Positions 1 through 64,000 of a stretch of DNA of 64,000 nt are shown here, one piece after another. How positions within the stretch are numbered: the stretch's first letter is position 1; each line of letters begins with the position of its first letter. Position numbers and translations under genes: made by a program. Under the pieces are notes generated by a model. The model did not search any database. It was given only the letters and a program-made list of their open reading frames with translations, and had not been told where the DNA came from. The DNA is from Plicaturopsis crispa FD-325 SS-3 (lineage: Eukaryota > Basidiomycota > Agaricomycetes > Amylocorticiales > Amylocorticiaceae), in NCBI GenBank assembly GCA_000827205.1, contig KN832557.1:720986-784985 (forward strand). The letters are read 5' to 3'.

Positions 1-614
1 NNNNNNNNNNNNNNNNNNNNNNNNNNNNNNNNNNNNNNNNNNNNNNNNNNNNNNNNNNNNNNNNNNNNNNNNNNNNNNNNNNNNNNNNNNNNNNNNNNNN
101 NNNNNNNNNNNNNNNNNNNNNNNNNNNNNNNNNNNNNNNNNNNNNNNNNNNNNNNNNNNNNNNNNNNNNNNNNNNNNNNNNNNNNNNNNNNNNNNNNNNN
201 NNNNNNNNNNNNNNNNNNNNNNNNNNNNNNNNNNNNNNNNNNNNNNNNNNNNNNNNNNNNNNNNNNNNNNNNNNNNNNNNNNNNNNNNNNNNNNNNNNNN
301 NNNNNNNNNNNNNNNNNNNNNNNNNNNNNNNNNNNNNNNNNNNNNNNNNNNNNNNNNNNNNNNNNNNNNNNNNNNNNNNNNNNNNNNNNNNNNNNNNNNN
401 NNNNNNNNNNNNNNNNNNNNNNNNNNNNNNNNNNNNNNNNNNNNNNNNNNNNNNNNNNNNNNNNNNNNNNNNNNNNNNNNNNNNNNNNNNNNNNNNNNNN
501 NNNNNNNNNNNNNNNNNNNNNNNNNNNNNNNNNNNNNNNNNNNNNNNNNNNNNNNNNNNNNNNNNNNNNNNNNNNNNNNNNNNNNNNNNNNNNNNNNNNN
601 NNNNNNNNNNNNNN
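1..614. other. Assembly gap (run of N)
   Basis: The first 614 positions are unresolved bases. The gap removes the 5' part of the first glyoxal oxidase gene. Because the second copy nearby is very similar, the gap may be an assembly collapse of tandem near-identical sequence. Confidence 0.99.
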
Positions 615-1885
615 GGGATTACACAAATAACATCGAAACTGACCTGCCAGGTATTTCCTGTGTTTGATTCAATGGAATCCGATCAAACTTACCTGCCCCC
701 GTAGACATGCCCAACGGTATAGCGCGCGTGTATCCCGCCTCAGGCGCCACCGCGATGATGCCGCTGACCCCAGCCAACAACTACGTGCCCACCATCCTAT
801 TCTGCGGTGGCAGCAACATGTCCGCAGATGACTATGGTAACTACGCCAACCCAGCAATCAACACATGGGAGCACCCTGCATCGAACGACTGCCACAGCAT
901 CACCCCGGAACCTGCTGATGGCTCTTCGCCTCAGTACGTCCAGGACGACGACATGCCCGTCGGTCGCACGATGGGCCAATTCATTATTCTGCCTGATGGC
1001 AAGATGCTCGTTGTGAACGGCGGGAGGAACGGTACTGCAGGCTACGGACAGGCGACCGGCGAATCTGCCAGCCTTGCGCAGATGCCCTTCTGGGAGTCGT
1101 TTGCCGCTGAGCCAGAGGGTCAGCCCGCAATCTACGACCCCTCCAAACCTGCGGGTAGTCGGTGGTCCACGGAGGGTCTCGGCACGTCTAACATCGCGCG
1201 CTTATACCACTCCACCGCCATCCTTCTCCCTGATGCCTCTGTCCTCATCGCCGGATCGAATCCGAACCTGGACGTGAACCTCACATCGCCATTCCCAACT
1301 ACCTACAAGGCGGAGATCTTCTACCCGCCTTACTTTTCTGCGTCTACGCGCCCTGTGCCTACCGGGGTGCCCAAGCAGATCTCATACGGTGGTGACCCCT
1401 TCGACATCACGCTCCCCGCTTCCTCGTACACCGGCAAGGCCGATGACGCCGCGGCCAACACGACCGTCGTGCTCAGCCGCGGTGGATTCACGACTCACGC
1501 GATGAACATGGGCCAGCGCCACCTGCAGCTTAACAACACGTACACCGTCAATAACGACTCGTCGATCACGCTGCACGTCGCGCAGGCGCCGCCGAACGCG
1601 AACCTTCTCACCCCCGGACCGGCGCTGCTCTTCGTTGTCGTCGCAGGGATACCGAGCAACGGCACGATGGTGACCGTCGGGACTGGGAACATGGGCACGC
1701 AGCCGACATCTGCTGCGAGCACGCTGCCCGCGAGCCAAAACCTGTCCACGGCGTCTGGCAGCGGCAGTGGCAGCGGTAACTCGAGCTCAAAGAACGGCGC
1801 GTCTATATATGCGCCGGGCTGGATAGGCGTCATTACATGCGGAATTACCGCACTTGCTGCTCTCTGTGCGTCTCATCTTTCATGA
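615..1885 (+). CDS. Glyoxal oxidase, copy 1 (5' end missing in gap)
   Basis: Secreted copper-radical oxidase of the glyoxal/galactose oxidase family, which oxidises small aldehydes to acids and supplies H2O2 to extracellular peroxidases. Visible exons are 615-650 and 705-1885; the intron (651-704) is at the same phase-1 position as in the complete copy at 6886-8929. The 392-residue second exon carries the Tyr-His copper-ligand motif (ARLYHST) and the distal copper His (GGFTTHAMN), followed by the C-terminal DUF1929 beta-sandwich. It ends in a Ser/Gly-rich stretch plus a hydrophobic tail (about 20 residues), which suggests GPI anchoring. Against copy 2 only a handful of residues differ before the tail, while many third positions differ. 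The N-terminal half, with the Cys of the Tyr-Cys cofactor, lies in the gap, so integrity cannot be judged. Confidence 0.9.
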
Positions 1886-2821
1886 TTCCGTATGGTGCAG
1901 ATGCTGACTCCCTCCATAGTTGCATGATGCCGCATACTTGTAACGTGTGCGTGTATTTCTGCGAACTTATACGCATTATGCCATATTGTCGAATGTATTT
2001 GCATTCTTCGCCCATTGTCAACCCATCGTAACGTTACTTTGCGGTCAATCCAGCGACAGAATATATTTCCTGGGCCACTCCCGATTCGAAGCGTTCTGAA
2101 TGGAGATGCATGGACCTGAATCGACAGACGTCCCGGAGATCCTCCGGGCTCTCAGTGTATATGGACCTCCGATGTCGACTGTCAAGGGAGGAGCAAAAAC
2201 TACTGCAAATCATGAAGTACTCTCGATGATGGAAACTGCTTAGTGACAAGTATTTGTGTGCGTCTTCTGTAGCACCGCTCACCTTGGGGTTTTCTAAGAC
2301 AGAAAGCCCATTCTCAAGGTCGCCGGAGAGTGTGTATGATTGCTTGACGGCGCGCGGCTTGGCTGCCAACCCCACGACTTAAAGTTGCCCTCCGTGACCG
2401 CGCTCGAATCTTCGTTCATGAGGATACTTAGTTGCACCTTTTTGCGATTTAGACAATAGCCAGGTTGGCCTCTTGATTCAGCTGCGACGCCGCGGCTGTC
2501 CTATACAGACCCCGATGCGGCGCGTTGGCGGCGCGCCTCGCGTCCTTCGTACTTCAACTACCACATGTTTAACCAACGACCTACTACCTTACTCTCGCCG
2601 TCGACGCTTCAATATCAACCTCTTTCCGCTCTAAGTACCCTAATCTTCTGCGCTTGAATCATCCTTTGAGAGTGGGCACAAGTTGCAGTTCATCCTCGGT
2701 GAAGTTTTGCTTACCCGACCTCACTTTACCCCAGCTCTATCTTAAATACCAGTCACAATACTAGTGCGACGACTTCCGGAACACATTTCGGGTCGCATGT
2801 CCTCTGTCACTTTCGCGTATC
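1886..2821. other. Intergenic, no confident gene
   Basis: No confident coding sequence. Just after the stop, a short segment resembles the sequence after the second glyoxal oxidase (shared 'gctgactc' context), so the duplication included some 3' flank. A 113-codon minus-strand frame (2034-2375) has no recognisable motif. Around 2403-2440 lies a motif (TTCGTTCATGAGG then TACTTAG) that recurs near 5727-5755. Confidence 0.6.
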
Positions 2822-4757
2822 ATGGAGTCCAAAGTTCGACCCACGCGTGAAGCACAGCGCCGGTGGCAGCTAGTCGCCACTGACCCTGCTGGCGTCGTCG
2901 CTGCATTTTCCATGGATTATGTATGCGTTAATCTTCGTTTCAATATACAGCTTACTGATACGGGTGCCCACGCATTCTTTCCAGTCTTCTGCAGAAAGTC
3001 CAGCCTTGGGAAGAGAAATCTTCCAACTATGCTGTGCTATTGAAGATATCGCTGTGCATGATGCCACACTCTGGAAGGCCCTCGTCGATGCCGGTATCAC
3101 TGACTCGCTGTGTGAGGCTGTCTATACCCTAAAATTGCAGCATACGGATGATTACACCCTGGGAGAAAAGACTCGTGCCATCATCAATTATACGGTAATT
3201 CATGTAACTCTCATTGTCGCGAATTCCTGATACTTAATGTCCAACGTTTAATAGGCACCATCTCCCTATTTCAAGCCGTTTTTTGTTCTTGCGTGTGCCT
3301 CGAAGCACTTTTCTTTGCCGCTGTCCAGCACGGATCTTCGATACATCGCCTCACTGAAGAAACACTGGAGTAAGATGATGAAACGCGTAAGTCACATCTC
3401 TCATGTTGTCCACAAGATATATCAACATCTGTAAATGCAGATATGGGATGAACCAGGGAATTCAATCACGCCAACCGAGGAGTTCGTTCATGAACGTATG
3501 AGCCTCCCGCTACTGTTCAGCATCATTTTTGGACACGATCCTAGTTTCCTCAGGTAACCAGATATGCAGGCTTTATTGAAAACTTCCATATTCACGTTTT
3601 GTAGCGTCCTCGACGATGAGACAGATATGACCATTCCCGTCATCGTTCGATCGTGGGTGGTCTCTACGGACGATCGAGATGCATTCGTCGTTTCGAAGGC
3701 TATGTTCGACCTATGGACGCCTGACGTTCCGCCCCTTCTCCCATACCGAACTGCCAATCCTGCTCCCGCGTCGATATTTTTTCGCGTCATCCAAGGCGCG
3801 GGTCGCGACGACATTGTCGTCAACACCTTCGCATCTCATCTGGGCACCTTGCGGGGTGTCGATGCCAATCACGAACTTCACTTCCTTCTTGTCCTGCTCA
3901 CCGGAAGTCAACGCTTTGAGGAGCCGGGAGAACGCTTTCTTCGCCTGCTCGTTGAATCGAAGCCACTGTGGACCAAGCTCTTCTCACTTATTGCAACTTC
4001 CAATACCGACGATATGTCTACAGAGGACATATGCGTCGTCCAGTACGGTCTGGACGTCATGACGGACACCCTGAAATTGTGCAGTAGTGACACCGCCGAC
4101 TTAATGACTGCAGAATTGGGACGTGCGTGGATAAATGCTGGCGTATTCGATGCCCTGGATGCAATCACATCACATTCATTGACACACAACCTCCCAAGAT
4201 TCAGCGGTGAGTGTACCATATGTACTTAGTCCGGGACATTATCATCTCATCATGGCTGCCAGCTCAACTGCTGCTCATTTTTGTTGGTCTCCGATGCGCC
4301 CTCGACGCGGCGCCCGAGCTAGAGAGCATCCTGAGCGGCCAGCTGCCTCGTCCTCGCATGCTAAGCACTTTGCAAAAGCTAACGGAAACTCATCTACGGG
4401 TCACCGACCTCTTTGCCCCCTCCTTCCTTCTGGCATCTGATATGAAGAAACTGCCTCGAAGTCTTGCTGACCTCGATGCCGTGAGTGTCGGGAGAGCCAT
4501 ACGTGACTGCTCGCAGTATATGCAAGCTCTCGAAACGAGATGCGTTGTTGCAGGACAGTGTGGCCGTCGCGGCTGCGAGGCACGGGCATCATCGAGGTGC
4601 GCCAAATGCAGGAAGATTGCGTACTGCGGACCCAAATGCCAGAAAAAGTGCGTCCCTGGACACTCGCTTTGTATATCGAGTATATCCGGCGTCTAACTGA
4701 GATGTTTCCAGGGATTGGAAGGCCCACAAGTCCGTGTGCTCTGACCAGGCCAGGTAG
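2822..4757 (+). CDS. MYND-type zinc finger protein, seven exons
   Basis: Exons 2822-2920, 2985-3194, 3255-3386, 3441-3553, 3605-4206, 4263-4647 and 4712-4757 sum to 528 codons with consistent phases. The C-terminus is a MYND finger: a Cys-rich run GQCGRRGCEA..SSRCAKCRKIAYCGPKCQ, and after the last intron the DWKAHKSVC half, giving the C-x2-C / C-x3-C / H-x3-C zinc ligands. MYND domains bind Pro-rich partner peptides. The roughly 480 residues before it are mostly alpha-helical in character (many Leu/Ala, armadillo-like appearance), with no enzymatic motif and no SET domain. This arrangement (helical N-terminus, terminal MYND) is common in mushroom-forming fungi, where such proteins are numerous and largely uncharacterised. 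The first ATG was chosen because exon 1 ends at a clean GTATGC donor and joins in frame. Confidence 0.8.
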
Positions 4758-6885
4758 CGTGGCGATAGTCACAAAACACCATCTCTTGCATAGGCGCAAG
4801 TCCATTTTACTGCGTCAACATACCGATTCGTCATAGTCATCAACCGGGCTGTATATGTTATTCTAATGCAGATAATATATCTCGTTACAGTGTAATTACA
4901 ATACCTCGTTCAAGCCCTCCAAATCATGTTTGTACTCCCGGTTTTCCCGTCCACTGACATTGCCTGATATTCAAAAAGGAGGATACGACGACGTACCCTC
5001 TACGCCGTGATGCCATTAACTGTTCTACCGGATTAACCGCTAGAAAATCGAGGCGCGTACATCCAGATCCTTGTGCCTTTGCAAGGTGCTCCGACACGGT
5101 TGATCACGTATACTCCGGAAGCACCTCGCAGGACCACAAGAGACGAAACTGACAGGCCCTTAAAAAGTATATAAGATTCTGGAACATAAATGCGAAGGAT
5201 AAATTCAGCGTACCCCAGAGACTGAAACAGATTTGCCGGGTCAAAGATCCATGCGCAGTAGAATGAAGTTGACTTGGTTGCTTGGCTAGTGGGGGGAGTA
5301 CTGTATTGATTGGGGTCAGCTCCCGGTGTGTTCATATGTGGAGGTCATGGGCAAGTCATGGGTGTAATGTCCTTCCACGACAGGGCGAGCCCCTTACAGC
5401 CATATCGTCTGCATAAGACCAAATGAAACCCAAGTGCTTGCAAGGATGCTCACCTCCAAAAATGGGACCCGAGACTTGAGCAGAATGACCATCCGAGTTT
5501 CGACCGAGAGCAACACTTAGATATCATAAGTGTTGCAGTCTACGTAGAAGATTGTGCTTCTAGTCAAGGGGCCACCCCTTGCTTCTGGTAGTCAAGAGAT
5601 GCACGGAATAGAGTTGAGCGACTTACACTCGACCTAAACACCTCGGTGTGCGAGGCCGCCATCCCTAGCCAGGATCAGCGCCGTCGAAGTCGCCCCTCGA
5701 GTTTGCCGCGGCGTCCCCGCGCTCAACCTTCGTTCATGAGGCTACTTAGCTGCAGCCTCCGCAAAACTTGACATATCGATATCGAGTTGTCAAGGGTGCC
5801 TTCGCAGTTCAAAAACAACCGCGTTAACCTGCGAATCCGGGTGAGGCGTATGCCGTTGACGGACTACGATCGATCGCCGCCCCGGCTGCTGTCAGCTGCA
5901 ATGGACCGATGCCGTACACCTGGCGAACTTGAGTTTAGCGCTGCTGCAATGGGTCGAAGCAAGACCGTCTGCAAAGTCATCACCGTCGCAATGTGCGCAA
6001 AAATACCCACCCACGAGAGATTTTTATAGCGTCGCCGAAAACTAAACTTGGTATCCCCAAGTAGGCCAGCTGCTGAGCAAGTGTTCGAGGAACCCTCCGT
6101 GCGAGGTCTGTCTGTACAGCGGGCCCTGACCCCAATGGAAAGCATGCTCAGCGCTCAATGCCCGAGAATCAGCAGCGAGACGCTGAGGACGCTCGGCACG
6201 GGGAATGGGGGACGATCGGGCCTAAACGATAGCCTCCCCGGCGTTTCAGCATTTCATCGCGGTGAAGCATGTCCTCCGCATGCACTGTGTGCATGCCACG
6301 CAAAAATAAGCAGACCTGCTGACAGCATCTAAGCAAAAATGGCTCACTAGTCGAGTACACAACAAGAACACGTTGCGTATACGCCAGGTATACGCTTTGC
6401 AAGTGCCCTGCAAATCTTGGCAGCCCCGTTTGTCACCGCAGGTCACCGGTCACCGGCCGTACAATCCTCCAGCACAAATCTAGACCGGTGAGTTGACCAC
6501 TGGGGAGCAAGATGTGTCGTTCTAGGCGGTGTAAATCTAGCGCGTTGAGACCGCCCACGACATTCTTGACCAAGAACTCGCCGAGAAGTTTACGATAATT
6601 TGCTTGGAGGTACGTGAAGAACGGAGCAACGGGGAGGATAAAAGACAGAAAAGGCAGAAAAACGGTCTTGGGACACCGAGCGCGGAATTTGATTTGCACT
6701 AGAGCTGTGCGGCGGCACGCACTTTCTCTCTCTTTATACGCCGACGTTGTTTTCACCGTTTCTCAACTCTCTTCAAGACTTCCACCACACGCTCTTTGCT
6801 TTTGGAGAAGACACCCCCCCTCATTACACCCTACCGTCGACCGTAATTTCCCCCCTTCCTCAGCTTTCGAGAGCGGCTCTCTACG
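4758..6885. other. Intergenic, no confident gene
   Basis: About 2.1 kb without a convincing gene. It holds the promoter side of the complete glyoxal oxidase (pyrimidine-rich 6720-6880, with a TTTATAC element near 6730). A 100-codon minus-strand frame (5033-5335) and several short plus-strand frames lack motifs and splice support. The recurrent TTCGTTCATGAGG motif is at about 5733. Confidence 0.5.
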
Positions 6886-8929
6886 ATGCTTTCGACACTG
6901 GCCCTGGGGCTCGCCGTTGCGACATGCGCAGCAGCGCAGTCAGCCGGCAGTTTCGCAGACGGCGGTGACACCGGTGTCAGCGCCATGATGATGTTCCTCG
7001 GAAACGAAGAGAACGTCTACATCCTCGACAAGGTCGAGGGCAACGCCCAACAGATCAACGGTCACCCCGCCTGGGGCTCGGTGTGGAATATTAACACCCA
7101 CCAGAGCACGATCATGGACGTCACGACAAACACCTTCTGTGCTGCCGGTATGCACCTTCCTAACGGCTCGTACTATACCTTCGGAGGAAATGGCGCTGTG
7201 GGGCCAGGTGGAAATATCGGCTCGGTGAAAAGCGCTGGTGGTGCGTCGGCCACGTTCGACGCGACATATCAAGACTACACGGGCAGCAAGGCGGTCCGTG
7301 TCCTCAACCCGTGTACGTCGTCGGATGATATGTCGAGCGACAAGTGCAAGTGGTACGACGACCCCAGCGTGCTCTCCATGCAGAAACAGCGATGGTACGC
7401 CGGTGTCGAGTCCCTTCCTGACGGCAGCGTCGCTATTCTCGGTGGTTTTGTTAACGGCGGCTATGTCAACCGTAATTTCCCCAACACCGACCCCGCGTAC
7501 GAAGGTGGCGCTGCAGAGCCGACGTACGAATTCTTCCCCAGTAAAGGCGATGCGCAGGTCATGCAGTTCATGGTCAAGACTTCAGGTCTGAACTCGTACG
7601 CGCACACCTTCCTCATGCCCTCGGGCAAGATGTTCGTCCAGGCCAATCTGTCCACGATCCTCTGGGACTACACGAACAACGTCGAGACAGATCTCCCAGG
7701 TAATTCCCACGCTACACAACTAGATTTGCCTCAGCTCACCTGCTCTACCAGACATGCCTAACGGTGTCGCTCGAGTGTACCCCGCCTCAGGCGCTACCGC
7801 AATGATGCCGCTGACCCCCGCCAACAACTACGTGCCCACCATCCTTTTCTGCGGTGGCAGCAACATGTCCGCGGATAATTATGGTAACTACGCCAACCCA
7901 GCAATCAACACTTGGGAGCACCCTGCATCGAACGACTGCCACAGCATCACCCCGGAACCTGCTGACGGCTCTTCGCCTCAGTACGTCCAGGACGACGACA
8001 TGCCCGTCGGTCGCACGATGGGCCAATTCATTATTCTGCCTGATGGCAAGATGCTCGTCGTGAACGGCGGGAGGAACGGTACTGCAGGCTACGGACAGGC
8101 GACGGGCGAATCTGCCAGCCTTGCGCAGATGCCATTCTGGGAGTCGTTTGCCGCCGAGCCAGAGGGTCAGCCCGCAATCTACGACCCCTCCAAGCCCGCA
8201 GGCAGTCGGTGGTCCACGGAAGGTCTCGGCACGTCGAACATCGCACGCTTATACCACTCCACCGCCATTCTCCTCCCCGACGCCTCCGTCCTCATCGCCG
8301 GCTCGAACCCGAACTTAGACGTGAACCTCACTTCGCCGTTCCCGACCACCTACAAGGCGGAGATCTTCTACCCGCCCTACTTCTCTGCATCGACGCGCCC
8401 TGTTCCCACCGGCGTACCCAAGCAGATCTCGTACGGCGGTGACCCCTTCGACATCACGCTCCCCGCTTCCTCGTACACCGGTAAGGCCGATGACGCCGCT
8501 GCCAACACCACGGTGGTGCTCAGCCGTGGTGGATTCACGACTCACGCGATGAACATGGGCCAGCGCCACCTGCAGCTTAACAACACGTACACCGTCAACA
8601 ACGACTCGTCGATCACACTGCACGTCGCGCAGGCGCCGCCAAACGCGAACCTCCTCACCCCCGGACCCGCGCTTCTCTTCGTTGTCGTTGCAGGGATACC
8701 GAGCAACGGCACGATGGTGACCGTCGGGACTGGAAGCATGGGCACGCAGCCGACGTCTGCTGCGAGCGTGCTGCCTGCGAGCCAGAACCTGTCCACGGCG
8801 TCTGGCAGCGGCAGTGGCGGCGGTAACTCGAGCTCGAAGAACGGCGCATCTGTATATACGCCGGGATGGATGGGTGTCATGGCGTGTGGATTAACCGCGC
8901 TTGCCGCTCTTTGTACGTCGTTTCTTTGA
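6886..8929 (+). CDS. Glyoxal oxidase, copy 2 (complete)
   Basis: Complete copper-radical oxidase of 663 residues: exons 6886-7699 and 7752-8929, phase-1 intron. Residues 1-18 form a signal peptide ending near AAAQS. Catalytic residues expected from Phanerochaete glyoxal oxidase are all recognisable: Cys85 (NTFCAAGMH) and Tyr171 (QRWYAGVE) for the Tyr-Cys radical cofactor, Tyr439-His440 (ARLYHST), and His536 (GGFTTHAMNM). Kelch-like repeats fill the middle, a DUF1929 domain follows, and the C-terminus has a Ser/Gly linker and a hydrophobic tail consistent with a GPI signal, so the enzyme may stay wall- or membrane-bound. It lies ~5 kb downstream of a near-identical copy with a MYND gene between them. 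Role: extracellular H2O2 supply during lignocellulose decay. The similar galactose oxidase name is possible, but the sequence fits glyoxal oxidase better. Confidence 0.93.
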
Positions 8930-9756
8930 TCATGTTGCGTACGGGTGCTGACTCTTTGAATTCTGCAGTCGCGTGATGCACTATCTAGCGTGTCTATATT
9001 CCTGCTATCTTATTGCGGGCCTGCCCGCAGCTAGCGTTAATTATTTTCCGTGCGGAGGGATGGCGATTAGGACATGGACACTTGGTGCAAAATCTAAATG
9101 CTCTCAGCTTTGTGGACTACTTTTCTCGATACCGGACAGGTGGATTCTATACATACAAAAAATGTCATGTATAATCCAGTGACGCTACACGCACTCTGCG
9201 GGTCGTATACTTTTCGTTGTATGTGGCTTGCAATACCTACCTCTACATACTTAGTAAATGTGATCCGACCTTCGAGCTTTCGTTCGGCGAACACTGTGGT
9301 CGCACACGTATTGCATTGGACTGCAGCACAATCCGACAGCGTAAGCTATCCGCGATCGGACAGTGGAGTGGGGGCTGCAAACAGACAAGTATTGGCCTTT
9401 CGGACTCGGGGGTGGGTCGAACACTCCCACCGTTGGGATTTAAGTAAGTGCGATGCGATGTCGGGCTTCCGAACAGCCGGAGACGCGTCGAGTCGGCAGC
9501 ACTAGGCGCTGAGCGTTTTCCCTTGCAGTATCTTTGCATACTACACAGGACAAGCGAGGAAAGACATTGCGCCAGTCAGTCAAGCGTGCCCCAGATGACC
9601 TCACCTGTTTATCTCAGCCCTCACATGGACGTCCTGTGATCACCATAGTAAGCAGACAGTAAGCTACGCTCGTTCATTGGATCCAGAACCGCACCTCGTC
9701 GAGATACTTAAGACTGCAGCAGGGCCATGGCATGGAGACCTAACACTCGCAGAATC
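8930..9756. other. Intergenic, no gene seen
   Basis: About 0.8 kb between glyoxal oxidase copy 2 and the questin-oxidase-like gene. Open frames on both strands overlap each other and have no motif. I see no RNA gene or repeat. Confidence 0.6.
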
Positions 9757-11363
9757 ATGACCTCAGCACTCGACGACCTCTTTCCTGTCCCGCGCACCGT
9801 CCCATCGCTGCTCGCCCCGCACAACTGGCCCGGGGTGAATGCGGAATCGACCGCGGCGCTGCAGAAGACGCTGAAAGACAACCACGTCAAACACCACGTC
9901 TACTTCAATGACAAAGGGTTCCACAATCACGCCGCGCATCACCTCCTCGCGATATGGGGGCTGGGTGCGAGCGGGCCGGTGATTGAGGCAGCGTACCAGA
10001 CGCACGTCATATACCAGCGCCCCGCGTACAAGTCGCCCGAGCCCATCGGAGAGCACAATTTCACGGAGCATCTGGGCGAGGAAGAGTGAGCATCTACTAG
10101 AGCATCTACTAGAGATCGATACAGCATTAGCGCTGACTTGGAAATCTTTGACAGTTATTACAACGCGTACCTCGAATTCTTCTCCGACGAATTGCGCAAG
10201 AAAGGCGCAGCGGCTGTGCTAGAGGAGCGCGTGTTCGCCGCAAAGGCTAACTTCGATGCAAAGGAGGAGAAGCAGCCCGAGATGGTGAACCGCCTCCTGG
10301 AAGGGTTGTTTCACCCCCTCATCCACGCGGGATATGGCGTCGAATTCGGCGTGCCCGGAGTCCTTGCGGAGGGATTGGCGCAAGCCGCGGTGCATCCCGC
10401 GGGCGCGACTGTGCTCATCCCGCCGTCTTATTTCGAAGGCTTGGATACGGGCAGCGTCGCGACACTGGTGTCGCGCCTCCCCTTCCTCGCCATCAGCGGA
10501 ACCTCGTCGCCGAAGCCTTCCAGCGGGCCCGGGACGCATGCTTTCACGATCTTGGCACGGATCCTGAAGGATCCCCAGTTCGGGCCGAAGAAGAACGATA
10601 CTTTCAAAGGAGTGCTTGGGCGTAGCGGCGAGGCGGTACGGGAGTATGCAGCAGCATGGACTGTCAACGGAGACGACGCCGAAGACGTTGCACAGAAAAT
10701 TGAGCAGCTGTCGTGGGTGGCTTCGATCGTATATGGGGTCGGGGGCCTGCAGAAGGATAGCACATTCAATGCCAACTTTTCTTCGTCAGTGTTTATCCTT
10801 CCATGGAGAGCCGCCGTTGAGCTGACCTCTTCACCGTTTTTAGGATGCATCTCGTCACGTCGTCGCTGTTCCTTCCGTCGTGGGCTGCATCCATTAGCGG
10901 GCCAGCCAAGTCAATTCTTCTCCGCAGCTACTTCGCGTTCATACTGACCTGGTGGATCTCTCTTGGCCGACCCTCCCTCGACTTCAAGAAATTCTACGAA
11001 TCCGCGAGTCCCACCCCCGGCCCACCCGGCCCCCTACCTACTCCGTCAAAAGCGACGTTGCCCTCGCCTTCGTCGCCTGAGGCCCTGACACCGAACCCGT
11101 GGCTCCCTATCGTGCAGAACACGGTGGTGCACCCCAACGAGCACTACTGCAAGCTGCAGCGTGCGCTCGCCCATTACGCGAGGCTCTACGGCACCCGGGT
11201 GCCGGGCGGGGCAGACTTTGCTGCAACTGAATTGGAGGGTGCGGATAAAATTGACGGCACTCTCTTCGTGCGGGCTGCCGGCCTGACTGCGAACGTGCTG
11301 GGGTGGATCAGAGAAGGCGAAGAGTTGGGCAAGTGGAACTTTGACGCACCGGCCCAGCCGTAA
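9757..11363 (+). CDS. Questin oxidase-like protein (AflY/DUF4243 family)
   Basis: Three exons (9757-10085, 10155-10784, 10844-11363) give 492 residues. The N-terminus has the family's LPHNWPG-type opening (here LLAPHNWPGVN) and a His-rich segment (VKHHVYFNDKGFHNHAAHH) followed by LLAIWGLGAS. The middle contains the LFHPLIHAGYGVEF motif and the C-terminal exon the typical HPNEHYCKLQRAL and GTLFVRAAGLT segments. Members include AflY and questin oxidase, which catalyse Baeyer-Villiger-type ring oxidation of anthraquinone-like polyketides, but many basidiomycete members sit outside clusters and have unknown substrates. No polyketide synthase is present in this window. An in-frame upstream ATG at 9727 would add ten residues; 9757 fits homologue length better. 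The first intron contains a short direct repeat (CATCTACTAGAG twice). Confidence 0.85.
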
Positions 11364-12071
11364 AGTAGCCTTGTTCGTGTAAAAAAAATCAATGACGGCT
11401 TGAATAGCAGAATGGCAGTTTCTCTGACCTGGTCTCGGAATTCGACAACAGCGAATATCTGGCATACCCATTAAACCTAGGGAAGCAGTGTAATCTGACC
11501 ACGCTGTTCGCGAGTTCATTGCGCATGCCATGTCACATACGGACGCAGTCTGCTGCCTGAACTTGGAGGCGCGGTTGAATAACATGTACGGCGTGTGCCC
11601 TTGCACAATGGGATTTCCCTGGAAATAAGAAATCAGTTAAGACGAGAATCCTCGGAAAATAGGGCGCCTTTCTCACTGGCGCCCGAGCTGATTCTCCCGT
11701 GCCGACGCCGTAACAACACAGAGAACAAATCAACAACCATTTGACACAGACTTGCCAGCATTCCTCTTCATCTCCGAGTCGCGAGCGACCAGCTTTTTTT
11801 CTATGCCTGTTTAGCCATTGCGTGCGACTTCCGCTCCTTGTATTATCCCTTTTTACAATCGGTGAGTGAGTCGGTAAATCTGAGGAAAAGGGCGCATAGC
11901 CGTTTGTGTTGCCGTATTTTGACGCCGTTACCCGCATGCGCATTTCGATCCGAACGACAATTATCCATCTCACGCGCAATAACGCCTCTTTCACGACGAC
12001 CACGACGACCGCGACGACGTCCATACCTCCCTGGATTCTGCGCTATCTAGCAGCCTGAACAGGGACCAGCC
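11364..12071. other. Intergenic, no gene seen
   Basis: About 0.7 kb of 3' and 5' flank between two plus-strand genes. A 163-codon minus-strand frame has no motif and a run of Val/Arg typical of an antisense shadow of low-complexity DNA. Confidence 0.6.
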
Positions 12072-13334
12072 ATGACTCGCTTCGGCGATTTTGACTTTCT
12101 CTGTACAAATGTACCCTCATACCCATGGTGCAATCTTTTTTACCGCCAGGTGTGTCTTCCCAGTCCCCCCCTTGTCAATGTGACACTAATAGCACAACAA
12201 GCTTGAAAATAAATCGAGCGGGACATTAACGGGCTTGTCAGCGACAGCAGCGAGCGCGCCCGTTGGCGTGAACCCGTCGTGCGGCATCCTCAAGGCCGGT
12301 CAGTCGGGCTCGCTAGGAAACATTGCGAACATCATCGTCTGCGCACTCAGCATGGTATTCGTCACTGGACTCATTGTGCTTGCAACCAGGCGCAAGGCCG
12401 CCGTCGGTGAGCCAGTCCACTTTCTTTTCAGTTTCCTTGGCGCTGACCCCGTCGCAATCAGGGCGCATTGAGCTACGGACCTTCCTGATCCTCTATCTGA
12501 TCACCCTGCCACTGCAACTTTTGACGACAGGCGCTGTACTGGAGCAAGGATCGACCGCGCTAGTTGTGCTGACCGCAATTCACGCGGGCGTTCTCGCTGG
12601 GACGATGTGGGCGCTCGTCGCGAACGGCCTAGTCGCAACGCAGATTGTCGAGGACGGCACACTCAGCAGTATGATCGTGAGTTGCCCCCCCTTCATATGG
12701 AGCGGTCTTTGCTGACACGGACCAGCCATATTATTTTGTGACCCTGGTGTTTTTTGCAGCAACCACATATATCTCACTCGATGTTGGCTTGTCTATAACA
12801 CACGTCTTTGGGCCCTCGTCTCCACCCCAAGCTCTTGGCAGTATCCCATTGTTTGTCTTGACCAGCATTTGGCCTGGCGCGTGAGTCTATTTTTGTGCTT
12901 GTCGGCCTATGGATGACTGACCGGTATCTTGTAGCGCCGCGCTGATCTACCTCGGGATCATGACGTATATCGTGCTAGCAGTGTTGAACGAAGTCCGCCC
13001 GATGTGGTACTATATCCTCAGCGCCATCCTCTTCATCCTCAGTCAGCTAGCATATTTCTTGCTGAGCAAGGTTATCTGCAAGGTGCGTCGTGTCAGTTTG
13101 CATATGAGGCTCAAGCTCATAAATTGGCAGGGCTCCAATTCGAAAGTGGATGGCAGCTTCATCGCGACGCTGCTGGAAAGCGCGGCGGTAGGCACTCTAT
13201 ACCTAGCATGGCGAAGCATTACGGAGGGTGAGTCCAAGCGACGCTTGCAATTTGCGCGTTCTGGTGAAAATTACTTGTGCTGACGTTGGGCATTTTCAGA
13301 GTCGTGGGACGACGATATGTATTACCCGTCATAA
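12072..13334 (+). CDS. CHS7: Chitin synthase export chaperone (Chs7 family)
   Basis: Seven exons (12072-12149, 12202-12406, 12462-12676, 12726-12880, 12935-13082, 13131-13227, 13300-13334) sum exactly to 310 residues. The N-terminus FGDFDFLCTNVPSYPWCNLF matches the FxDFxxIC..PLPLC start of Chs7. About seven hydrophobic helices follow, with the conserved WxLxxNG..QIVEDGT region. The last helix ends at ICKGSN..VDG.F and a short acidic cytosolic tail (ESWDDDMYYP), mirroring CEGFKHYLDG and the acidic tail of yeast Chs7. Chs7 resides in the ER membrane and is needed for exit of class IV chitin synthase (Chs3). No chitin synthase gene lies nearby. The second exon begins after an AAG acceptor, chosen because the alternative CAG breaks the frame. 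Confidence 0.9.
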
Positions 13335-14205
13335 TCTCATCTTGTTTACCAGTTTCTATGCTGCATCTCACCACCATAGACCTGTCGCCGAGAAGCATCT
13401 ATGTGGATCCCTGCCTTGCCTTGCCGCCTTCAGTCATGCCGGCCCCGCCCATCCTCTGCCCTTTCAAGCTGTTTTGTGTTTTCATTTCTCCCTCCCGCTC
13501 TCCCTCCCGCTTTCTCTCTACCACCTTCTCACAGCTTCCTCGTCTTCTTTCATCGTCACTTCTAAACACGCGACACGCTCGCCCCGGCCTATTCTGCGCG
13601 CATGCAATAAGAGCCGCCCCCGACGCAGCAAGCCCGGAGAGGGGATGGTGGTGCGTAATGGATGGACGGATAGAGGCTTGCAGTATCTTGGGTTCTGTGG
13701 ACTGGAGGCCTGCGGGATTGGCGGATCGGTCGATTTGTTGTGTATCATGTTTGAGCTTTTTCTTATACCTTTGCACTCATACATACCATCATCTTTTGAA
13801 CGGAGGGTCGGGTCTTTGTTCTGTGGAATCGGTGAGGCCGAGTACTCAGGTAAGTAGCAGGCAAGCGCTGGGTCAAATTGGAAGTTGCAGCTAGTAGACC
13901 TAGGTGAGAGAAGAAAAAGGCGGTTGGGGGATGGCATCTACGATTCGATCACAGAGGAAGGATAGAAAAAGAGGTCGTCGCGAATTTTCGTAAGGGATAC
14001 AGGGTAGTCCACCACTGCGGTAGCAACTGAAGGTGGATGTGGAAGGAGGGTGACGCTGAGATTCAGCCAGCCAAGGAGAAAGCGAAAAAAAAGACCCAAA
14101 ATGAACGAAGGAACGAAAAACTGGGCTAGCAGTTGACATCCAGCGGAAAAGCCTCCACCAGGAAAAGGTCCAAGAAATAAAGGAACCCACCGACAGGCCA
14201 CCCCT
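13335..14205. other. Convergent 3' flank, no gene seen
   Basis: Lies between the convergent stop codons of the Chs7 gene and the next minus-strand gene. Overlapping open frames on both strands (for example 13228-13894) are pyrimidine- or Arg-rich shadows without motifs; a long 3' UTR is the simplest reading. Confidence 0.5.
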
Positions 14206-15654
14206 TCACAAAACGCGCTGGGTGATCTTCTGCGTCACCTCCACCTGCTGCGTGACGTCCACGCAGATCCAGGTCTCCTCCTGACCCGCCTTGTCCTTGC
14301 ACGCAGGCAGCTTCGGTTTCGGCAGAGTCACGCTCCCAAATTTGCGTGCGAACCCAGCAAACCCTTGCGAGATGGAGGTCCGTCTGCAATGCGTGTGCGA
14401 CGGTGCAGTGTTCGCGCGTGCAAGCACGGGAGTAGATATGCGGGGCCGGCTGCGGGGTTCGGTGTTGCTGCGGCGCGGGGGCAGGGGTGCTCGCCGAGGT
14501 TCAACGACGTGGTTGTATGAATCGCGCGCTAGGACCTCTGAGGGCTCTGCGGGCTGATTCTGGCGGCCCTTCTTGAGGCGGCGACTTCTGGGTGTCTTGC
14601 GTGCACCACAATGCCCAGGGTTCTCCATAGTCGACCATGTCGTACTATCAGAATCATCATCCGCTATAACAGGAGCAGCGGGCGGTGAAATGGGGTCGCG
14701 CAGCGAGGAGTCTAGCTCTACTTCGACGTAGTCTGATGTCGAAGTAGTAGTGGTTGAGAAACGCGAAACCTGTCGATATTAAGGCTAAGAGATAGATGAA
14801 AAGATAGATGAAAAGACTCACTAGATGAAGTGCAGCACGAACGGGTTTCTTTCGCTGAGGAGGTTCCCAGTAGCCCTCGTCAGTCACATCATCGGACCTA
14901 ACATGTGCACGCCTGTCATATAGTTCCTTGTTGCGTACCGCGGCGCCTAACGCTCCAGCCTCAAACGCCGTGCGGGGGTCAAAGTCGATGTCCCCGTCTA
15001 GAATTCTCAAGCAGGAGAGCTGTCTCCAGTCTCTCTGCCCATTCTCAGACCAATTTGCGAGGGACCGCGAAATGCCCGAACTACGCACATAGACGTCGAC
15101 GCCGAAGCCATTCGTTGTCGAGGCCTTGTGCCGTGGCATGCGCATTGTGGGCGTCTTGGGCGTGGGCGTCGGTGCAGTGCGTAGGTACGAGCATCCGCCA
15201 AAGTAACTGTCCATGTCTCCAAACGTGTCGCGTACGCCCATCGTCACGCCGGGCACCATGAGCCTGTCGATGGTTAGGACCTGCGAGCGATTGTCGTACG
15301 CATCTGTTGGAGAGTCCAGAGTGTTCGTAGAGGTGGATGGAGTGCGTTCGAGGAGTTTGGCCCCCGAGAATGTCACCATTCCTTTTTCATCGTCCCATAC
15401 AGCCGCAAATGTAAGCGCAGACTTTGGGGGTACGACTTGCGACCAGCGTTGTTCGTCGATAGTGGTAGGTGTAGTGGTACGACTACTAGGCTCGATGGGC
15501 GAGAACAGGCGCTACCGTTGGGTGCACATGAGTTTTAGATTGTTGAAGGACAAAGACAAAGAAATAAAGGACGCACGTCACTGGTTCCCTTTGAATCAAC
15601 GCTCGGTGACGGAAACCGAGGAGACCTGGGAAACTTGAAAGGATTGTCTGACAT
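14206..15654 (-). CDS. Hypothetical Ser/Thr/Pro-rich protein
   Basis: Three exons (15654-15577, 15511-14822, 14769-14206) join in phase to 443 residues starting MSDNPFKFPRSPRFPSPS. The sequence is low-complexity and probably disordered: clusters of SP/TP dipeptides, a WDDEKGMVTFSGAKLLER segment, a second basic region around PQRKKPVRAALH, and a C-terminus rich in Arg/Ser with HTHCRR. The many SP, TP and RRxS sites suggest phosphorylation, but I recognise no domain. The start was chosen because exon 1 ends at GTGCGT and the second exon begins after CGGTAG in the correct frame; without that exon the reading frame would lack a start upstream of the conserved-looking QRWSQVVPPKSALTFAAVW stretch. 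Function unknown. Confidence 0.65.
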
Positions 15655-16493
15655 CTTAGACCGAGGCATGGATGTAGGAGGTCGACGGGCTTGAGGTATC
15701 GCAGTTACAAAGGAATAAGCGCGCGGCCGTGTCTGTTCAAAGACGGCAGATTAGCACTCGATGTACGCGATACCGGAGAGGATAGCGCACGGAGTGTACA
15801 AGTTTTAAGGCGATGGTAGGAGAGACAGACGTCGTATGTCCTGCACACGGCGTAGTCTTGTATGTGTATCCTTGCAAGACGAAGAAAGGTGAAAAGGGGC
15901 GATCGAGAGAGCTTCGTGATCTGACTCGTCCTCGTGCACAGACTCAGAATGCCTGACGTCTGTCTAATCCGACGAGGCGATTGATACGAAGACGGAGAAT
16001 AGCGGTAGCTATGTAACCCTCGTTCTTGTGGGAGTTACTGGCACCGTCTGGCACCCTCCACGCCAATTGGACCGTTGTGGCGTGAACATTGATGGAACAC
16101 GACTGCATTTTGGTACTATACCCTCACGTGATCGGGACGACGCGACGGAGAGTTCAAAACGAGGCGGGGGCATGGCTGGGAACAACCCAAGCGAGATAGC
16201 CGTTCCTTTGTGTGTTATGAATACATTGCGCCAATTTCTTCCAAGGGGCCGGTGGGCACGCTAAGCAAGGCAGGCTTATTTGGTTCTAGCACGGAGCACT
16301 CGGTTTCATATCGTCCTGTTTGTGTGGTACAGCGATCGGGACTCACCATGGTAGCGTTCGTTCATTGCGGCTGCAGAAGATATAGCCTGAGAACGCCGTT
16401 GAAGTGAGATACCGCTTGCCCTGGCTAAATGGCAGCGTGTCGACAGTAAAGTGACGTCGGTTTCTGATATTCGAGAGGCGTCACGACGGATAT
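15655..16493. other. Intergenic, no gene seen
   Basis: Promoter side of the minus-strand hypothetical gene plus the left flank of the tandem array. Short frames only, without motifs. Confidence 0.5.
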
Positions 16494-17115
16494 CGTTGCA
16501 ATGGTAAGAGCAGGGCACTGTTATGTGTCAAGACTTCCCAGTTGCAAATGCTTGAAATGGGCACCAAGGTCATCCTAGCTAACCAGGACCGTATTCGACG
16601 CGTCGAATCTGCGTGCACCGGCAGATTTGTTGATTCATCATGGGGAGGACAGCCGTGGATTGAGAAAGAGAAATCTTGTGCATCTCAGGACGTTGCAATG
16701 GTAAGAACAGGGCATAGGACTAAGGAACTCACTGTTATTTGTCAAGACTTCCCATTTGCAAATGCCTGAAATGGGCACCAGGGTCATCCTAGCTAACCAG
16801 GACATTCGACGCGTCGAGTCTGCGTGCACCGGTAGATTTGTTGATTCATTATGGGGAAGACAGCCGTGGATCGGGGAAGAGAAATCTTGTGCGTCTCAGG
16901 ACGTTGCAATGGTAAGAACAGGGCATAGGAACTCACTGTTATTTGTCAAGACCTCCCAGTTGCAAATGCTTGAAATGGGCACCAAGGTCATCCTAGCTAA
17001 CCAGGACCGCAATGTTTGACGCGTCGCATCTGCGTGCACCGGCAGATTTGTTGATTCATCATGGGGAAGACAGCTGTGGATTGGGAAAGAGGAATCTTGT
17101 GCGTCTCAGGACTTT
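16494..17115 (+). repeat. Tandem array of ~200-bp units resembling exon plus intron
   Basis: Three units (unit starts at the exon-like part: 16542, 16756, 16960) preceded by a partial unit. Exon-like blocks are 16542-16700 (159 nt) and 16756-16911 (156 nt), both open, both whole codon numbers, and differing by one codon. They encode near-identical 52-53 residue peptides (EMGTKVILANQD...QDVAM). Each ends ATG then a GTAAGA donor-like site; the intervening segments (38, 55 and 48 nt) end in CCCAG, or in the mutated CCCAT before the second block. The third block is broken by a frame change after ILANQD. The unit is either a duplicated exon of a lost gene or a repeat that mimics one. About 250 bp after the array (17116-17366) show no gene. 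Confidence 0.7.
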
Positions 17116-17366
17116 TCCAGCACATATTTATACGCCTTCCGCAGCCAGGGCACGAGTTAGCGCGAGGCACTGGGCCTTGGCTTTAGAGTCCAGTCGCAGC
17201 GTTTTCGAAACAATTGGGAGACCGAAGACAGCTAAGGACAACAGCATGGCCGCCGAGGTTTCCAAAGAAAGGAGAAGTGCCGTAAATGGACATACCTGGT
17301 TCGCAGTTTGGGCTACCGCTCAGTTCATATGCGTGAACGAGGTGTGGTGACATTTGGAGATTGATC

Positions 17367-19103
17367 CTACAAGAGCAAATGTTCGCCATTGACCAGCATT
17401 ATCACCGACAGACCCTCATCCGACAACTGCTTCAGTCGAAGCAACGTAGTTGCCGATGGTCTGTAGTCAATAAGCACTTTGACCCAGTCGACGGACGCAA
17501 TGCTACCTCCCTCGCGCAGGCGTGTGGCACGACACCTCCACCGCGAGTGGAGCATATCTACAAGTCGGTCCTCCCAGTGCGAGTCAGACCCAACTCTCTG
17601 CGGCATGCGATGGGAGAGAGTCAGCGTTTGCAAATTGGGAAGCATTGGGAGGCTTCCCTCGCGGCCCAATGCAGCGCCCTCGGTTGGAACTGGCATTTCC
17701 GGGGGATCTTCCATATGGCTGACGATATGCGACTTCTTCGAGGCGGCAGTAAGATATGTATCCTGGCCGCGAGTCATCCTCATAAGGATGTCGTCGTCCT
17801 GAGGACTCCCGGTGGTAAGATCGGTGAGATCCAATTCTTTCAAGGTTGGCATATGCTGCAGGAGTGCTGGAACGTCCTCGGGAGGCCACTCGAAGGGTGG
17901 CCTTCCTGACGGTATCGACCATGTCGTCGGTACGAGAGAGAGCTTGTCAAGGCGACACTGCGAGCGCGCTAAAAAGTCGAGAATCGATTGTGCAAGCGAC
18001 GAATCTTTGATAGCGACTCTATTGACGATCGTGAGGCTTGCGAGGCTGGGCAAAGTGCAATACGGAAATATGTTGAAGCCTTCGCCCTGCAGCACGTCAA
18101 GCACTTGCAGTGACAAGTTCTGTACAGGCGTGACATCGTAGAGCGGGTCGTCGAGATTAGGCGGAACAGATAATGCACCGTAAAGGACAAATCGACGAAG
18201 GTCGGGACAATGCTCCAATATGAATCGGAAACTGGAGATATTGCACTTGCAGAGTCGAATGTGCGTGAGTTGATGCCACGAGAGGCCCAATCCTACACTA
18301 GGGACGAAGCGATAGGGAGCCACGATTGAAAAGCGCTGCAGGCGTGGAAAAAATGGAAGAAGCTTGGCGAGCGTAGACACAGATTCGTCGCTGGGGTATG
18401 CGCTCGCAATGAAGACTTCCACGGTCGTCAAAACAGGAAGGCTGCCGCAAAATATGTCGAAAGGCGCATATATCTCATCAGGTATCCTGAGATTGAGGAG
18501 GGATATGCGCGAGAGATCGCTGGCGAAGACGTCCAAAACAATACGCAAGCGCGACTCCCACTCGACGTGATCGTGACGTTTGCGGTCCGTGTAGAAGCCG
18601 AGCTGCAGCGCGCACTGTCCTGACCGGGACAGCCAGGTGGCAGCAAGCGACGTGCACGAATCCGTCTGCAGGCATACATGGATCGAGGACCACATGCGGG
18701 GCGTCAGAAGAGACACCTGTCGCCAGTGATGACAGACCGCGCCCAACAGAACAGGCACCTCCATCGAAGAAGGGGTGAAGGCTCGTGAAGTGACTTCGTC
18801 AAAAATCTCAGTCAAGATTTCTGGAGGGCAGCGCCGAATGGGAGCTACGAGGGCCTTGTGCTCGGCCAAAGACCGATCTAGCCATTCTCGTCGCTCTGGC
18901 AAGTCCGTCAACGCAGCTTCGTCGAGACGGGTGGTCTCCGCAGTTAGCCGCGCGGTTGATTGGAGGATGTGATGAAGCTCCGAAGAGGACAAGGCGGTAT
19001 TGTTCCTGAGGTATTCGCGAACAGGAAAGATTGATGTGGGAGCGTGGAAATCGTCACATATGTCGTTTTGCGACCCGTGGAGGCATGCGGAAGAGAACGG
19101 CAT
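17367..19103 (-). CDS. F-box-like protein with C-terminal LRR-like region
   Basis: Single-exon frame of 578 residues. An N-terminal coiled-coil-like helix leads into an F-box at about residues 86-135 (LVAPIRRCPPEILTEIF ... VCHHWRQVSLLTPRMWSS), the usual Skp1-binding arrangement in agaricomycete F-box proteins. The remainder resembles irregular leucine-rich repeats (LLNLRIPDEI, LTHIRLCKCNISSF, LASLTIVNRV, LKELDLTDL), presumably for substrate binding in an SCF ubiquitin ligase. It is clearly paralogous to the protein at 26834-28591: both share the REYLRNNT / RDYLRSNT opening, the SLAEHKAL..PIRRCPPEIL core and the C-terminal LxDEGL..LVN. The true start could be slightly downstream, nearer the paralogue's start. 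Such families are large in mushrooms and substrates are unknown. Confidence 0.85.
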   Translation of the reverse strand: MPFSSACLHGSQNDICDDFHAPTSIFPVREYLRNNTALSSSELHHILQSTARLTAETTRLDEAALTDLPERREWLDRSLAEHKALVAPIRRCPPEILTEIFDEVTSRAFTPSSMEVPVLLGAVCHHWRQVSLLTPRMWSSIHVCLQTDSCTSLAATWLSRSGQCALQLGFYTDRKRHDHVEWESRLRIVLDVFASDLSRISLLNLRIPDEIYAPFDIFCGSLPVLTTVEVFIASAYPSDESVSTLAKLLPFFPRLQRFSIVAPYRFVPSVGLGLSWHQLTHIRLCKCNISSFRFILEHCPDLRRFVLYGALSVPPNLDDPLYDVTPVQNLSLQVLDVLQGEGFNIFPYCTLPSLASLTIVNRVAIKDSSLAQSILDFLARSQCRLDKLSLVPTTWSIPSGRPPFEWPPEDVPALLQHMPTLKELDLTDLTTGSPQDDDILMRMTRGQDTYLTAASKKSHIVSHMEDPPEMPVPTEGAALGREGSLPMLPNLQTLTLSHRMPQRVGSDSHWEDRLVDMLHSRWRCRATRLREGGSIASVDWVKVLIDYRPSATTLLRLKQLSDEGLSVIMLVNGEHLLL

Positions 19104-22100
19104 CCGTCTGGAGCTAAAGTTGATGTCAAGATAGTTGGTTGAGATTCCAAATCGACATTTCGTGCCAGCGTTATACGAACCTTTGGTATGAGGCTTGAAT
19201 TCCTGGCGACCTTGGATAAAATCGAAGCTGGAATGGTCAACAAAATTGGACTACACGCTTAGAGTAATATAATATACGTCAGTGAGCAAGAAGTTGCGGA
19301 GAACAAATGAAGTAGATACCTCTTCCTGAAAACTACTTGTGCTGGTGGGGTACTGTAACGTATTTTAACTGCGCTGCGACGCTGACAGACTCATACTGTG
19401 AATCGATTGGAGTAGAGAAGGATAGATTCAGCGTACCTCTCAGTGAGTCAGCTACAGAGGATGTCAACTGAGTAGAGATTGGCTAGGGCTTCTTGACGCG
19501 AATGTGCGCACCTACGATGGCTTTCCTAGCGCAAGTATCACTACTTAGTTGATCAAGTCTTGAGCATCCGCAGCTATTCCGTGCGCATAGACGTAGACGA
19601 CAGACGGAGTGCAGATGAGCTATGTGCCGAATTTGTCGATAAAAACACGGTTTACTTGCGCGACAGACGGAGACTCGGAGTGGAGCGGATAGATGCTGTA
19701 CGTTATTGGCGCGCAGCCTGCAGGCAGCATCGTGTCACTGGCGACCGTACGTAGACCAAGGTAGATATTCATGAACGCCGGACGCCGTGCTGAGCCAAAG
19801 CTTCACGTTGTAAATCGACATGGAAGTAGAAAGTAAAGGATCGGCAGCCGGGAGGAAGGAGAACAGGGGGTCGACGACCAAATATGGAAGCGTCGCGGAC
19901 GCGCCACACTGAGTCCCGCCACGACCCGCATCCCACAATCTATTACCTCTGCCTGGTGCTCTTACAGACATCAATTTTCACGACAATATCGCTCTCGGGT
20001 ACTCTCATATATCTGTGCACGCACGCTGTAATTTTTACTTCCCCCTCCCCCCCCTCTTACCCGGCGGAGAGGACATCTTGATCGATATCTCGCAGAGTCG
20101 CTAGCCAAGCATGCGCAGACTCCTGATGTTATTCGTTGGGTTTATACAGAGTGCATCTTTAATAAATATCCACCACGGTTGAGTCAAAAGCAATGTTTTA
20201 TACCGCAGCGCCGAGTCTGCGTCTGCCGTCTACGCGAGGAGGTCGGGTGTCGATAATCGACGACGCGGACCCGATGCTCATCGGCACCCATGTGGGCCGT
20301 GCATGCAGGCTCGAGCTTCTCCAGGAGCTGCTCTCGAGCCTTGAGAGGAAGGGGTTAGGTAAGTAGGACCCAGGCATCAGTGAAAGCGACGCGTCGTTGA
20401 TCATCTGATTCCGGATCCGTCGAGGGGGCCAGAAAAGGCTGTAGATTACACGTACATGCCTCGATAAAATCAGGAGATCTGGCACCGTTGACCCTGGGGC
20501 GCATCTGAAGATCCTGGATATATTGTCCCGAGTTCCCCGTCTCCCCGGCTCCGAGGACAAGAATGTCTTGCAAAGTCGACATGTCTGCTAGCAGATCAGC
20601 GCCACCACAAGCAAGATGCGAAAGATGGGCTCAACGCCAACGCCGCCAGAGCGTAGGCCTCTGCGATACTAATGCGGAAAGGGTACAATATGCAGATGAG
20701 CGGCCGTCGAGGTAAGACTCAAGGAAGGACGTACGTACTGAGCTCCGTGTATATGCCAGTGCCGCGTAAGAAACACGCGTTGAAACGACAGATGGCGACG
20801 AATCGCTCTGCCACGCCACACCAAGACCCGATATCTCACTGGCAGGCAAAACAAAGGGGATCGTTATACTCGCGCAATGGTTAGTGCGAAATGTCATGTT
20901 GAGCTTGACAAGCAACGGTTGACTGTCAATTGACTGTTGCGTAGATATACTGAGAGAACATGACGAGTTGGGATAGATTGAGATCCAATGGGACTGCCGG
21001 CGGCTACGATGAGTTCGCGGCATTTAGCGGCGTACCTCGAAGGGGGTGGGACTGGACGATCGTCACATATCAGACTCGAGGGGATGCCCGTGAAGAGTCG
21101 CGATGTGGCGTTCAGTGATACACTAGCGCAGAACAATTCATCGCCATGTGTACAAAGTATTTCGCCGCGTAGCGACGGGCATAGGTGTATGTGCCGGCCT
21201 CGACCGTGCGCCACCGCTGATGCGACCATGATTTATCTTGAGACCGAGGTCGTCCGAGGGCTTGTTACTTGGAAGTTGGATTTCCGGGGCATTCGTTTCT
21301 CCTGGGCGCGTATCGCGATATCGATATCGTCGAAGAGATTGTAGCACGGAAATTGGGGAAGCGGTACGGGTTGTCGAGGCGCACGAAGTTATAGTTTTGT
21401 ATATTGCCCGTAAGGTTTGGCGACATGCGGCCTGTCGTCTGGAATTCTGGGAAGAGGAGCAGTGGGAGCTCAGAACCAGGCACTCCGGTAAGACGGTTCA
21501 CTCACGGTGGGTACTCACGGTGAGTACAGAAGCTCAACGTGTCACAAGGAGCATTCAAGTAGAAGCGCACGTGTGAGGGACTCGCGAGTACGGGGTTACC
21601 AGTGGAGGTTAGATCTGATAGACATTGGTGCAACCGAGACATAAAACCGCGGAGACGACGCTTAGAAACACGACCTGGAGTAGAAATCCTTGTTTTCTAT
21701 GGCAAGACGCGACCCTCCTCGCGGACGCGTGCCGCGGTCGGACGGTGGGCCGTAATCGGCAACAAAGTCTAGGTAGCCGAAAACACGAGCAGGGACTTGA
21801 AACCGATAGAGATCTCGCTGACAAGAGAACGCTGTAGCATATATGTCAGTCATTGTCAAGCTGGAAAAGTGCAATGAAGGGGAAACAAAGCCGACCATAT
21901 GTGGAACGGAAGTATATTTGACTGGTCGGTGCCGTCGGCCTGTCCAAATGCTGCCAAAATTGAGCCCATCAGGTCGAGTGATTACGCGCAAAATTAAAAC
22001 GATGATAACATATGGGCCATGTTATACGCCGCGGATTTTTGAGTACTTCTTCGGTGTCGAGGTCATGGTAGAGATGGCCATTGGGCAGAAGACGGGGGCA

Positions 22101-22554
22101 GATGCGGTCGTCGCCGAAAATGGTATCGAAATCTGATCACGTTGCGATTTTAGCCGGACTCACCGCCATTTCGTGGCCACGCCTCCTGCGCAATAACATA
22201 TCGGTCTAACATATCGCGACGCATATAGTGGACACTCACTGACTGACATATGTCCAGATTTCTGTCAATGCCGGCATCTACTAGCGCAGAATGGTTTCCT
22301 GGGCCAAAACTAGATTCCGTTAGGGCTGCGGCCGAGCTTCGGGGACCCATATCCTGGTGAGCAGAGTCTGCGTCGTTTTCCGCGGACGAAGAGTTACACG
22401 ACATTATAAAGTCTCACCGCCCTGTTCCAATGACAGGTCCCCGAAATTTATCTTCTCCTGGCCAGATCTTTTCCAGCGTTATCGCCCTCTCCAAGTTCCC
22501 CCATAGCCACTGTACTCGTCGCCCTCCTCGTAGCTTGCCATAGCTTGCAACAGT
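19104..22554. other. Gene-poor stretch with fragments of possible decayed coding sequence
   Basis: No gene model could be completed. Several protein-like pieces are visible. On the plus strand from 20193, about 57 codons end at a GTAAGT (VSIIDDADPMLIGTHVG, RLELLQELLSSLER), with a possible continuation near 20480-20590. On the minus strand, 22404-22161 and further pieces down to about 21270 read well in short frames (DFDTIFGDDRICPRLLPNG; RFQVPARVFGYLDFVADYG; GNIQNYNFVRLDNPYRFPN) separated by intron-like gaps, some too short (about 30 nt) or out of phase. A minus-strand start at 20582 (MSTLQDILVLGAGETG) resembles the nucleotide-binding start of NmrA-like reductases but does not continue. I read this as one or two decayed or fast-evolving genes. 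Confidence 0.4.
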
Positions 22555-24089
22555 ATGCCCGCCGAGAGATCTCCGAAGTATGCCGTGGCTGAAGGTTTGT
22601 GTTAGTCCCCGTCCACTTGTAGTCAGAACCATCTGACGAGGCCCAACGATCTCTTAAACAGCTAGCCCTCCGCACGGCATCGTGTTCGCTCCGAATGTCA
22701 CTCCCGTGACCTACGATGACCCGTCCTCGTCTCCATATGACGATGGCCAATCCCCCTCCGAGTCGCTCTTATTCCCCTCCGTCGATTTCTCAAAGTCGCG
22801 ATCGACACACACGAAGAAAAAGCCTGAGGATCACATCCCGCGTCCCCCCAATGCCTTCATCCTCTTCCGCTCGTCTTTCATCAAGGGCCATCATGTCTCT
22901 GCAGACGTCGAAACAAATCACAGCACGCTCTCGCAGATCATCGGTCTGACCTGGCACAACCTTCCCCCCGAAGAGCGCGCCGTATGGCAGGCCAAGGCCA
23001 GAGAGAGCCTTGCAGAGCACAAGCGCCGTTTCCCGAAGTACGCGTTCCGTCCCACACATCCCAAGAAGGGTGGGACGACATCGGGCTCGGAGAAACGTAG
23101 AGTGAGAGAAAAGGAGCCCAAGGATCTCAAGCGTTGCGCAAAGATTGCCGAGCTACTCGTGGAGGGGAAGAAAGGTGCCGAGCTTGATGCCGAGATGCAA
23201 GAGTTCGATCGACACCACGTCCCCGAGTACGTGACGCGATTCGAGGCCCCCGTCACGGCGTGCACGTACTCCCGCTCATCGTCAGCGCCTGTGCCCGAGA
23301 CCGATCTCAAGCGCGAATCGGAGGCCTTTATTCAACCAGCTCCGCGTCGCGCGCGCGCATTGAGCTCGCGTCCTAAACGACGTTCTACGCGCACTGCTTC
23401 GATCGCGCCGTCGGAGGAACCTGACGTTCGCCTATTCTCCAATGCCCACGAGACACAACCGGAGATCTCGTTAGATACTTGCTTCAAGTCAGAGCCTGCA
23501 TTCGTACGTCACCTTGTCACCTCGAGTTCTCATCATGAACTCATTTTGTCACCAGGATTTTAATCCCCTCTCTCTCTCCGAGACGACAGGACCGTCGCCG
23601 ACGCTATCCTCCCATCCATATGCGTCGATTCCCGACGAATACGACTGCTATCCCGATTTGAGTACGCCATACGAGCAGTCGTATGAGCACTGCTCACGCT
23701 ATCAAGACACTTTCTCTGGCTCGTCCCCCCTCTCCGTCGACACGTCTTACCCAAGCGATTGGGTTTCCGACTGCAGTTCATCCCCATTCCCAGCCACACC
23801 GACGTCGGCGCTGAATGATAGCCTCTTCAGCTTGGACGCCTACGATCTCTCGTCGTCTGCCGTGCAGGCTCCCAATCCAGATTCATACTATCCCTCTCCA
23901 GAATACCCAGCATCCGGGGATCTGTCATTCGGCGATCCCTATATGCATTCCATCGAGTTCCCCGCATATTTCCCTAGCGAGTTCGGATCGTCAAGTTGCT
24001 TCCCCTCGGAGCAGGCGTTTCCTGCTTTAGCGCCTCTCGACATGGGTCTTTCTGCGTACATGTCGTCTGCTCCGCAATACGCGATGTAA
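22555..24089 (+). CDS. HMG-box transcription factor (fungal Rox1/MATA-HMG-like)
   Basis: Exons 22555-22594, 22662-23503 and 23556-24089 give 471 residues. The first exon was inferred: the main frame has no ATG upstream, and the short exon MPAERSPKYAVAE joins across a 67-nt intron in exact phase. An HMG box spans about residues 73-144 (IPRPPNAFILFRSSF ... LTWHNLPPEERAVW ... AKARESLAEHKRRFPKYAFRP), of the sequence-specific single-box type that bends DNA and is found in fungal sexual-development and stress regulators (Rox1, Ste11, Pcc1-like). After it comes a basic stretch, a cluster of PRRARALSSRPKRRS nuclear-localisation-like residues, and a long Ser/Pro/Tyr-rich acidic C-terminus typical of an activation region. 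Which of the several basidiomycete HMG regulators this is cannot be decided from sequence alone. Confidence 0.88.
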
Positions 24090-24493
24090 ACCTGGGCCCA
24101 CGCATTCTTCACTCGATCTTATCGTCTGCCACCTTCTCCTCATACCTTCTGGATCATTTATCATCTCTGCATCTACTCCCTTCCATGTCCAAAAGAGTTT
24201 CAGAGCATTTCTCTATGTTATGGGCTGCCTTAACGGCGGCTTCAGTTCTCAGACAGACGTGCACGGATCATACTGTAGCCGTGTACTGCCATACCCCGTG
24301 TTGTGTATATTTACATACTAATATCCATGTATCTATGCTTCACCCTCTCTTTATTCCATGAGTACTTGCAGCACTCCTTGCGTCCTTGACGGAAAATCGA
24401 CGTTGGAGATTCGCGATGATCAGGAAACTGTGAATAGCTCGTTCTCCTACTTGGTCCTAAGTACATTGATGTCCCCGCAAGACTTGTGTCGCC
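24090..24493. other. Convergent 3' flank, no gene seen
   Basis: Between the convergent HMG-box gene and aldo/keto reductase gene. Pyrimidine-rich, with no supported coding sequence. Confidence 0.6.
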
Positions 24494-25992
24494 TTAGACC
24501 AACTCTGGTGTATCACCAAATAGGGTCTCCGCTAGCCCAGGAGGATACCGCGCATATGCCTGCGAAACCTTGTCCGCATCCTCCGCAATTCGTCTCACCT
24601 CCTCAATATCTTGAGCCGTTAGCTTAAGTTGTGCGGCGCCCAGGTTCTCGTCAAGGTACTGATGCACATATCAGTAGGCATACAATGGAAGAATGAATCT
24701 GAACGCTACCTTGATTTTGCGGGTCCCGGGGATGGGAATGACGTCTGGACCTTGGGCGAGCAGCCACGCAAGCGCGACTTGCCCCGCAGTGGCCCCGTGC
24801 TTCGCGCCGATGTTCTTCAATCCGTCGGCAAGCTCGAGAATGCTGTGGAAGTTCTCCTTCGAGTATCTGCGAATCCGTGAGTTATTCAGAATGAGAGACG
24901 CAACCAGCTATACGGTTGATGTACCTAGGTACGCGACGTCTGAAATCGCCTTCTTCAAAATCATCTGGAGATTTCTGTATATTGCAACAAGCATCAGAGC
25001 GCATTGAGCATAAGCGCGTTAATGTGCAAGACCACGTACGTATTGTCCTGTAAGGAGCCCGCGTCCGAGAGGTGAATACGCGACGACCGTGACACCGAGC
25101 TCGCGCGCCGTCTTCAACAACGCAAATTTCTCGTCTTCGATGTCGAGCGTGAATGGCGAATACTCGACCTGGATGGCAGATATCGGATGTACAGCGTGTG
25201 CGCGACGAAGAGTTTTAGAAGAACACTCGGAAAGGCCGAGATATTTCACTTTGCCAGCTCTGTAGAGTTGCACAATCAACATCAGGTCCAGGAATAGGGC
25301 ATATAAGTAACCGTAGAAAGCGCACTTGACAAGCTCGGCCATAGCTCCTACAGTTTTCTGAACAGCACAAGCGTTATATAACACAAGCCCACGATTATAC
25401 AAGTCTGCGGCATACCTCGATGGGAACAGTCGAGTCCGCCCTACGCGTGATGTAAATATGATCAGCTCGACCCATTGCGCAAGAAGGGGCGTATCTACCT
25501 ATGCAGGTAATACAGGTCCACAAAGTCTACGCCAAGTCGCGAAAGCGACTTTGCGATCGCCTTGTGGACATATTCGGGGTCTCCGTTGACGAGTCTAGTC
25601 GGAGAACTGCGCAATCCAAATTTCGTAGCCAAGAAGATATCTGATCGCTTTCCGCTGCGTTTAAACCTGCAGAGTGGGAGATCAATATTCGAATGGCCAA
25701 TGCGCAAAATGCTTGAGGGTGAGACCTGCCATTTGCCAATGAGATCCTCGGAATCAGCATAGGCGTCGGCGGTGTCCCAGAAGGTGCATCCTTTAGCGTA
25801 CACCGCGTCGAGAAACTGTTGGGTTGGGGATACTAGTGAGAAGTCGTGCTAAAGCGGCTGATATGCCAGAGTACACACCTCGAGGCGTTGCTCATCGGGC
25901 TCGACAGACCCATAATTCGCCGCGATTCCCATCGCACCGTACCCGATGGCAGAAACATCGGCACTGCCAATCTTGCGCGTTGGAAGGGACAT
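24494..25992 (-). CDS. Aldo/keto reductase
   Basis: Multi-exon minus-strand gene; coding blocks lie at about 25992-25879, 25820-25735, 25669-25497, 25438-25413, the segment carrying [11 protein letters not shown], 25262-25050, 24865-24715, and a last block ending at the stop 24494-24496. It starts [22 protein letters not shown]; an upstream in-frame ATG at 26043 would add 17 residues. Conserved tetrad residues of the family are visible: Asp and Tyr in [18 protein letters not shown], Lys in [10 protein letters not shown], His in DLYYLHR. The NADPH-binding C-terminal signature is present as [20 protein letters not shown]. It fits the AKR13-like group common in fungi, reducing aldehydes or ketones with NADPH in the cytosol. 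Substrate unknown; no obvious biosynthetic cluster around it. Exact splice sites of the small middle exons are less certain than the frame. Confidence 0.88.
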
Positions 25993-26833
25993 GATGGCCT
26001 TGGAAATCAGTTTTGATACAGGTGTGGTCTTCAAGAGGGGCATGCAGTAACCGTCTGCTTTATCGACGGTATTCCAGTCGGACGATGGTTTTATACTTCA
26101 CTTGACTGTGATCAGTCAACCCGAGTCGGACACTCGTATAAGGCTATAGCATGACGCCGATCTTCATTGCAGTCATCGAGTCTCCATATGACTGTTGACC
26201 CACCCGTTTCCGTGGCTGGAGTACGCTGTTCGGGTTGACCCACATCGTATTCTCGTTTGTAAGTAGAGTTCCCTTCAGTTTCTTTCCGAATGGTTTGTCA
26301 TCTTTAAGCCATCTCGGAGCGCTGGTAGTGCTTGAGAGCACCTGGAAACACGGTCTCCAACCAAGTCACAATTAGTTGACGCAATTAGTCTGGCGCTCAA
26401 TAAGCTGACCGTTGATTTTACTCCCGTCTACGACGGATATATATCTGAGCATAGATAGGACGAATGGGGGAACGACTATAGAGCTCTATCGAGGGATTCC
26501 TGGATTACGACCTGGATTACGAGTATACCCATGTTAAATTGGTTCATGGAATTGTAGCCTGAGTGTCTTCCAGACATTGCGGCCTCGTTCGAAGTGCCTC
26601 TCGTAGCTCGAGCAACCCTTTGGAAATGACAAGTGTCAAGACAGTCGGTCACTCTGCCACTCGGATGGCTCAACAGAGATCCTCGATTGCGACCAAATAC
26701 CATTGTCGACGGCGGAATTATGTTTGGGGTACGGTGAGCGCGTCTCCGTTTCGCTGACTTGCGCGGAGCTTGCTCAGCTGCCGCCGAGACTGGGATCGTC
26801 AATGTGAGAACTCTGACCTGAAGTGTTTCGGAC
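25993..26833. other. Intergenic, no gene seen
   Basis: Promoter of the aldo/keto reductase and 3' flank of the second F-box gene. Short overlapping frames on both strands lack motifs. A tiny direct repeat (CTGGATTACGA) occurs near 26508. Confidence 0.6.
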
Positions 26834-28591
26834 TTACTTGAAGTTCAAGACAAAGGGCTTGTCATTGACGAGTAGAGTGACCCACAGCCCCTCATCGGCG
26901 AGCTCCTTGAGAACCTTCATTGTATCCATCGACGGCGTATAGTCCAGTCGCAAATTGATGCGCTCGAGAGACACTAGGCGTGCATCCCAATTGGGAAACT
27001 GGGAGGTTGAGGTGCGTGTTTTCCATCGAGAGCGAAGCATGCATACCACCTGCGCTTCCCAGTCTGCATCGCTACAGTATGGCGATTCGTGCTGGGGGCA
27101 AGAGACTGTAAGCACTCGTAAGTTTGGTAGCATTTTTAGGCTATCATCGGTGCCCGAAACATCGCCTTCGCCAGAGAACGGCAACTCTTGGAGCTCATGC
27201 CAGTGACCGTCGGGAGGCGAGTCCCGAGAGGCAGCCTGAAGATCGATAGGTCCATGTCGCGTGAGCGCTAAAATAACGTCACTGTAGAGTCTCTGGGTTG
27301 TATGACCCGAAGCGTCGAGTTCTTCCAGACCTGGCGTGTGCTGTAGGAGTTTCGGGACGTCCCCAAAGCGCCATTGCCAACGATTGTCGGCGATGGGTAT
27401 TGACCATGCTGTTGGAGATAAAGAGAGTTTTCTCAGCCTACATTTCGACCGTCGGAGAAAGGACATGATGGAATGTGATGTATAGGTGAGTGTGTTGACG
27501 ACTGTGAGATCCTCCAGATTCGGTAGAGTGCAGTGCGAGAATATGTCGAAGCCGATGCCTAGCACGACGTTGAGAACCTCGAGCGCAGGGTGGTATACTG
27601 GAGAATTGTCGGAGGGTGGATCACCACCAGATACGCTGCCTTTGCCAACGGCACAGTCTCGTAAATTTGGGCAGTTTTTTAGAATAAAGATGAAATTCGG
27701 GAGGTTGCACTGAAATACGCGAACTTGCGTTAACTGATCCCATGGGAGGGACTTGGAAAGGACCGGGACCATGAAACGATGGCAAACAATTGAAACGCGG
27801 CGAAGTTGTGGACAACAGGCGAGAAACTCTGTCAGGCCGGATATACGGGATTCGTCGACGGGAAATGTGATGATGATTTCAGCCGTGTGTACGGCGGAAT
27901 TGCCCCCGCGAAACACATCGAATGCGCGAAAATGCTGGACGGGACCCCTGTACTGGATGATAGCCAGACGGCGTAACTCGGTGGATAATACGCCCATGAC
28001 CTGGCGCAGTCGACTTTCTACCTCGGCATTGTCGTATCCATCGCGATCGCGGTTGGTGTTGAGGTGGATGTGCAGAGGGTATTGTCCAGAACGAGCGAGC
28101 CATGCCTCAAGAAGTGAGACACATGTGGCGCAGTTGAGATACACGCATATGGAGGACCAGAGCCGTGGTACTGAAAGAGAAACCTGACGCCAATGGGTGC
28201 AAACCTGGCATAATAGGACAGGTATATGATTTGCGGGAGGTGACAATGCAGGTGGAAGTAAATGGACGAATATTTCAGCGAGAATCTCGGGGGGACAGCG
28301 ACGAATCGGGGCGAGAAGGGCCTTATGTTCTGCCAGCGACCGAGATACTCGCTGTCGTATTTCGACGAGGCGCTCCTGCCGTTGGCGCAAGTCCATCATT
28401 TGTGCATCCAACTCTTGGATTTCGCCGTCGAGCAGTACCACTTCGTCTTGTGTAGCGTGGACAGTTGCGTGAATAGAGCCGACCTCCGTGGCAGACAGTC
28501 CAGTATTACTCCGGAGGTAGTCGCGAACGGGAATTGCCATCTCGGAAGCGGTCCTGCTCGCGGGAAACCCAGACGAGAGCGATGTTGTCAT
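26834..28591 (-). CDS. F-box-like protein, paralogue of the 17.4-kb gene
   Basis: Single-exon frame of 585 residues. Residues 40-90 form a heptad-like coiled coil (DEVVLLDGEIQELDAQMM ... RQRQERLVEIRQR), followed by an F-box at about 94-140 (LLAPIRRCPPEILAEIF ... VCTHWRQVSLSVPRLWSS) and irregular leucine-rich repeats to the end. A putative Skp1-dependent substrate adaptor of an SCF ubiquitin ligase. Paralogy with 17367-19103 is seen along the full length. Both copies lack introns and are on the same strand 7.7 kb apart, with the HMG-box and reductase genes between them, so they are not a simple adjacent duplication. The heptad region is longer here than in the other copy. Confidence 0.86.
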   Translation of the reverse strand: MTTSLSSGFPASRTASEMAIPVRDYLRSNTGLSATEVGSIHATVHATQDEVVLLDGEIQELDAQMMDLRQRQERLVEIRQRVSRSLAEHKALLAPIRRCPPEILAEIFVHLLPPALSPPANHIPVLLCQVCTHWRQVSLSVPRLWSSICVYLNCATCVSLLEAWLARSGQYPLHIHLNTNRDRDGYDNAEVESRLRQVMGVLSTELRRLAIIQYRGPVQHFRAFDVFRGGNSAVHTAEIIITFPVDESRISGLTEFLACCPQLRRVSIVCHRFMVPVLSKSLPWDQLTQVRVFQCNLPNFIFILKNCPNLRDCAVGKGSVSGGDPPSDNSPVYHPALEVLNVVLGIGFDIFSHCTLPNLEDLTVVNTLTYTSHSIMSFLRRSKCRLRKLSLSPTAWSIPIADNRWQWRFGDVPKLLQHTPGLEELDASGHTTQRLYSDVILALTRHGPIDLQAASRDSPPDGHWHELQELPFSGEGDVSGTDDSLKMLPNLRVLTVSCPQHESPYCSDADWEAQVVCMLRSRWKTRTSTSQFPNWDARLVSLERINLRLDYTPSMDTMKVLKELADEGLWVTLLVNDKPFVLNFK

Positions 28592-29003
28592 CTAAAGTAT
28601 TGCCAGCAGAAAATTAGCGCATGGATAAAGTATGCTGTCAAGCAATGAACCTTTCTTTGAGGCCCTGTGATTGTGATTGGACACGACGGTTATCAAGTCG
28701 TGTTACAGGTATCCGTATGTCCCTGCAGTCCGGTGGCCACCCGGGTGACGCGGATAGGCGCGGGTACCTTTCCCACGCCACCCAATTTGGCGCTCGGTGC
28801 CCCCCTAATACACGCGCTGGTTACTTTGTACCGTAGCGTGAATACACTCGTTTCAAAGTTCACCTTTCGAACAAACCGGACAAAAAGCACGAAAACGACG
28901 TCTAGCGACGCTTCGGGATGCCGCCCTCTGAGACGAACCGCTGGCCGGACTCCTATCCGCCTCCTTGCTCACCGCTCCCATCCTCCTTAGCCACACCCCC
29001 GAC
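28592..29003. other. Divergent intergenic region
   Basis: About 0.4 kb between the divergent F-box gene and the plus-strand unknown gene; presumably holds both promoters. No gene seen. Confidence 0.6.
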
Positions 29004-30116
29004 ATGGATTCGACGGAAGGATTGCCCGAACGCCCGTATACGGAGGCGGACCTGTGAGTATTTGTCTGCTTGCATGCAGAACACTGTACTCACTTCCCGG
29101 GCCGACTTATTCAGGGAGGGGAAGCGCAGGGTCGACCTCATTGCCCTCGTTTATCGGCAGCGCGACAAGTGGATCTACATCGACAAGCGCCACCAGCCGA
29201 TGCGCTCAAAGCGCGATCTCTTGAAGAGAGAACTGCTTGACCCCGACAGAGGATTCACTACCTGGCGCCCCGAGGATCAGCGCGATAACAGTAAAAAAGG
29301 CAGTTCATTGGCTACGGGGAACGCCGTTGCAGACGGTGGATTGAATCCACGAGGTAAGCTCTGCAACAAATATATTACACCCCGCACCTGACCGTTGGGT
29401 ACGCAGACAGTTCTCCTGCAACGGTCTCTGTGGAGACAGTACCAAATGAAGTGCCACGGATGGTCCCAAGCACTGGCCCACAGCTTGGGACCAGCAGTAC
29501 CACCATACTCGCAACCAGCGCAGGACAGGAGGTAAGTACGGTACACTCATGCCCCTCTAGCAATAATATTCATACCTCCGACAGGAAACGGACTCTGTTC
29601 GTACGTCAGTAAGTCCCCGCAAGGCGCCAAGCACGTCCGTCCCTAGCCGTGTCTCCGATACCACAAAGACGGTGATCGAGGAGCTCGTGCGTACCGTAGC
29701 GGACGATCCTGGCTTCATTGAGTTCAGAAGCCGCCGGGGCGTACGCAGCTTCACGGATACAGTGAAGATGTGGCGCTTTGCCGTTCAATTTGTCCACCGT
29801 TTTTCCGGTCGGTACTTGCCTGTCCCGGTGAGTCAATCACTTATCTGCATCTACTGCATAAATTGAAATACGTTATCATGCGCAGGGCATGGGCAACGTG
29901 AAGATGAACAAAAACATCGTATACGGAGCTTTAGGTGTTGGTCGCACATGGATGTCGGACGCTAACAAAGCTATGCGCATCATCGATGTGTACAGTGGGC
30001 ACTCTGCGCATGGGGTGGCCTTCAAGGCTATGCTTGAACGTGTCGACAACGAGGCCAGGGGTGCCGGGCATTTGCTTAGGGATCTTGAAGAGTGGGCGCA
30101 GTCGCACGATCTCTGA
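29004..30116 (+). CDS. Hypothetical protein, five exons, unknown family
   Basis: Exons 29004-29053, 29115-29353, 29407-29531, 29585-29827 and 29886-30116 sum to 295 residues with consistent phases and canonical splice sites. Features: a basic segment after the first intron (EGKRRVDLIALVYRQRDKW, then RHQPMRSKRDLLKREL), a low-complexity Thr/Ser/Pro middle, and a better-ordered C-terminal part (about residues 175-295) with KTVIEELVRTVADDPGF, MWRFAVQFVHRFSGRYLPVP, and a terminal helix RVDNEARGAGHLLRDLEEW. I recognise no domain. It lies directly upstream of the 54-nt module array and ~1.9 kb from the Crypton stop, so it could belong to a mobile element, but nothing in the sequence proves this. A single-copy host gene is the alternative. 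Confidence 0.6.
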
Positions 30117-30494
30117 ATGATAATAGTTACTAATTCTATTGTGTCTGTTTACTGTACGAGTTAATTATCTGTTGTTCAATTACTTGTGTCTCCAAGCTTG
30201 AACATGAAGCTCAAGTGCTCGTTGTGAACATCGTGAACGCATCGAATTTGACGCCCGTGCAAATGCCGCATAAGGTGCGATCCAACAGCAAGTCAAATTT
30301 TCACTCGCGTTCATTGGTCTTGTTCCAGTACCTCGTACTGCCCGATATCACCTTCGCTGATGCTACGCTGGTTCGAGCCCGGACCGCGGGTGTTAGTGCT
30401 GGCCATGATATATTGCGGCGGCAATGAGAGTGCAGCGGCATTGCTAAGACTGCCGTCGTGGAGAGCCTTGTATCTCAGCGAGGAATTGAGCTGG
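30117..30494. other. Left flank of the module array
   Basis: No gene seen. The last ~45 bases before the first 54-nt module already match the array's spacer consensus (GCCTTGTATCTCAGCGAGGA). A stretch GGTTCGAGCCC near 30370 resembles a tRNA B box, but no tRNA fold accompanies it. Confidence 0.5.
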
Positions 30495-31684
30495 GTAAGT
30501 GATTCTTTCTCTTGTCCGCTACGAAGACACTGATGGCGTGTTCCATAGCTGGTGGACCATTCAATCAGTGTCCCCGACGAACTACAGCCGCACTCGAAAG
30601 TGCCTTGTATCTCAGCGGGGAATCATGCTGGGTACGTGATCCTTTTTCCTATCCTTTTTGACGACAGTGACGGTGCTTTGAACAGCTGGCTGGCCATTCA
30701 ATCAGCACCCCCGATCAGCTACAACTGTGCGCATGCAGCATCACGGCACTGAGAACACCGCCGCAAAGTGCCAAGGCTTGTATCTCAGCAAGGAAGTATC
30801 CTGTGTACGCAATTCTTTTTCCTCTTCATTCCGACGTGACTGACGGCGTGTTTAACAGCTGGCTGACTATTTAATCACCACCCCCGATGAGCCACAGTGG
30901 TGCGCGTTATGTGTGCGCGCCATGGTGTTATGTCTCGGAGAGCGCCGCGCAAAGTTGCTCTGTATCTCAGCGAGGAAGTATCCTGGGTAAGCAATTCTTT
31001 TTCCTATCCTTTCCGACATTACTGACAGTGTGTTTCACAGCTGGCTGACCATTTAATCACCACCCCCGATGAGCTATAGCCGTGCGCGTTATATCGCTGA
31101 TCGGAGCGCTTGTATCTCAGCTAGAAATTATGCTGGACAAGTAATTATTTCTCCCGTCCTTTCTGCCGATACTGATAGTGTATTGCATGGCTCGTTGGGC
31201 ATTCAATCAGCAATTCCGATAAATCACAGCCATGCGCGTTATGTCATTGAGAGCACCGCCGCGCAAGTGCCTTATATCTTAGCGAGGAATTATACCGGGT
31301 AAGCAATTCTTTTTCCCACTGTTTTCAACGAGACTGACGGTGTGTTGCACGACTGGCTGACCATTCAATCACCGACCCCAATGAGCTACAGCGGTGCACA
31401 TTATGTGCGCGCGTTACGTCTCGGAGAGCGCTGCGCAAATTGTCCTATATCTCAGCAACAATAGCCCGGGTAAGCTATTCTTTTTTCTATCCTTTTCGAC
31501 GTTACTGACGGCGCATTGCACAGCTGGCTGACCATTCAATCACCACCCCCGATGAATGACAGCCATGCATGATATATCACCAACAGTCCTGCCATCAAGT
31601 GCGTTGTATCTCAGTCATCAGTTATGCTGGGTAAGTAACTCTTTTTCCCCTGGTTTTCGACATCACTGACAGTGTGTTGCACAG
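30495..31684 (+). repeat. Tandem array of eight 54-nt intron-like modules with exon-like spacers
   Basis: Eight modules, each exactly 54 nt: 30495-30548, 30632-30685, 30805-30858, 30987-31040, 31137-31190, 31299-31352, 31470-31523, 31631-31684. Most begin GTAAGC/GTAAGT/GTACG, have a Cys-like T-tract (TTCTTTTTCCTATCC), a branch-point-like CTGAC near offset 36-40, and end CACAG/AACAG. The fifth lost both ends (AC..GG) and the sixth lost the final AG. The spacers are related to each other but vary in length (83, 119, 128, 96, 108, 117, 107). They share a start CTGGCTGACCATTCAATCA, a middle CCCCCGATGAGCTACAG and an end TATCTCAGCGAGGAA..TGG. The first three spacers are open in one frame and encode a related peptide (LxDHSIxTPDELQ...CISAR), though later ones have stops. 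No known family recognised. Confidence 0.85.
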
Positions 31685-31971
31685 CTTGCGGACTATTCAA
31701 TCAGCTCCCCCAACGAGCCTTGACCATGCACCCCATACTATCAAGACCGTCGCTGTCGCCTTATACGCAAAACGGACATGACGGACAGCAGAATACTAAT
31801 TCCTATTTGTTCTCCCTGTCCGTTCCGTCCTACACTAGCAACTACTGTAGTACGACTTGGATGAGCACAGGCAAACAATTGATTAGACGTATAGTAAAGT
31901 TATAGTACTACGATAAGCATTACTACTAAGTACAGACTCGGCCCAGTATTGTATAATATGTGAGGTGAATA
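31685..31971. other. Right flank of the module array
   Basis: The array homology fades by about 31735. The rest, up to the Crypton stop codon, is AT-richer and shows no gene. Confidence 0.5.
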
Positions 31972-34119
31972 TTAGATGCGTGTACGGCTGTAAGATTCTG
32001 CTGCTGCAAGTGCTTCGCTGTGCCCCGCTCCATTGCCCTGGGAAAGATAGTCGGAGAATTGGCGATGAGAAAACTTACGCTGGCTGGTCCGTCCATAGGT
32101 CTGCTCAATGAAACCGAGCGCAAGATCAACATCCCATCGTGGCTTCCTAGAGAGCGCATCGACGAGCTTAACAATCTTGCTTCGTCGGCCACCGTTAGTT
32201 TTTTGTGCGGCATTATTGCGTCTCCACCTTGCGCCCCATTTCTCCATCAAGTCGCGGACTGGTAGGTATCCTCCGAGCCCATCTGCCCACTCGATCCAGA
32301 CCTCCGCGATTGTCGTGACCGGCTGATACACATAGTATGGCAGCCAGTCACCACCTGTCCACTCCCATTGGTGTGCACGGAGACGGGACTCGCCGTATTT
32401 TTTAGTGAGAGCGGCCCACGTGTTGCGCTGAGCGTCAAGCTCCCATGTGGTTGAGCTTGCCGGTGGTATAAGAGCAGAAGGGGGTGTGATTATCGGCATA
32501 GGCAACACCGGGCTCGACGGGCTCAGCAGAGCGGCTTGCGGACTTGTTGTCGAAGTCGAGATAACGGCACCCGATCTGGAAGGTACATTGTCGGAGAAGT
32601 GAATGGTGATGTTACTATGCACGGTTGGGCTCGAATTGGGAGCAAAGGATAACGAGGGAGCGGGGTATGGTTCAAGATTCGGCGGCACGGTGACAGACGG
32701 CGGGGATGGAGCAACAGTTTTGGGGGGTTCCGAGACTACACAAAAGTTAACTTTATTGTACGGAATGAGAAAGGTACAAGCCAACCTTTGCGACGCTTTT
32801 GGCGTGGATTCTTTGATGACATTGCTGAATCAAACATGCCATGAATCTCAGACATGCGTGCCTCGACCTGGGCCCACCGCGCAGCGTTCGTGTCACGCTC
32901 CTGTTGCTGCTGCAGCGAAGCATTTGTGAGAACGCCCTCAAGCGTAGCGACGAGGTGGTGGGGTAGCTGTTCGAGTGCAAGTCGTGCTCCTTCTTCAGCA
33001 GAAGCGACGGCGGCAAGCGAGGAAGCGGAAAAGTGACGGAACTCGGGTGTATTGAATGGTGCATATTTGAATAGTGTGTAGCTCGGGCACTGAGCAAACA
33101 GCACAGCGCAGTCTTGAACAATGACGAGGCGCAACCATTTGAGGAGCCTAAGAAACTGCCGGAGCGCAATATCCGTCGCAAGCCTGTTGGCTTGCTCACG
33201 GGCTTCCAGTGCTACTTCCTCAGCCTCGATCCACGGAAACACCTGCATAAGAAGGTCCGAGGAAGGATCTTGTGGTATTTATTAGCTGAGAAGCGACTTC
33301 GACATGATAAAATACTTACTCAAGCAATCTCTTGCTAGAAAGTAATTCTCGGGCTTGTTCGCATCAAACATGGCGGCCCCGAGAAGGGCATCCACAGGAA
33401 ACGCACGGTCATAGCAGTTTCTATAAGAACCCGATACAGACCATCCGCCTAGGATCTTGGTTCCCTCGATGCTAGCACCGTGCGTCCGAGCTTTCTGTGC
33501 GGCAAGAGGGCGTAACGCGTGAGTTTTCTTGACAATGTGTATGCCGTTGCTGGCATGCAGGATATTGATACGGTCTAAATGGTCTGCAGATATCTGGGTG
33601 AGTGTCGGCATTGGTACGGCTATGATAAAACTTAGACTGACTGCTGTATGTCATCGGAACCGACGGTTTCTTCGAGTAAAAGACATGGTGGTCATACCAC
33701 TCACGATAGCCAAACTCTCCATAGCCTGGCTTCGAGAAGTCGGGTGCAAAGCGAGGGACAGGGTGGCTTTGGATATGAAAATGCGAAAACAGAAGCATAG
33801 CGACCGCTCCGACTGGGCAGAGATTGACAAGGCGACTCCGCAATGCTCCGTGTTCGTCCACCCGACCCGTCTGGTTGTGCTTAGCATTATTTGCGAGCAT
33901 ACCAAGGACCTTTAAGTGTCGAGTCAGTGACAATACCGGTAAGCACTTGATAGTATATGCACGTACTGGGATATCTTTACCGACACCGCGGTCAATGAGG
34001 GACACATTCCCCATGAACATGTCCGATAAGAGGAGCATTCGAGTACTCTCTCCGCGAAAGGCTGTGGCCGCAGGAAGAAGAAGCATAGCGCGATCGCGTA
34101 TGCTGATCGAGGTTTGACC

Positions 34120-34225
34120 ACTCAGGATGGGCGTGCGAGTGCGTCACGCTATAGTACGCATTTGCTCAATTTCTGGGGGGAGGTCCGGCGCCGCGTGAGG
34201 GAAACTCAACCGGCGCCGGGTCCTG
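34120..34225 (-). repeat. Split direct repeat B2
   Basis: 106-bp terminal repeat, identical as read to 34386-34491. It begins (plus strand) ACTCAGGATGGGCGTG and ends CGCCGGGTCCTG. It forms the 3' terminus of the retrotransposon next to Crypton sequence. Confidence 0.92.
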
Positions 34226-34241
34226 AAGGGATGGTGGGTGG

Positions 34242-34385
34242 GCAGAGAAAACGAGAGTCGTCGAGGAGACGATTAATAGGGGACAAGGTTGTGGTATGAG
34301 AACAAGAGGCGAGTGCTTAGTCACCCTCCCGCACGCATCTTGAGTCCCCGAACTCACAGGGACAAGTCTCGTCTGAGTTCGGCCA
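34242..34385 (-). repeat. Split direct repeat A2
   Basis: 144-bp repeat identical as read to the 5' terminal copy A1 at 40142-40285. It is directly fused to B1, giving the B1-A2 junction expected of split direct repeat elements. Confidence 0.92.
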
Positions 34386-34491
34386 ACTCAGGATGGGCGT
34401 GCGAGTGCGTCACGCTATAGTACGCATTTGCTCAATTTCTGGGGGGAGGTCCGGCGCCGCGTGAGGGAAACTCAACCGGCGCCGGGTCCTG
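34386..34491 (-). repeat. Split direct repeat B1
   Basis: Internal 106-bp copy, matching B2. It lies just downstream of the recombinase stop codon (34593) and abuts A2. Confidence 0.92.
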
Positions 34492-34592
34492 TGAGTGTGT
34501 CGAGGGTAGGCGAAGGGCAAACCCGCTGCAAGACGAAGGCGCTGACAAGCCTTGCGAAGACACACCCAGACCAGAAAGCAGAGGAAAGCAGT

Positions 34593-35799
34593 CTATTCGG
34601 AACGAGCTGTGTGCCGTCGAGAGCTGCGAACATCCGCGCGTAGACGGGAAAAGAACTCCTTGACTGTCGCGAGCCGTTCGACGTGCATCGGAATGAGCGT
34701 CTCCAGTTCCCTCCAGTAGCGCAGAAAGGCGTCCGACGTCCAACGTCCCATCGACTTCACGATCTCGGGGTCGACGCCTCGCAGGAGCAACTCCGTCGTG
34801 CCCCCAATCCTGAAGCCATGCCCCTGAAATCGCACGAAGCCATGAGCAGCCCAGATTCGATTGCACACCAGGAGGAGCCGTTTCTTCGTGAGGCAAGTGA
34901 AACCGGATTTCGATTTGAAGGAGAACAGAGGGATGTTCGGCGGCGGGTTGTTCACAAGGAGGTGGTTTTCGAGCGCGTCAATGGGGTCGGATGCCCCGTT
35001 CTGACGACAGATCATGATAATATCTCCATTAGACTTGCGAGTCTTCGACCACGGCAGGTGTAGGGGACGTGATCCGTCCTCGGTCGTGGGTTCGCTGAGA
35101 GACGAGCGCATGGGGATGTACCCACCGTCGAAAGAATTCGCCCAGGGCGAGAATAGCTCGCCTAAGCGAGCCTGACCCCACAGCGCAGACGTTGCGGCAG
35201 CTAAGACGCACGCGTCCATCGGCACAGCAAGATCGAGTTCGCGCGCCAGGACCTCAAGCATAGCGCTCGTTACCGGAGGACGAGGGGGACGGCCCTTGGG
35301 GGCAAGAGCGTGGACTCCCCGCAGGGTTTGCCGGAGGCGGATGCCCATCTCCCATGGCACGTTGTTCGTGATGTGCCATGCCCTGACACCAGACACGCAG
35401 TTCTGGGTGGAAGTCTTTTGGTAGAGTCGGGCGCGAGAGGCGACAAATGCGCACACTAGAGTTTCCGAACGCAGGCAGTCGACTCTCGAGTGGGACACCA
35501 TGTTCGTCGCAGAACGAGCAGAAGGCAGCAACTCCCGAAGAGTAACCTGCCTGAGTGTCCGGCGCCCAAGACTCCTTAATGACAGACTCGGTGGCGAGTA
35601 GGACACTTGAGGGCAACGTAAACGCTGAATCGACGCCCGCATATTTGGAATCTGTAGGGCGGCGGATATGACGAAATGTAGAGTGGGCAGGGACCAGGCG
35701 ATCCCGAATGTGGCGCACAGGATGCGAAGTACGGCTTGCGTGACGGGCATGCAGTATGTCGCCCTGGAACGTATTCAAGGCAGGTATTGAGCTCGACAT
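34593..35799 (-). pseudogene. Ngaro tyrosine recombinase, one frameshift
   Basis: Integrase of the retrotransposon. The likely start is MSSSIPALNTF at 35799. The first ~105 residues run to GVPLESRLPA, then one extra base near 35480 moves the frame; the rest reads to 34593. The catalytic core is wholly in the second frame and looks complete: first Arg in WGQARLGELF, H-x-x-R in GHGFRIGGTT, Trp in MGRWTSD, Tyr in LRYWRELE. The N-terminal part carries the SAM-like core-binding helix (APDTQAGYSSGVAAFCSFCDEHG). The shift could be an inactivating mutation, a sequencing error or programmed frameshifting; a single shift in an otherwise clean frame and perfect terminal repeats suggests it is recent. 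Confidence 0.85.
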
Positions 35800-35955
35800 G
35801 GTGGTGGGTGAGAGATAAAACCCGAGAGCACACTGCCGCAAATACCACACTCCTGCGGCTGACCGCAACTGCGCGCGGTCAATATTCAAATATAAAACCA
35901 CGAGTTCTCCCTTATGATTATATGGAAACAGGTTAAGGTACGACAGTGAGGTATG

Positions 35956-37640
35956 CTAAGGGTGGTAAGTCCGCACAAACGGCGCGAGACGGGAGGGGAC
36001 GCGGAAAGTAGGTTTAAGACGCAAATTTGTATGCGGAAAGACTCCCCGAGAAGGCCCATCAGCAATGTTGTCCGCTGAAGCCACGTATTCGCAGGACAGC
36101 TGAAGGGACGCCCCATTGAGCAGGCTCGTGATGCGCTGCAGCGAAGCATTTTGGTGAGCATTACGGGACACACCACCTTTCAAGGCGCCCACAACACCCT
36201 GGTTGTCCGAACGGATCAGCAGGTGGCAGGTGTTGTATCCGGAGCTGATCAGGAAACGAGCGGCGAGTTCGACAGCAATCATCTCAGCCCAGCCGATGTC
36301 CCTGCCATCAGTCTTCCATCCAGGCAGAAGCTGCCAGGCGAACCATCTCCCTTCGATGACCAGCCCGATGCCCCAGCCCGTCGAAGCATCAACGTAGATT
36401 GAAAGAGGCGAGACAGGCATGGGGCTTTGGAGGATATGGCCGCAGAATGGCTTAGCCAACTCAAGGCGCCACCAGGCAAGATCGCGCAAGGCGTCGTGAG
36501 AAATCCCGTGGCGCATGAAGCTTGACGAATTTGAGTTGAAAGAGGACGTAAGGCGATAGAGGGAAGGCATACGGGAGCGCCCGGTAGGAACTGCATAGCA
36601 GCAGTGGTTAAGCGTTCCCACAAGGGACTCGCAGTCCTTCCGCGATACCTTCGACCCCGCAGTCCAGCCTTCGAGCTTCGTGATGAATTTCGCTTTTTTG
36701 GCGGCAGTTATTTCGACAGAGCGAGCTGATATGTTCCACAGGAATCCGATGTATGTGAACTCGTTTCCGAAGGCCGTGTGCTTGGCCGGATTCCACGGCC
36801 AGCCGAGGCGCTCCGCGATGTGAAATATATGACGGGCGCGAATGTCATAACCGTGCGGCATGCCGTCGGCACCAACCACAGAAGGCGATCGGAAGAAAAC
36901 GAAATCATCCACCCACTTCAGAATGTTGTGCATCCCATAAGAGGCGAAGATGCGAATGATTGCATCGGCCACGCGCCCGAATATGCCGCACGAGCTCGCC
37001 GAGCCGAAGCACACGTTGTGGTCGATGTAAAACTCGCCGTTCCAAGACACGACGGTGTGACATTGGTCTTCACGAGCAACAGGTATGCGTCGGAACGCAG
37101 CATCGACATCAAAGACCGCGGCTTGGGTGCCGACGGGAGCGTCGAGGATGAACGCAGCGCACATCGCAAACGTGCTCCAAGAGCCGGCAAACTTGTTCTT
37201 GTCGATGTGGTAATTAACTGAGAAGATGTGGGGATCATTACGAGGAAACGAGAAATCTTGTACGAGCCGATATTTGATTACGGTGCCGTTTTTCAGAACG
37301 ACACCAAGGGGGGATGAGCGGAAGGGACCGAGGAAGGCTTCGCATTGTCGTAGTGTGAAGGGGCCGCTATAGCGGCCAGCGGTGACTTCGGAGAGTATGT
37401 ACAGCTCAATAGCTTTGGGGTGTTGTATCGCGGAGGTATGATTAGGCGGAGTGTATGTATTAGATATGGTGGCGGAGGTGCCTAGTTTAAAACCGAAGCG
37501 GAGACCTAATGGTACATCTGAAAACTCGTCGAGGCAGCCAGCCGCCTCGAGCTCATACTCCCAGGCCGCCCAGCGGAGGGGGGTGACTATCCAACGGGCA
37601 TCAGCAGGCACGGCACTTCTGAGCCCCGTGCTCAGATGCC
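35956..37640 (-). CDS. Ngaro reverse transcriptase / RNase H
   Basis: An open frame runs from 38076, but the part read as pol starts about 37640, where the preceding CCHC frame ends, and stops at 35956 (~560 residues). RT motifs: AVFDVDAAFRRIPV with the motif A Asp, FGSASSCGIFGR, and the catalytic pair in KWVDDFVFF (VDD in place of YxDD, normal for this order). RNase H follows with its acidic residues in IYVDAST.WG, AEMIAVELA, RSDNQGVVGAL and ADNIADGPSRG. The frame overlaps the upstream CCHC frame at its stop (TGC TGA), so expression probably needs ribosomal frameshifting or reinitiation. No stop or shift is seen inside the domains. Function: copies element RNA into DNA in the nucleus or cytoplasmic particle. 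Confidence 0.9.
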
Positions 37641-38599
37641 CCGCACAGGGAACAGACGTGTGCATTCTTGCAGCCTCCGAAGGTACAGCCCCCGCTGTTG
37701 AAGTTGAAGCAGACGTGCTTTTCGGGGGCTGAGCCAGGGACGTGGTATTGACCGTTGGTACGGGCAAGGAAGTAAGGTCGTTCGCGGTTTGAGCACATAC
37801 GGGAGACGTGGTCGCGCGCCGAGCAGATGAAACAGCGCCCGACGAGACCTCGGGAGGACCCAACAGTCGTTGCCGCTTTTCCACGACCCTCGGCGGACGA
37901 CCGAAAGGAAGAGACAGTGGCAGGCAGAGACCGGGGCAGACTTCCCGGCCCAAAGGACCGTCGAGCAGAGACAGGGTAGCCACGAGCGTCGTGGGTACCC
38001 AAGGAGATGCCACGGATATGCTCAAACCGGATACGGTCGAAAATGCCTTGCTGCCAGGTATGCGGCCAGAAACCATGGACGTCCTGCAGGTGCATCTTGC
38101 GGATAGTGAGCTCGTATAGAATGTAGACGCCGGGGATGTCGTAGAAATCGGAGAAACTCGTGATCATGTGGAACAGGCGCTGGTAGGATGTGGAAAGACG
38201 GATCGCGTCGATGGTGGGGTAAAACATCTCGATAATGCGGATGAGACGCGGGTATGATTGCATAAGCTCTTCAGTAGAAAGGTACAATTCCCGAGAAGCA
38301 TCGAGGGGCGCTGTACCTACGCGGAGGACAGAATCGTTGTCTCCGAGTTGGAGGACATTGCGGGACGCGGTCGCGCGAAAACCAGCCCGACAGGCATTGT
38401 TGGTAAGGCTAGTCAGCGGAATATGGCTATGCCACCCCGCCTTCATCTTTTCGACGACAGCAGGTGGGTCCACGAGCGCATTGGCGTCGAGGTAGATGTC
38501 ACGCTCATCGGTGGGGAGACGGTGACCGGTAGGTGCAGCCGCAGAGCCACTACCCGAGGGCGCAGGCGGGCAGGCTGCATGCAATACATCAATAATCAT
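37601..38599 (-). CDS. Ngaro ORF2: Gag-like protein with CCHC zinc knuckles
   Basis: 332 residues starting MIIDVLHAACPP. The first ~200 residues are helical and capsid-like (YPRLIRIIEMFYPTIDAI, YQRLFHMITSFSDFYDIPG). A Ser/Arg linker precedes three Cys/His clusters: CFICSARDHVSRMC (C-x2-C-x4-H-x4-C), a CFNFNSGG..CKNAH CCCH-like finger, and a final CSLCGASEHGAQKC CCHC knuckle just before the stop. These would bind element RNA. It starts 47 bp after the stop of ORF1 and overlaps the RT frame at its end, consistent with polycistronic translation and a gag-pol frameshift. Confidence 0.8.
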   Translation of the reverse strand: MIIDVLHAACPPAPSGSGSAAAPTGHRLPTDERDIYLDANALVDPPAVVEKMKAGWHSHIPLTSLTNNACRAGFRATASRNVLQLGDNDSVLRVGTAPLDASRELYLSTEELMQSYPRLIRIIEMFYPTIDAIRLSTSYQRLFHMITSFSDFYDIPGVYILYELTIRKMHLQDVHGFWPHTWQQGIFDRIRFEHIRGISLGTHDARGYPVSARRSFGPGSLPRSLPATVSSFRSSAEGRGKAATTVGSSRGLVGRCFICSARDHVSRMCSNRERPYFLARTNGQYHVPGSAPEKHVCFNFNSGGCTFGGCKNAHVCSLCGASEHGAQKCRAC

Positions 38600-38646
38600 T
38601 CCGACTGACGTGTAGACTGCAATACGAGATTATAGAAAGGCAGAAA

Positions 38647-40084
38647 CTAAAGCCTGAACAGGCTTAGAAGCTCAGGCAGCACACTGGGGTCATCCAAAAA
38701 GTCGAACTGGGGGATGTAGAGCACTACGAGCGTAATCGAGAATCGGAGGTTTGTAGCATCGAACATGGCCGGACCACTAAGCAGAAGGACAAAATCACGG
38801 GTGTCCGCCACAGGTCTCAGTGCGGACGCCGAATTGGGCAGGCCGAAGGCAACCTCTCGCTCAGCGAAGGGAAAGGCTGAGAGGACGCGTCAGCCCTGAG
38901 GACGACATAGGTGCGTAGTGGCACACAAAATAGACGGCACGTCTCGCGGAATGGCAAGCAAAGTGCGTAGTGGCACAAAGGCACGGTAAAGTAGGGATCG
39001 CGAAGTGGCGCACGGAAATTGGACCGTGCGGAATGGCACAATGGAGCGACAGTGCGGAGTGGCACGAAAACGGAGCGACAGTGCGGATTGGCACGAAAGA
39101 TGTACGTCTAAAGGCAGTGTAGTGACGCTTACCTTGGCGAGGCGCGCGCGCAGGCATTGCGTCGTCACGACCGAAGCGAGCTGTACCGCGGACAGGCGGC
39201 CTATTGTCGAGCGCCTCAAGGCGCCGGCGCTCGTTGCCTAAGCGCAGTGTGGCGTTGAGAGCTTGCTGGTTGCGGACGTATTGATCTTGCGTGCCAGGGG
39301 AGGCGCGCATGAGCAGGTCATATACGTCGTCGGAGACGCCGGTCTGCAGTAGCTCGTAGAGCTCGCCAGAGATGGCGATGTCTTGATCAGGCGAAGCCGA
39401 GCGAGCAGCAACTGATGGGCGAGGTCCATCTATGAAGGAGTCGTGGGAGGCGAAGCGAGATTGAGGCACACTATCACGATCTTGATGGCTGTGGAACAAG
39501 CCGTAAGATGGGGACACGGGATGTTGTACTGGCGACGCAGATGGGCGGAATCGTAATCCTCCGCCGACAGAGCTACCGCGCGCGCCAGAGGGTCCGGCAA
39601 CGGGAGAGGACTCCTGAACGCGGCGCTTGCCGAGCACCTTGGCGGTACGCCTCTCTTTAGACGACGGACGGCGAGCAGCACGACGGACGGGCGTTGCGGG
39701 GGTGGGTGTAACAGGAGAAGTAGGCCGGAACTCAGGAGGGGGCGCTAGAGGGCGGGGAATGAAGTTGAAAAGGTTCTCGCGAGGTGGTGGTACCGCTTGA
39801 GGAGGAGGTTGGCGGAGGGCGACGCGACCAGGGACGACAGGCGGCACCATGGCGGCGGAGCCGGGCGGGATGCGAATCCGCCCCGCAGATGGTCCTTCCG
39901 CCGCGTTTTGGGCCAAGGCACTCGCTACGGTCTGTGTGCCTTGCGCTGCGGGTGTCGCGTCACCGAGCTCGTAGTCGACTTCCTCGTCATCGAGCGTGTC
40001 GGAAGCCGCAGCGTGCTCCTTGTTGGCAGCGCCATCGGCCGTCGAGTGCTCGACACTTTTGCCCGAACGAAGTTTGCGGGTCAT
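38647..40084 (-). CDS. Ngaro ORF1, spliced, Pro/Ser-rich
   Basis: Starts MTRKLRSGKSVEHS at 40084, just inside repeat A1. Exon 1 (40084-39133) ends at GTAAGC; exon 2 (38876-38647) begins after CTCAG, in phase, and gives 393 residues in total. Exon 1 is disordered (PRPLAPPPEFRPTSPVTPTP; basic KERRTAKVLGKRR), with a helical segment ISGELYELLQTGVSDDVYDL near its end. Exon 2 adds a hydrophobic, better folded piece (ADTRDFVLLLSGPAMFDA, LVVLYIPQFDFLDD). Without splicing the frame runs into repetitive sequence. Probably an accessory or N-terminal Gag protein; no domain recognised. Confidence 0.65.
38877..39132 (-). repeat. Minisatellite inside the ORF1 intron
   Basis: The 256-nt predicted intron holds about five degenerate copies of a GTGCGNANTGGCAC-type unit (plus-strand positions near 38911, 38952, 39030, 39053 and 39083) with irregular 25-75 nt spacing. 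No coding sense fits it. Confidence 0.65.
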
Positions 40085-40141
40085 GGTGGAATGTTGAAGA
40101 GTGTAAAGTATAAGGACCGTTGTATCAAAGGCAACGAAACA

Positions 40142-40285
40142 GCAGAGAAAACGAGAGTCGTCGAGGAGACGATTAATAGGGGACAAGGTTGTGGTATGAG
40201 AACAAGAGGCGAGTGCTTAGTCACCCTCCCGCACGCATCTTGAGTCCCCGAACTCACAGGGACAAGTCTCGTCTGAGTTCGGCCA
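40142..40285 (-). repeat. Split direct repeat A1
   Basis: 5' terminal 144-bp repeat of the retrotransposon (minus-strand reading), matching A2 without a visible difference. It begins, in element orientation, with TGGCCGAACTCAGACG directly after Crypton sequence, and probably contains the promoter. Confidence 0.92.
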
Positions 40286-41430
40286 CCCAGTGACACCGAG
40301 TAGGTGCCGAGAACATCTCGTCAGCTCATCCGTCGTGTAAGTATCTAGATTATATTAGCATTGGCAACACAAAAAGACGCAAATGACATACCGGAGGAGG
40401 TGCCGGCAGCCTTAAGAGCCTGTGACTTTCTAATGCGCTCCCCTTCGTTCTTCTTAGCCGCCGATTCGAAAACACGAATCCGAACATCACCACGGAGACT
40501 AATCTGTGCGTCCGGAATATCACGGTAAAGGTGCTGGTGGTGAAGACGTTTGTGCTCGAGGGCGGATATGATCTGCTTGATGTGCTCCTTTCCTACTGAC
40601 GAGCCGGCAACAGACTCTCCAACAGCACCGCGTTTTTTCTTGTTTCACGGTGAGCATATGACAACCAATGAGAGTTCACAAAAGCGTACCTTTTCACGCG
40701 TGGTCTCGTACTTGAGAAACATGGCTACCTTCGAGACAATGATCGGGAAGGCGGGGATAGCGATTTTTGACAAACCGCTCGCCACCGCGGATGCTTGGTC
40801 GGCGTCCCACCACGTCTCGTAAGCTATGACGTGCCTGGCATACGTATCCGAGGTCTGCTTGTTCCCTTGTTCTTGCTCCATCAGCTGTATGCGCAAATCT
40901 TGCGACTGTGCTTCGAGACGTTCGATAGAATGCGAAAGAAGAGCCGCATTGGAAACCGCAGAAACGGCAGGATATATGGCAGAAGTTGGTGCTAGGGTCG
41001 AGGTGGGGAGCGGTGTCGTATAAGATTCAGGCCCCGAGCTTAAGACGGACGGCAGCGACGCGATATCCTGCATGTGCGAACACTCATGCCAGTCCGTATC
41101 CCACCCTTCGATCCCATTCAACATTGATGCACCTTGCGAAAACATGCTCAAGTCGCCATCCGTATCAAGCGGAAAACAGTTACGAAGACTGTCGAGAGAG
41201 GGCTGGGTCGCAGGCTGCCTGGCATGGGTCGTTAAATTGCGGGGAGCACAAGGGGAATCGCCGAGAAAGCCCTCCCAGCTGCCCGAGAAGTCGCTCGGAG
41301 CTTCACTTGAGTGTTTACGGTGAACGGGGGCCAAGAGCGACCCCGACGACAAGCGCTGGCGTTTGTAGGCAAGCGGAGACGGCTGTGCCCACGGCGTGAC
41401 AAGGATTGGGCGAGGAGGAGTGGTGGGCAT

Positions 41431-43237
41431 TGCTGTTGTCCGGTAGCATCAGTGATAGCACGCAAAAAACGAAATCAATGGCACATACTTCGTAAGAATA
41501 ATCAGGACCCGATGAATACAATCCAGACGTCTGAATACGGGCCAGACGTCTGTGGTACGTCGACAGTCTAGCAAACAATCGTATCAGAATGATTTCAACG
41601 GCGCAATCCGAGCACAGAGCACATACCTCAAGTGAATATGCGCCTGCGTCTTTTGACCTCGGGTCGATGTCGGCCGTTCCTGGAAGGCCGCAGCGGTAGC
41701 GGGTAGCACCTAGCAGAGTAAATAATGTCAGTCCAGTGCTCGCAATATCCTGGAGAGTCGTGTCTGCGCATCGACGCGTCGATGCGTACTGCACCCAGGT
41801 TGGATGCAAGGCTCGCACTCGCACCTCAACAGGCCTCTGGGTCTGCGAACCGCGAGTGCAACAAAATGACAAAGAGAGTAAGCAAACATACCTATTCTAT
41901 GGTGTCGGGTGGTCAACGAGAGCACGGTGGACGGCAGTTGGAGCTCGGAGACCAAGCGGGCAAAGCAGTCAGTCGACGGAAATTGGAGATCCGGCCACCA
42001 ATTTGCAGCGGCCACCGTCAGCGAAGTCGTGGTCAGTCCTAGAAGCCAGATAACACCGAGGAACGTGGAGGACGAGACGCGAGGGAGGTCTCCGTTGACA
42101 ATTCGAAGCAAATATATTGTGAATTATCAGTGAATTTGCGAGTGATTGGAGTCGAGGTCGCCGTCGTCGGGCAAGAGCGGGCAGGACAGGGAGCAGCGCA
42201 GCATTTTTTCCGTCGAGAGTCACGGATACGATTGGGATTGCGGACGGTATGGACGTTAAGAACAAAAAGTACGCTACGGAGACGTTCAACAAACCTGCGC
42301 GTTGGCTTCGAATAGACGCCCGCGGACGAATCGGACACAATGGGTGGCGCACGAGCACCGGAAAAACTTTTGCCTCGGGGCGAGCCGCGAGCCGAACCGC
42401 TGATGGGCTTGGGCCCCTTCTGGGCCTTCCCCCCTCGATCTGCTGGGTATTTGGGCGGTGACGCTTCTGTGCTTACGCGGGGGTCACCGGCAAGGTCACC
42501 AGGCCGGGCTGGTACCCGCACGTATGCTCTATGTAGCCTCTGCGCGCGTGTATTCAGTCAATCCACGCCTGTTTAATCCAGAATTTACTTTGTACTTACC
42601 AAGGATGAAGCGATGGAGTCTTTCAAGAGAACAAAAACGACGAATTGAACATCGTCATAACGCTTTCAGGCGAAAGCATCGAGCTTACGGAGTAGGGCTT
42701 TGTCGGTTGGTCGTAATTGAGCAGCTTGTGTCCGGCTAGACTATACCTCCCCGTGTACCATATAGGGTCAATATGGTGCTTGCAAACGCAGGATGGGTAT
42801 CAAAAGCTTTCGATGAAAGCGAAAGCCCGGCTGAAGACAAGCTCAGGCTGCCTTGGCCGTACAGCGTACCTATGAAAACTACCATCAAAATCAGTCAAGA
42901 AATCCGACCAAAACGCACTACTTGGTACCAACAGCGGGAATGAAAGGGCCTGGTGGACAGCAATGTTCTCCTGCTATATTTCGTGATGTTTTCCTTTGGG
43001 CATCGACTGACTTGAGAGAAAGAGGCGGTAGAGCAAGTCGAGTTCAAGGTGGCTGACGGACGGGCCGACGGCGTCTGCCGAAAGCGCAGTAGCATTTCTG
43101 ACCAGCTCATCATCCTGGGCGCCAGCTACTATTGCTGCTCGCCGTCGTTCATATACCATTCTTACTTCACGATTTCGCCCTTAATATTCTCGTAAAACTA
43201 TTCACTTCCTCGCCTTGGACCGCCCGAAACATATGCA
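41431..43237. other. Crypton 5' flank and intergenic region
   Basis: No gene could be supported. Minus-strand frames at 41315-41872 and 42039-42521 contain Arg/Pro-rich sequence and plausible splice sites but no motif; they could be 5' untranslated exons of the Crypton. Two copies of a GCTTTC..GAAAGC motif lie near 42661 and 42807. The right end holds the Vps74 promoter. Confidence 0.45.
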
Positions 43238-44690
43238 ATGAGCGCGACAGGGCTTTCCCGACGTAGGGTACCCGCCGGATCCTCTTCAACTACGACCTCA
43301 GACCACGCATCCGAATCGGCATGGGGCTCCCCTGCGCCGTCAGCCAACGGCAGCGCATCCCATACCCCAACTACGAGTCATGCTGGCTCGGCATTCGCAG
43401 GCGGGGGGAAGGTCGCGTATGACCCACGAGACTTGGAGAGGGACGACGAGGACAGTAGACAGGGCGGCAAGATGCCGCGCCTCACAATTATGGAAGAGGT
43501 GCTATTGCTGGGCATCAAGGATAAACAGGTGAGTACTATGATTCTGTGTGAGACCGTCGCGATCAAGTTTGGTAGTCACGTCGCGAGAAAGCGCGTGCTC
43601 GTGGACGCCTGACGGGCTGTAAAGGATGTTGCTCAGCGCTACAACTCCCCAGGTGCTATAGTTGCATTCTCTTCTGTTTCCTTTGAATTTCTACCGCAAA
43701 TTATCGACTTATTGCTCGGAAAAGGCTAACAAATACACTAGGGATACCTTTCATTCTGGAACGATAACATATCCTACGCGCTCCGAGGCTGTATCCTCAT
43801 CGAATTAGCGTTACGCCGAAGAATCGCTCTTGTCAAAGACCCCAATCGGCGACGGAGTCCAATCGCAGAGCGTCTTGTCGAGGTGATCGACGACCGGCAG
43901 ACAGGCGAGACAATACTAGACGAAACCCTGCGGATGATGAAGTCCCAAGAACAAGAAAAGATCGGCATAAATGGATGGATTGATTTACTCAGCGGTGAGT
44001 CTAGTTTGCTTGCTGTACGTGGCGAAAAGTACCCGCGAGGGATTTACTGCACTGCTGTTGTCGCACTTCGTCTAAACATATTCGCCAGGGGAAACATGGA
44101 ACGTCATGAAGATCGGATTCCAACTAAAACAGGTGCGCGAACGACTTGCGAAAGGCCTCGTAGACAAGGGCGTCCTACGTACCGAGAAGCGCAATTTCCT
44201 TCTCTTTGATATGGCGACACACCCCGTTGCGGACGTCCGCACCAAGGAACAGATCGTCTCGCGCGTCGTCTCCCTCCTCACTGCCACATCATCAACTATC
44301 CCGCCTTCTGCCCTCGATAAAGAAGGCACGCAATGCCGTGCTATGCGCGCAGTGTGCTTAGTCTCGACAGCCTATGCTGCGAGCGTGCTCGACAACGCTT
44401 TCGGCAGGCTGAGCTTTGAGGACCGGGAGGCGGCCTTCCAGCGATGTGACGACATACTGGCCGAATTCTCGACGTGGCCGATAGGAAGTGCCAGTGGAAC
44501 ACCAGGCACAGGAACGCGGCGAAGGGAGCAGTCGAGGATCGGGATGGGGAACAGTGGTGTGTCCGGACGAGAGTCTGTGCTTGGCCTCATCCAGGAGGCA
44601 AAGAAAGAGCAACATGGAGAGGAAGATCTTGGGTTCGAGCTCGTCGCCGGTGTACTTGAAGTACTCTCGAAATTGGATTCGCTATTGTGA
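43238..44690 (+). CDS. VPS74: Golgi phosphoprotein 3 / Vps74 homologue
   Basis: Exons 43238-43528, 43742-43994 and 44089-44690 give 381 residues. A disordered Ser/Thr/Ala-rich N-terminus (~80 residues) precedes the GPP34 fold: [85 protein letters not shown] and a C-terminal helix with GFELVAGVLEVLSKLD. The protein is a peripheral Golgi membrane protein that binds phosphatidylinositol-4-phosphate and retains glycosyltransferases by bridging their tails to COPI. A Ser/Thr/Gly insert (about PIGSASGTPGTGTRRREQ) near the C-terminus is longer than in yeast. Exon joins match the family sequence exactly. Confidence 0.93.
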
Positions 44691-45517
44691 GGTGTGTTGC
44701 GACCGTACTCCTGCGGATTTTTTTGTTCTGTCGCGTTCGTCTCCTCGGTCTCACTACCCAGTTCATTGCAGACCAAGTCTCCACTGCCTAGTGCTCCTCT
44801 GATCTATGATCGTCCCCATGCTTGTGTATATTGGTTGCGCCTAGTATTTTATAGTCACATTGGATATATTTCGTCGCATGCTAGCAGCGCAATTAAATGC
44901 CGGTTAGCGTAGTATGTTCCTGCTCTCTCAAGGTCTCCCTCCAGCTGGTAAGGCTTAGGAGAAGTACTGACGTCGACTTGGAAGAACATATCTTGCGGTC
45001 AAGGTACTGACAGAATATTTGATGCCGTCCCTTCGTCGTCTTCCTTCCCCCATCAATTCCGCTCACCCTTAATCAATCCCCCGGATCGCCCTGCTGCTAT
45101 TGACCACGACAGGGTTCGAACGTTCAAATCTCTTGCGCGCCTCTTACCTCGAAATCCACCTCGAACTCGACCTTGACAACTTGACGTACACAGGTGTCCT
45201 CATCGCTAACGTTCGCATCCGAAACGCGCTGTGCTCAGAGCAGACATACGGGTATGTACAGAGTGGTCGACAGGACAACGACCGCCGTAATGAGCAGCTT
45301 CTCCCAATTGTACACGCCTTGCAGTCCCCGCGCGCCGCCGTACTTATGAGAGATTCTTACGGCTACTTACGCTTTGCTTCCGAAATTCTCTTAGGCGACG
45401 ATACCCTGAATAAATGATGTCTGGACCTCCGGAGCGCCGCTGCATGTTTAATATTTAACTACACCGGACTAGACGCCGTACAGCTCACTCTCTCTTCACA
45501 AACTATCGCGGTGCAAA
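44691..45517. other. Intergenic, one unsupported frame
   Basis: Between Vps74 and G-alpha. A 105-codon plus frame (45100-45417) reads plausibly (YLEIHLELDLDNLTYTGVLIANV) but starts at a TTG, has no ATG until near its end and no splice partner that I could find, so I do not call it a gene. Confidence 0.45.
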
Positions 45518-47412
45518 ATGGTTTCCTTCGATTACGATGCCTCGGACCCGCTCTCTGTGTTTATGCTCCCGCCAGCCAACGAGACGCCGGAGGAGAAAGC
45601 AGAGCGGGAAGCGCGAGAGGCGGAGGCACAGCGGATTAGTGACGCTATAGATGAGGATCTCAAGAAAGAACGCGCCGCCTTGAAACGGGAGAAGAAAATT
45701 GCGAAGGTGCTCCTGCTGGGACAGAGCGAAAGTGGTGAGTATAGGTTTCGTACTTCGCTTGCGCAACATATCGTACTCATGAATGTAAAAATCTTCAGGT
45801 AAATCTACGACACTGAAAAGTGCGTGTTATGAGAATTATCAACCATGAAGTGTGCTCAACGAGTCTATAGATTTCCGCATGCAATATACTCCTGCGGCGT
45901 GGAAAGCAGAGCGCGCGTCCTGGCGCGCCGTCGTCCAGCTCAATCTCGTGCACTCCGTCAATATCATCCTCCACGCCCTTCACGCAGAAATGACCGGCCA
46001 ACAGGTCGCTTCCGACGACGGCGAAGACGACTCCGTGCCGGCACCCACCGCTGACGAGGCAGCAGAACTTAAATTCACAGAAAAGCACGACCTTCTCAAA
46101 CTTCGTCTGCGCCCCCTTGCGGACATAGAGCGCGATCTCAAGCGGAAGCTCGGTGCGAGCGCCGAGGAGCTACGTGAACGCAGCAATTCTCAGAGCGCGA
46201 CACCCTTCGATTCGCAGGTAGCTGGCGCTTCAACCACCCGGCGGAAGCGGATGAATGAGTTCACCATTCACTCGTGGAAAAACCCTCTCGAGCGTTCCTC
46301 CACCGAGTCGAATTCGACGCAGGACAAATTTGACGAGGCTACTACAGTCATAGCTGGATGCAGGGACGACATGCAGAGCTTATGGGACGACGCCGTTGTG
46401 CGGAAAGTTCTGGTACGACGAAATATACGGCTAGAAAACACGCCTGGCTTGTAAGTCCTGCGCACATATACCATCCCTACGCAACTGTCTCGATCTGACA
46501 TGTCATCTCTCAAGCTTCCTCGACGACCTCAAACGGATAGCAAACGCCGACTACGAGCCCTCGGATGACGATGTTGTCCGAGCTCGCCTGCGGACGATGG
46601 GTGTTGTCGAACATCGATTGCGCTTCGAACAAGGTGCGATCATTCTGCTTGTGCCCTCTGCGCTATTCTGATCGGCGTCAGGTGCTCAAGCGGGGTATGA
46701 ATGGAGGCTTTACGACGTTGGGGGTTCAAGAACGCAGGTTCGTCCCTATCGATGGCGGATGAGATCGCATTGCGCTTACATATCTCTGCAGCGTGCGGCC
46801 TGGTTGCCGTTCTTTGAAAACGTCAACGCCGTCATTTTCCTCGCCCCCATATCGTGCTTCAACGAGCGCCTCGCCGAAGACTCGCGCGTCAACCGCCTCG
46901 AGGACTCGTTTCTTCTCTGGAAGTCGGTCTGCTCATCGAAGCTCCTCGCAAAGGCGACGATGGTCATCTTCCTCAACAAATGCGACCTCCTCGACCGTAA
47001 GCTTCGACAAGGCGTGAAGATCAATAAGTATCTGCCAAGCTACGGAGATCGGGAGAATAACATGCCTACTGTGGTGAAATGTCAGCAGCCCCCACCTTCC
47101 TGCTCCATTCGTATGACTCACCCTCAGCCTGCCGCAGATTTACGGCAGAAAGTAAAGGACATGCTCAAGCAGCATTCTCCGGAACCTCGTGCATGCTACG
47201 CCTATGCGACATCCGTGACCGTGAGTTCGATCAAGACCTGCCTGACGATAAGTTATCTAATAGCGAGCATTGTCACAGGACACGAAAGCGACCGCAACAA
47301 CCCTCAGCTCAGGTAAGTCTGACGTACCAGTGTGCATTCTCTGGCTGACATGCATGCTCTAGTTCGGGACGGTATCCTGCGAGGACAACTTAAGCAAGCC
47401 GAATTCGTTTGA
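45518..47412 (+). CDS. Heterotrimeric G-protein alpha subunit, divergent basidiomycete type
   Basis: Nine exons (45518-45734, 45799-45819, 45871-46450, 46515-46633, 46682-46737, 46792-47080, 47138-47220, 47279-47312, 47363-47412) sum to 482 residues; one exon is only 21 nt. G1 is LLLGQSESGKSTTL (GxxxxGKST kept, canonical GAGES altered to GQSES). Switch I is RARLRTMGVVEHRL with the catalytic Arg. G3 reads YDVGGSRTQRAAW, so the catalytic Gln is Ser. G4 is FLNKCDLL; G5 is ATSVTDTKA. The helical domain carries a large acidic/basic insert (about 46010-46330). The C-terminus (QAEFV) lacks a pertussis-toxin Cys. No MGxxxS myristoylation start. Such divergent, insert-bearing G-alphas are expanded in mushrooms; coupling partners are unknown. 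Confidence 0.9.
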
Positions 47413-47624
47413 GTACACCACTATACCACTAGAACATCTACATATAACCTCCACCTGTAATGGTTTCCTAATTGTCCTTGCTTGCTGCATTATTTATTGC
47501 TCTGGATAGCTCCTCTTTATCTAACACATTGTTATTCGAATTTATCGTACTTCTCATCTTTCTTCGCAATAATACATGGGGATCATATCGTTGTATATCT
47601 GAAGCAAAATAAAAGCTGTCCGTG

Positions 47625-49616
47625 TCACGTCAACGGCTTCCATCCGTCTCCAGCGGGCCATTTCAAACTGTCCGCGTCCCGCAAGTCCCGTGTCCGGCCC
47701 CTCTCATCCGGGCCCTCGCCCTCGTCGCTATACCCCTCGTCCGCAAACACATCCTGATCGAGGTCGATGCTGTTGCCATCGTCCCGCCCCCGCTCATCCG
47801 TCATTAGCCCCCGCTCGCCCTCCTCGGACCACGGGCCGCCCGCATGGTTCACGTACCCGCGGCGGCTCAGCCCCGCCTCCGCCTTGTACCGCGCCGCATC
47901 CAGCCGCGGCTGCGCCTTGGTGTGCAGGTTCGCAAACGTGCGCTGGAGGTTCGCCATCGGCGACGTCTCCGACGGATCGCGCCCGTTCGGTGCCGTCAAG
48001 GAAACGTGCCGCGTGAGCAGGGATGTGTTCGGCTGGGGCGGCGTCGTGAACGGGGAGTTCTCGACGGAGGAGTTGGGTGCCAGCTGGAAGCTTTCGGGCC
48101 GGCGCCGTCTGGGCGGGGGGATGGGGGGTGGAGATTGTTGATGCATCGATTTGGAGCGTGATACGCGGGTAGAATTCGGTGTGGGGGGCCACGACGGATC
48201 GGAGTCCTCGCTAAGCTGCACGGACTGTCGGCGGTCGGGGTGCGTGGGCGGTGCTGCAGGCAGGTCGGTCGTCGTGTACGTAGGGGAGCCAGAGAATGGC
48301 GATGTCCTAGAATCCCTGTCGCCTGGAGCTGACCGGAAGGGACTAGTGTATTGTCTGCGGTACGAATCATATGCGCCTGCTACTTCCTCCAGTGAGGCCG
48401 ATGACGGAGGCGGGGGGCTTCTCCTTCGACGAGGTAATGGGGGTTTATCCAACGACAAGTCGTCCGAGTCCGATGTCGCAGTCGTACTAGCTGATCCGGC
48501 CGTAAACCGTCTCGGTGGACTTGAACTATGAACACTCGTAGCACTACTGCTTTTGAGGACCTGCATTATGCGTTCTCTCTCCAGCTGTTCCTCCGCTCTC
48601 TTCATTGTCTGACCCGCCTTGCTGGCCTGCAGCGATTGGCGCATCAGGGGGCTCGTAACGTGTGTTGTTTTGATCGAGCCCGACGGAGGGAAAGAAGGTA
48701 TAACGGGTCGCTGAGAGCTTGTCGAAGCAGCGGGAGATACACCTAAAGAAGCATGTCGAGGAGGTGGTCCAAACACAGGTTTTCGAGGTGGTAAAGGAGG
48801 CGTCCGACCCTCCGCTTTAGAAATGCTAGTACCGGCATTCATGGATTTGGCACGGGTGACAAATGGGTTGTTGCTGGGCGGCAACAGAGCAGTATCATCG
48901 GAGGACGTGATCGCAGGCGTTGACCGTTCCGCTGATGGACGAAACGGATTGGACAGTGACGGAGTAGAATGGTGAGATGTGCGCCGTGCCGGCGGGGGCG
49001 GTGCTTGCTTGAGTGGGGATAGCGGTCGAGCAAGAGGTGGGGGTCGTGGTGGTGGGCCATGCTGCGATGCACGTTTCTTGGGAGGGGATGGTGGTCGACT
49101 AGGACCGGATTCAGGATGTGCTGTAAACAACACAGTTAGCGATACTCGACGAAATTAACGTGCGCACGTATCCGTCCTCGATTTGACGCCACAGCCGTTC
49201 GAGTAGAAGGCACACACCTTGCACAAAAGCAAGACCCTTATCGACGCCCTTTCCCTGCTCCGCGTGTAGCACTAACCGAAGAGCTGCGAAAAACTGGCCG
49301 CCGGTGAGGCAATCGGTTTGGCCTAAGTTCGGGTGAAAGTACTTGAGAATCTAAAGCACACGCGTTCGGACTGATACATATACGGTGGAATGGACATGGG
49401 GGTACGTACCGTATCAATATCCGAGGTGGAGACATCGGAATACCTGCCACGGAGCCATGCCCTGGCCTCGCGGACCCCGACGGTCAATCCTTCGAAGTAA
49501 GCATCGTCGTTGGACTGTTTTTGATCTTCGGCTAGAGCAAGGTCTGTCAGAGATGGTATGTAGAGCGCGTATTCGGCGTCGTTGAGCGCAGAAACATGGA
49601 GACTGAGCGGCCGCAT
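47625..49616 (-). CDS. EH-domain protein with long Pro/Ser-rich tail
   Basis: Exons 49616-49410, 49350-49218 and 49120-47625 give 611 residues. The N-terminal ~110 residues form an EH/EF-hand-like domain typical of an agaricomycete family (LSLHVSALNDAEYALYI, DDAYFEGLTVGVREARAWL, LKYFHPNLG, LTGGQFFAALRLV). The remaining 500 residues are disordered: poly-Pro clusters (PPKKRASQHGPPPRPPP), NPF motifs (SNPFRPS, SNNPFVTR) that are themselves EH-binding, a coiled-coil bit (MKRAEEQLERERIMQVLKS), and an acidic SDEGEGPDERG end. EH proteins act in endocytosis and vesicle traffic. No transmembrane segment. Start chosen at MRPLSLHVS; the calcium-binding loop looks degenerate. Confidence 0.8.
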
Positions 49617-50039
49617 TGATGGTAGGAGGAAAAGGTGGTGCACTTGGCGTGCAGACTCCCGACGGCGGCTGCACCGCGGGCGCCACAACCCAAAGCATCC
49701 GTTCCGAGTCCAGCTGATTTGCGTTCTTTCCGTTCTCCGTCACTTTTCCTTTCACCAGTATTATCATCTCGTAGTCGTGGTTCAGCGTTCAAATAGCATT
49801 TGACCGCTGCGCTTGCTGGCAGCAGTTTGCGAGAATGGGACAACAGTTCTCCTATGCATGTTCATCACCTTCCGTTCATCGCTGAGCAACCGGTAACATA
49901 TATAGCTGTCGGGTAAGTCTCTTCAACTCGAGTATCATCACTGACTAGGACAGGGAATGGGAATGGGATGCCATCCGTCTATCATGCTGCCTCAGCCCTG
50001 AAGGATCAAGGTTTCTTCAAGGTTTTTCTTACATAGACA
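49617..50039. other. Divergent intergenic region
   Basis: Promoter side of the EH-domain gene. A plus-strand ATG at about 49834 (MGQQFSYAC, a myristoylation-like start) opens only 16 codons; it could be a first exon of the BTB-like gene, but no phase-compatible join was found. Confidence 0.4.
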
Positions 50040-50890
50040 ATGGGATTACTTGACTCAAACTTGAGCGTCTATAGAAATGCCTTGACTACCCTCGAGGAGC
50101 CGCCGAGGATCAAGCCAATGCCAAGCACACCCTTCCGCTGGATAGAAGGTCCTAGCTTTTACCTTGTCCCCCGAGTGCTCGCCGCAGGATTGCAACTTGA
50201 AGACATGAAAACCAGCACGCGAATCGCCACACAGCAGTCGACGTCCAACACTGTGGGTCTCCTGCTACATGATACCCTGTATCGATTACTTATTCCCCCT
50301 CATCCAGTCCTTGTCACACCACGATTTTGCGATAGCTGTTTGTCTAAAATCGGCCGTAAGAATCTCGAGCTGTATCAAAAGGAATCAGCGGCCGAGCAGA
50401 TCGCATTGGGGGAGACCGTCAATCCCATTGAATTTCCTGTTGTTCTCGAGCTGCCGCTGCAGTGGACGCATCGCCAGCGCCGACCTTGCCTCAGAAAGCA
50501 CTCTCGACGTACTGGCGGCGCTGGCGGCTGCGGAGAAATACCAGGTATATTCTGCCATGGAGATCGGTAGCGCTCGTATGATTGCATCTTGTACTTACCC
50601 ATAAATGCATCAGGTCTACTAGGCGTCTTTTTTACCACAAATAAAGTACTCGTGCTCATGCATATTTGATGTCTAACGCGAAGCACGCCGAACGATTGCT
50701 GGATGTTGACTGTAATAATCATTGAAAGCACAGCAGGTGTATGTAGCAGCTTTACAAAAGCGCTGCAAATACGCTGTGGGATAGCGCCCAGGGCACAGCC
50801 TTCCGCGCGCCCACAGCGCCAGTACTGGGCAGAGTTGGGGCAGAGGCGTTCGACGATGACTCGGATGATATGTGAACCCAAGGACTCGGG
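50040..50890 (+). CDS. BTB/POZ-like domain protein, incomplete model
   Basis: Weak model. The first block (from 50040, MGLLDSNLSVYRN) has no recognisable motif. From about 50460 another frame reads GRIASADLASESTLDVLAAL AAAEKYQVYSAMEI, the typical 'LDxLxALxxAAxKYxM' helix pair of mushroom BTB proteins. After a likely intron, a further block near 50745-50890 reads RCGIAPRAQPSARPQRQYWA-like sequence ending at a GTGAGT donor, so a final exon may overlap the start of the acetyltransferase transcript. The frames change between blocks and splice joins are uncertain, so this may be a pseudogene. BTB proteins of this type are a large expanded family with unknown partners. Confidence 0.4.
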
Positions 50891-50990
50891 ACACAGGTGA
50901 GTACCTTCCCGGTCATACAAAAAGTACTCAAGTGTCCCCGACAAGCTCAAGATCGTTCCTCAATCATTCAGCATCACAAAAACACACGCC

Positions 50991-51500
50991 ATGTCCTCAA
51001 CTCCACCTGCAGGTTACGCCTTTCTCGACGCGCCTCCATCCCTCGAGGACTACCTCTCCCTCCGACGCGCCAACGGCCTGTCAACCAAATCGCCTGCGCA
51101 AGGTGCCGGCGCCATATCCGGCAGCTGGGCATTCTCTACCATCGTCTACACGCCCCCCTCCGATTCTACAACATCGGCCTCCGATTCCGCACCGCCGTCG
51201 GTCGTTGGCATGATCCGCGCCATCGGCGACGGCGGGTGGTACTTCGTCATCGCGGACATGGCCGTCCTTCCGGCGCACCGACGCAAGGGACTCGGGGAGG
51301 CGTTGCTGCAGCGGATGCTGCATAAGATCAAGACGGAGACACCGCCGGGTGTATTGATAACGCTGAGTGCAGACGCGATGGGGGTTCCGTTATACAAGCG
51401 GAATGGTTTCGTGGAAACTGCGCCCTCGAGCATAGGAATGTGGTTGCCTGTGGATTCAGCACATGCTGGGAAGGACAGTACGGGTGTCGATGAAGGGTAG
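50991..51500 (+). CDS. GNAT-family N-acetyltransferase
   Basis: Single exon of 169 residues. The acetyl-CoA binding motif A is AHRRKGLGEALLQRML (R/Q-x-x-G-x-G/A), preceded by strand WYFVIADMAVLP and followed by motif B LYKRNGFVET. The N-terminal part (YLSLRRANGL) and a loop of Ser/Thr (PPSDSTTSASDSAPP) complete a small one-domain enzyme. It resembles fungal GNAT proteins acting on small amines or aminoglycoside-like substrates; the acceptor is unknown. Confidence 0.85.
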   Translation: MSSTPPAGYAFLDAPPSLEDYLSLRRANGLSTKSPAQGAGAISGSWAFSTIVYTPPSDSTTSASDSAPPSVVGMIRAIGDGGWYFVIADMAVLPAHRRKGLGEALLQRMLHKIKTETPPGVLITLSADAMGVPLYKRNGFVETAPSSIGMWLPVDSAHAGKDSTGVDEG

Positions 51501-51897
51501 TCAGATAAGGGAATCGGGGATTTACTACTTACTCGACACGCTTAAATAAATTCTACGGATAAGTATGCAATACTTGCGCCCTCTTGCTCCAGGATGTACA
51601 AATTTCGAAATACTTGTCAGGTCTTCAGACTTTCCACCGCTTCAAGGAATTGCAGGAAGCGATGTAAGTACTGTGGTTCACGGCGAAGATCACAATACAT
51701 GGGCCTCGAGAAGGACCCCGGATGTACAGATTTTTAGGTGCCAAAGGTCCACACTGCGGCGCGACAACCTACACGATATCGATACTACACAGTGGACTGC
51801 GACATTGTGTTGTATTGCGTTACTATTGAAAACAAATGGCCCATGTCCGATCCGTGCAGGAAACGTTCGAAAACCGAAAACACAGCTTACACCAAAA
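51501..51897. other. Convergent 3' flank with a copy of a dispersed motif
   Basis: Between the convergent acetyltransferase and Cdc20 genes. Positions about 51714-51743 hold, in minus orientation, one of three copies of a motif reading GGCACCTAAAAATCTGTACA then TCCGGGGTCC. Confidence 0.6.
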
Positions 51898-53640
51898 TCA
51901 CCGCAACGTCAAGATCCCGCCCGTCGTCTTACTCGCCGACCTCCCCTCCCCATCCAACCTCTTCGCGCTCTTTTTCTTCTCCACCTCCCACAGCCTCCAG
52001 AACTTCAGATTCTCGTCCCCTGCGCCCGTGCACACAACATCGCCTGCGGGACTCACCGCACTGAACAGCACGCGGCTGTCGTGCGCATCGCGTATCTCCG
52101 CCACGCGCTCCATGCTCGGGTACGCGTGCACCATGAGCGCGTTCGTTGGGTACCCGTGGGTAGTAGCGAACTCCTTGCGGTGCGGCGCCCACTGGATCGA
52201 CGTAACCTGTGACGGCGTCTTCAACGTATGTAGCCGCGCGCCGGTTGTGCTGTTCCACACATGCACGCTCGCGTCGTTCGTGCCGCCGCCACTCGCGAGG
52301 AGCGTCGGCTGCCACGGGCACCACGCGACGGCCTTCACCGCGGCCGTGTGGTTTCGCTTCGTCCACTTCGCGGCCCCGCGCGCGCCGGGACCGACGTCGC
52401 CGACGCGGCCGTCCCAGATGTTCACGACGTTGTCGTTTCCGCCGCTCGCGAGCAGCTCGCCGTCCGCGCGCCACTTGAGCCCGCAGACCTCACCCGTGTG
52501 CCCGAGGAGCTCCATGACCTTGTGCCGCGCGGCGCGCACGTCGTGGTGCCAGATGCTGCCGTCGCCGCACGCGGAGCTTAGAAGGTGCTCGTGCCAGGAG
52601 AGCGCCGCGACCTGGTTCTGGTGGCCGGCCATCGTGCGCAGCTTTTGGCCAGTCTCGACGTCCCACAGCTCAACCTCGCCGCTGCCGATGCCCACTCCGA
52701 GGAAGGCGCCGTCGTTGGAGAAGTCTACAGAGGAGATATATGAGCCCTCGGGCGCCTCGCCGACGAGCGTGACGGTGCCGGTGTCTGCGCGCCAGATGTA
52801 GGTGCACTCTGCGAGGGCGACGGCCACGACGTTAAGGCACGACCAGCTGAGGAGGTTGAGGTAGAAGTCGTCGACCATGCCGGGTGCGTCGAGCACGCGC
52901 TCCGGCTGGGTGGGGATGCGGCGTGCTTTGTTTGTCGTCGCACCGGTGGACGATGGCAGGGCGCCAGGGCGCGTAGACAGTGGGCGTGCGAATTCACGCT
53001 GCTGGGCGAGGGTAGAGTCCATGGAGGCTGGCGGCGGAGGCTCATGGTAAGCGAGGATGCGACGGTTGAGCGGGACACCAGTGGCGGCGGCCAGGCGAGC
53101 GGTGTGGCCTGGAGACGCAGACTGTGGATTCAACGACAACATGTCGAGGGTCGCGGTCACGTCTGTCTCCTCGCGCGTGGTGATGAAACGATCGCCGCAG
53201 TCTCGCTGCGCAACTGTTAGCGTTTGCGTTTACTGAGGCAATGAACAACGTACCTTTGAGCCAGGTGTCGACCTAGATCGCTTTGTTTCTGGCCTTGGCG
53301 GAGGAATGTAATCGTGGGTGACGACGTCGAGCTTGCTCTCGATGCCGCCTTTTCTAATGACACCTGCACTAGCTTGGCGCTGCAAGGACGCCGAGACGGG
53401 GATGCCACCCGAGGTCGTGCGCTTGACCGGCGAAACAGGGCGAGAGCGGGGTGCTGCTATGAACGGGTTCGTGATATCTGCTTGCTGAGGTTTCGAGCTG
53501 GACCCGGTGCGCTTTCTCTGTGGTTTCGTCGGAGAAAGTGAGACCGCGTTGAAGGACGAAACGAGAGACGGTGTGAGAGGTGTCTTTGCATCTGAACGAG
53601 AGCGGTGTCGCGAAGGCGTTCGCGGGTTCTGCTGCGACAT
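51898..53640 (-). CDS. CDC20: Cdc20/Slp1-type activator of the anaphase-promoting complex
   Basis: Exons 53640-53254 and 53205-51898 give 564 residues. The N-terminus is disordered and basic with many SP/TP sites; the C-box is GDRFITTR immediately after the intron. Then comes the signature RIPTQPERVLDAPGMVDDFY LNLLSWSCLN that opens a seven-bladed WD40 propeller (SSVDFSNDGAFLGVG, ELWDVETGQKLRTMAGH, GLKWRADGELLASGGNDN, KAVAWCPWQPTLLASGGGTN). The C-terminus ends ILTLR, close to the usual Ile-Arg tail that docks on the complex. Cdc20 recruits securin and cyclin B for ubiquitylation at metaphase-anaphase. The sequence fits the Cdc20 branch better than Cdh1 (PERVLDAPGMVDD). GC is high in the propeller exon, which makes a long antisense frame. 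Confidence 0.93.
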
Positions 53641-55048
53641 CTTGACGTGGAAAATGAGCTATGAACGCGAGAAAGTTGTGGCAAGAGACAAGACGCGCCG
53701 CGTGCTTTCAACAAGTTCAACATCCCGAGGAGCATGGGCCCCTGGCACCTCAAAATCTGCACATCCGGGGTCCTTCCTGGGATCGTGGTGCTCAAGACCG
53801 TGACGCGCTCCTTGACTCAGACCGGTAAATCCAAGTCGTTTATAACTCTCTGGAATTCTTGGACAGAGTATTTTGGACTACCTCAAAGAAGCGATCTCGT
53901 TATGAACACCTCACCACTCCAAATATCCATGTCTTCCTCAAGTTAATGTCCACCACCGGCGCATAGTAGGGCAGGACCTTATGATGACTCCCAAACGACT
54001 CCCTTGGTCTCGCCTCCTCTGTCCCTCGCGAAATTGTTCAAGTTCGCTTGTTTGATTGAGCTCGAGGGATTTGTATGGCATCCGCAGCGCCTTCGTTGCA
54101 TTCGGCGTCGCCTTCGCGTTGCAAACGAGGAAATTCGGACAACGTGGGCTTGAGTGGACGAGTGTCGAGGAAAGAGCCGAAGACTCGCCGACTCTTCCAT
54201 GGCCATCGCGTGCCTTTCAGCTTCAGGCTCGGCCAGGTATGATATGATCGCTATACTTAGCATCGGATCAGCTGTAACGAGCGCTGAACTCCTTGTAGCT
54301 GTGACGAGCGTCTGGCGTTGCCATTCGGCCTCGAGGTGGTTTTCAAACCGAGGCAACGCTAAGCGCTCTTCACAGCTCTACCGCAGTCGGAGGGTTGTCT
54401 CTCCTAGTCTCTCCTAGTCTCCAAAACATCGTCCCTGTCTCGAAAATTACGAACATCCCGGGTTACGCGACACCTCCGGTCGATGCTCGGCGGACATCAT
54501 CTTACTCGCGAAGATACTGGAGACATGAACAATGGACCCCACGCTGAGGCAGGCAATCCGCAGGCTACGGTTCTATCAAAGAAACGAAAGCGTTTAACTT
54601 CTGGCTCTTGGGGCGAAGGCCCCACGTTCTCTTCCACAATTGTTGTTCCCCAGCCCTCCATCTCGTCCATATCAGATTTTACTTGGCAGGCCACCACCAC
54701 AGTTGATACTCTGGTATGATTCATCATTTCTTGTTGTACACCCAACCAATCATCATAACTGGCCACCCGATGACAGTCACCCGGACACTCGATGGAAGTA
54801 GTAGTAATTTATGAGGTATGGATTCGCTATCGTTACCCGCAGCTACTTTTTGACTGGGTTCCATTTGTCAAGAGCCTTGCGTCAACGTTGATAGGCACAT
54901 TCCATAGCCACCCTCCCAGCTGGGGCGAGCAGTATACAAGGTAATAATTTATACGAGTAGATCTGTCATACAGCAGTGTGGGCTGACTAAATGAGTTAGT
55001 GTTGCACAACAGATCGAGGATTGTGTTAGTCAAGGGGTTAGCGCAACT
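53641..55048. other. Intergenic, no confident gene
   Basis: About 1.4 kb between the divergent Cdc20 and kinase genes. A plus-orientation copy of the dispersed ~35-bp motif lies at about 53747-53776 just upstream of Cdc20. Frames at 53979-54356 (minus) and 54056-54417 (plus) have no motif. A 10-bp doublet (CTCTCCTAGT) is near 54405. Confidence 0.5.
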
Positions 55049-57217
55049 ATGGTTGCTGCCATAGCAAAGAGCCACAAGCAGAGGGTCAGGCTTCTTTCCG
55101 TGAGTTTTCCCTCTGTCCTCTGCGCTCTATCATTCACTCATTCTCACGGCGCAGCTTTGCCGAACATGTGGACTCCATGCTGAAGAGGAGTCTGTCAGAG
55201 ACGCTCTGCAGCGGGACGAGACGCAGATCATTACCATACTGGGAACCTTGTTGGCGTCTGAACTGGAAAAGAAGGCTGCTCTTGACTTGCCAACTGAGGA
55301 GGCAGTGGATTTCATTGACGCTGTACAAGAGGTATGCATTGCAACCGTCAACAATTCTTGATGTTTTATGACCCCCGTGAGTGTACAGATCCTTGACGTG
55401 TTTTCCCTCCGAGTCGATACCGACAATGAAAACATTCGGCACGCAGCCCTTCGATTTCTCACAAAAGTGGCAGAACAGACGGGAATCACTCCAGCGGTCC
55501 TCACGGTGACTGATATCACACTATGCACAGGCGATCTACCCATCGATGAGGGAGGATATTCCAAAATCTATGTAGCAACACACCACGGTATGAATGTTGC
55601 TTTAAAACGCTTACATCGTAATATCACTTTCGACGGTCTGAAGAGGAATGAAACCCTCCGGGTACGTTCTCTCATTATAAGATTCCATTCGACCACCTTT
55701 TGAGCCCGTAACTTGTTGATAATGAAACTGACCTTAATCGTTGTGTCTACAGGCGTTTTGTCGTGAAGCTTTGGTCTGGAGAAGCCTACAACATCAACAT
55801 GTCCTGCCGTTTCTAGGAGTCGATCACAGCACTTTCCCCTCGTACTTGTGTCTAGGTCCCCCGTATCTTACAAACGGCACGATAAGCAAACACATTGGAC
55901 GAAATGGACGTCGCAATGTAGATCTCGTCGCCATGGTACGCAGCGGTTTGCAAACGTATGTCATCTGGCGTAATGGCTCATTCTAATTAGTTGATACAAA
56001 TCGCGGATGGCCTTCAGTATCTCCATACACGGCAAATTGTTCACGGCGATCTACGAGCGGTATGGCATTTAATCACATCCCAAGAACTTGCTCATAAATC
56101 AGTGGTAGGCAAATATCCTCGTCGATGAGTATGGCGGTGTGCGCCTAGCAGATTTTGGCCTCTCAACGTACGTTGACGCGACAACGACCTCATCACACAC
56201 GTCTGGGACGATACGGTGGATGGCTCCCGAATTACATGATCCCCGAGCATTTTCTTTGAATCACGCTCGGCGCACGACCTGTAGCGACATATACGCGTTT
56301 GCACACGTGTGCCTGGAGGTAGTTTACGCTACTTCTTTCTCTCGACCGACGCGCTGATTATATGCATAGGTCTACACAGGTCTCCGACCGTTCCCAAAGA
56401 TGAAACTGGACACAGAGGTACTATTGGCAGTCGTCCGAGGCGAGCGGCCGGAGCGGCCTTGGCCCAGTGGCAAGAACGAGGACATCATTGCTTTGCCGGA
56501 TTGGCTCTGGACGTTGGTCTCTTGCTGTTGGGTGCATAAACCCGAACACCGTCCACTTATCAGTGACGTCGTATCCTGGTTGGATATCCGGGGGGATCTT
56601 TCCATTCGTCTTTCTGGGTCACAGCAAATTGCCCCCGAGATGCTCGACACACAAATAACTGTGTGCCGTGTTCTACAAGATGGAATGGTATCTGACCGGA
56701 GCATATTCGTTGACTATGACGGTTCTCCCGAAGCTCCTGGATACCTGAACCATGAGCCATCTTCCTCCGTGTACCCAAGTTCTACACGTTTACCTTCTCC
56801 TTCCGAGTCGACTCCCCCTCTTTTTTCTTACGATGTGACTAAAGGTAAGCGAACGTTGTTGCGATCCTGATTTTGATTCACGTTGTTATTCCATCTGACG
56901 TTTTCGACGCCATACGAAAAGCTATGTTTCACCGCCCGAGACGGAGACCCCGTAACAATCGAGAAGTTGGCTGGCATTTTGGCTAGATATGTCAAACAGT
57001 TCATGGAGGTCCGTCGCCACTTTGTAAGCTCGATGACTTTTCCATGGATTTTGATCTCTACCGGGTTGTTTAGGACAACGCACGGATTCCTATAGAGTCA
57101 GGCTATCACACTTACAGGCTCGATACCGGCCTTATCACTGTCGAAGACCTCGTGCTCGTCAGCTTTCATCATGTCGCGCAGGGGTGCTGGCAGCCGCAGC
57201 TTCGTTTGAAGCATTAG
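55049..57217 (+). CDS. Tyrosine-kinase-like (TKL) protein kinase
   Basis: Exons 55049-55099, 55155-55331, 55389-55661, 55753-55935, 55991-56059, 56109-56318 and 56370 onward. Kinase motifs: a modified Gly loop (IDEGGYSKIYVATH), the lysine in NVALKRL, HVLPFLGVD, catalytic loop VHGDLRAANILV (Asp and Asn kept; Arg of HRD is Gly), DFGLS, APE in RWMAPELHD, and SDIYAFAHVCLEV. Low-Lys DLRxxN and the WMAPE motif fit the TKL group expanded in agaricomycetes. The N-terminal ~160 residues are helical with Cys-x2-Cys (LCRTCGLH). The frame from exon 7 stops at 56870, but two more coding-like blocks (TARDGDPVTIEKLAGILARY; ESGYHTYRLDTGLITVEDLV) end at 57217, so I extend the gene; the join near 56820-56922 is unsure. 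Confidence 0.8.
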
Positions 57218-57963
57218 GGATTGGGCAAGGGGGGTCTCATAACAGTGAATTGGGTATGGACATTGTTGTTCTACCATATTGTGCAGGCATGTGTCTCAAT
57301 TCGCAACCACATTTTCTTCATTCTATGGCACTCATTCACCGATACTTGAGCGTTACAAATGCCTAAAAAATATCTATCGACGAGCGCCGTGCAATGATTG
57401 TTTCTCGACCGTGACTTATCATTCCGCCGGCTTTCGTTGCAATACAAAGACTACTATGGCTCAGCCTGGCTTAAATGGTACACATCGCGGCCTCGGTTTG
57501 GCGACCTCAGTCGCGCCGCATTCACTTGGCAAGCCAGGGAAGCGTGAGCTGGACCCACGGCACCTAAAAATCTGTACATCCGGGGTCCCTCTCATGCTCG
57601 CCGATGATAATATGCATATTAAATAAGATAGTACAGCTGATTTTCTAGCAAGCACCGTCGTCCCCTTCAATGATCTCTCCAAAGCTCACGTTGTTTTGTG
57701 CACCGAGCGCAAGAAAATGGCAATGGCACGTTTCTTCGAGGTCCATAGAGCTATAACCCCGAGTCTATATTTGATCTGAGCAAGCGGGTTCAAGCTGAGC
57801 ATGCCAAAAAAGACATAACCCGAAGGCACGATGCTGGTAAGTCCATGATCCTCGGTACAGTACAATAGTACATACACTCGTCCAAATGACTCCCAGCCGC
57901 CGCAAGAGCACGGCCACCGTAATCTAAACGGCACACACAGCAGATCCCACTGCACGCGTCGCC
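57218..57963. other. Convergent intergenic region with a copy of a dispersed motif
   Basis: Between the kinase and the thioesterase. The third copy of the ~35-bp motif is at about 57561-57591 (plus orientation). No gene seen. Confidence 0.6.
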
Positions 57964-58528
57964 TCACAGCTTCGTCCGCGCATCGGGAGCACCCGCGTCG
58001 CCAGGCTCGCGCCGGACGAGCGCCTCCAGCCCCCTCCTGGTGCGCGCGTCCATCGGCACGCTCCTGCGCGCGACGCTGTCAACGAAGACGTGCGTGTACC
58101 CGCCAACGGCGGCTGGGGGTGCGTCGTGCGGGGCGTCCTCCGGGAAGACGCCGAGCTCGTAGGAGACGGAGCTCTTCCCGAGCTTCGTCACGCGCAGCCC
58201 CAGGACGAGGCGCTGCGGGAACGAGAGCGGGGCGTAGAACTGCGTGCGCGTCAAGGCGTTAGCTGTGTATTGGTGTTGATATATTGATGTTGATGGTGTT
58301 GGAAAGACGTAGACGTACCTGGCAGAAGGAGGAGACGACGAGCGCGATGGCACCGGTCGGGGACTGGGGGTCGAGGTTGCAGTGTTTGATGAGATATGTG
58401 TTTACTGCGGCGTCAAATAGGTGGTAGTACACTGCATTGTTGACGTGCCCGTACTGGTCATTGTCGCTCCAGCGCGTGGGGTACGTTTCGAAATGCGCAT
58501 AGGACGATCGCCGTCGCGGAGAGGCCAT
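57964..58528 (-). CDS. 4-hydroxybenzoyl-CoA thioesterase-like hotdog protein
   Basis: Exons 58528-58319 and 58239-57964 give 161 residues. The N-terminus carries the 4HBT motif RWSDNDQYGHVNNAVYYHLFD (active-site Asp and the GHVNN loop on the hotdog helix). The second exon continues FYAPLSFPQRLVLGLRVTKL and SSVSYELGVF to a C-terminus with HVFVDSVARRSVPMD. It hydrolyses acyl-CoA thioesters; the cellular substrate is unknown. The intron acceptor was chosen because it keeps the frame and gives the conserved C-x-FYAP junction. Transcribed divergently from the proteasome gene, 147 bp away. Confidence 0.88.
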
Positions 58529-58675
58529 AGTGCTGTCACTGGTCCGTCACAATCTGGGTGCGAGTGCGTGTGACGGGAGACGTCACGCAACGCGCGTCCA
58601 ACGCGTACGCTGCGAAACATTTATTGATTCTACCCCTCTAACCACTACCACGACTACGAACACAACGACGACGAG

Positions 58676-59384
58676 ATGGAGACTTCATTCGCAATTACGG
58701 GAAAGGGTTATGTTATCGTCGCATCGGATACCACCGCCGCGCGCTCCATCGTCAAAATGAAAGTCGACGAGGACAAGATCGCAGAGCTCAGCCCGCACCT
58801 CCTCATGGCCTACTCCGGCGAGCCAGGTCAGTCCCTCTCTCTCCCTCACCCTTAATTTCTCTCCCAATGCCACCCGCTGACCCTTTCACAGGCGACACCG
58901 TGCAGTTCGCAGAGTACGTCTCGCGCAACATCCGGCTGTACCAGATCCGCAACCTATACCCGCTGCGCCCGAGCGCCGCCGCGTCGTGGATCCGGCGCGC
59001 CCTCGCGGACTCGCTGCGCTCGCGCAAGCCGTACTCCGTGAACCTGCTCGTGGGCGGATACGACACCGCCGCGCACCAGCCGCTGCTCTACTGGATCGAT
59101 TACCTGGGCACGATGTCGAGCATCCCCTTTGGCGCGCATGGCTACGGCGCGTACTTTGCGCTCAGTTTGCTTGATCGGTGAGTTGCCCCGGTGTATGGGT
59201 ATGTGTGTGGAGGTGCTGATTGAGGTGTGTGGGAAGGTATCACGATCCGGAGGCGTCGCTGGAGGAGGGCCTCGCTACGCTTAAACGATGCATCGACGAG
59301 GTGTCGAAGCGGCTCGTAGTCAGCCCGGGGAGGTATCTCGTCAAGGTCGTCGATAAGGATGGCATCAGGGAGGTGCAGCTATAG
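58676..59384 (+). CDS. PRE1: 20S proteasome subunit beta type-2 (beta-4, Pre1)
   Basis: Exons 58676-58826, 58892-59177 and 59237-59384 give 194 residues, the usual size. It starts [20 protein letters not shown], matching the beta-4 opening, and lacks the N-terminal Thr propeptide, so it is a non-catalytic ring subunit. Further family segments: [59 protein letters not shown] and the C-terminal [12 protein letters not shown]. It forms part of the outer face of the beta ring of the core particle. Very high GC in exon 2. Confidence 0.95.
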
Positions 59385-59701
59385 GTCTGCGGCGAGGGTG
59401 AGGGTGCCTGAAGTCATTGTCTGTACTCAAATAATCTGCATTTTCTTTTCGCCACAGTGCTGCATAAATTTGAGGAACGTTGGTCTACGGCTTCACACGA
59501 CGCGTTTGTGCATCAAGACTAAGCGTGTAAGTATATGCGTAGCGTCGATGTTGGTCATACAGCGGCGAGTGTACAATATGATCATGTCCATTCCATGGCA
59601 AGTCCGTGTCCGTGTATCGTCAACATCCCAACGCCCTCTTCGTGAATACCCCTCCTCCACTCAGCGCACACAATCTCGAGGCTCGTCATCAACATCGTCT
59701 C
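59385..59701. other. 3' flank between convergent genes
   Basis: No gene seen; it holds the 3' ends of the proteasome gene and of the small Cys-tailed gene. Confidence 0.6.
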
Positions 59702-59990
59702 TTAACAACAACAACACGGGAGCGGAATGATCCAGCAACACCCTCCATCCTGCGCATCCCAGCAACATCAGAACCAACAAGGGAAAAGCACTAGGAAGAG
59801 CACTCACTGGGCATGGGATACATCCGCCGCGCAGCCTGAGGGGCGTCGTCTCAGTATTGCTGCTCGACTCCTGGCGGCTACTGGACACTGAGTCCTGGCG
59901 TTGTAAAGACATGGGGAACGCAGGAGGCGGCTGCTTGGATACAGGAGCATGCGTCGCGGGAGGGTAAGTTGGTGCGTTTATGCTTGACAT
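59702..59990 (-). CDS. Small basidiomycete protein with LRLRGG segment and poly-Cys end
   Basis: Two exons (59990-59808, 59749-59702) give 76 residues, too short for a usual length cut-off. The first exon is Pro/Ser-rich (APTYPPATHAPVSKQPPPAF; SLQRQDSVSSSRQESSS) and ends PLRLRGGCIPCP at a GTGAGT donor; the second reads DGGCCWIIPLPCCCC then stop. The phase-0 join restores a pattern I associate with small conserved mushroom proteins of unknown function (RGGC-x-PCP-x-GGCC). The Cys cluster at the C-terminus may be lipidated. The LRLRGG string equals the ubiquitin tail but no ubiquitin fold precedes it. An unspliced reading (59661-60161) is longer but loses the Cys pattern. Confidence 0.7.
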
Positions 59991-60429
59991 GGTGGTGGTT
60001 GAGAGCAAAGTGCGTGCGGAAAGTATCTGGGCGATGAAAGACTGCGCAGAGTCTGGCTCGGATGACATCACTGACGGCGGACTGCATCCGTCCCCGTCGA
60101 GCGCCAATTTTTGAACGAATTCGTTTGACCAAGTACCATACCTAGCTGCGCTGTCTTGCAATCAGATATGTCTCAACTTGTGCTGGTGCGCCGGGTGCGG
60201 TGCCACATATACGTCGAGGTATAAGTGGTCCAGGTATAGTCAACTGTCAGCGGCCTCCAAGTGTACAAGGCTGTGTTTTGATCTCGAATGGACAGCAGCT
60301 GATTTCATTCACGAACTGCTCTTGGCGACCTGCAGGCAGCAATAAACGATGTCGTCTGCTCTCCTCTGCTCCTTGATAAGTACTACACCGGGGCGGCAGG
60401 ACCTATCTTCCTGGCAGCAGTAGCAAGAA
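59991..60429. other. Divergent intergenic region
   Basis: Shared promoter region of the small Cys-tailed gene and the membrane protein. No gene seen. Confidence 0.6.
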
Positions 60430-62274
60430 ATGGTTCCAAGCCCCTCGCTCGAGTATCCGCTTACCAGGGTGCGTCGCGTCTCCCGGACGATACCACGCGT
60501 GCATGGCTAATATCTGGACGGAGTGCAGGCATATCCGTGGCGGTGGTTCACGGCTGCAGCCATCGCATCCTCCGTCGCAGTTCTGCTCATTATAACGCTC
60601 GTGAACGGTACGGAGCCCTTTCGATCTCAAAACGTAAGCTAAACTGCTGGCAGTGGCCACCGTTGGTTACGACACGATTACCGTTCTGCGCCCCGACTTG
60701 AACGCGACAAGGAGGTACTGGTGGTGCGTATCGAAAACCAGGATGTTTTCGCTCGTCACCCAAAGATTCTCTTCCTATGTACAGGTCACCATTCGTCGTA
60801 GATCCCCATCCTACCTGCGACGAGCATATCTTCCTTCAAGACGACACATTCCGCACGAACATATCCACATTCGACTACACGGTGTACAGCCTCCTCCAGC
60901 CCACAGCGACGGGCGCGACCGAGGGTGTCATTGAGGAATGGAACCAGTACGCGTTCTCGTACTCCGCCCTCCCACTGAACAGTTTCTGCGGTGTATCCAA
61001 CATCGCCCCGCTCTCCGTCATCGTTGACAGGGCAAGGAAACATGTGCAGGGCTCGGTGCGTCCGTCTTGTCTGATTATCTCATCCCCACGCACTCACTCT
61101 TCGGCCAGGTCTCGCTGATGTGCATGGACCCAAGCGGTCTCTCGATGCAGCTCTTCCAGACCTACGACACCTACCTCTTCTTCAGCCCGCCTTCGAACGG
61201 CGGGTGGTACCCCTCCGACCCCTCCGCCGGCCCGATCATGCAGCGCACCCTCGACAGCATGGCCAGCGACCTCCTCGTCAGCACCCTCGCCTTCTCCTCC
61301 ACCTCCCCCACCGCGCTCGACGGCGTCCGCGCCGACGGCTTCGCCTACTGCCCCTCCATCACCACGTACGACGACTCGAAGTCGCACACACCCTCGGACG
61401 CGGAGCGCGCGGCGTGCGACGCCGCGCCCGTGCAGATGAGCCTGCGCACGGTGTCCGCGCTGTACGCGAACGACACGGTCGGCTCGATCAACGCGACGCT
61501 GCCCGCGGGCATGCGCGACGCGGTGCTGAACTACTTCCAGGTGCTGAACGCCGCGAGCCTCGGGGACATCGGGCTGTGGCGCGCGAACTCGCTCTTCGCG
61601 GCGCCGGCGATGGTGAACGCGACGATCGCGCCGAATGATGATGTGAGCGCGGCGCTGAGGAATAATAGCGCGCTGGGGAAGTTTTATAATTATTTGGATG
61701 GGAATGTGTCGGCGGGCGCGGCGTTGAGGGCGGCGACGCCGTTTGGAGTGCAGGAAGACGAGCCGCTGGTGATACCGATTCCGAATGCGAGCTTCACCCC
61801 TGCCGTCATCGCCGTCAGCTATCTCTGCCACGACCTCAAGATCAAGGGCGCTCTAAGCTTCATCATATGTGCGTGCGCTATCGTCATGTTCTGTGAGTCG
61901 GTAAACTCATTTTTGCTATACAGCTGTCGTTGTTGCAGACGCCTCGATGTTTGCGGCCTTCTGGGGCACCCTCACGTTTATAGCCGCAGCCGTCGCACGG
62001 CGGCGCTCAGTCGAAGGTGAGTGTACAGACTCACTCTGCTGTCGTCGCTAATGCCGATGTCGTCTTGTGTTTGTTTTCAGCGAATGTATGCATCGCGCAC
62101 GACCTCGACAGGTATGCGTTGGAAACACCCCGGAGCGGCGGGAACTTCCTCAGCAAGACGCCGTCGGGACACGACCGGACCTCCGAAGGGAGTTTCACCT
62201 CGAGGAGACGCTTGTCCAGTGTACGGCACTATTCCAGTGTGCCGAATGTCAATGAGGATGCGGATGTGCCATGA
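60430..62274 (+). CDS. Membrane glycoprotein of unknown function, three predicted helices
   Basis: Seven exons (60430-60468, 60529-60607, 60654-60723, 60785-61055, 61109-61892, 61939-62016, 62081-62274) sum to 504 residues. The 13-codon first exon MVPSPSLEYPLTR joins in phase to a signal-anchor helix (AAAIASSVAVLLIITLV). A ~340-residue outer domain follows with several N-glycosylation sequons (NAT, NIS, NDT, NAT, NNS, NVS, NAS) and Cys residues. Near the C-terminus two helices (GALSFIICACAIVMFYASMF and AFWGTLTFIAAAVA) precede a basic Ser-rich cytosolic tail (KTPSGHDRTSEGSF). No catalytic motif. I know of similar unannotated proteins in mushrooms but cannot assign a role. The high-GC middle exon produces a long antisense frame that is not a gene. 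Confidence 0.75.
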
Positions 62275-63060
62275 GTGGGCTGTGTATGTGAGTGACCGAC
62301 CTCTGTGCGATGTTGTTTGCGGGATACTGAGGTTCAGGCTGTAGTACTTTAGGTAACCCTTCGGTATTGATTATTTGTACGGTGTACAGCTGCAGAAATT
62401 GCTACACTCCGGAAGACCTGTGACCCCTGCCAAACCTCATTGCACATGGAATGGACTGCGTTGATGTATCATGCTATTTATTCGGGGATTGCGGACGCGG
62501 CGGTGCATATCACATAGATCACACGGATGTACATGCAGTCGGGGAGCATTGTATGGACACTTGGGACTACATCTTATCTCTTCGCACGGGGAGCAGAGAC
62601 TTGATAGTCTTACTGATCTAGAACCGGGCTTGCGTCAGAAAAAAATTATGGCCGTGCTATCAAGGTGGTATCTAGCTGTACATGCAATCCTTACAGCGAC
62701 CTGTACACGGTACAGTGACAGACGACAATGCAAAAGGGAGAAACCGGTGCACTTAATGTAGTCTAACAAGAAGCAAGACTTGAGAAAGAGGATCAACCGC
62801 ATGCTTCATTTGCGGCGCATCTCCTCTGCATCAACGGATGAGAGTAAGCTAGGCCGCAAAGAAAAGAAGGGAGATCCCCCGACGACGCAAGCCAGTAGTG
62901 CAGCGGCAAGGTCATCACGTCCCCGTCGTGCAAGCAGAGGACAGGGAGCAAGGGCGGCAAAAAAATAAGATACGGTGCCTCCATAATAGTGGTTAAACTG
63001 CGAGAAAAAAGATGCACGTCAGTAAAAACGCTCTAAAACGGGCTCGAACGCCCGCCTATT
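62275..63060. other. Intergenic, no gene seen
   Basis: Downstream of the membrane-protein gene. Short frames only; no supported feature. Confidence 0.5.
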
Positions 63061-63089
63061 GGCTTAGATTGCACACCTATTAAGAACTT

Positions 63090-63640
63090 CAAAATGCGAA
63101 AGGCCAGAGTGGAAGACGACCAAACAACCTGTGATCAACATTGTGCGTGCAACCCGATACAAACCAATCAAGGACCGTGATTGGAAAGCCGAAAGATGAG
63201 GGGAAGGGTGCCAGATGTCTTTCCTGCTGTGTTCAAAAGCCTTGGAAATCGTGCAAAGTTACGGAAGAAAGCAACCAAATACATTGACTTCGAGGAACAA
63301 ATATTGTGCGAGGCAGGAAAACCGCTTTGCATTGGCGAAGTCTTTCCTTGGATGTCGTAAAAACCTGTGCCAAAAGGCCAGAGTGGAAGGCAACCAAAAA
63401 ATCTAATACCTATGCTTGATTCTGCGTGTGTCGGACCCATCGAGGATAGGAATCGAACGAAACCAAAAGGCGGGCCGCGGATGTTGCAAGTGTGTTTGTT
63501 CAAAAGCCCTCGAGGTAAATAAACCTGTGCCAAAGGTCAGTGTAGAAAGCAACCAAACAGACATGGATTGATAATTTGTGCGTGGCCCATGAAGAAAAGG
63601 ATCGAATGGGATTGAACGAAGCCAAAAGGCGGGCCACTGG
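63090..63640. repeat. Diverged tandem repeats (~150 bp) at an AT-rich edge
   Basis: Three or more partial copies share blocks such as GGCCAGAGTGGAAG.CNACCAAA (near 63100, 63378 and 63534), TTCAAAAGCC (63227, 63499), AAACCTGTGCCAAA (63361, 63522) and CCAAAAGGCGGGCC (63463, 63625). The following 350 bases (63650-64000) are clearly AT-rich with no gene. This may be the edge of a repeat-rich or heterochromatic block. Confidence 0.55.
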
Positions 63641-64000
63641 GTACACGACAGCAGAACATGAGCAAATATAGTGTGAATATTGGTTAAATATGGGGTAAAT
63701 ACTTTTACCATAAAAAGTGGCAAATTATCCGAAATATTTTCTACAAATCTCTACCATATTATGAGCCAAGAAATGCGAAAAATTTACGGAACAATCTTTA
63801 CCGTGGCTTCAAAATATATTTTACAGTACCTTCAAAGTAATCATATGAATTTTATCTTGAAAGTATCGAGACGGAGAATTCAGAATGATCTCACTGTGAC
63901 ATTTGCATGGTTCGGGTGAACAAATATTTGAATATCAGTGGACAAGATATGTAAAATGTATCCTGAAGGGGTTTCTAACTACTGTTCACCATATTTCTAT

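What the first reader, a model, noticed from the sequence alone, without database searches (positions are those of the whole stretch)
30495..31684. Eight intron-like modules of exactly 54 nt in tandem, separated by spacers of variable length
Seen directly: eight segments start mostly GTAAG/GTACG, carry a T-rich tract and a CTGAC box at the same offset, and end mostly CAG. All eight are exactly 54 nt, even the fifth (both ends mutated) and the sixth (final AG mutated). The spacers between them are homologous but vary from 83 to 128 nt. In an ordinary decaying tandem repeat, indels should hit modules and spacers alike; here they fall only in the spacers. That points to selection for, or recent copying of, the 54-nt module, or to a transcript whose units are each spliced. 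The first three spacers are 3n+2 long and open in one frame (LxDHSIxTPDELQ...CISAR), so full splicing would rotate the frame at each unit. Possible meanings: introner-like element copies, an exon-shuffling array, a structural non-coding RNA, or a remnant of a fast-evolving repeat gene. I know no described family that matches.
Basis: partly seen in the sequence, partly recalled or inferred. Interest (0 to 1): 0.85.

Follow-up and report, generated by a model that had tools for sequence, protein, structure and literature searches.

The report
Intron-like tandem repeat inside a transposon
Eight repeated intron-like segments of equal length are real, but they are the middle part of longer repeat units that multiplied inside a fungal transposon, and nothing here shows that they are spliced or that they jump on their own.

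Summary
In detail: eight modules of exactly 54 nt at 30495-31684, spacers 83-128 nt. The array sits between two convergent genes of a Crypton-type transposon (28716-42535, interrupted by a nested retroelement). A second copy on contig C1 carries seven homologous units, all with 54-nt modules. The constant length is not special to the module: the 29 nt before and 34 nt after it are nearly as free of indels, and length changes fall in each unit's distal linker. The module changes at 8.6%, its flanks at 5.0% (p=0.07), the linker at 13.3%. Substitutions in the 117-nt core are triplet-biased (25:14:8, p=0.009), as in coding sequence, yet the frame now carries stops and shifts. One unit was gained or lost by in-register crossing-over. 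All 16 genomic matches to the unit reach beyond the module, against introners. Best account: a degenerating tandem duplication of an exon-intron-exon-like cassette (54 = 3x18) inside a transposon; splicing is possible but untested. A surprise: two boxes of the unit recur 67 nt apart at four other loci, over interiors only about 28-61% identical. That is unexplained.

The parts
28716..42535 (.). Crypton-type transposon holding the array (7.65 kb net of the nested insert); short TATGT at both ends
   Evidence: sharp ends of identity with C1:3402446-3410494; termini printed; lengths
29567..30116 (+). 3' part of the second ('partner') gene, convergent with the recombinase gene; no Pfam match
   Evidence: relatives on C1 and C5
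30466..31718 (+). tandem array of 8 units (137-182 bp from unit to unit), first unit to end of the last 117-nt core
30495..30548 (+). 54-nt module 1 (GTAAGT...TAG)
30632..30685 (+). 54-nt module 2 (GTACGT...CAG)
30805..30858 (+). 54-nt module 3 (GTACGC...CAG)
30987..31040 (+). 54-nt module 4 (GTAAGC...CAG)
31137..31190 (+). 54-nt module 5 (ACAAGT...TGG, both ends changed)
31299..31352 (+). 54-nt module 6 (GTAAGC...CGA, 3' end changed)
31470..31523 (+). 54-nt module 7 (GTAAGC...CAG)
31631..31684 (+). 54-nt module 8 (GTAAGT...CAG)
31972..33278 (-). C-terminal part of the tyrosine-recombinase-type gene: GCR1_C (ORF 31972-32829) and NDC10_II (ORF 32736-33278)
33472..34119 (-). further exon of the same gene (NDC10_II, just below the Pfam cut-off), up to the nested insert
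   Evidence: insert border
34120..40285 (-). nested retroelement with split direct repeats (106 bp and 144 bp, each pair 100% identical), absent from the C1 copy

Best explanation
The array is an internal tandem duplication, carried in the space between the two convergent genes of a Crypton-type (tyrosine recombinase) transposon, of a cassette that looks like exon end - short intron - exon start. Shown: the units are homologous over a core of about 117 nt (29 + 54 + 34) joined by linkers of variable length. Shown: the two transposon copies hold colinear arrays whose units match one to one (W1-K1 to W5-K5, W8-K7), so the array most simply predates their split (no tree was built). Shown: unit K6 is a mosaic of W6 and W7 joined inside the module, so unit number changes by in-register exchange. 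Shown: in those pairs substitutions and indels are rarer in the core than in the linker, and core substitutions are triplet-biased. Inferred: the constant 54 nt is part of a core-wide constraint against length change, most simply reading-frame constraint on a coding cassette in which 54 = 18 codons keeps the frame whether or not the segment is removed. Inferred: the array is now degenerating, with stops, shifted linkers and mutated splice-like ends. Not shown: transcription or splicing.
For: Same array in the paralogous transposon; NDC10_II and GCR1_C in the - strand gene. Core against linker in six orthologous pairs: 47 substitutions and 0 indels in 702 aligned nt against 32 substitutions and 5 indels in 241 nt (indels per substitution p=0.014). 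Triplet bias 25:14:8 (p=0.009), with pN/pS 0.41 and the fewest stops of six frames in one + frame; a permutation of column variability gives p=0.038 for the core (its first 6 columns left out) and 0.003 for the part up to the end of the module. The recombinase ORFs show the same kind of bias, 43:20:11 and 12:1:2. K6 mosaic. C9 single unit, also 54 nt.
Against: The favoured frame has TAA at GTAAG in 8 of 15 units and other stops, and unit lengths are not kept in frame between copies. The triplet test was found after looking at all frames; one - frame gives a similar ratio (0.35, 13 stops), and the downstream flank alone shows no bias in column variability (p=0.95). The two partner-gene pieces tested had only 6 and 1 substitutions, too few to calibrate. 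Splice-like positions changed less than the rest of the module (3 of 78 against 25 of 246, p=0.11), which leans towards working introns. No homologous protein was found for the longest + strand frame inside the array.
Confidence: 0.55

Rival explanations
1. The modules are working spliceosomal introns of a transposon transcript (a long 3' region of the + gene, or a separate non-coding or fast-evolving coding gene), each unit being spliced.
For: GT in 12 of 15 and AG in 12 of 15 modules, CTGAC/T in 12 of 15; exon-like flanks less changed than the module (5.0% against 8.6%, p=0.07) and splice-like sites less changed than the rest of the module (p=0.11). The C9 copy keeps GTACGC, TACTAAT and CCAG at the same offsets although its interior shares only 35 of 57 positions with the array.
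Against: Four of 15 modules lack a GT or an AG end (W5, W6, K5, K6); triplet bias inside the module (16:8:4, p=0.018) is not expected of an intron; relatives at C28, C4:904 and C19 with the same box spacing have GTACAA and, by eye, no clear branch site.
Confidence: 0.22
2. Two short boxes at fixed distance (CTGGGTAC, then 67 nt from its first base CATTCAATCA..CCCCG) are the functional thing: a cis element read by a protein, borne at several loci, multiplied in this transposon. The module length follows from the fixed box spacing.
For: Spacing 67 in 18 of 19 rows of a scan that allowed 60-75; 6 of the 18 are outside the two arrays. In a genome pattern search allowing 21 spacings, 4 of 11 independent non-array places had exactly this one (p=0.001 if spacings are equally likely). 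Interiors between families share 16-28 of 57 positions with no gap, while the boxes are far better kept. In the window and at C4:904 the pair lies between convergent ORF ends.
Against: C46 has spacing 71; C19:476430 has only a degenerate box 1 by eye and lies beside a sulfate-permease exon. Of the array units 8 of 15 have GGGTAA and 3 GGGTAC. Interiors are weakly but significantly alike in several pairs, so they may simply be old homologues. No binding protein is known.
Confidence: 0.13
3. A plain neutral satellite-like tandem repeat; the equal module lengths are chance plus shared descent.
For: The zero-indel count in modules alone is not significant against the linker (p=0.065); tandem arrays inside transposons are common (recalled).
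Against: Core substitutions run at half the linker's rate (flanks against linker p=0.0005; module alone against linker p=0.10), with triplet bias; 54 nt is also kept in the C9 copy with interior identity of 35 of 57.
Confidence: 0.08
4. Introner-like elements: the 54-nt module itself was copied eight times into existing sequence.
For: Intron-like ends and one fixed length.
Against: Flanks on both sides are homologous from unit to unit; all 16 matches in the genome extend beyond the module (a lower bound; the module alone was not a query).
Confidence: 0.02

Closest known systems
CryptonF transposons (Kojima and Jurka 2011, PMC3212892; 12 of 24 matching passages seen)
   Same: Tyrosine-recombinase-type protein with a GCR1_C domain, short terminal direct repeats (4-6 bp in the paper, TATGT here)
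   Different: Here a second, convergent gene and an internal tandem array of intron-like units; the 12 passages seen mention no such array
Introner-like elements of fungi and other eukaryotes (PMC4457414, PMC9860276; listing and abstract starts only)
   Same: Intron-like short repeated module
   Different: No stand-alone copy was found in other genes; the repeated unit is larger than the module
Exitrons / intronization (exitrons recalled; the abstract start of PMC3629103 mentions intronization)
   Same: A 3n-long segment that looks both intron-like and triplet-biased
   Different: No transcript evidence, and the host frame is broken

Membership tests
CryptonF transposon (the host element) | Tyrosine recombinase domain related to NDC10 | tested here: met
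   PF16787 NDC10_II, E 2.7e-13 on one ORF and 2.1e-5 (below cut-off) on another; catalytic residues not checked
CryptonF transposon (the host element) | GCR1_C domain | tested here: met
   PF12550, E 8e-12
CryptonF transposon (the host element) | 4-6 bp direct repeats at both termini | tested here: met
   TATGT at both ends of two copies with unrelated flanks; 5 bp alone is weak
CryptonF transposon (the host element) | No terminal inverted repeats | tested here: inconclusive
   Longest inverted match between the two end stretches is a subterminal 9-mer, GCGGGTACC
Introner-like element | Same intron sequence inserted in many unrelated genes | tested here: not met
   16 matches to the unit, 15 in the two arrays and one single unit, all reaching beyond the module (lower bound, module alone not a query)
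Functional spliceosomal introns | GT...AG ends with a branch-site-like box | tested here: inconclusive
   GT and AG together in 11 of 15 modules, CTGAC/T in 12 of 15
Functional spliceosomal introns | Spliced junctions in RNA | not testable with these tools
   no RNA data
Structured non-coding RNA | Stable fold or known family | tested here: not met
   z from -1.08 to +1.92 for seven copies folded, two of them array units; Rfam: only sub-threshold hits

The most novel reading that the evidence does not exclude
In this fungus several otherwise different loci, at least one of them a Crypton-type transposon, share one two-box element with a fixed 67-nt spacing whose interior can drift far in sequence but not in length. 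In one Crypton lineage it was amplified into an array of 8 (7 in the sister copy), and its interior evolved spliceosomal-intron signals there without changing length, which would be an intron arising in place (intronization) inside a multiplied cassette.
Probability: 0.12. Interest if true: 0.7.

Novelty: new variant of a known kind. Interest (0 to 1): 0.38.

Why it matters
If it is a decaying cassette, the case warns that equal-length intron-like modules can arise from ordinary tandem duplication in a transposon. If the fixed two-box spacing or in-place intron birth is real, the paired arrays (8 and 7 units, with relatives at the same spacing elsewhere) would let one watch coding-like sequence turn into intron-like sequence at constant length, a step of intron origin that is usually only inferred.

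Tried and rejected
Rfam on the array region and on four loci with relatives: only sub-threshold hits, taken as chance. RNA folding of seven copies: no excess stability. Box 1 and box 2 as a Pol III A and B box, or tRNA-like: compared only by eye with recalled consensus, a poor fit, dropped. DNA searches with the C4:904 copy and the C46 copy found only themselves, so the dispersed copies have no close relatives at that sensitivity. The C4:904 copy as a coding exon: its 60-residue open frame matched nothing else in the genome. Protein search with the longest + strand frame inside the array: 1 candidate, none scored; the recombinase ORF gave 1 hit of 1540 candidates, so that database may be poor in fungal proteins and the negative is weak. 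Pattern scan of viral contigs as a control: 35 matches, 0 at the canonical spacing; 12 of the 35 share another spacing, 2 nt longer, not followed up. C1:2164954 was fetched as a possible further copy and judged doubtful. The C28 neighbour was guessed to be a tyrosine recombinase from recalled motifs; Pfam and a PDB sequence search with one piece did not support it, so it is not claimed. Literature: four searches; no paper on an intron-like array in a Crypton was seen in their listings. One paper was seen in passages (PMC3212892), the others only as listings and abstract starts.

Full report
Observation. The eight modules are as described: starts at 30495, 30632, 30805, 30987, 31137, 31299, 31470 and 31631, each 54 nt, with spacers of 83-128 nt. 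They are homologous copies, not eight independent coincidences.

Where it lies. The window is part of a 33.2-Mb genome in 49 contigs. A DNA search of that genome with the array found a second array on C1 at 88% identity and one weak single match on C9. Comparing the 64-kb window with 70 kb of C1, identity runs only from 28716 to 42535, at 92-96% in its four main blocks, except for 34120-40285, which is missing from C1. The shared stretch has TATGT at both ends and unrelated flanks. Its - strand gene matches NDC10_II and GCR1_C in Pfam; the literature gives a tyrosine recombinase plus GCR1_C for CryptonF transposons and derives yeast Cbf2/Ndc10 from them (PMC3212892, passages). A second gene on the + strand ends at 30116; its three ORFs have no Pfam match. 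The array lies between the two converging gene ends. A more distant relative on C5 has the same two convergent genes (39% and 36% amino-acid identity); the roughly 300 bases between the matches show no array by eye, and the box-pair scan of that locus found nothing.

The nested 6.2-kb insert has pairs of 100% identical direct repeats in split order (34120-34225 = 34386-34491; 34242-34385 = 40142-40285) and a reverse-transcriptase ORF (RVT_1, below the Pfam cut-off). It looks like a young DIRS/Ngaro-type element (the type name is recalled). It interrupts the element upstream of the recombinase exons listed.

Anatomy of the units. Aligning 8 window and 7 C1 units shows a core of 117 nt: 29 nt before the module, the module, and 34 nt after it. 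In the 15 units the core has one indel (2 nt, W7, upstream of the module). The rest of the unit, 20-65 nt in the 13 units that have a following unit, varies in length.

Rates. Six orthologous unit pairs (W1-K1 to W5-K5, W8-K7; W6, W7 and K6 left out because K6 is mosaic) give these substitution counts: upstream flank 10 of 174, module 28 of 324, downstream flank 9 of 204, linker 32 of 241. Indel events are 0, 0, 0 and 5. Tests: indels against substitutions, core versus linker p=0.014, module alone p=0.065, flanks alone p=0.15; substitutions, flanks versus linker p=0.0005, module versus linker p=0.10, module versus flanks p=0.07. The module is not better protected than its flanks.

Triplet bias. 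The 47 core substitutions fall 25:14:8 (third, first, second place of the favoured frame; p=0.009), and within the module 16:8:4 (p=0.018). The frame that fits (codon GGG TAM) has pN/pS 0.41 and the fewest stops of six frames; one - frame has 0.35 but 13 stop-bearing codon pairs against 6. Column variability over 15 units agrees up to the end of the module (p=0.003) and for the core (p=0.038), but not for the downstream flank alone (p=0.95). The transposon's recombinase ORFs show 43:20:11 and 12:1:2, so purifying selection is visible at this divergence; the two partner-gene pieces tested had only 6 and 1 substitutions. Against present coding: TAA at GTAAG in 8 of 15 units, other stops, and unit lengths that are often not multiples of three and change between copies.

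Intron signals. GT in 12, AG in 12, and CTGAC/T in 12 of 15 modules; GT and AG together in 11 of 15. Positions critical for splicing changed less (3 of 78) than the rest of the module (25 of 246), p=0.11. This neither proves nor excludes splicing.

Dynamics. K6 equals W6 on its 5' side and W7 on its 3' side, with the switch inside the module near the CTGAC box. One unit was thus lost from C1 or gained in the window by in-register exchange.

Dispersed relatives. A search with 130 nt of unit found 16 places: 15 array units and the C9 copy, all extending beyond the module (the tool's counts are lower bounds). A mismatch search for box 2 gave 92 matches against 31 for the reversed pattern; 15 of the 92 are array units. 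Of the other 77 I read 14; the remaining 63 were not read. Scanning all loci then held except L001 and L002 showed box 1 (CTGGGTAC) 67 nt before box 2 at C9:1278729, C28:105956, C4:904074 and three tandem units of 168 bp at C19:514336-514753, and at 71 nt in C46:9461. Of the 14 read, 6 thus have box 1 (C9, C28, C4:904, two at C19, C46), one (C19:476430, beside a sulfate-permease exon, PF00916) has a degenerate one by eye, and 7 have none in that scan (C13, C15, C7 twice, C2 twice, C11). Of 19 rows found with an allowed spacing of 60-75, 18 had 67; 12 of the 18 are array units and 6 are not. A gap pattern allowing 21 spacings gave 22 matches, 10 in the arrays; of the 12 others 5 had the canonical spacing (4 independent loci of 11, p=0.001 if spacings are equally likely; control 7 matches). 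Two further gap patterns gave 10 and 11 matches against 0 and 0 for the control, and a third 11 against 1; their matches at the canonical spacing are the same loci. Interiors of different families share 16-28 of 57 positions (C9 with the array 35 of 57) without a gap, some significantly more than shuffled, so they are probably old homologues. What keeps the spacing is unexplained. In viral contigs the same two boxes occur 35 times, none at this spacing.

Judgement. The best account is a degenerating tandem duplication of a cassette inside a Crypton-type transposon; the equal module length is a by-product of core-wide constraint plus shared descent. Working introns are the main rival. The two-box family is the part worth following.

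Noticed in passing
window 34120-40285: Nested retroelement with split direct repeats (two identical pairs of 106 and 144 bp) and a weak RVT_1 match; absent from the sister transposon, so it probably inserted recently.
   Followed up: partly
window about 28760 and about 42515: A 9-nt subterminal inverted match GCGGGTACC near both ends of the Crypton-type element; it contains GGGTAC, as box 1 does. Could be a binding site or chance.
   Followed up: no
L057 (C19:510000-515234) 4324-4790: Three tandem 168-bp units with the same box pair at 67-nt spacing near a contig end: an independent tandem amplification.
   Followed up: partly
L051 and L055 (C4:904139, C28:105956): A third shared stretch, AGCACAGAGACAA, lies 50-53 nt after the start of box 2 in both (read by eye); in L051 it is close to the end of a DUF6589 ORF on the - strand.
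   Followed up: no
window 703-1872 and 7750-8919: Duplicated gene pieces at 92.6% identity; by recalled sequence look, glyoxal-oxidase-like.
   Followed up: no
window 16516-17112: 211-bp tandem repeat, 2.8 copies.
   Followed up: no
C1:3403728-3403994: A run of N between two partial copies of the partner gene in the sister element: an assembly gap or a withheld stretch.
   Followed up: no
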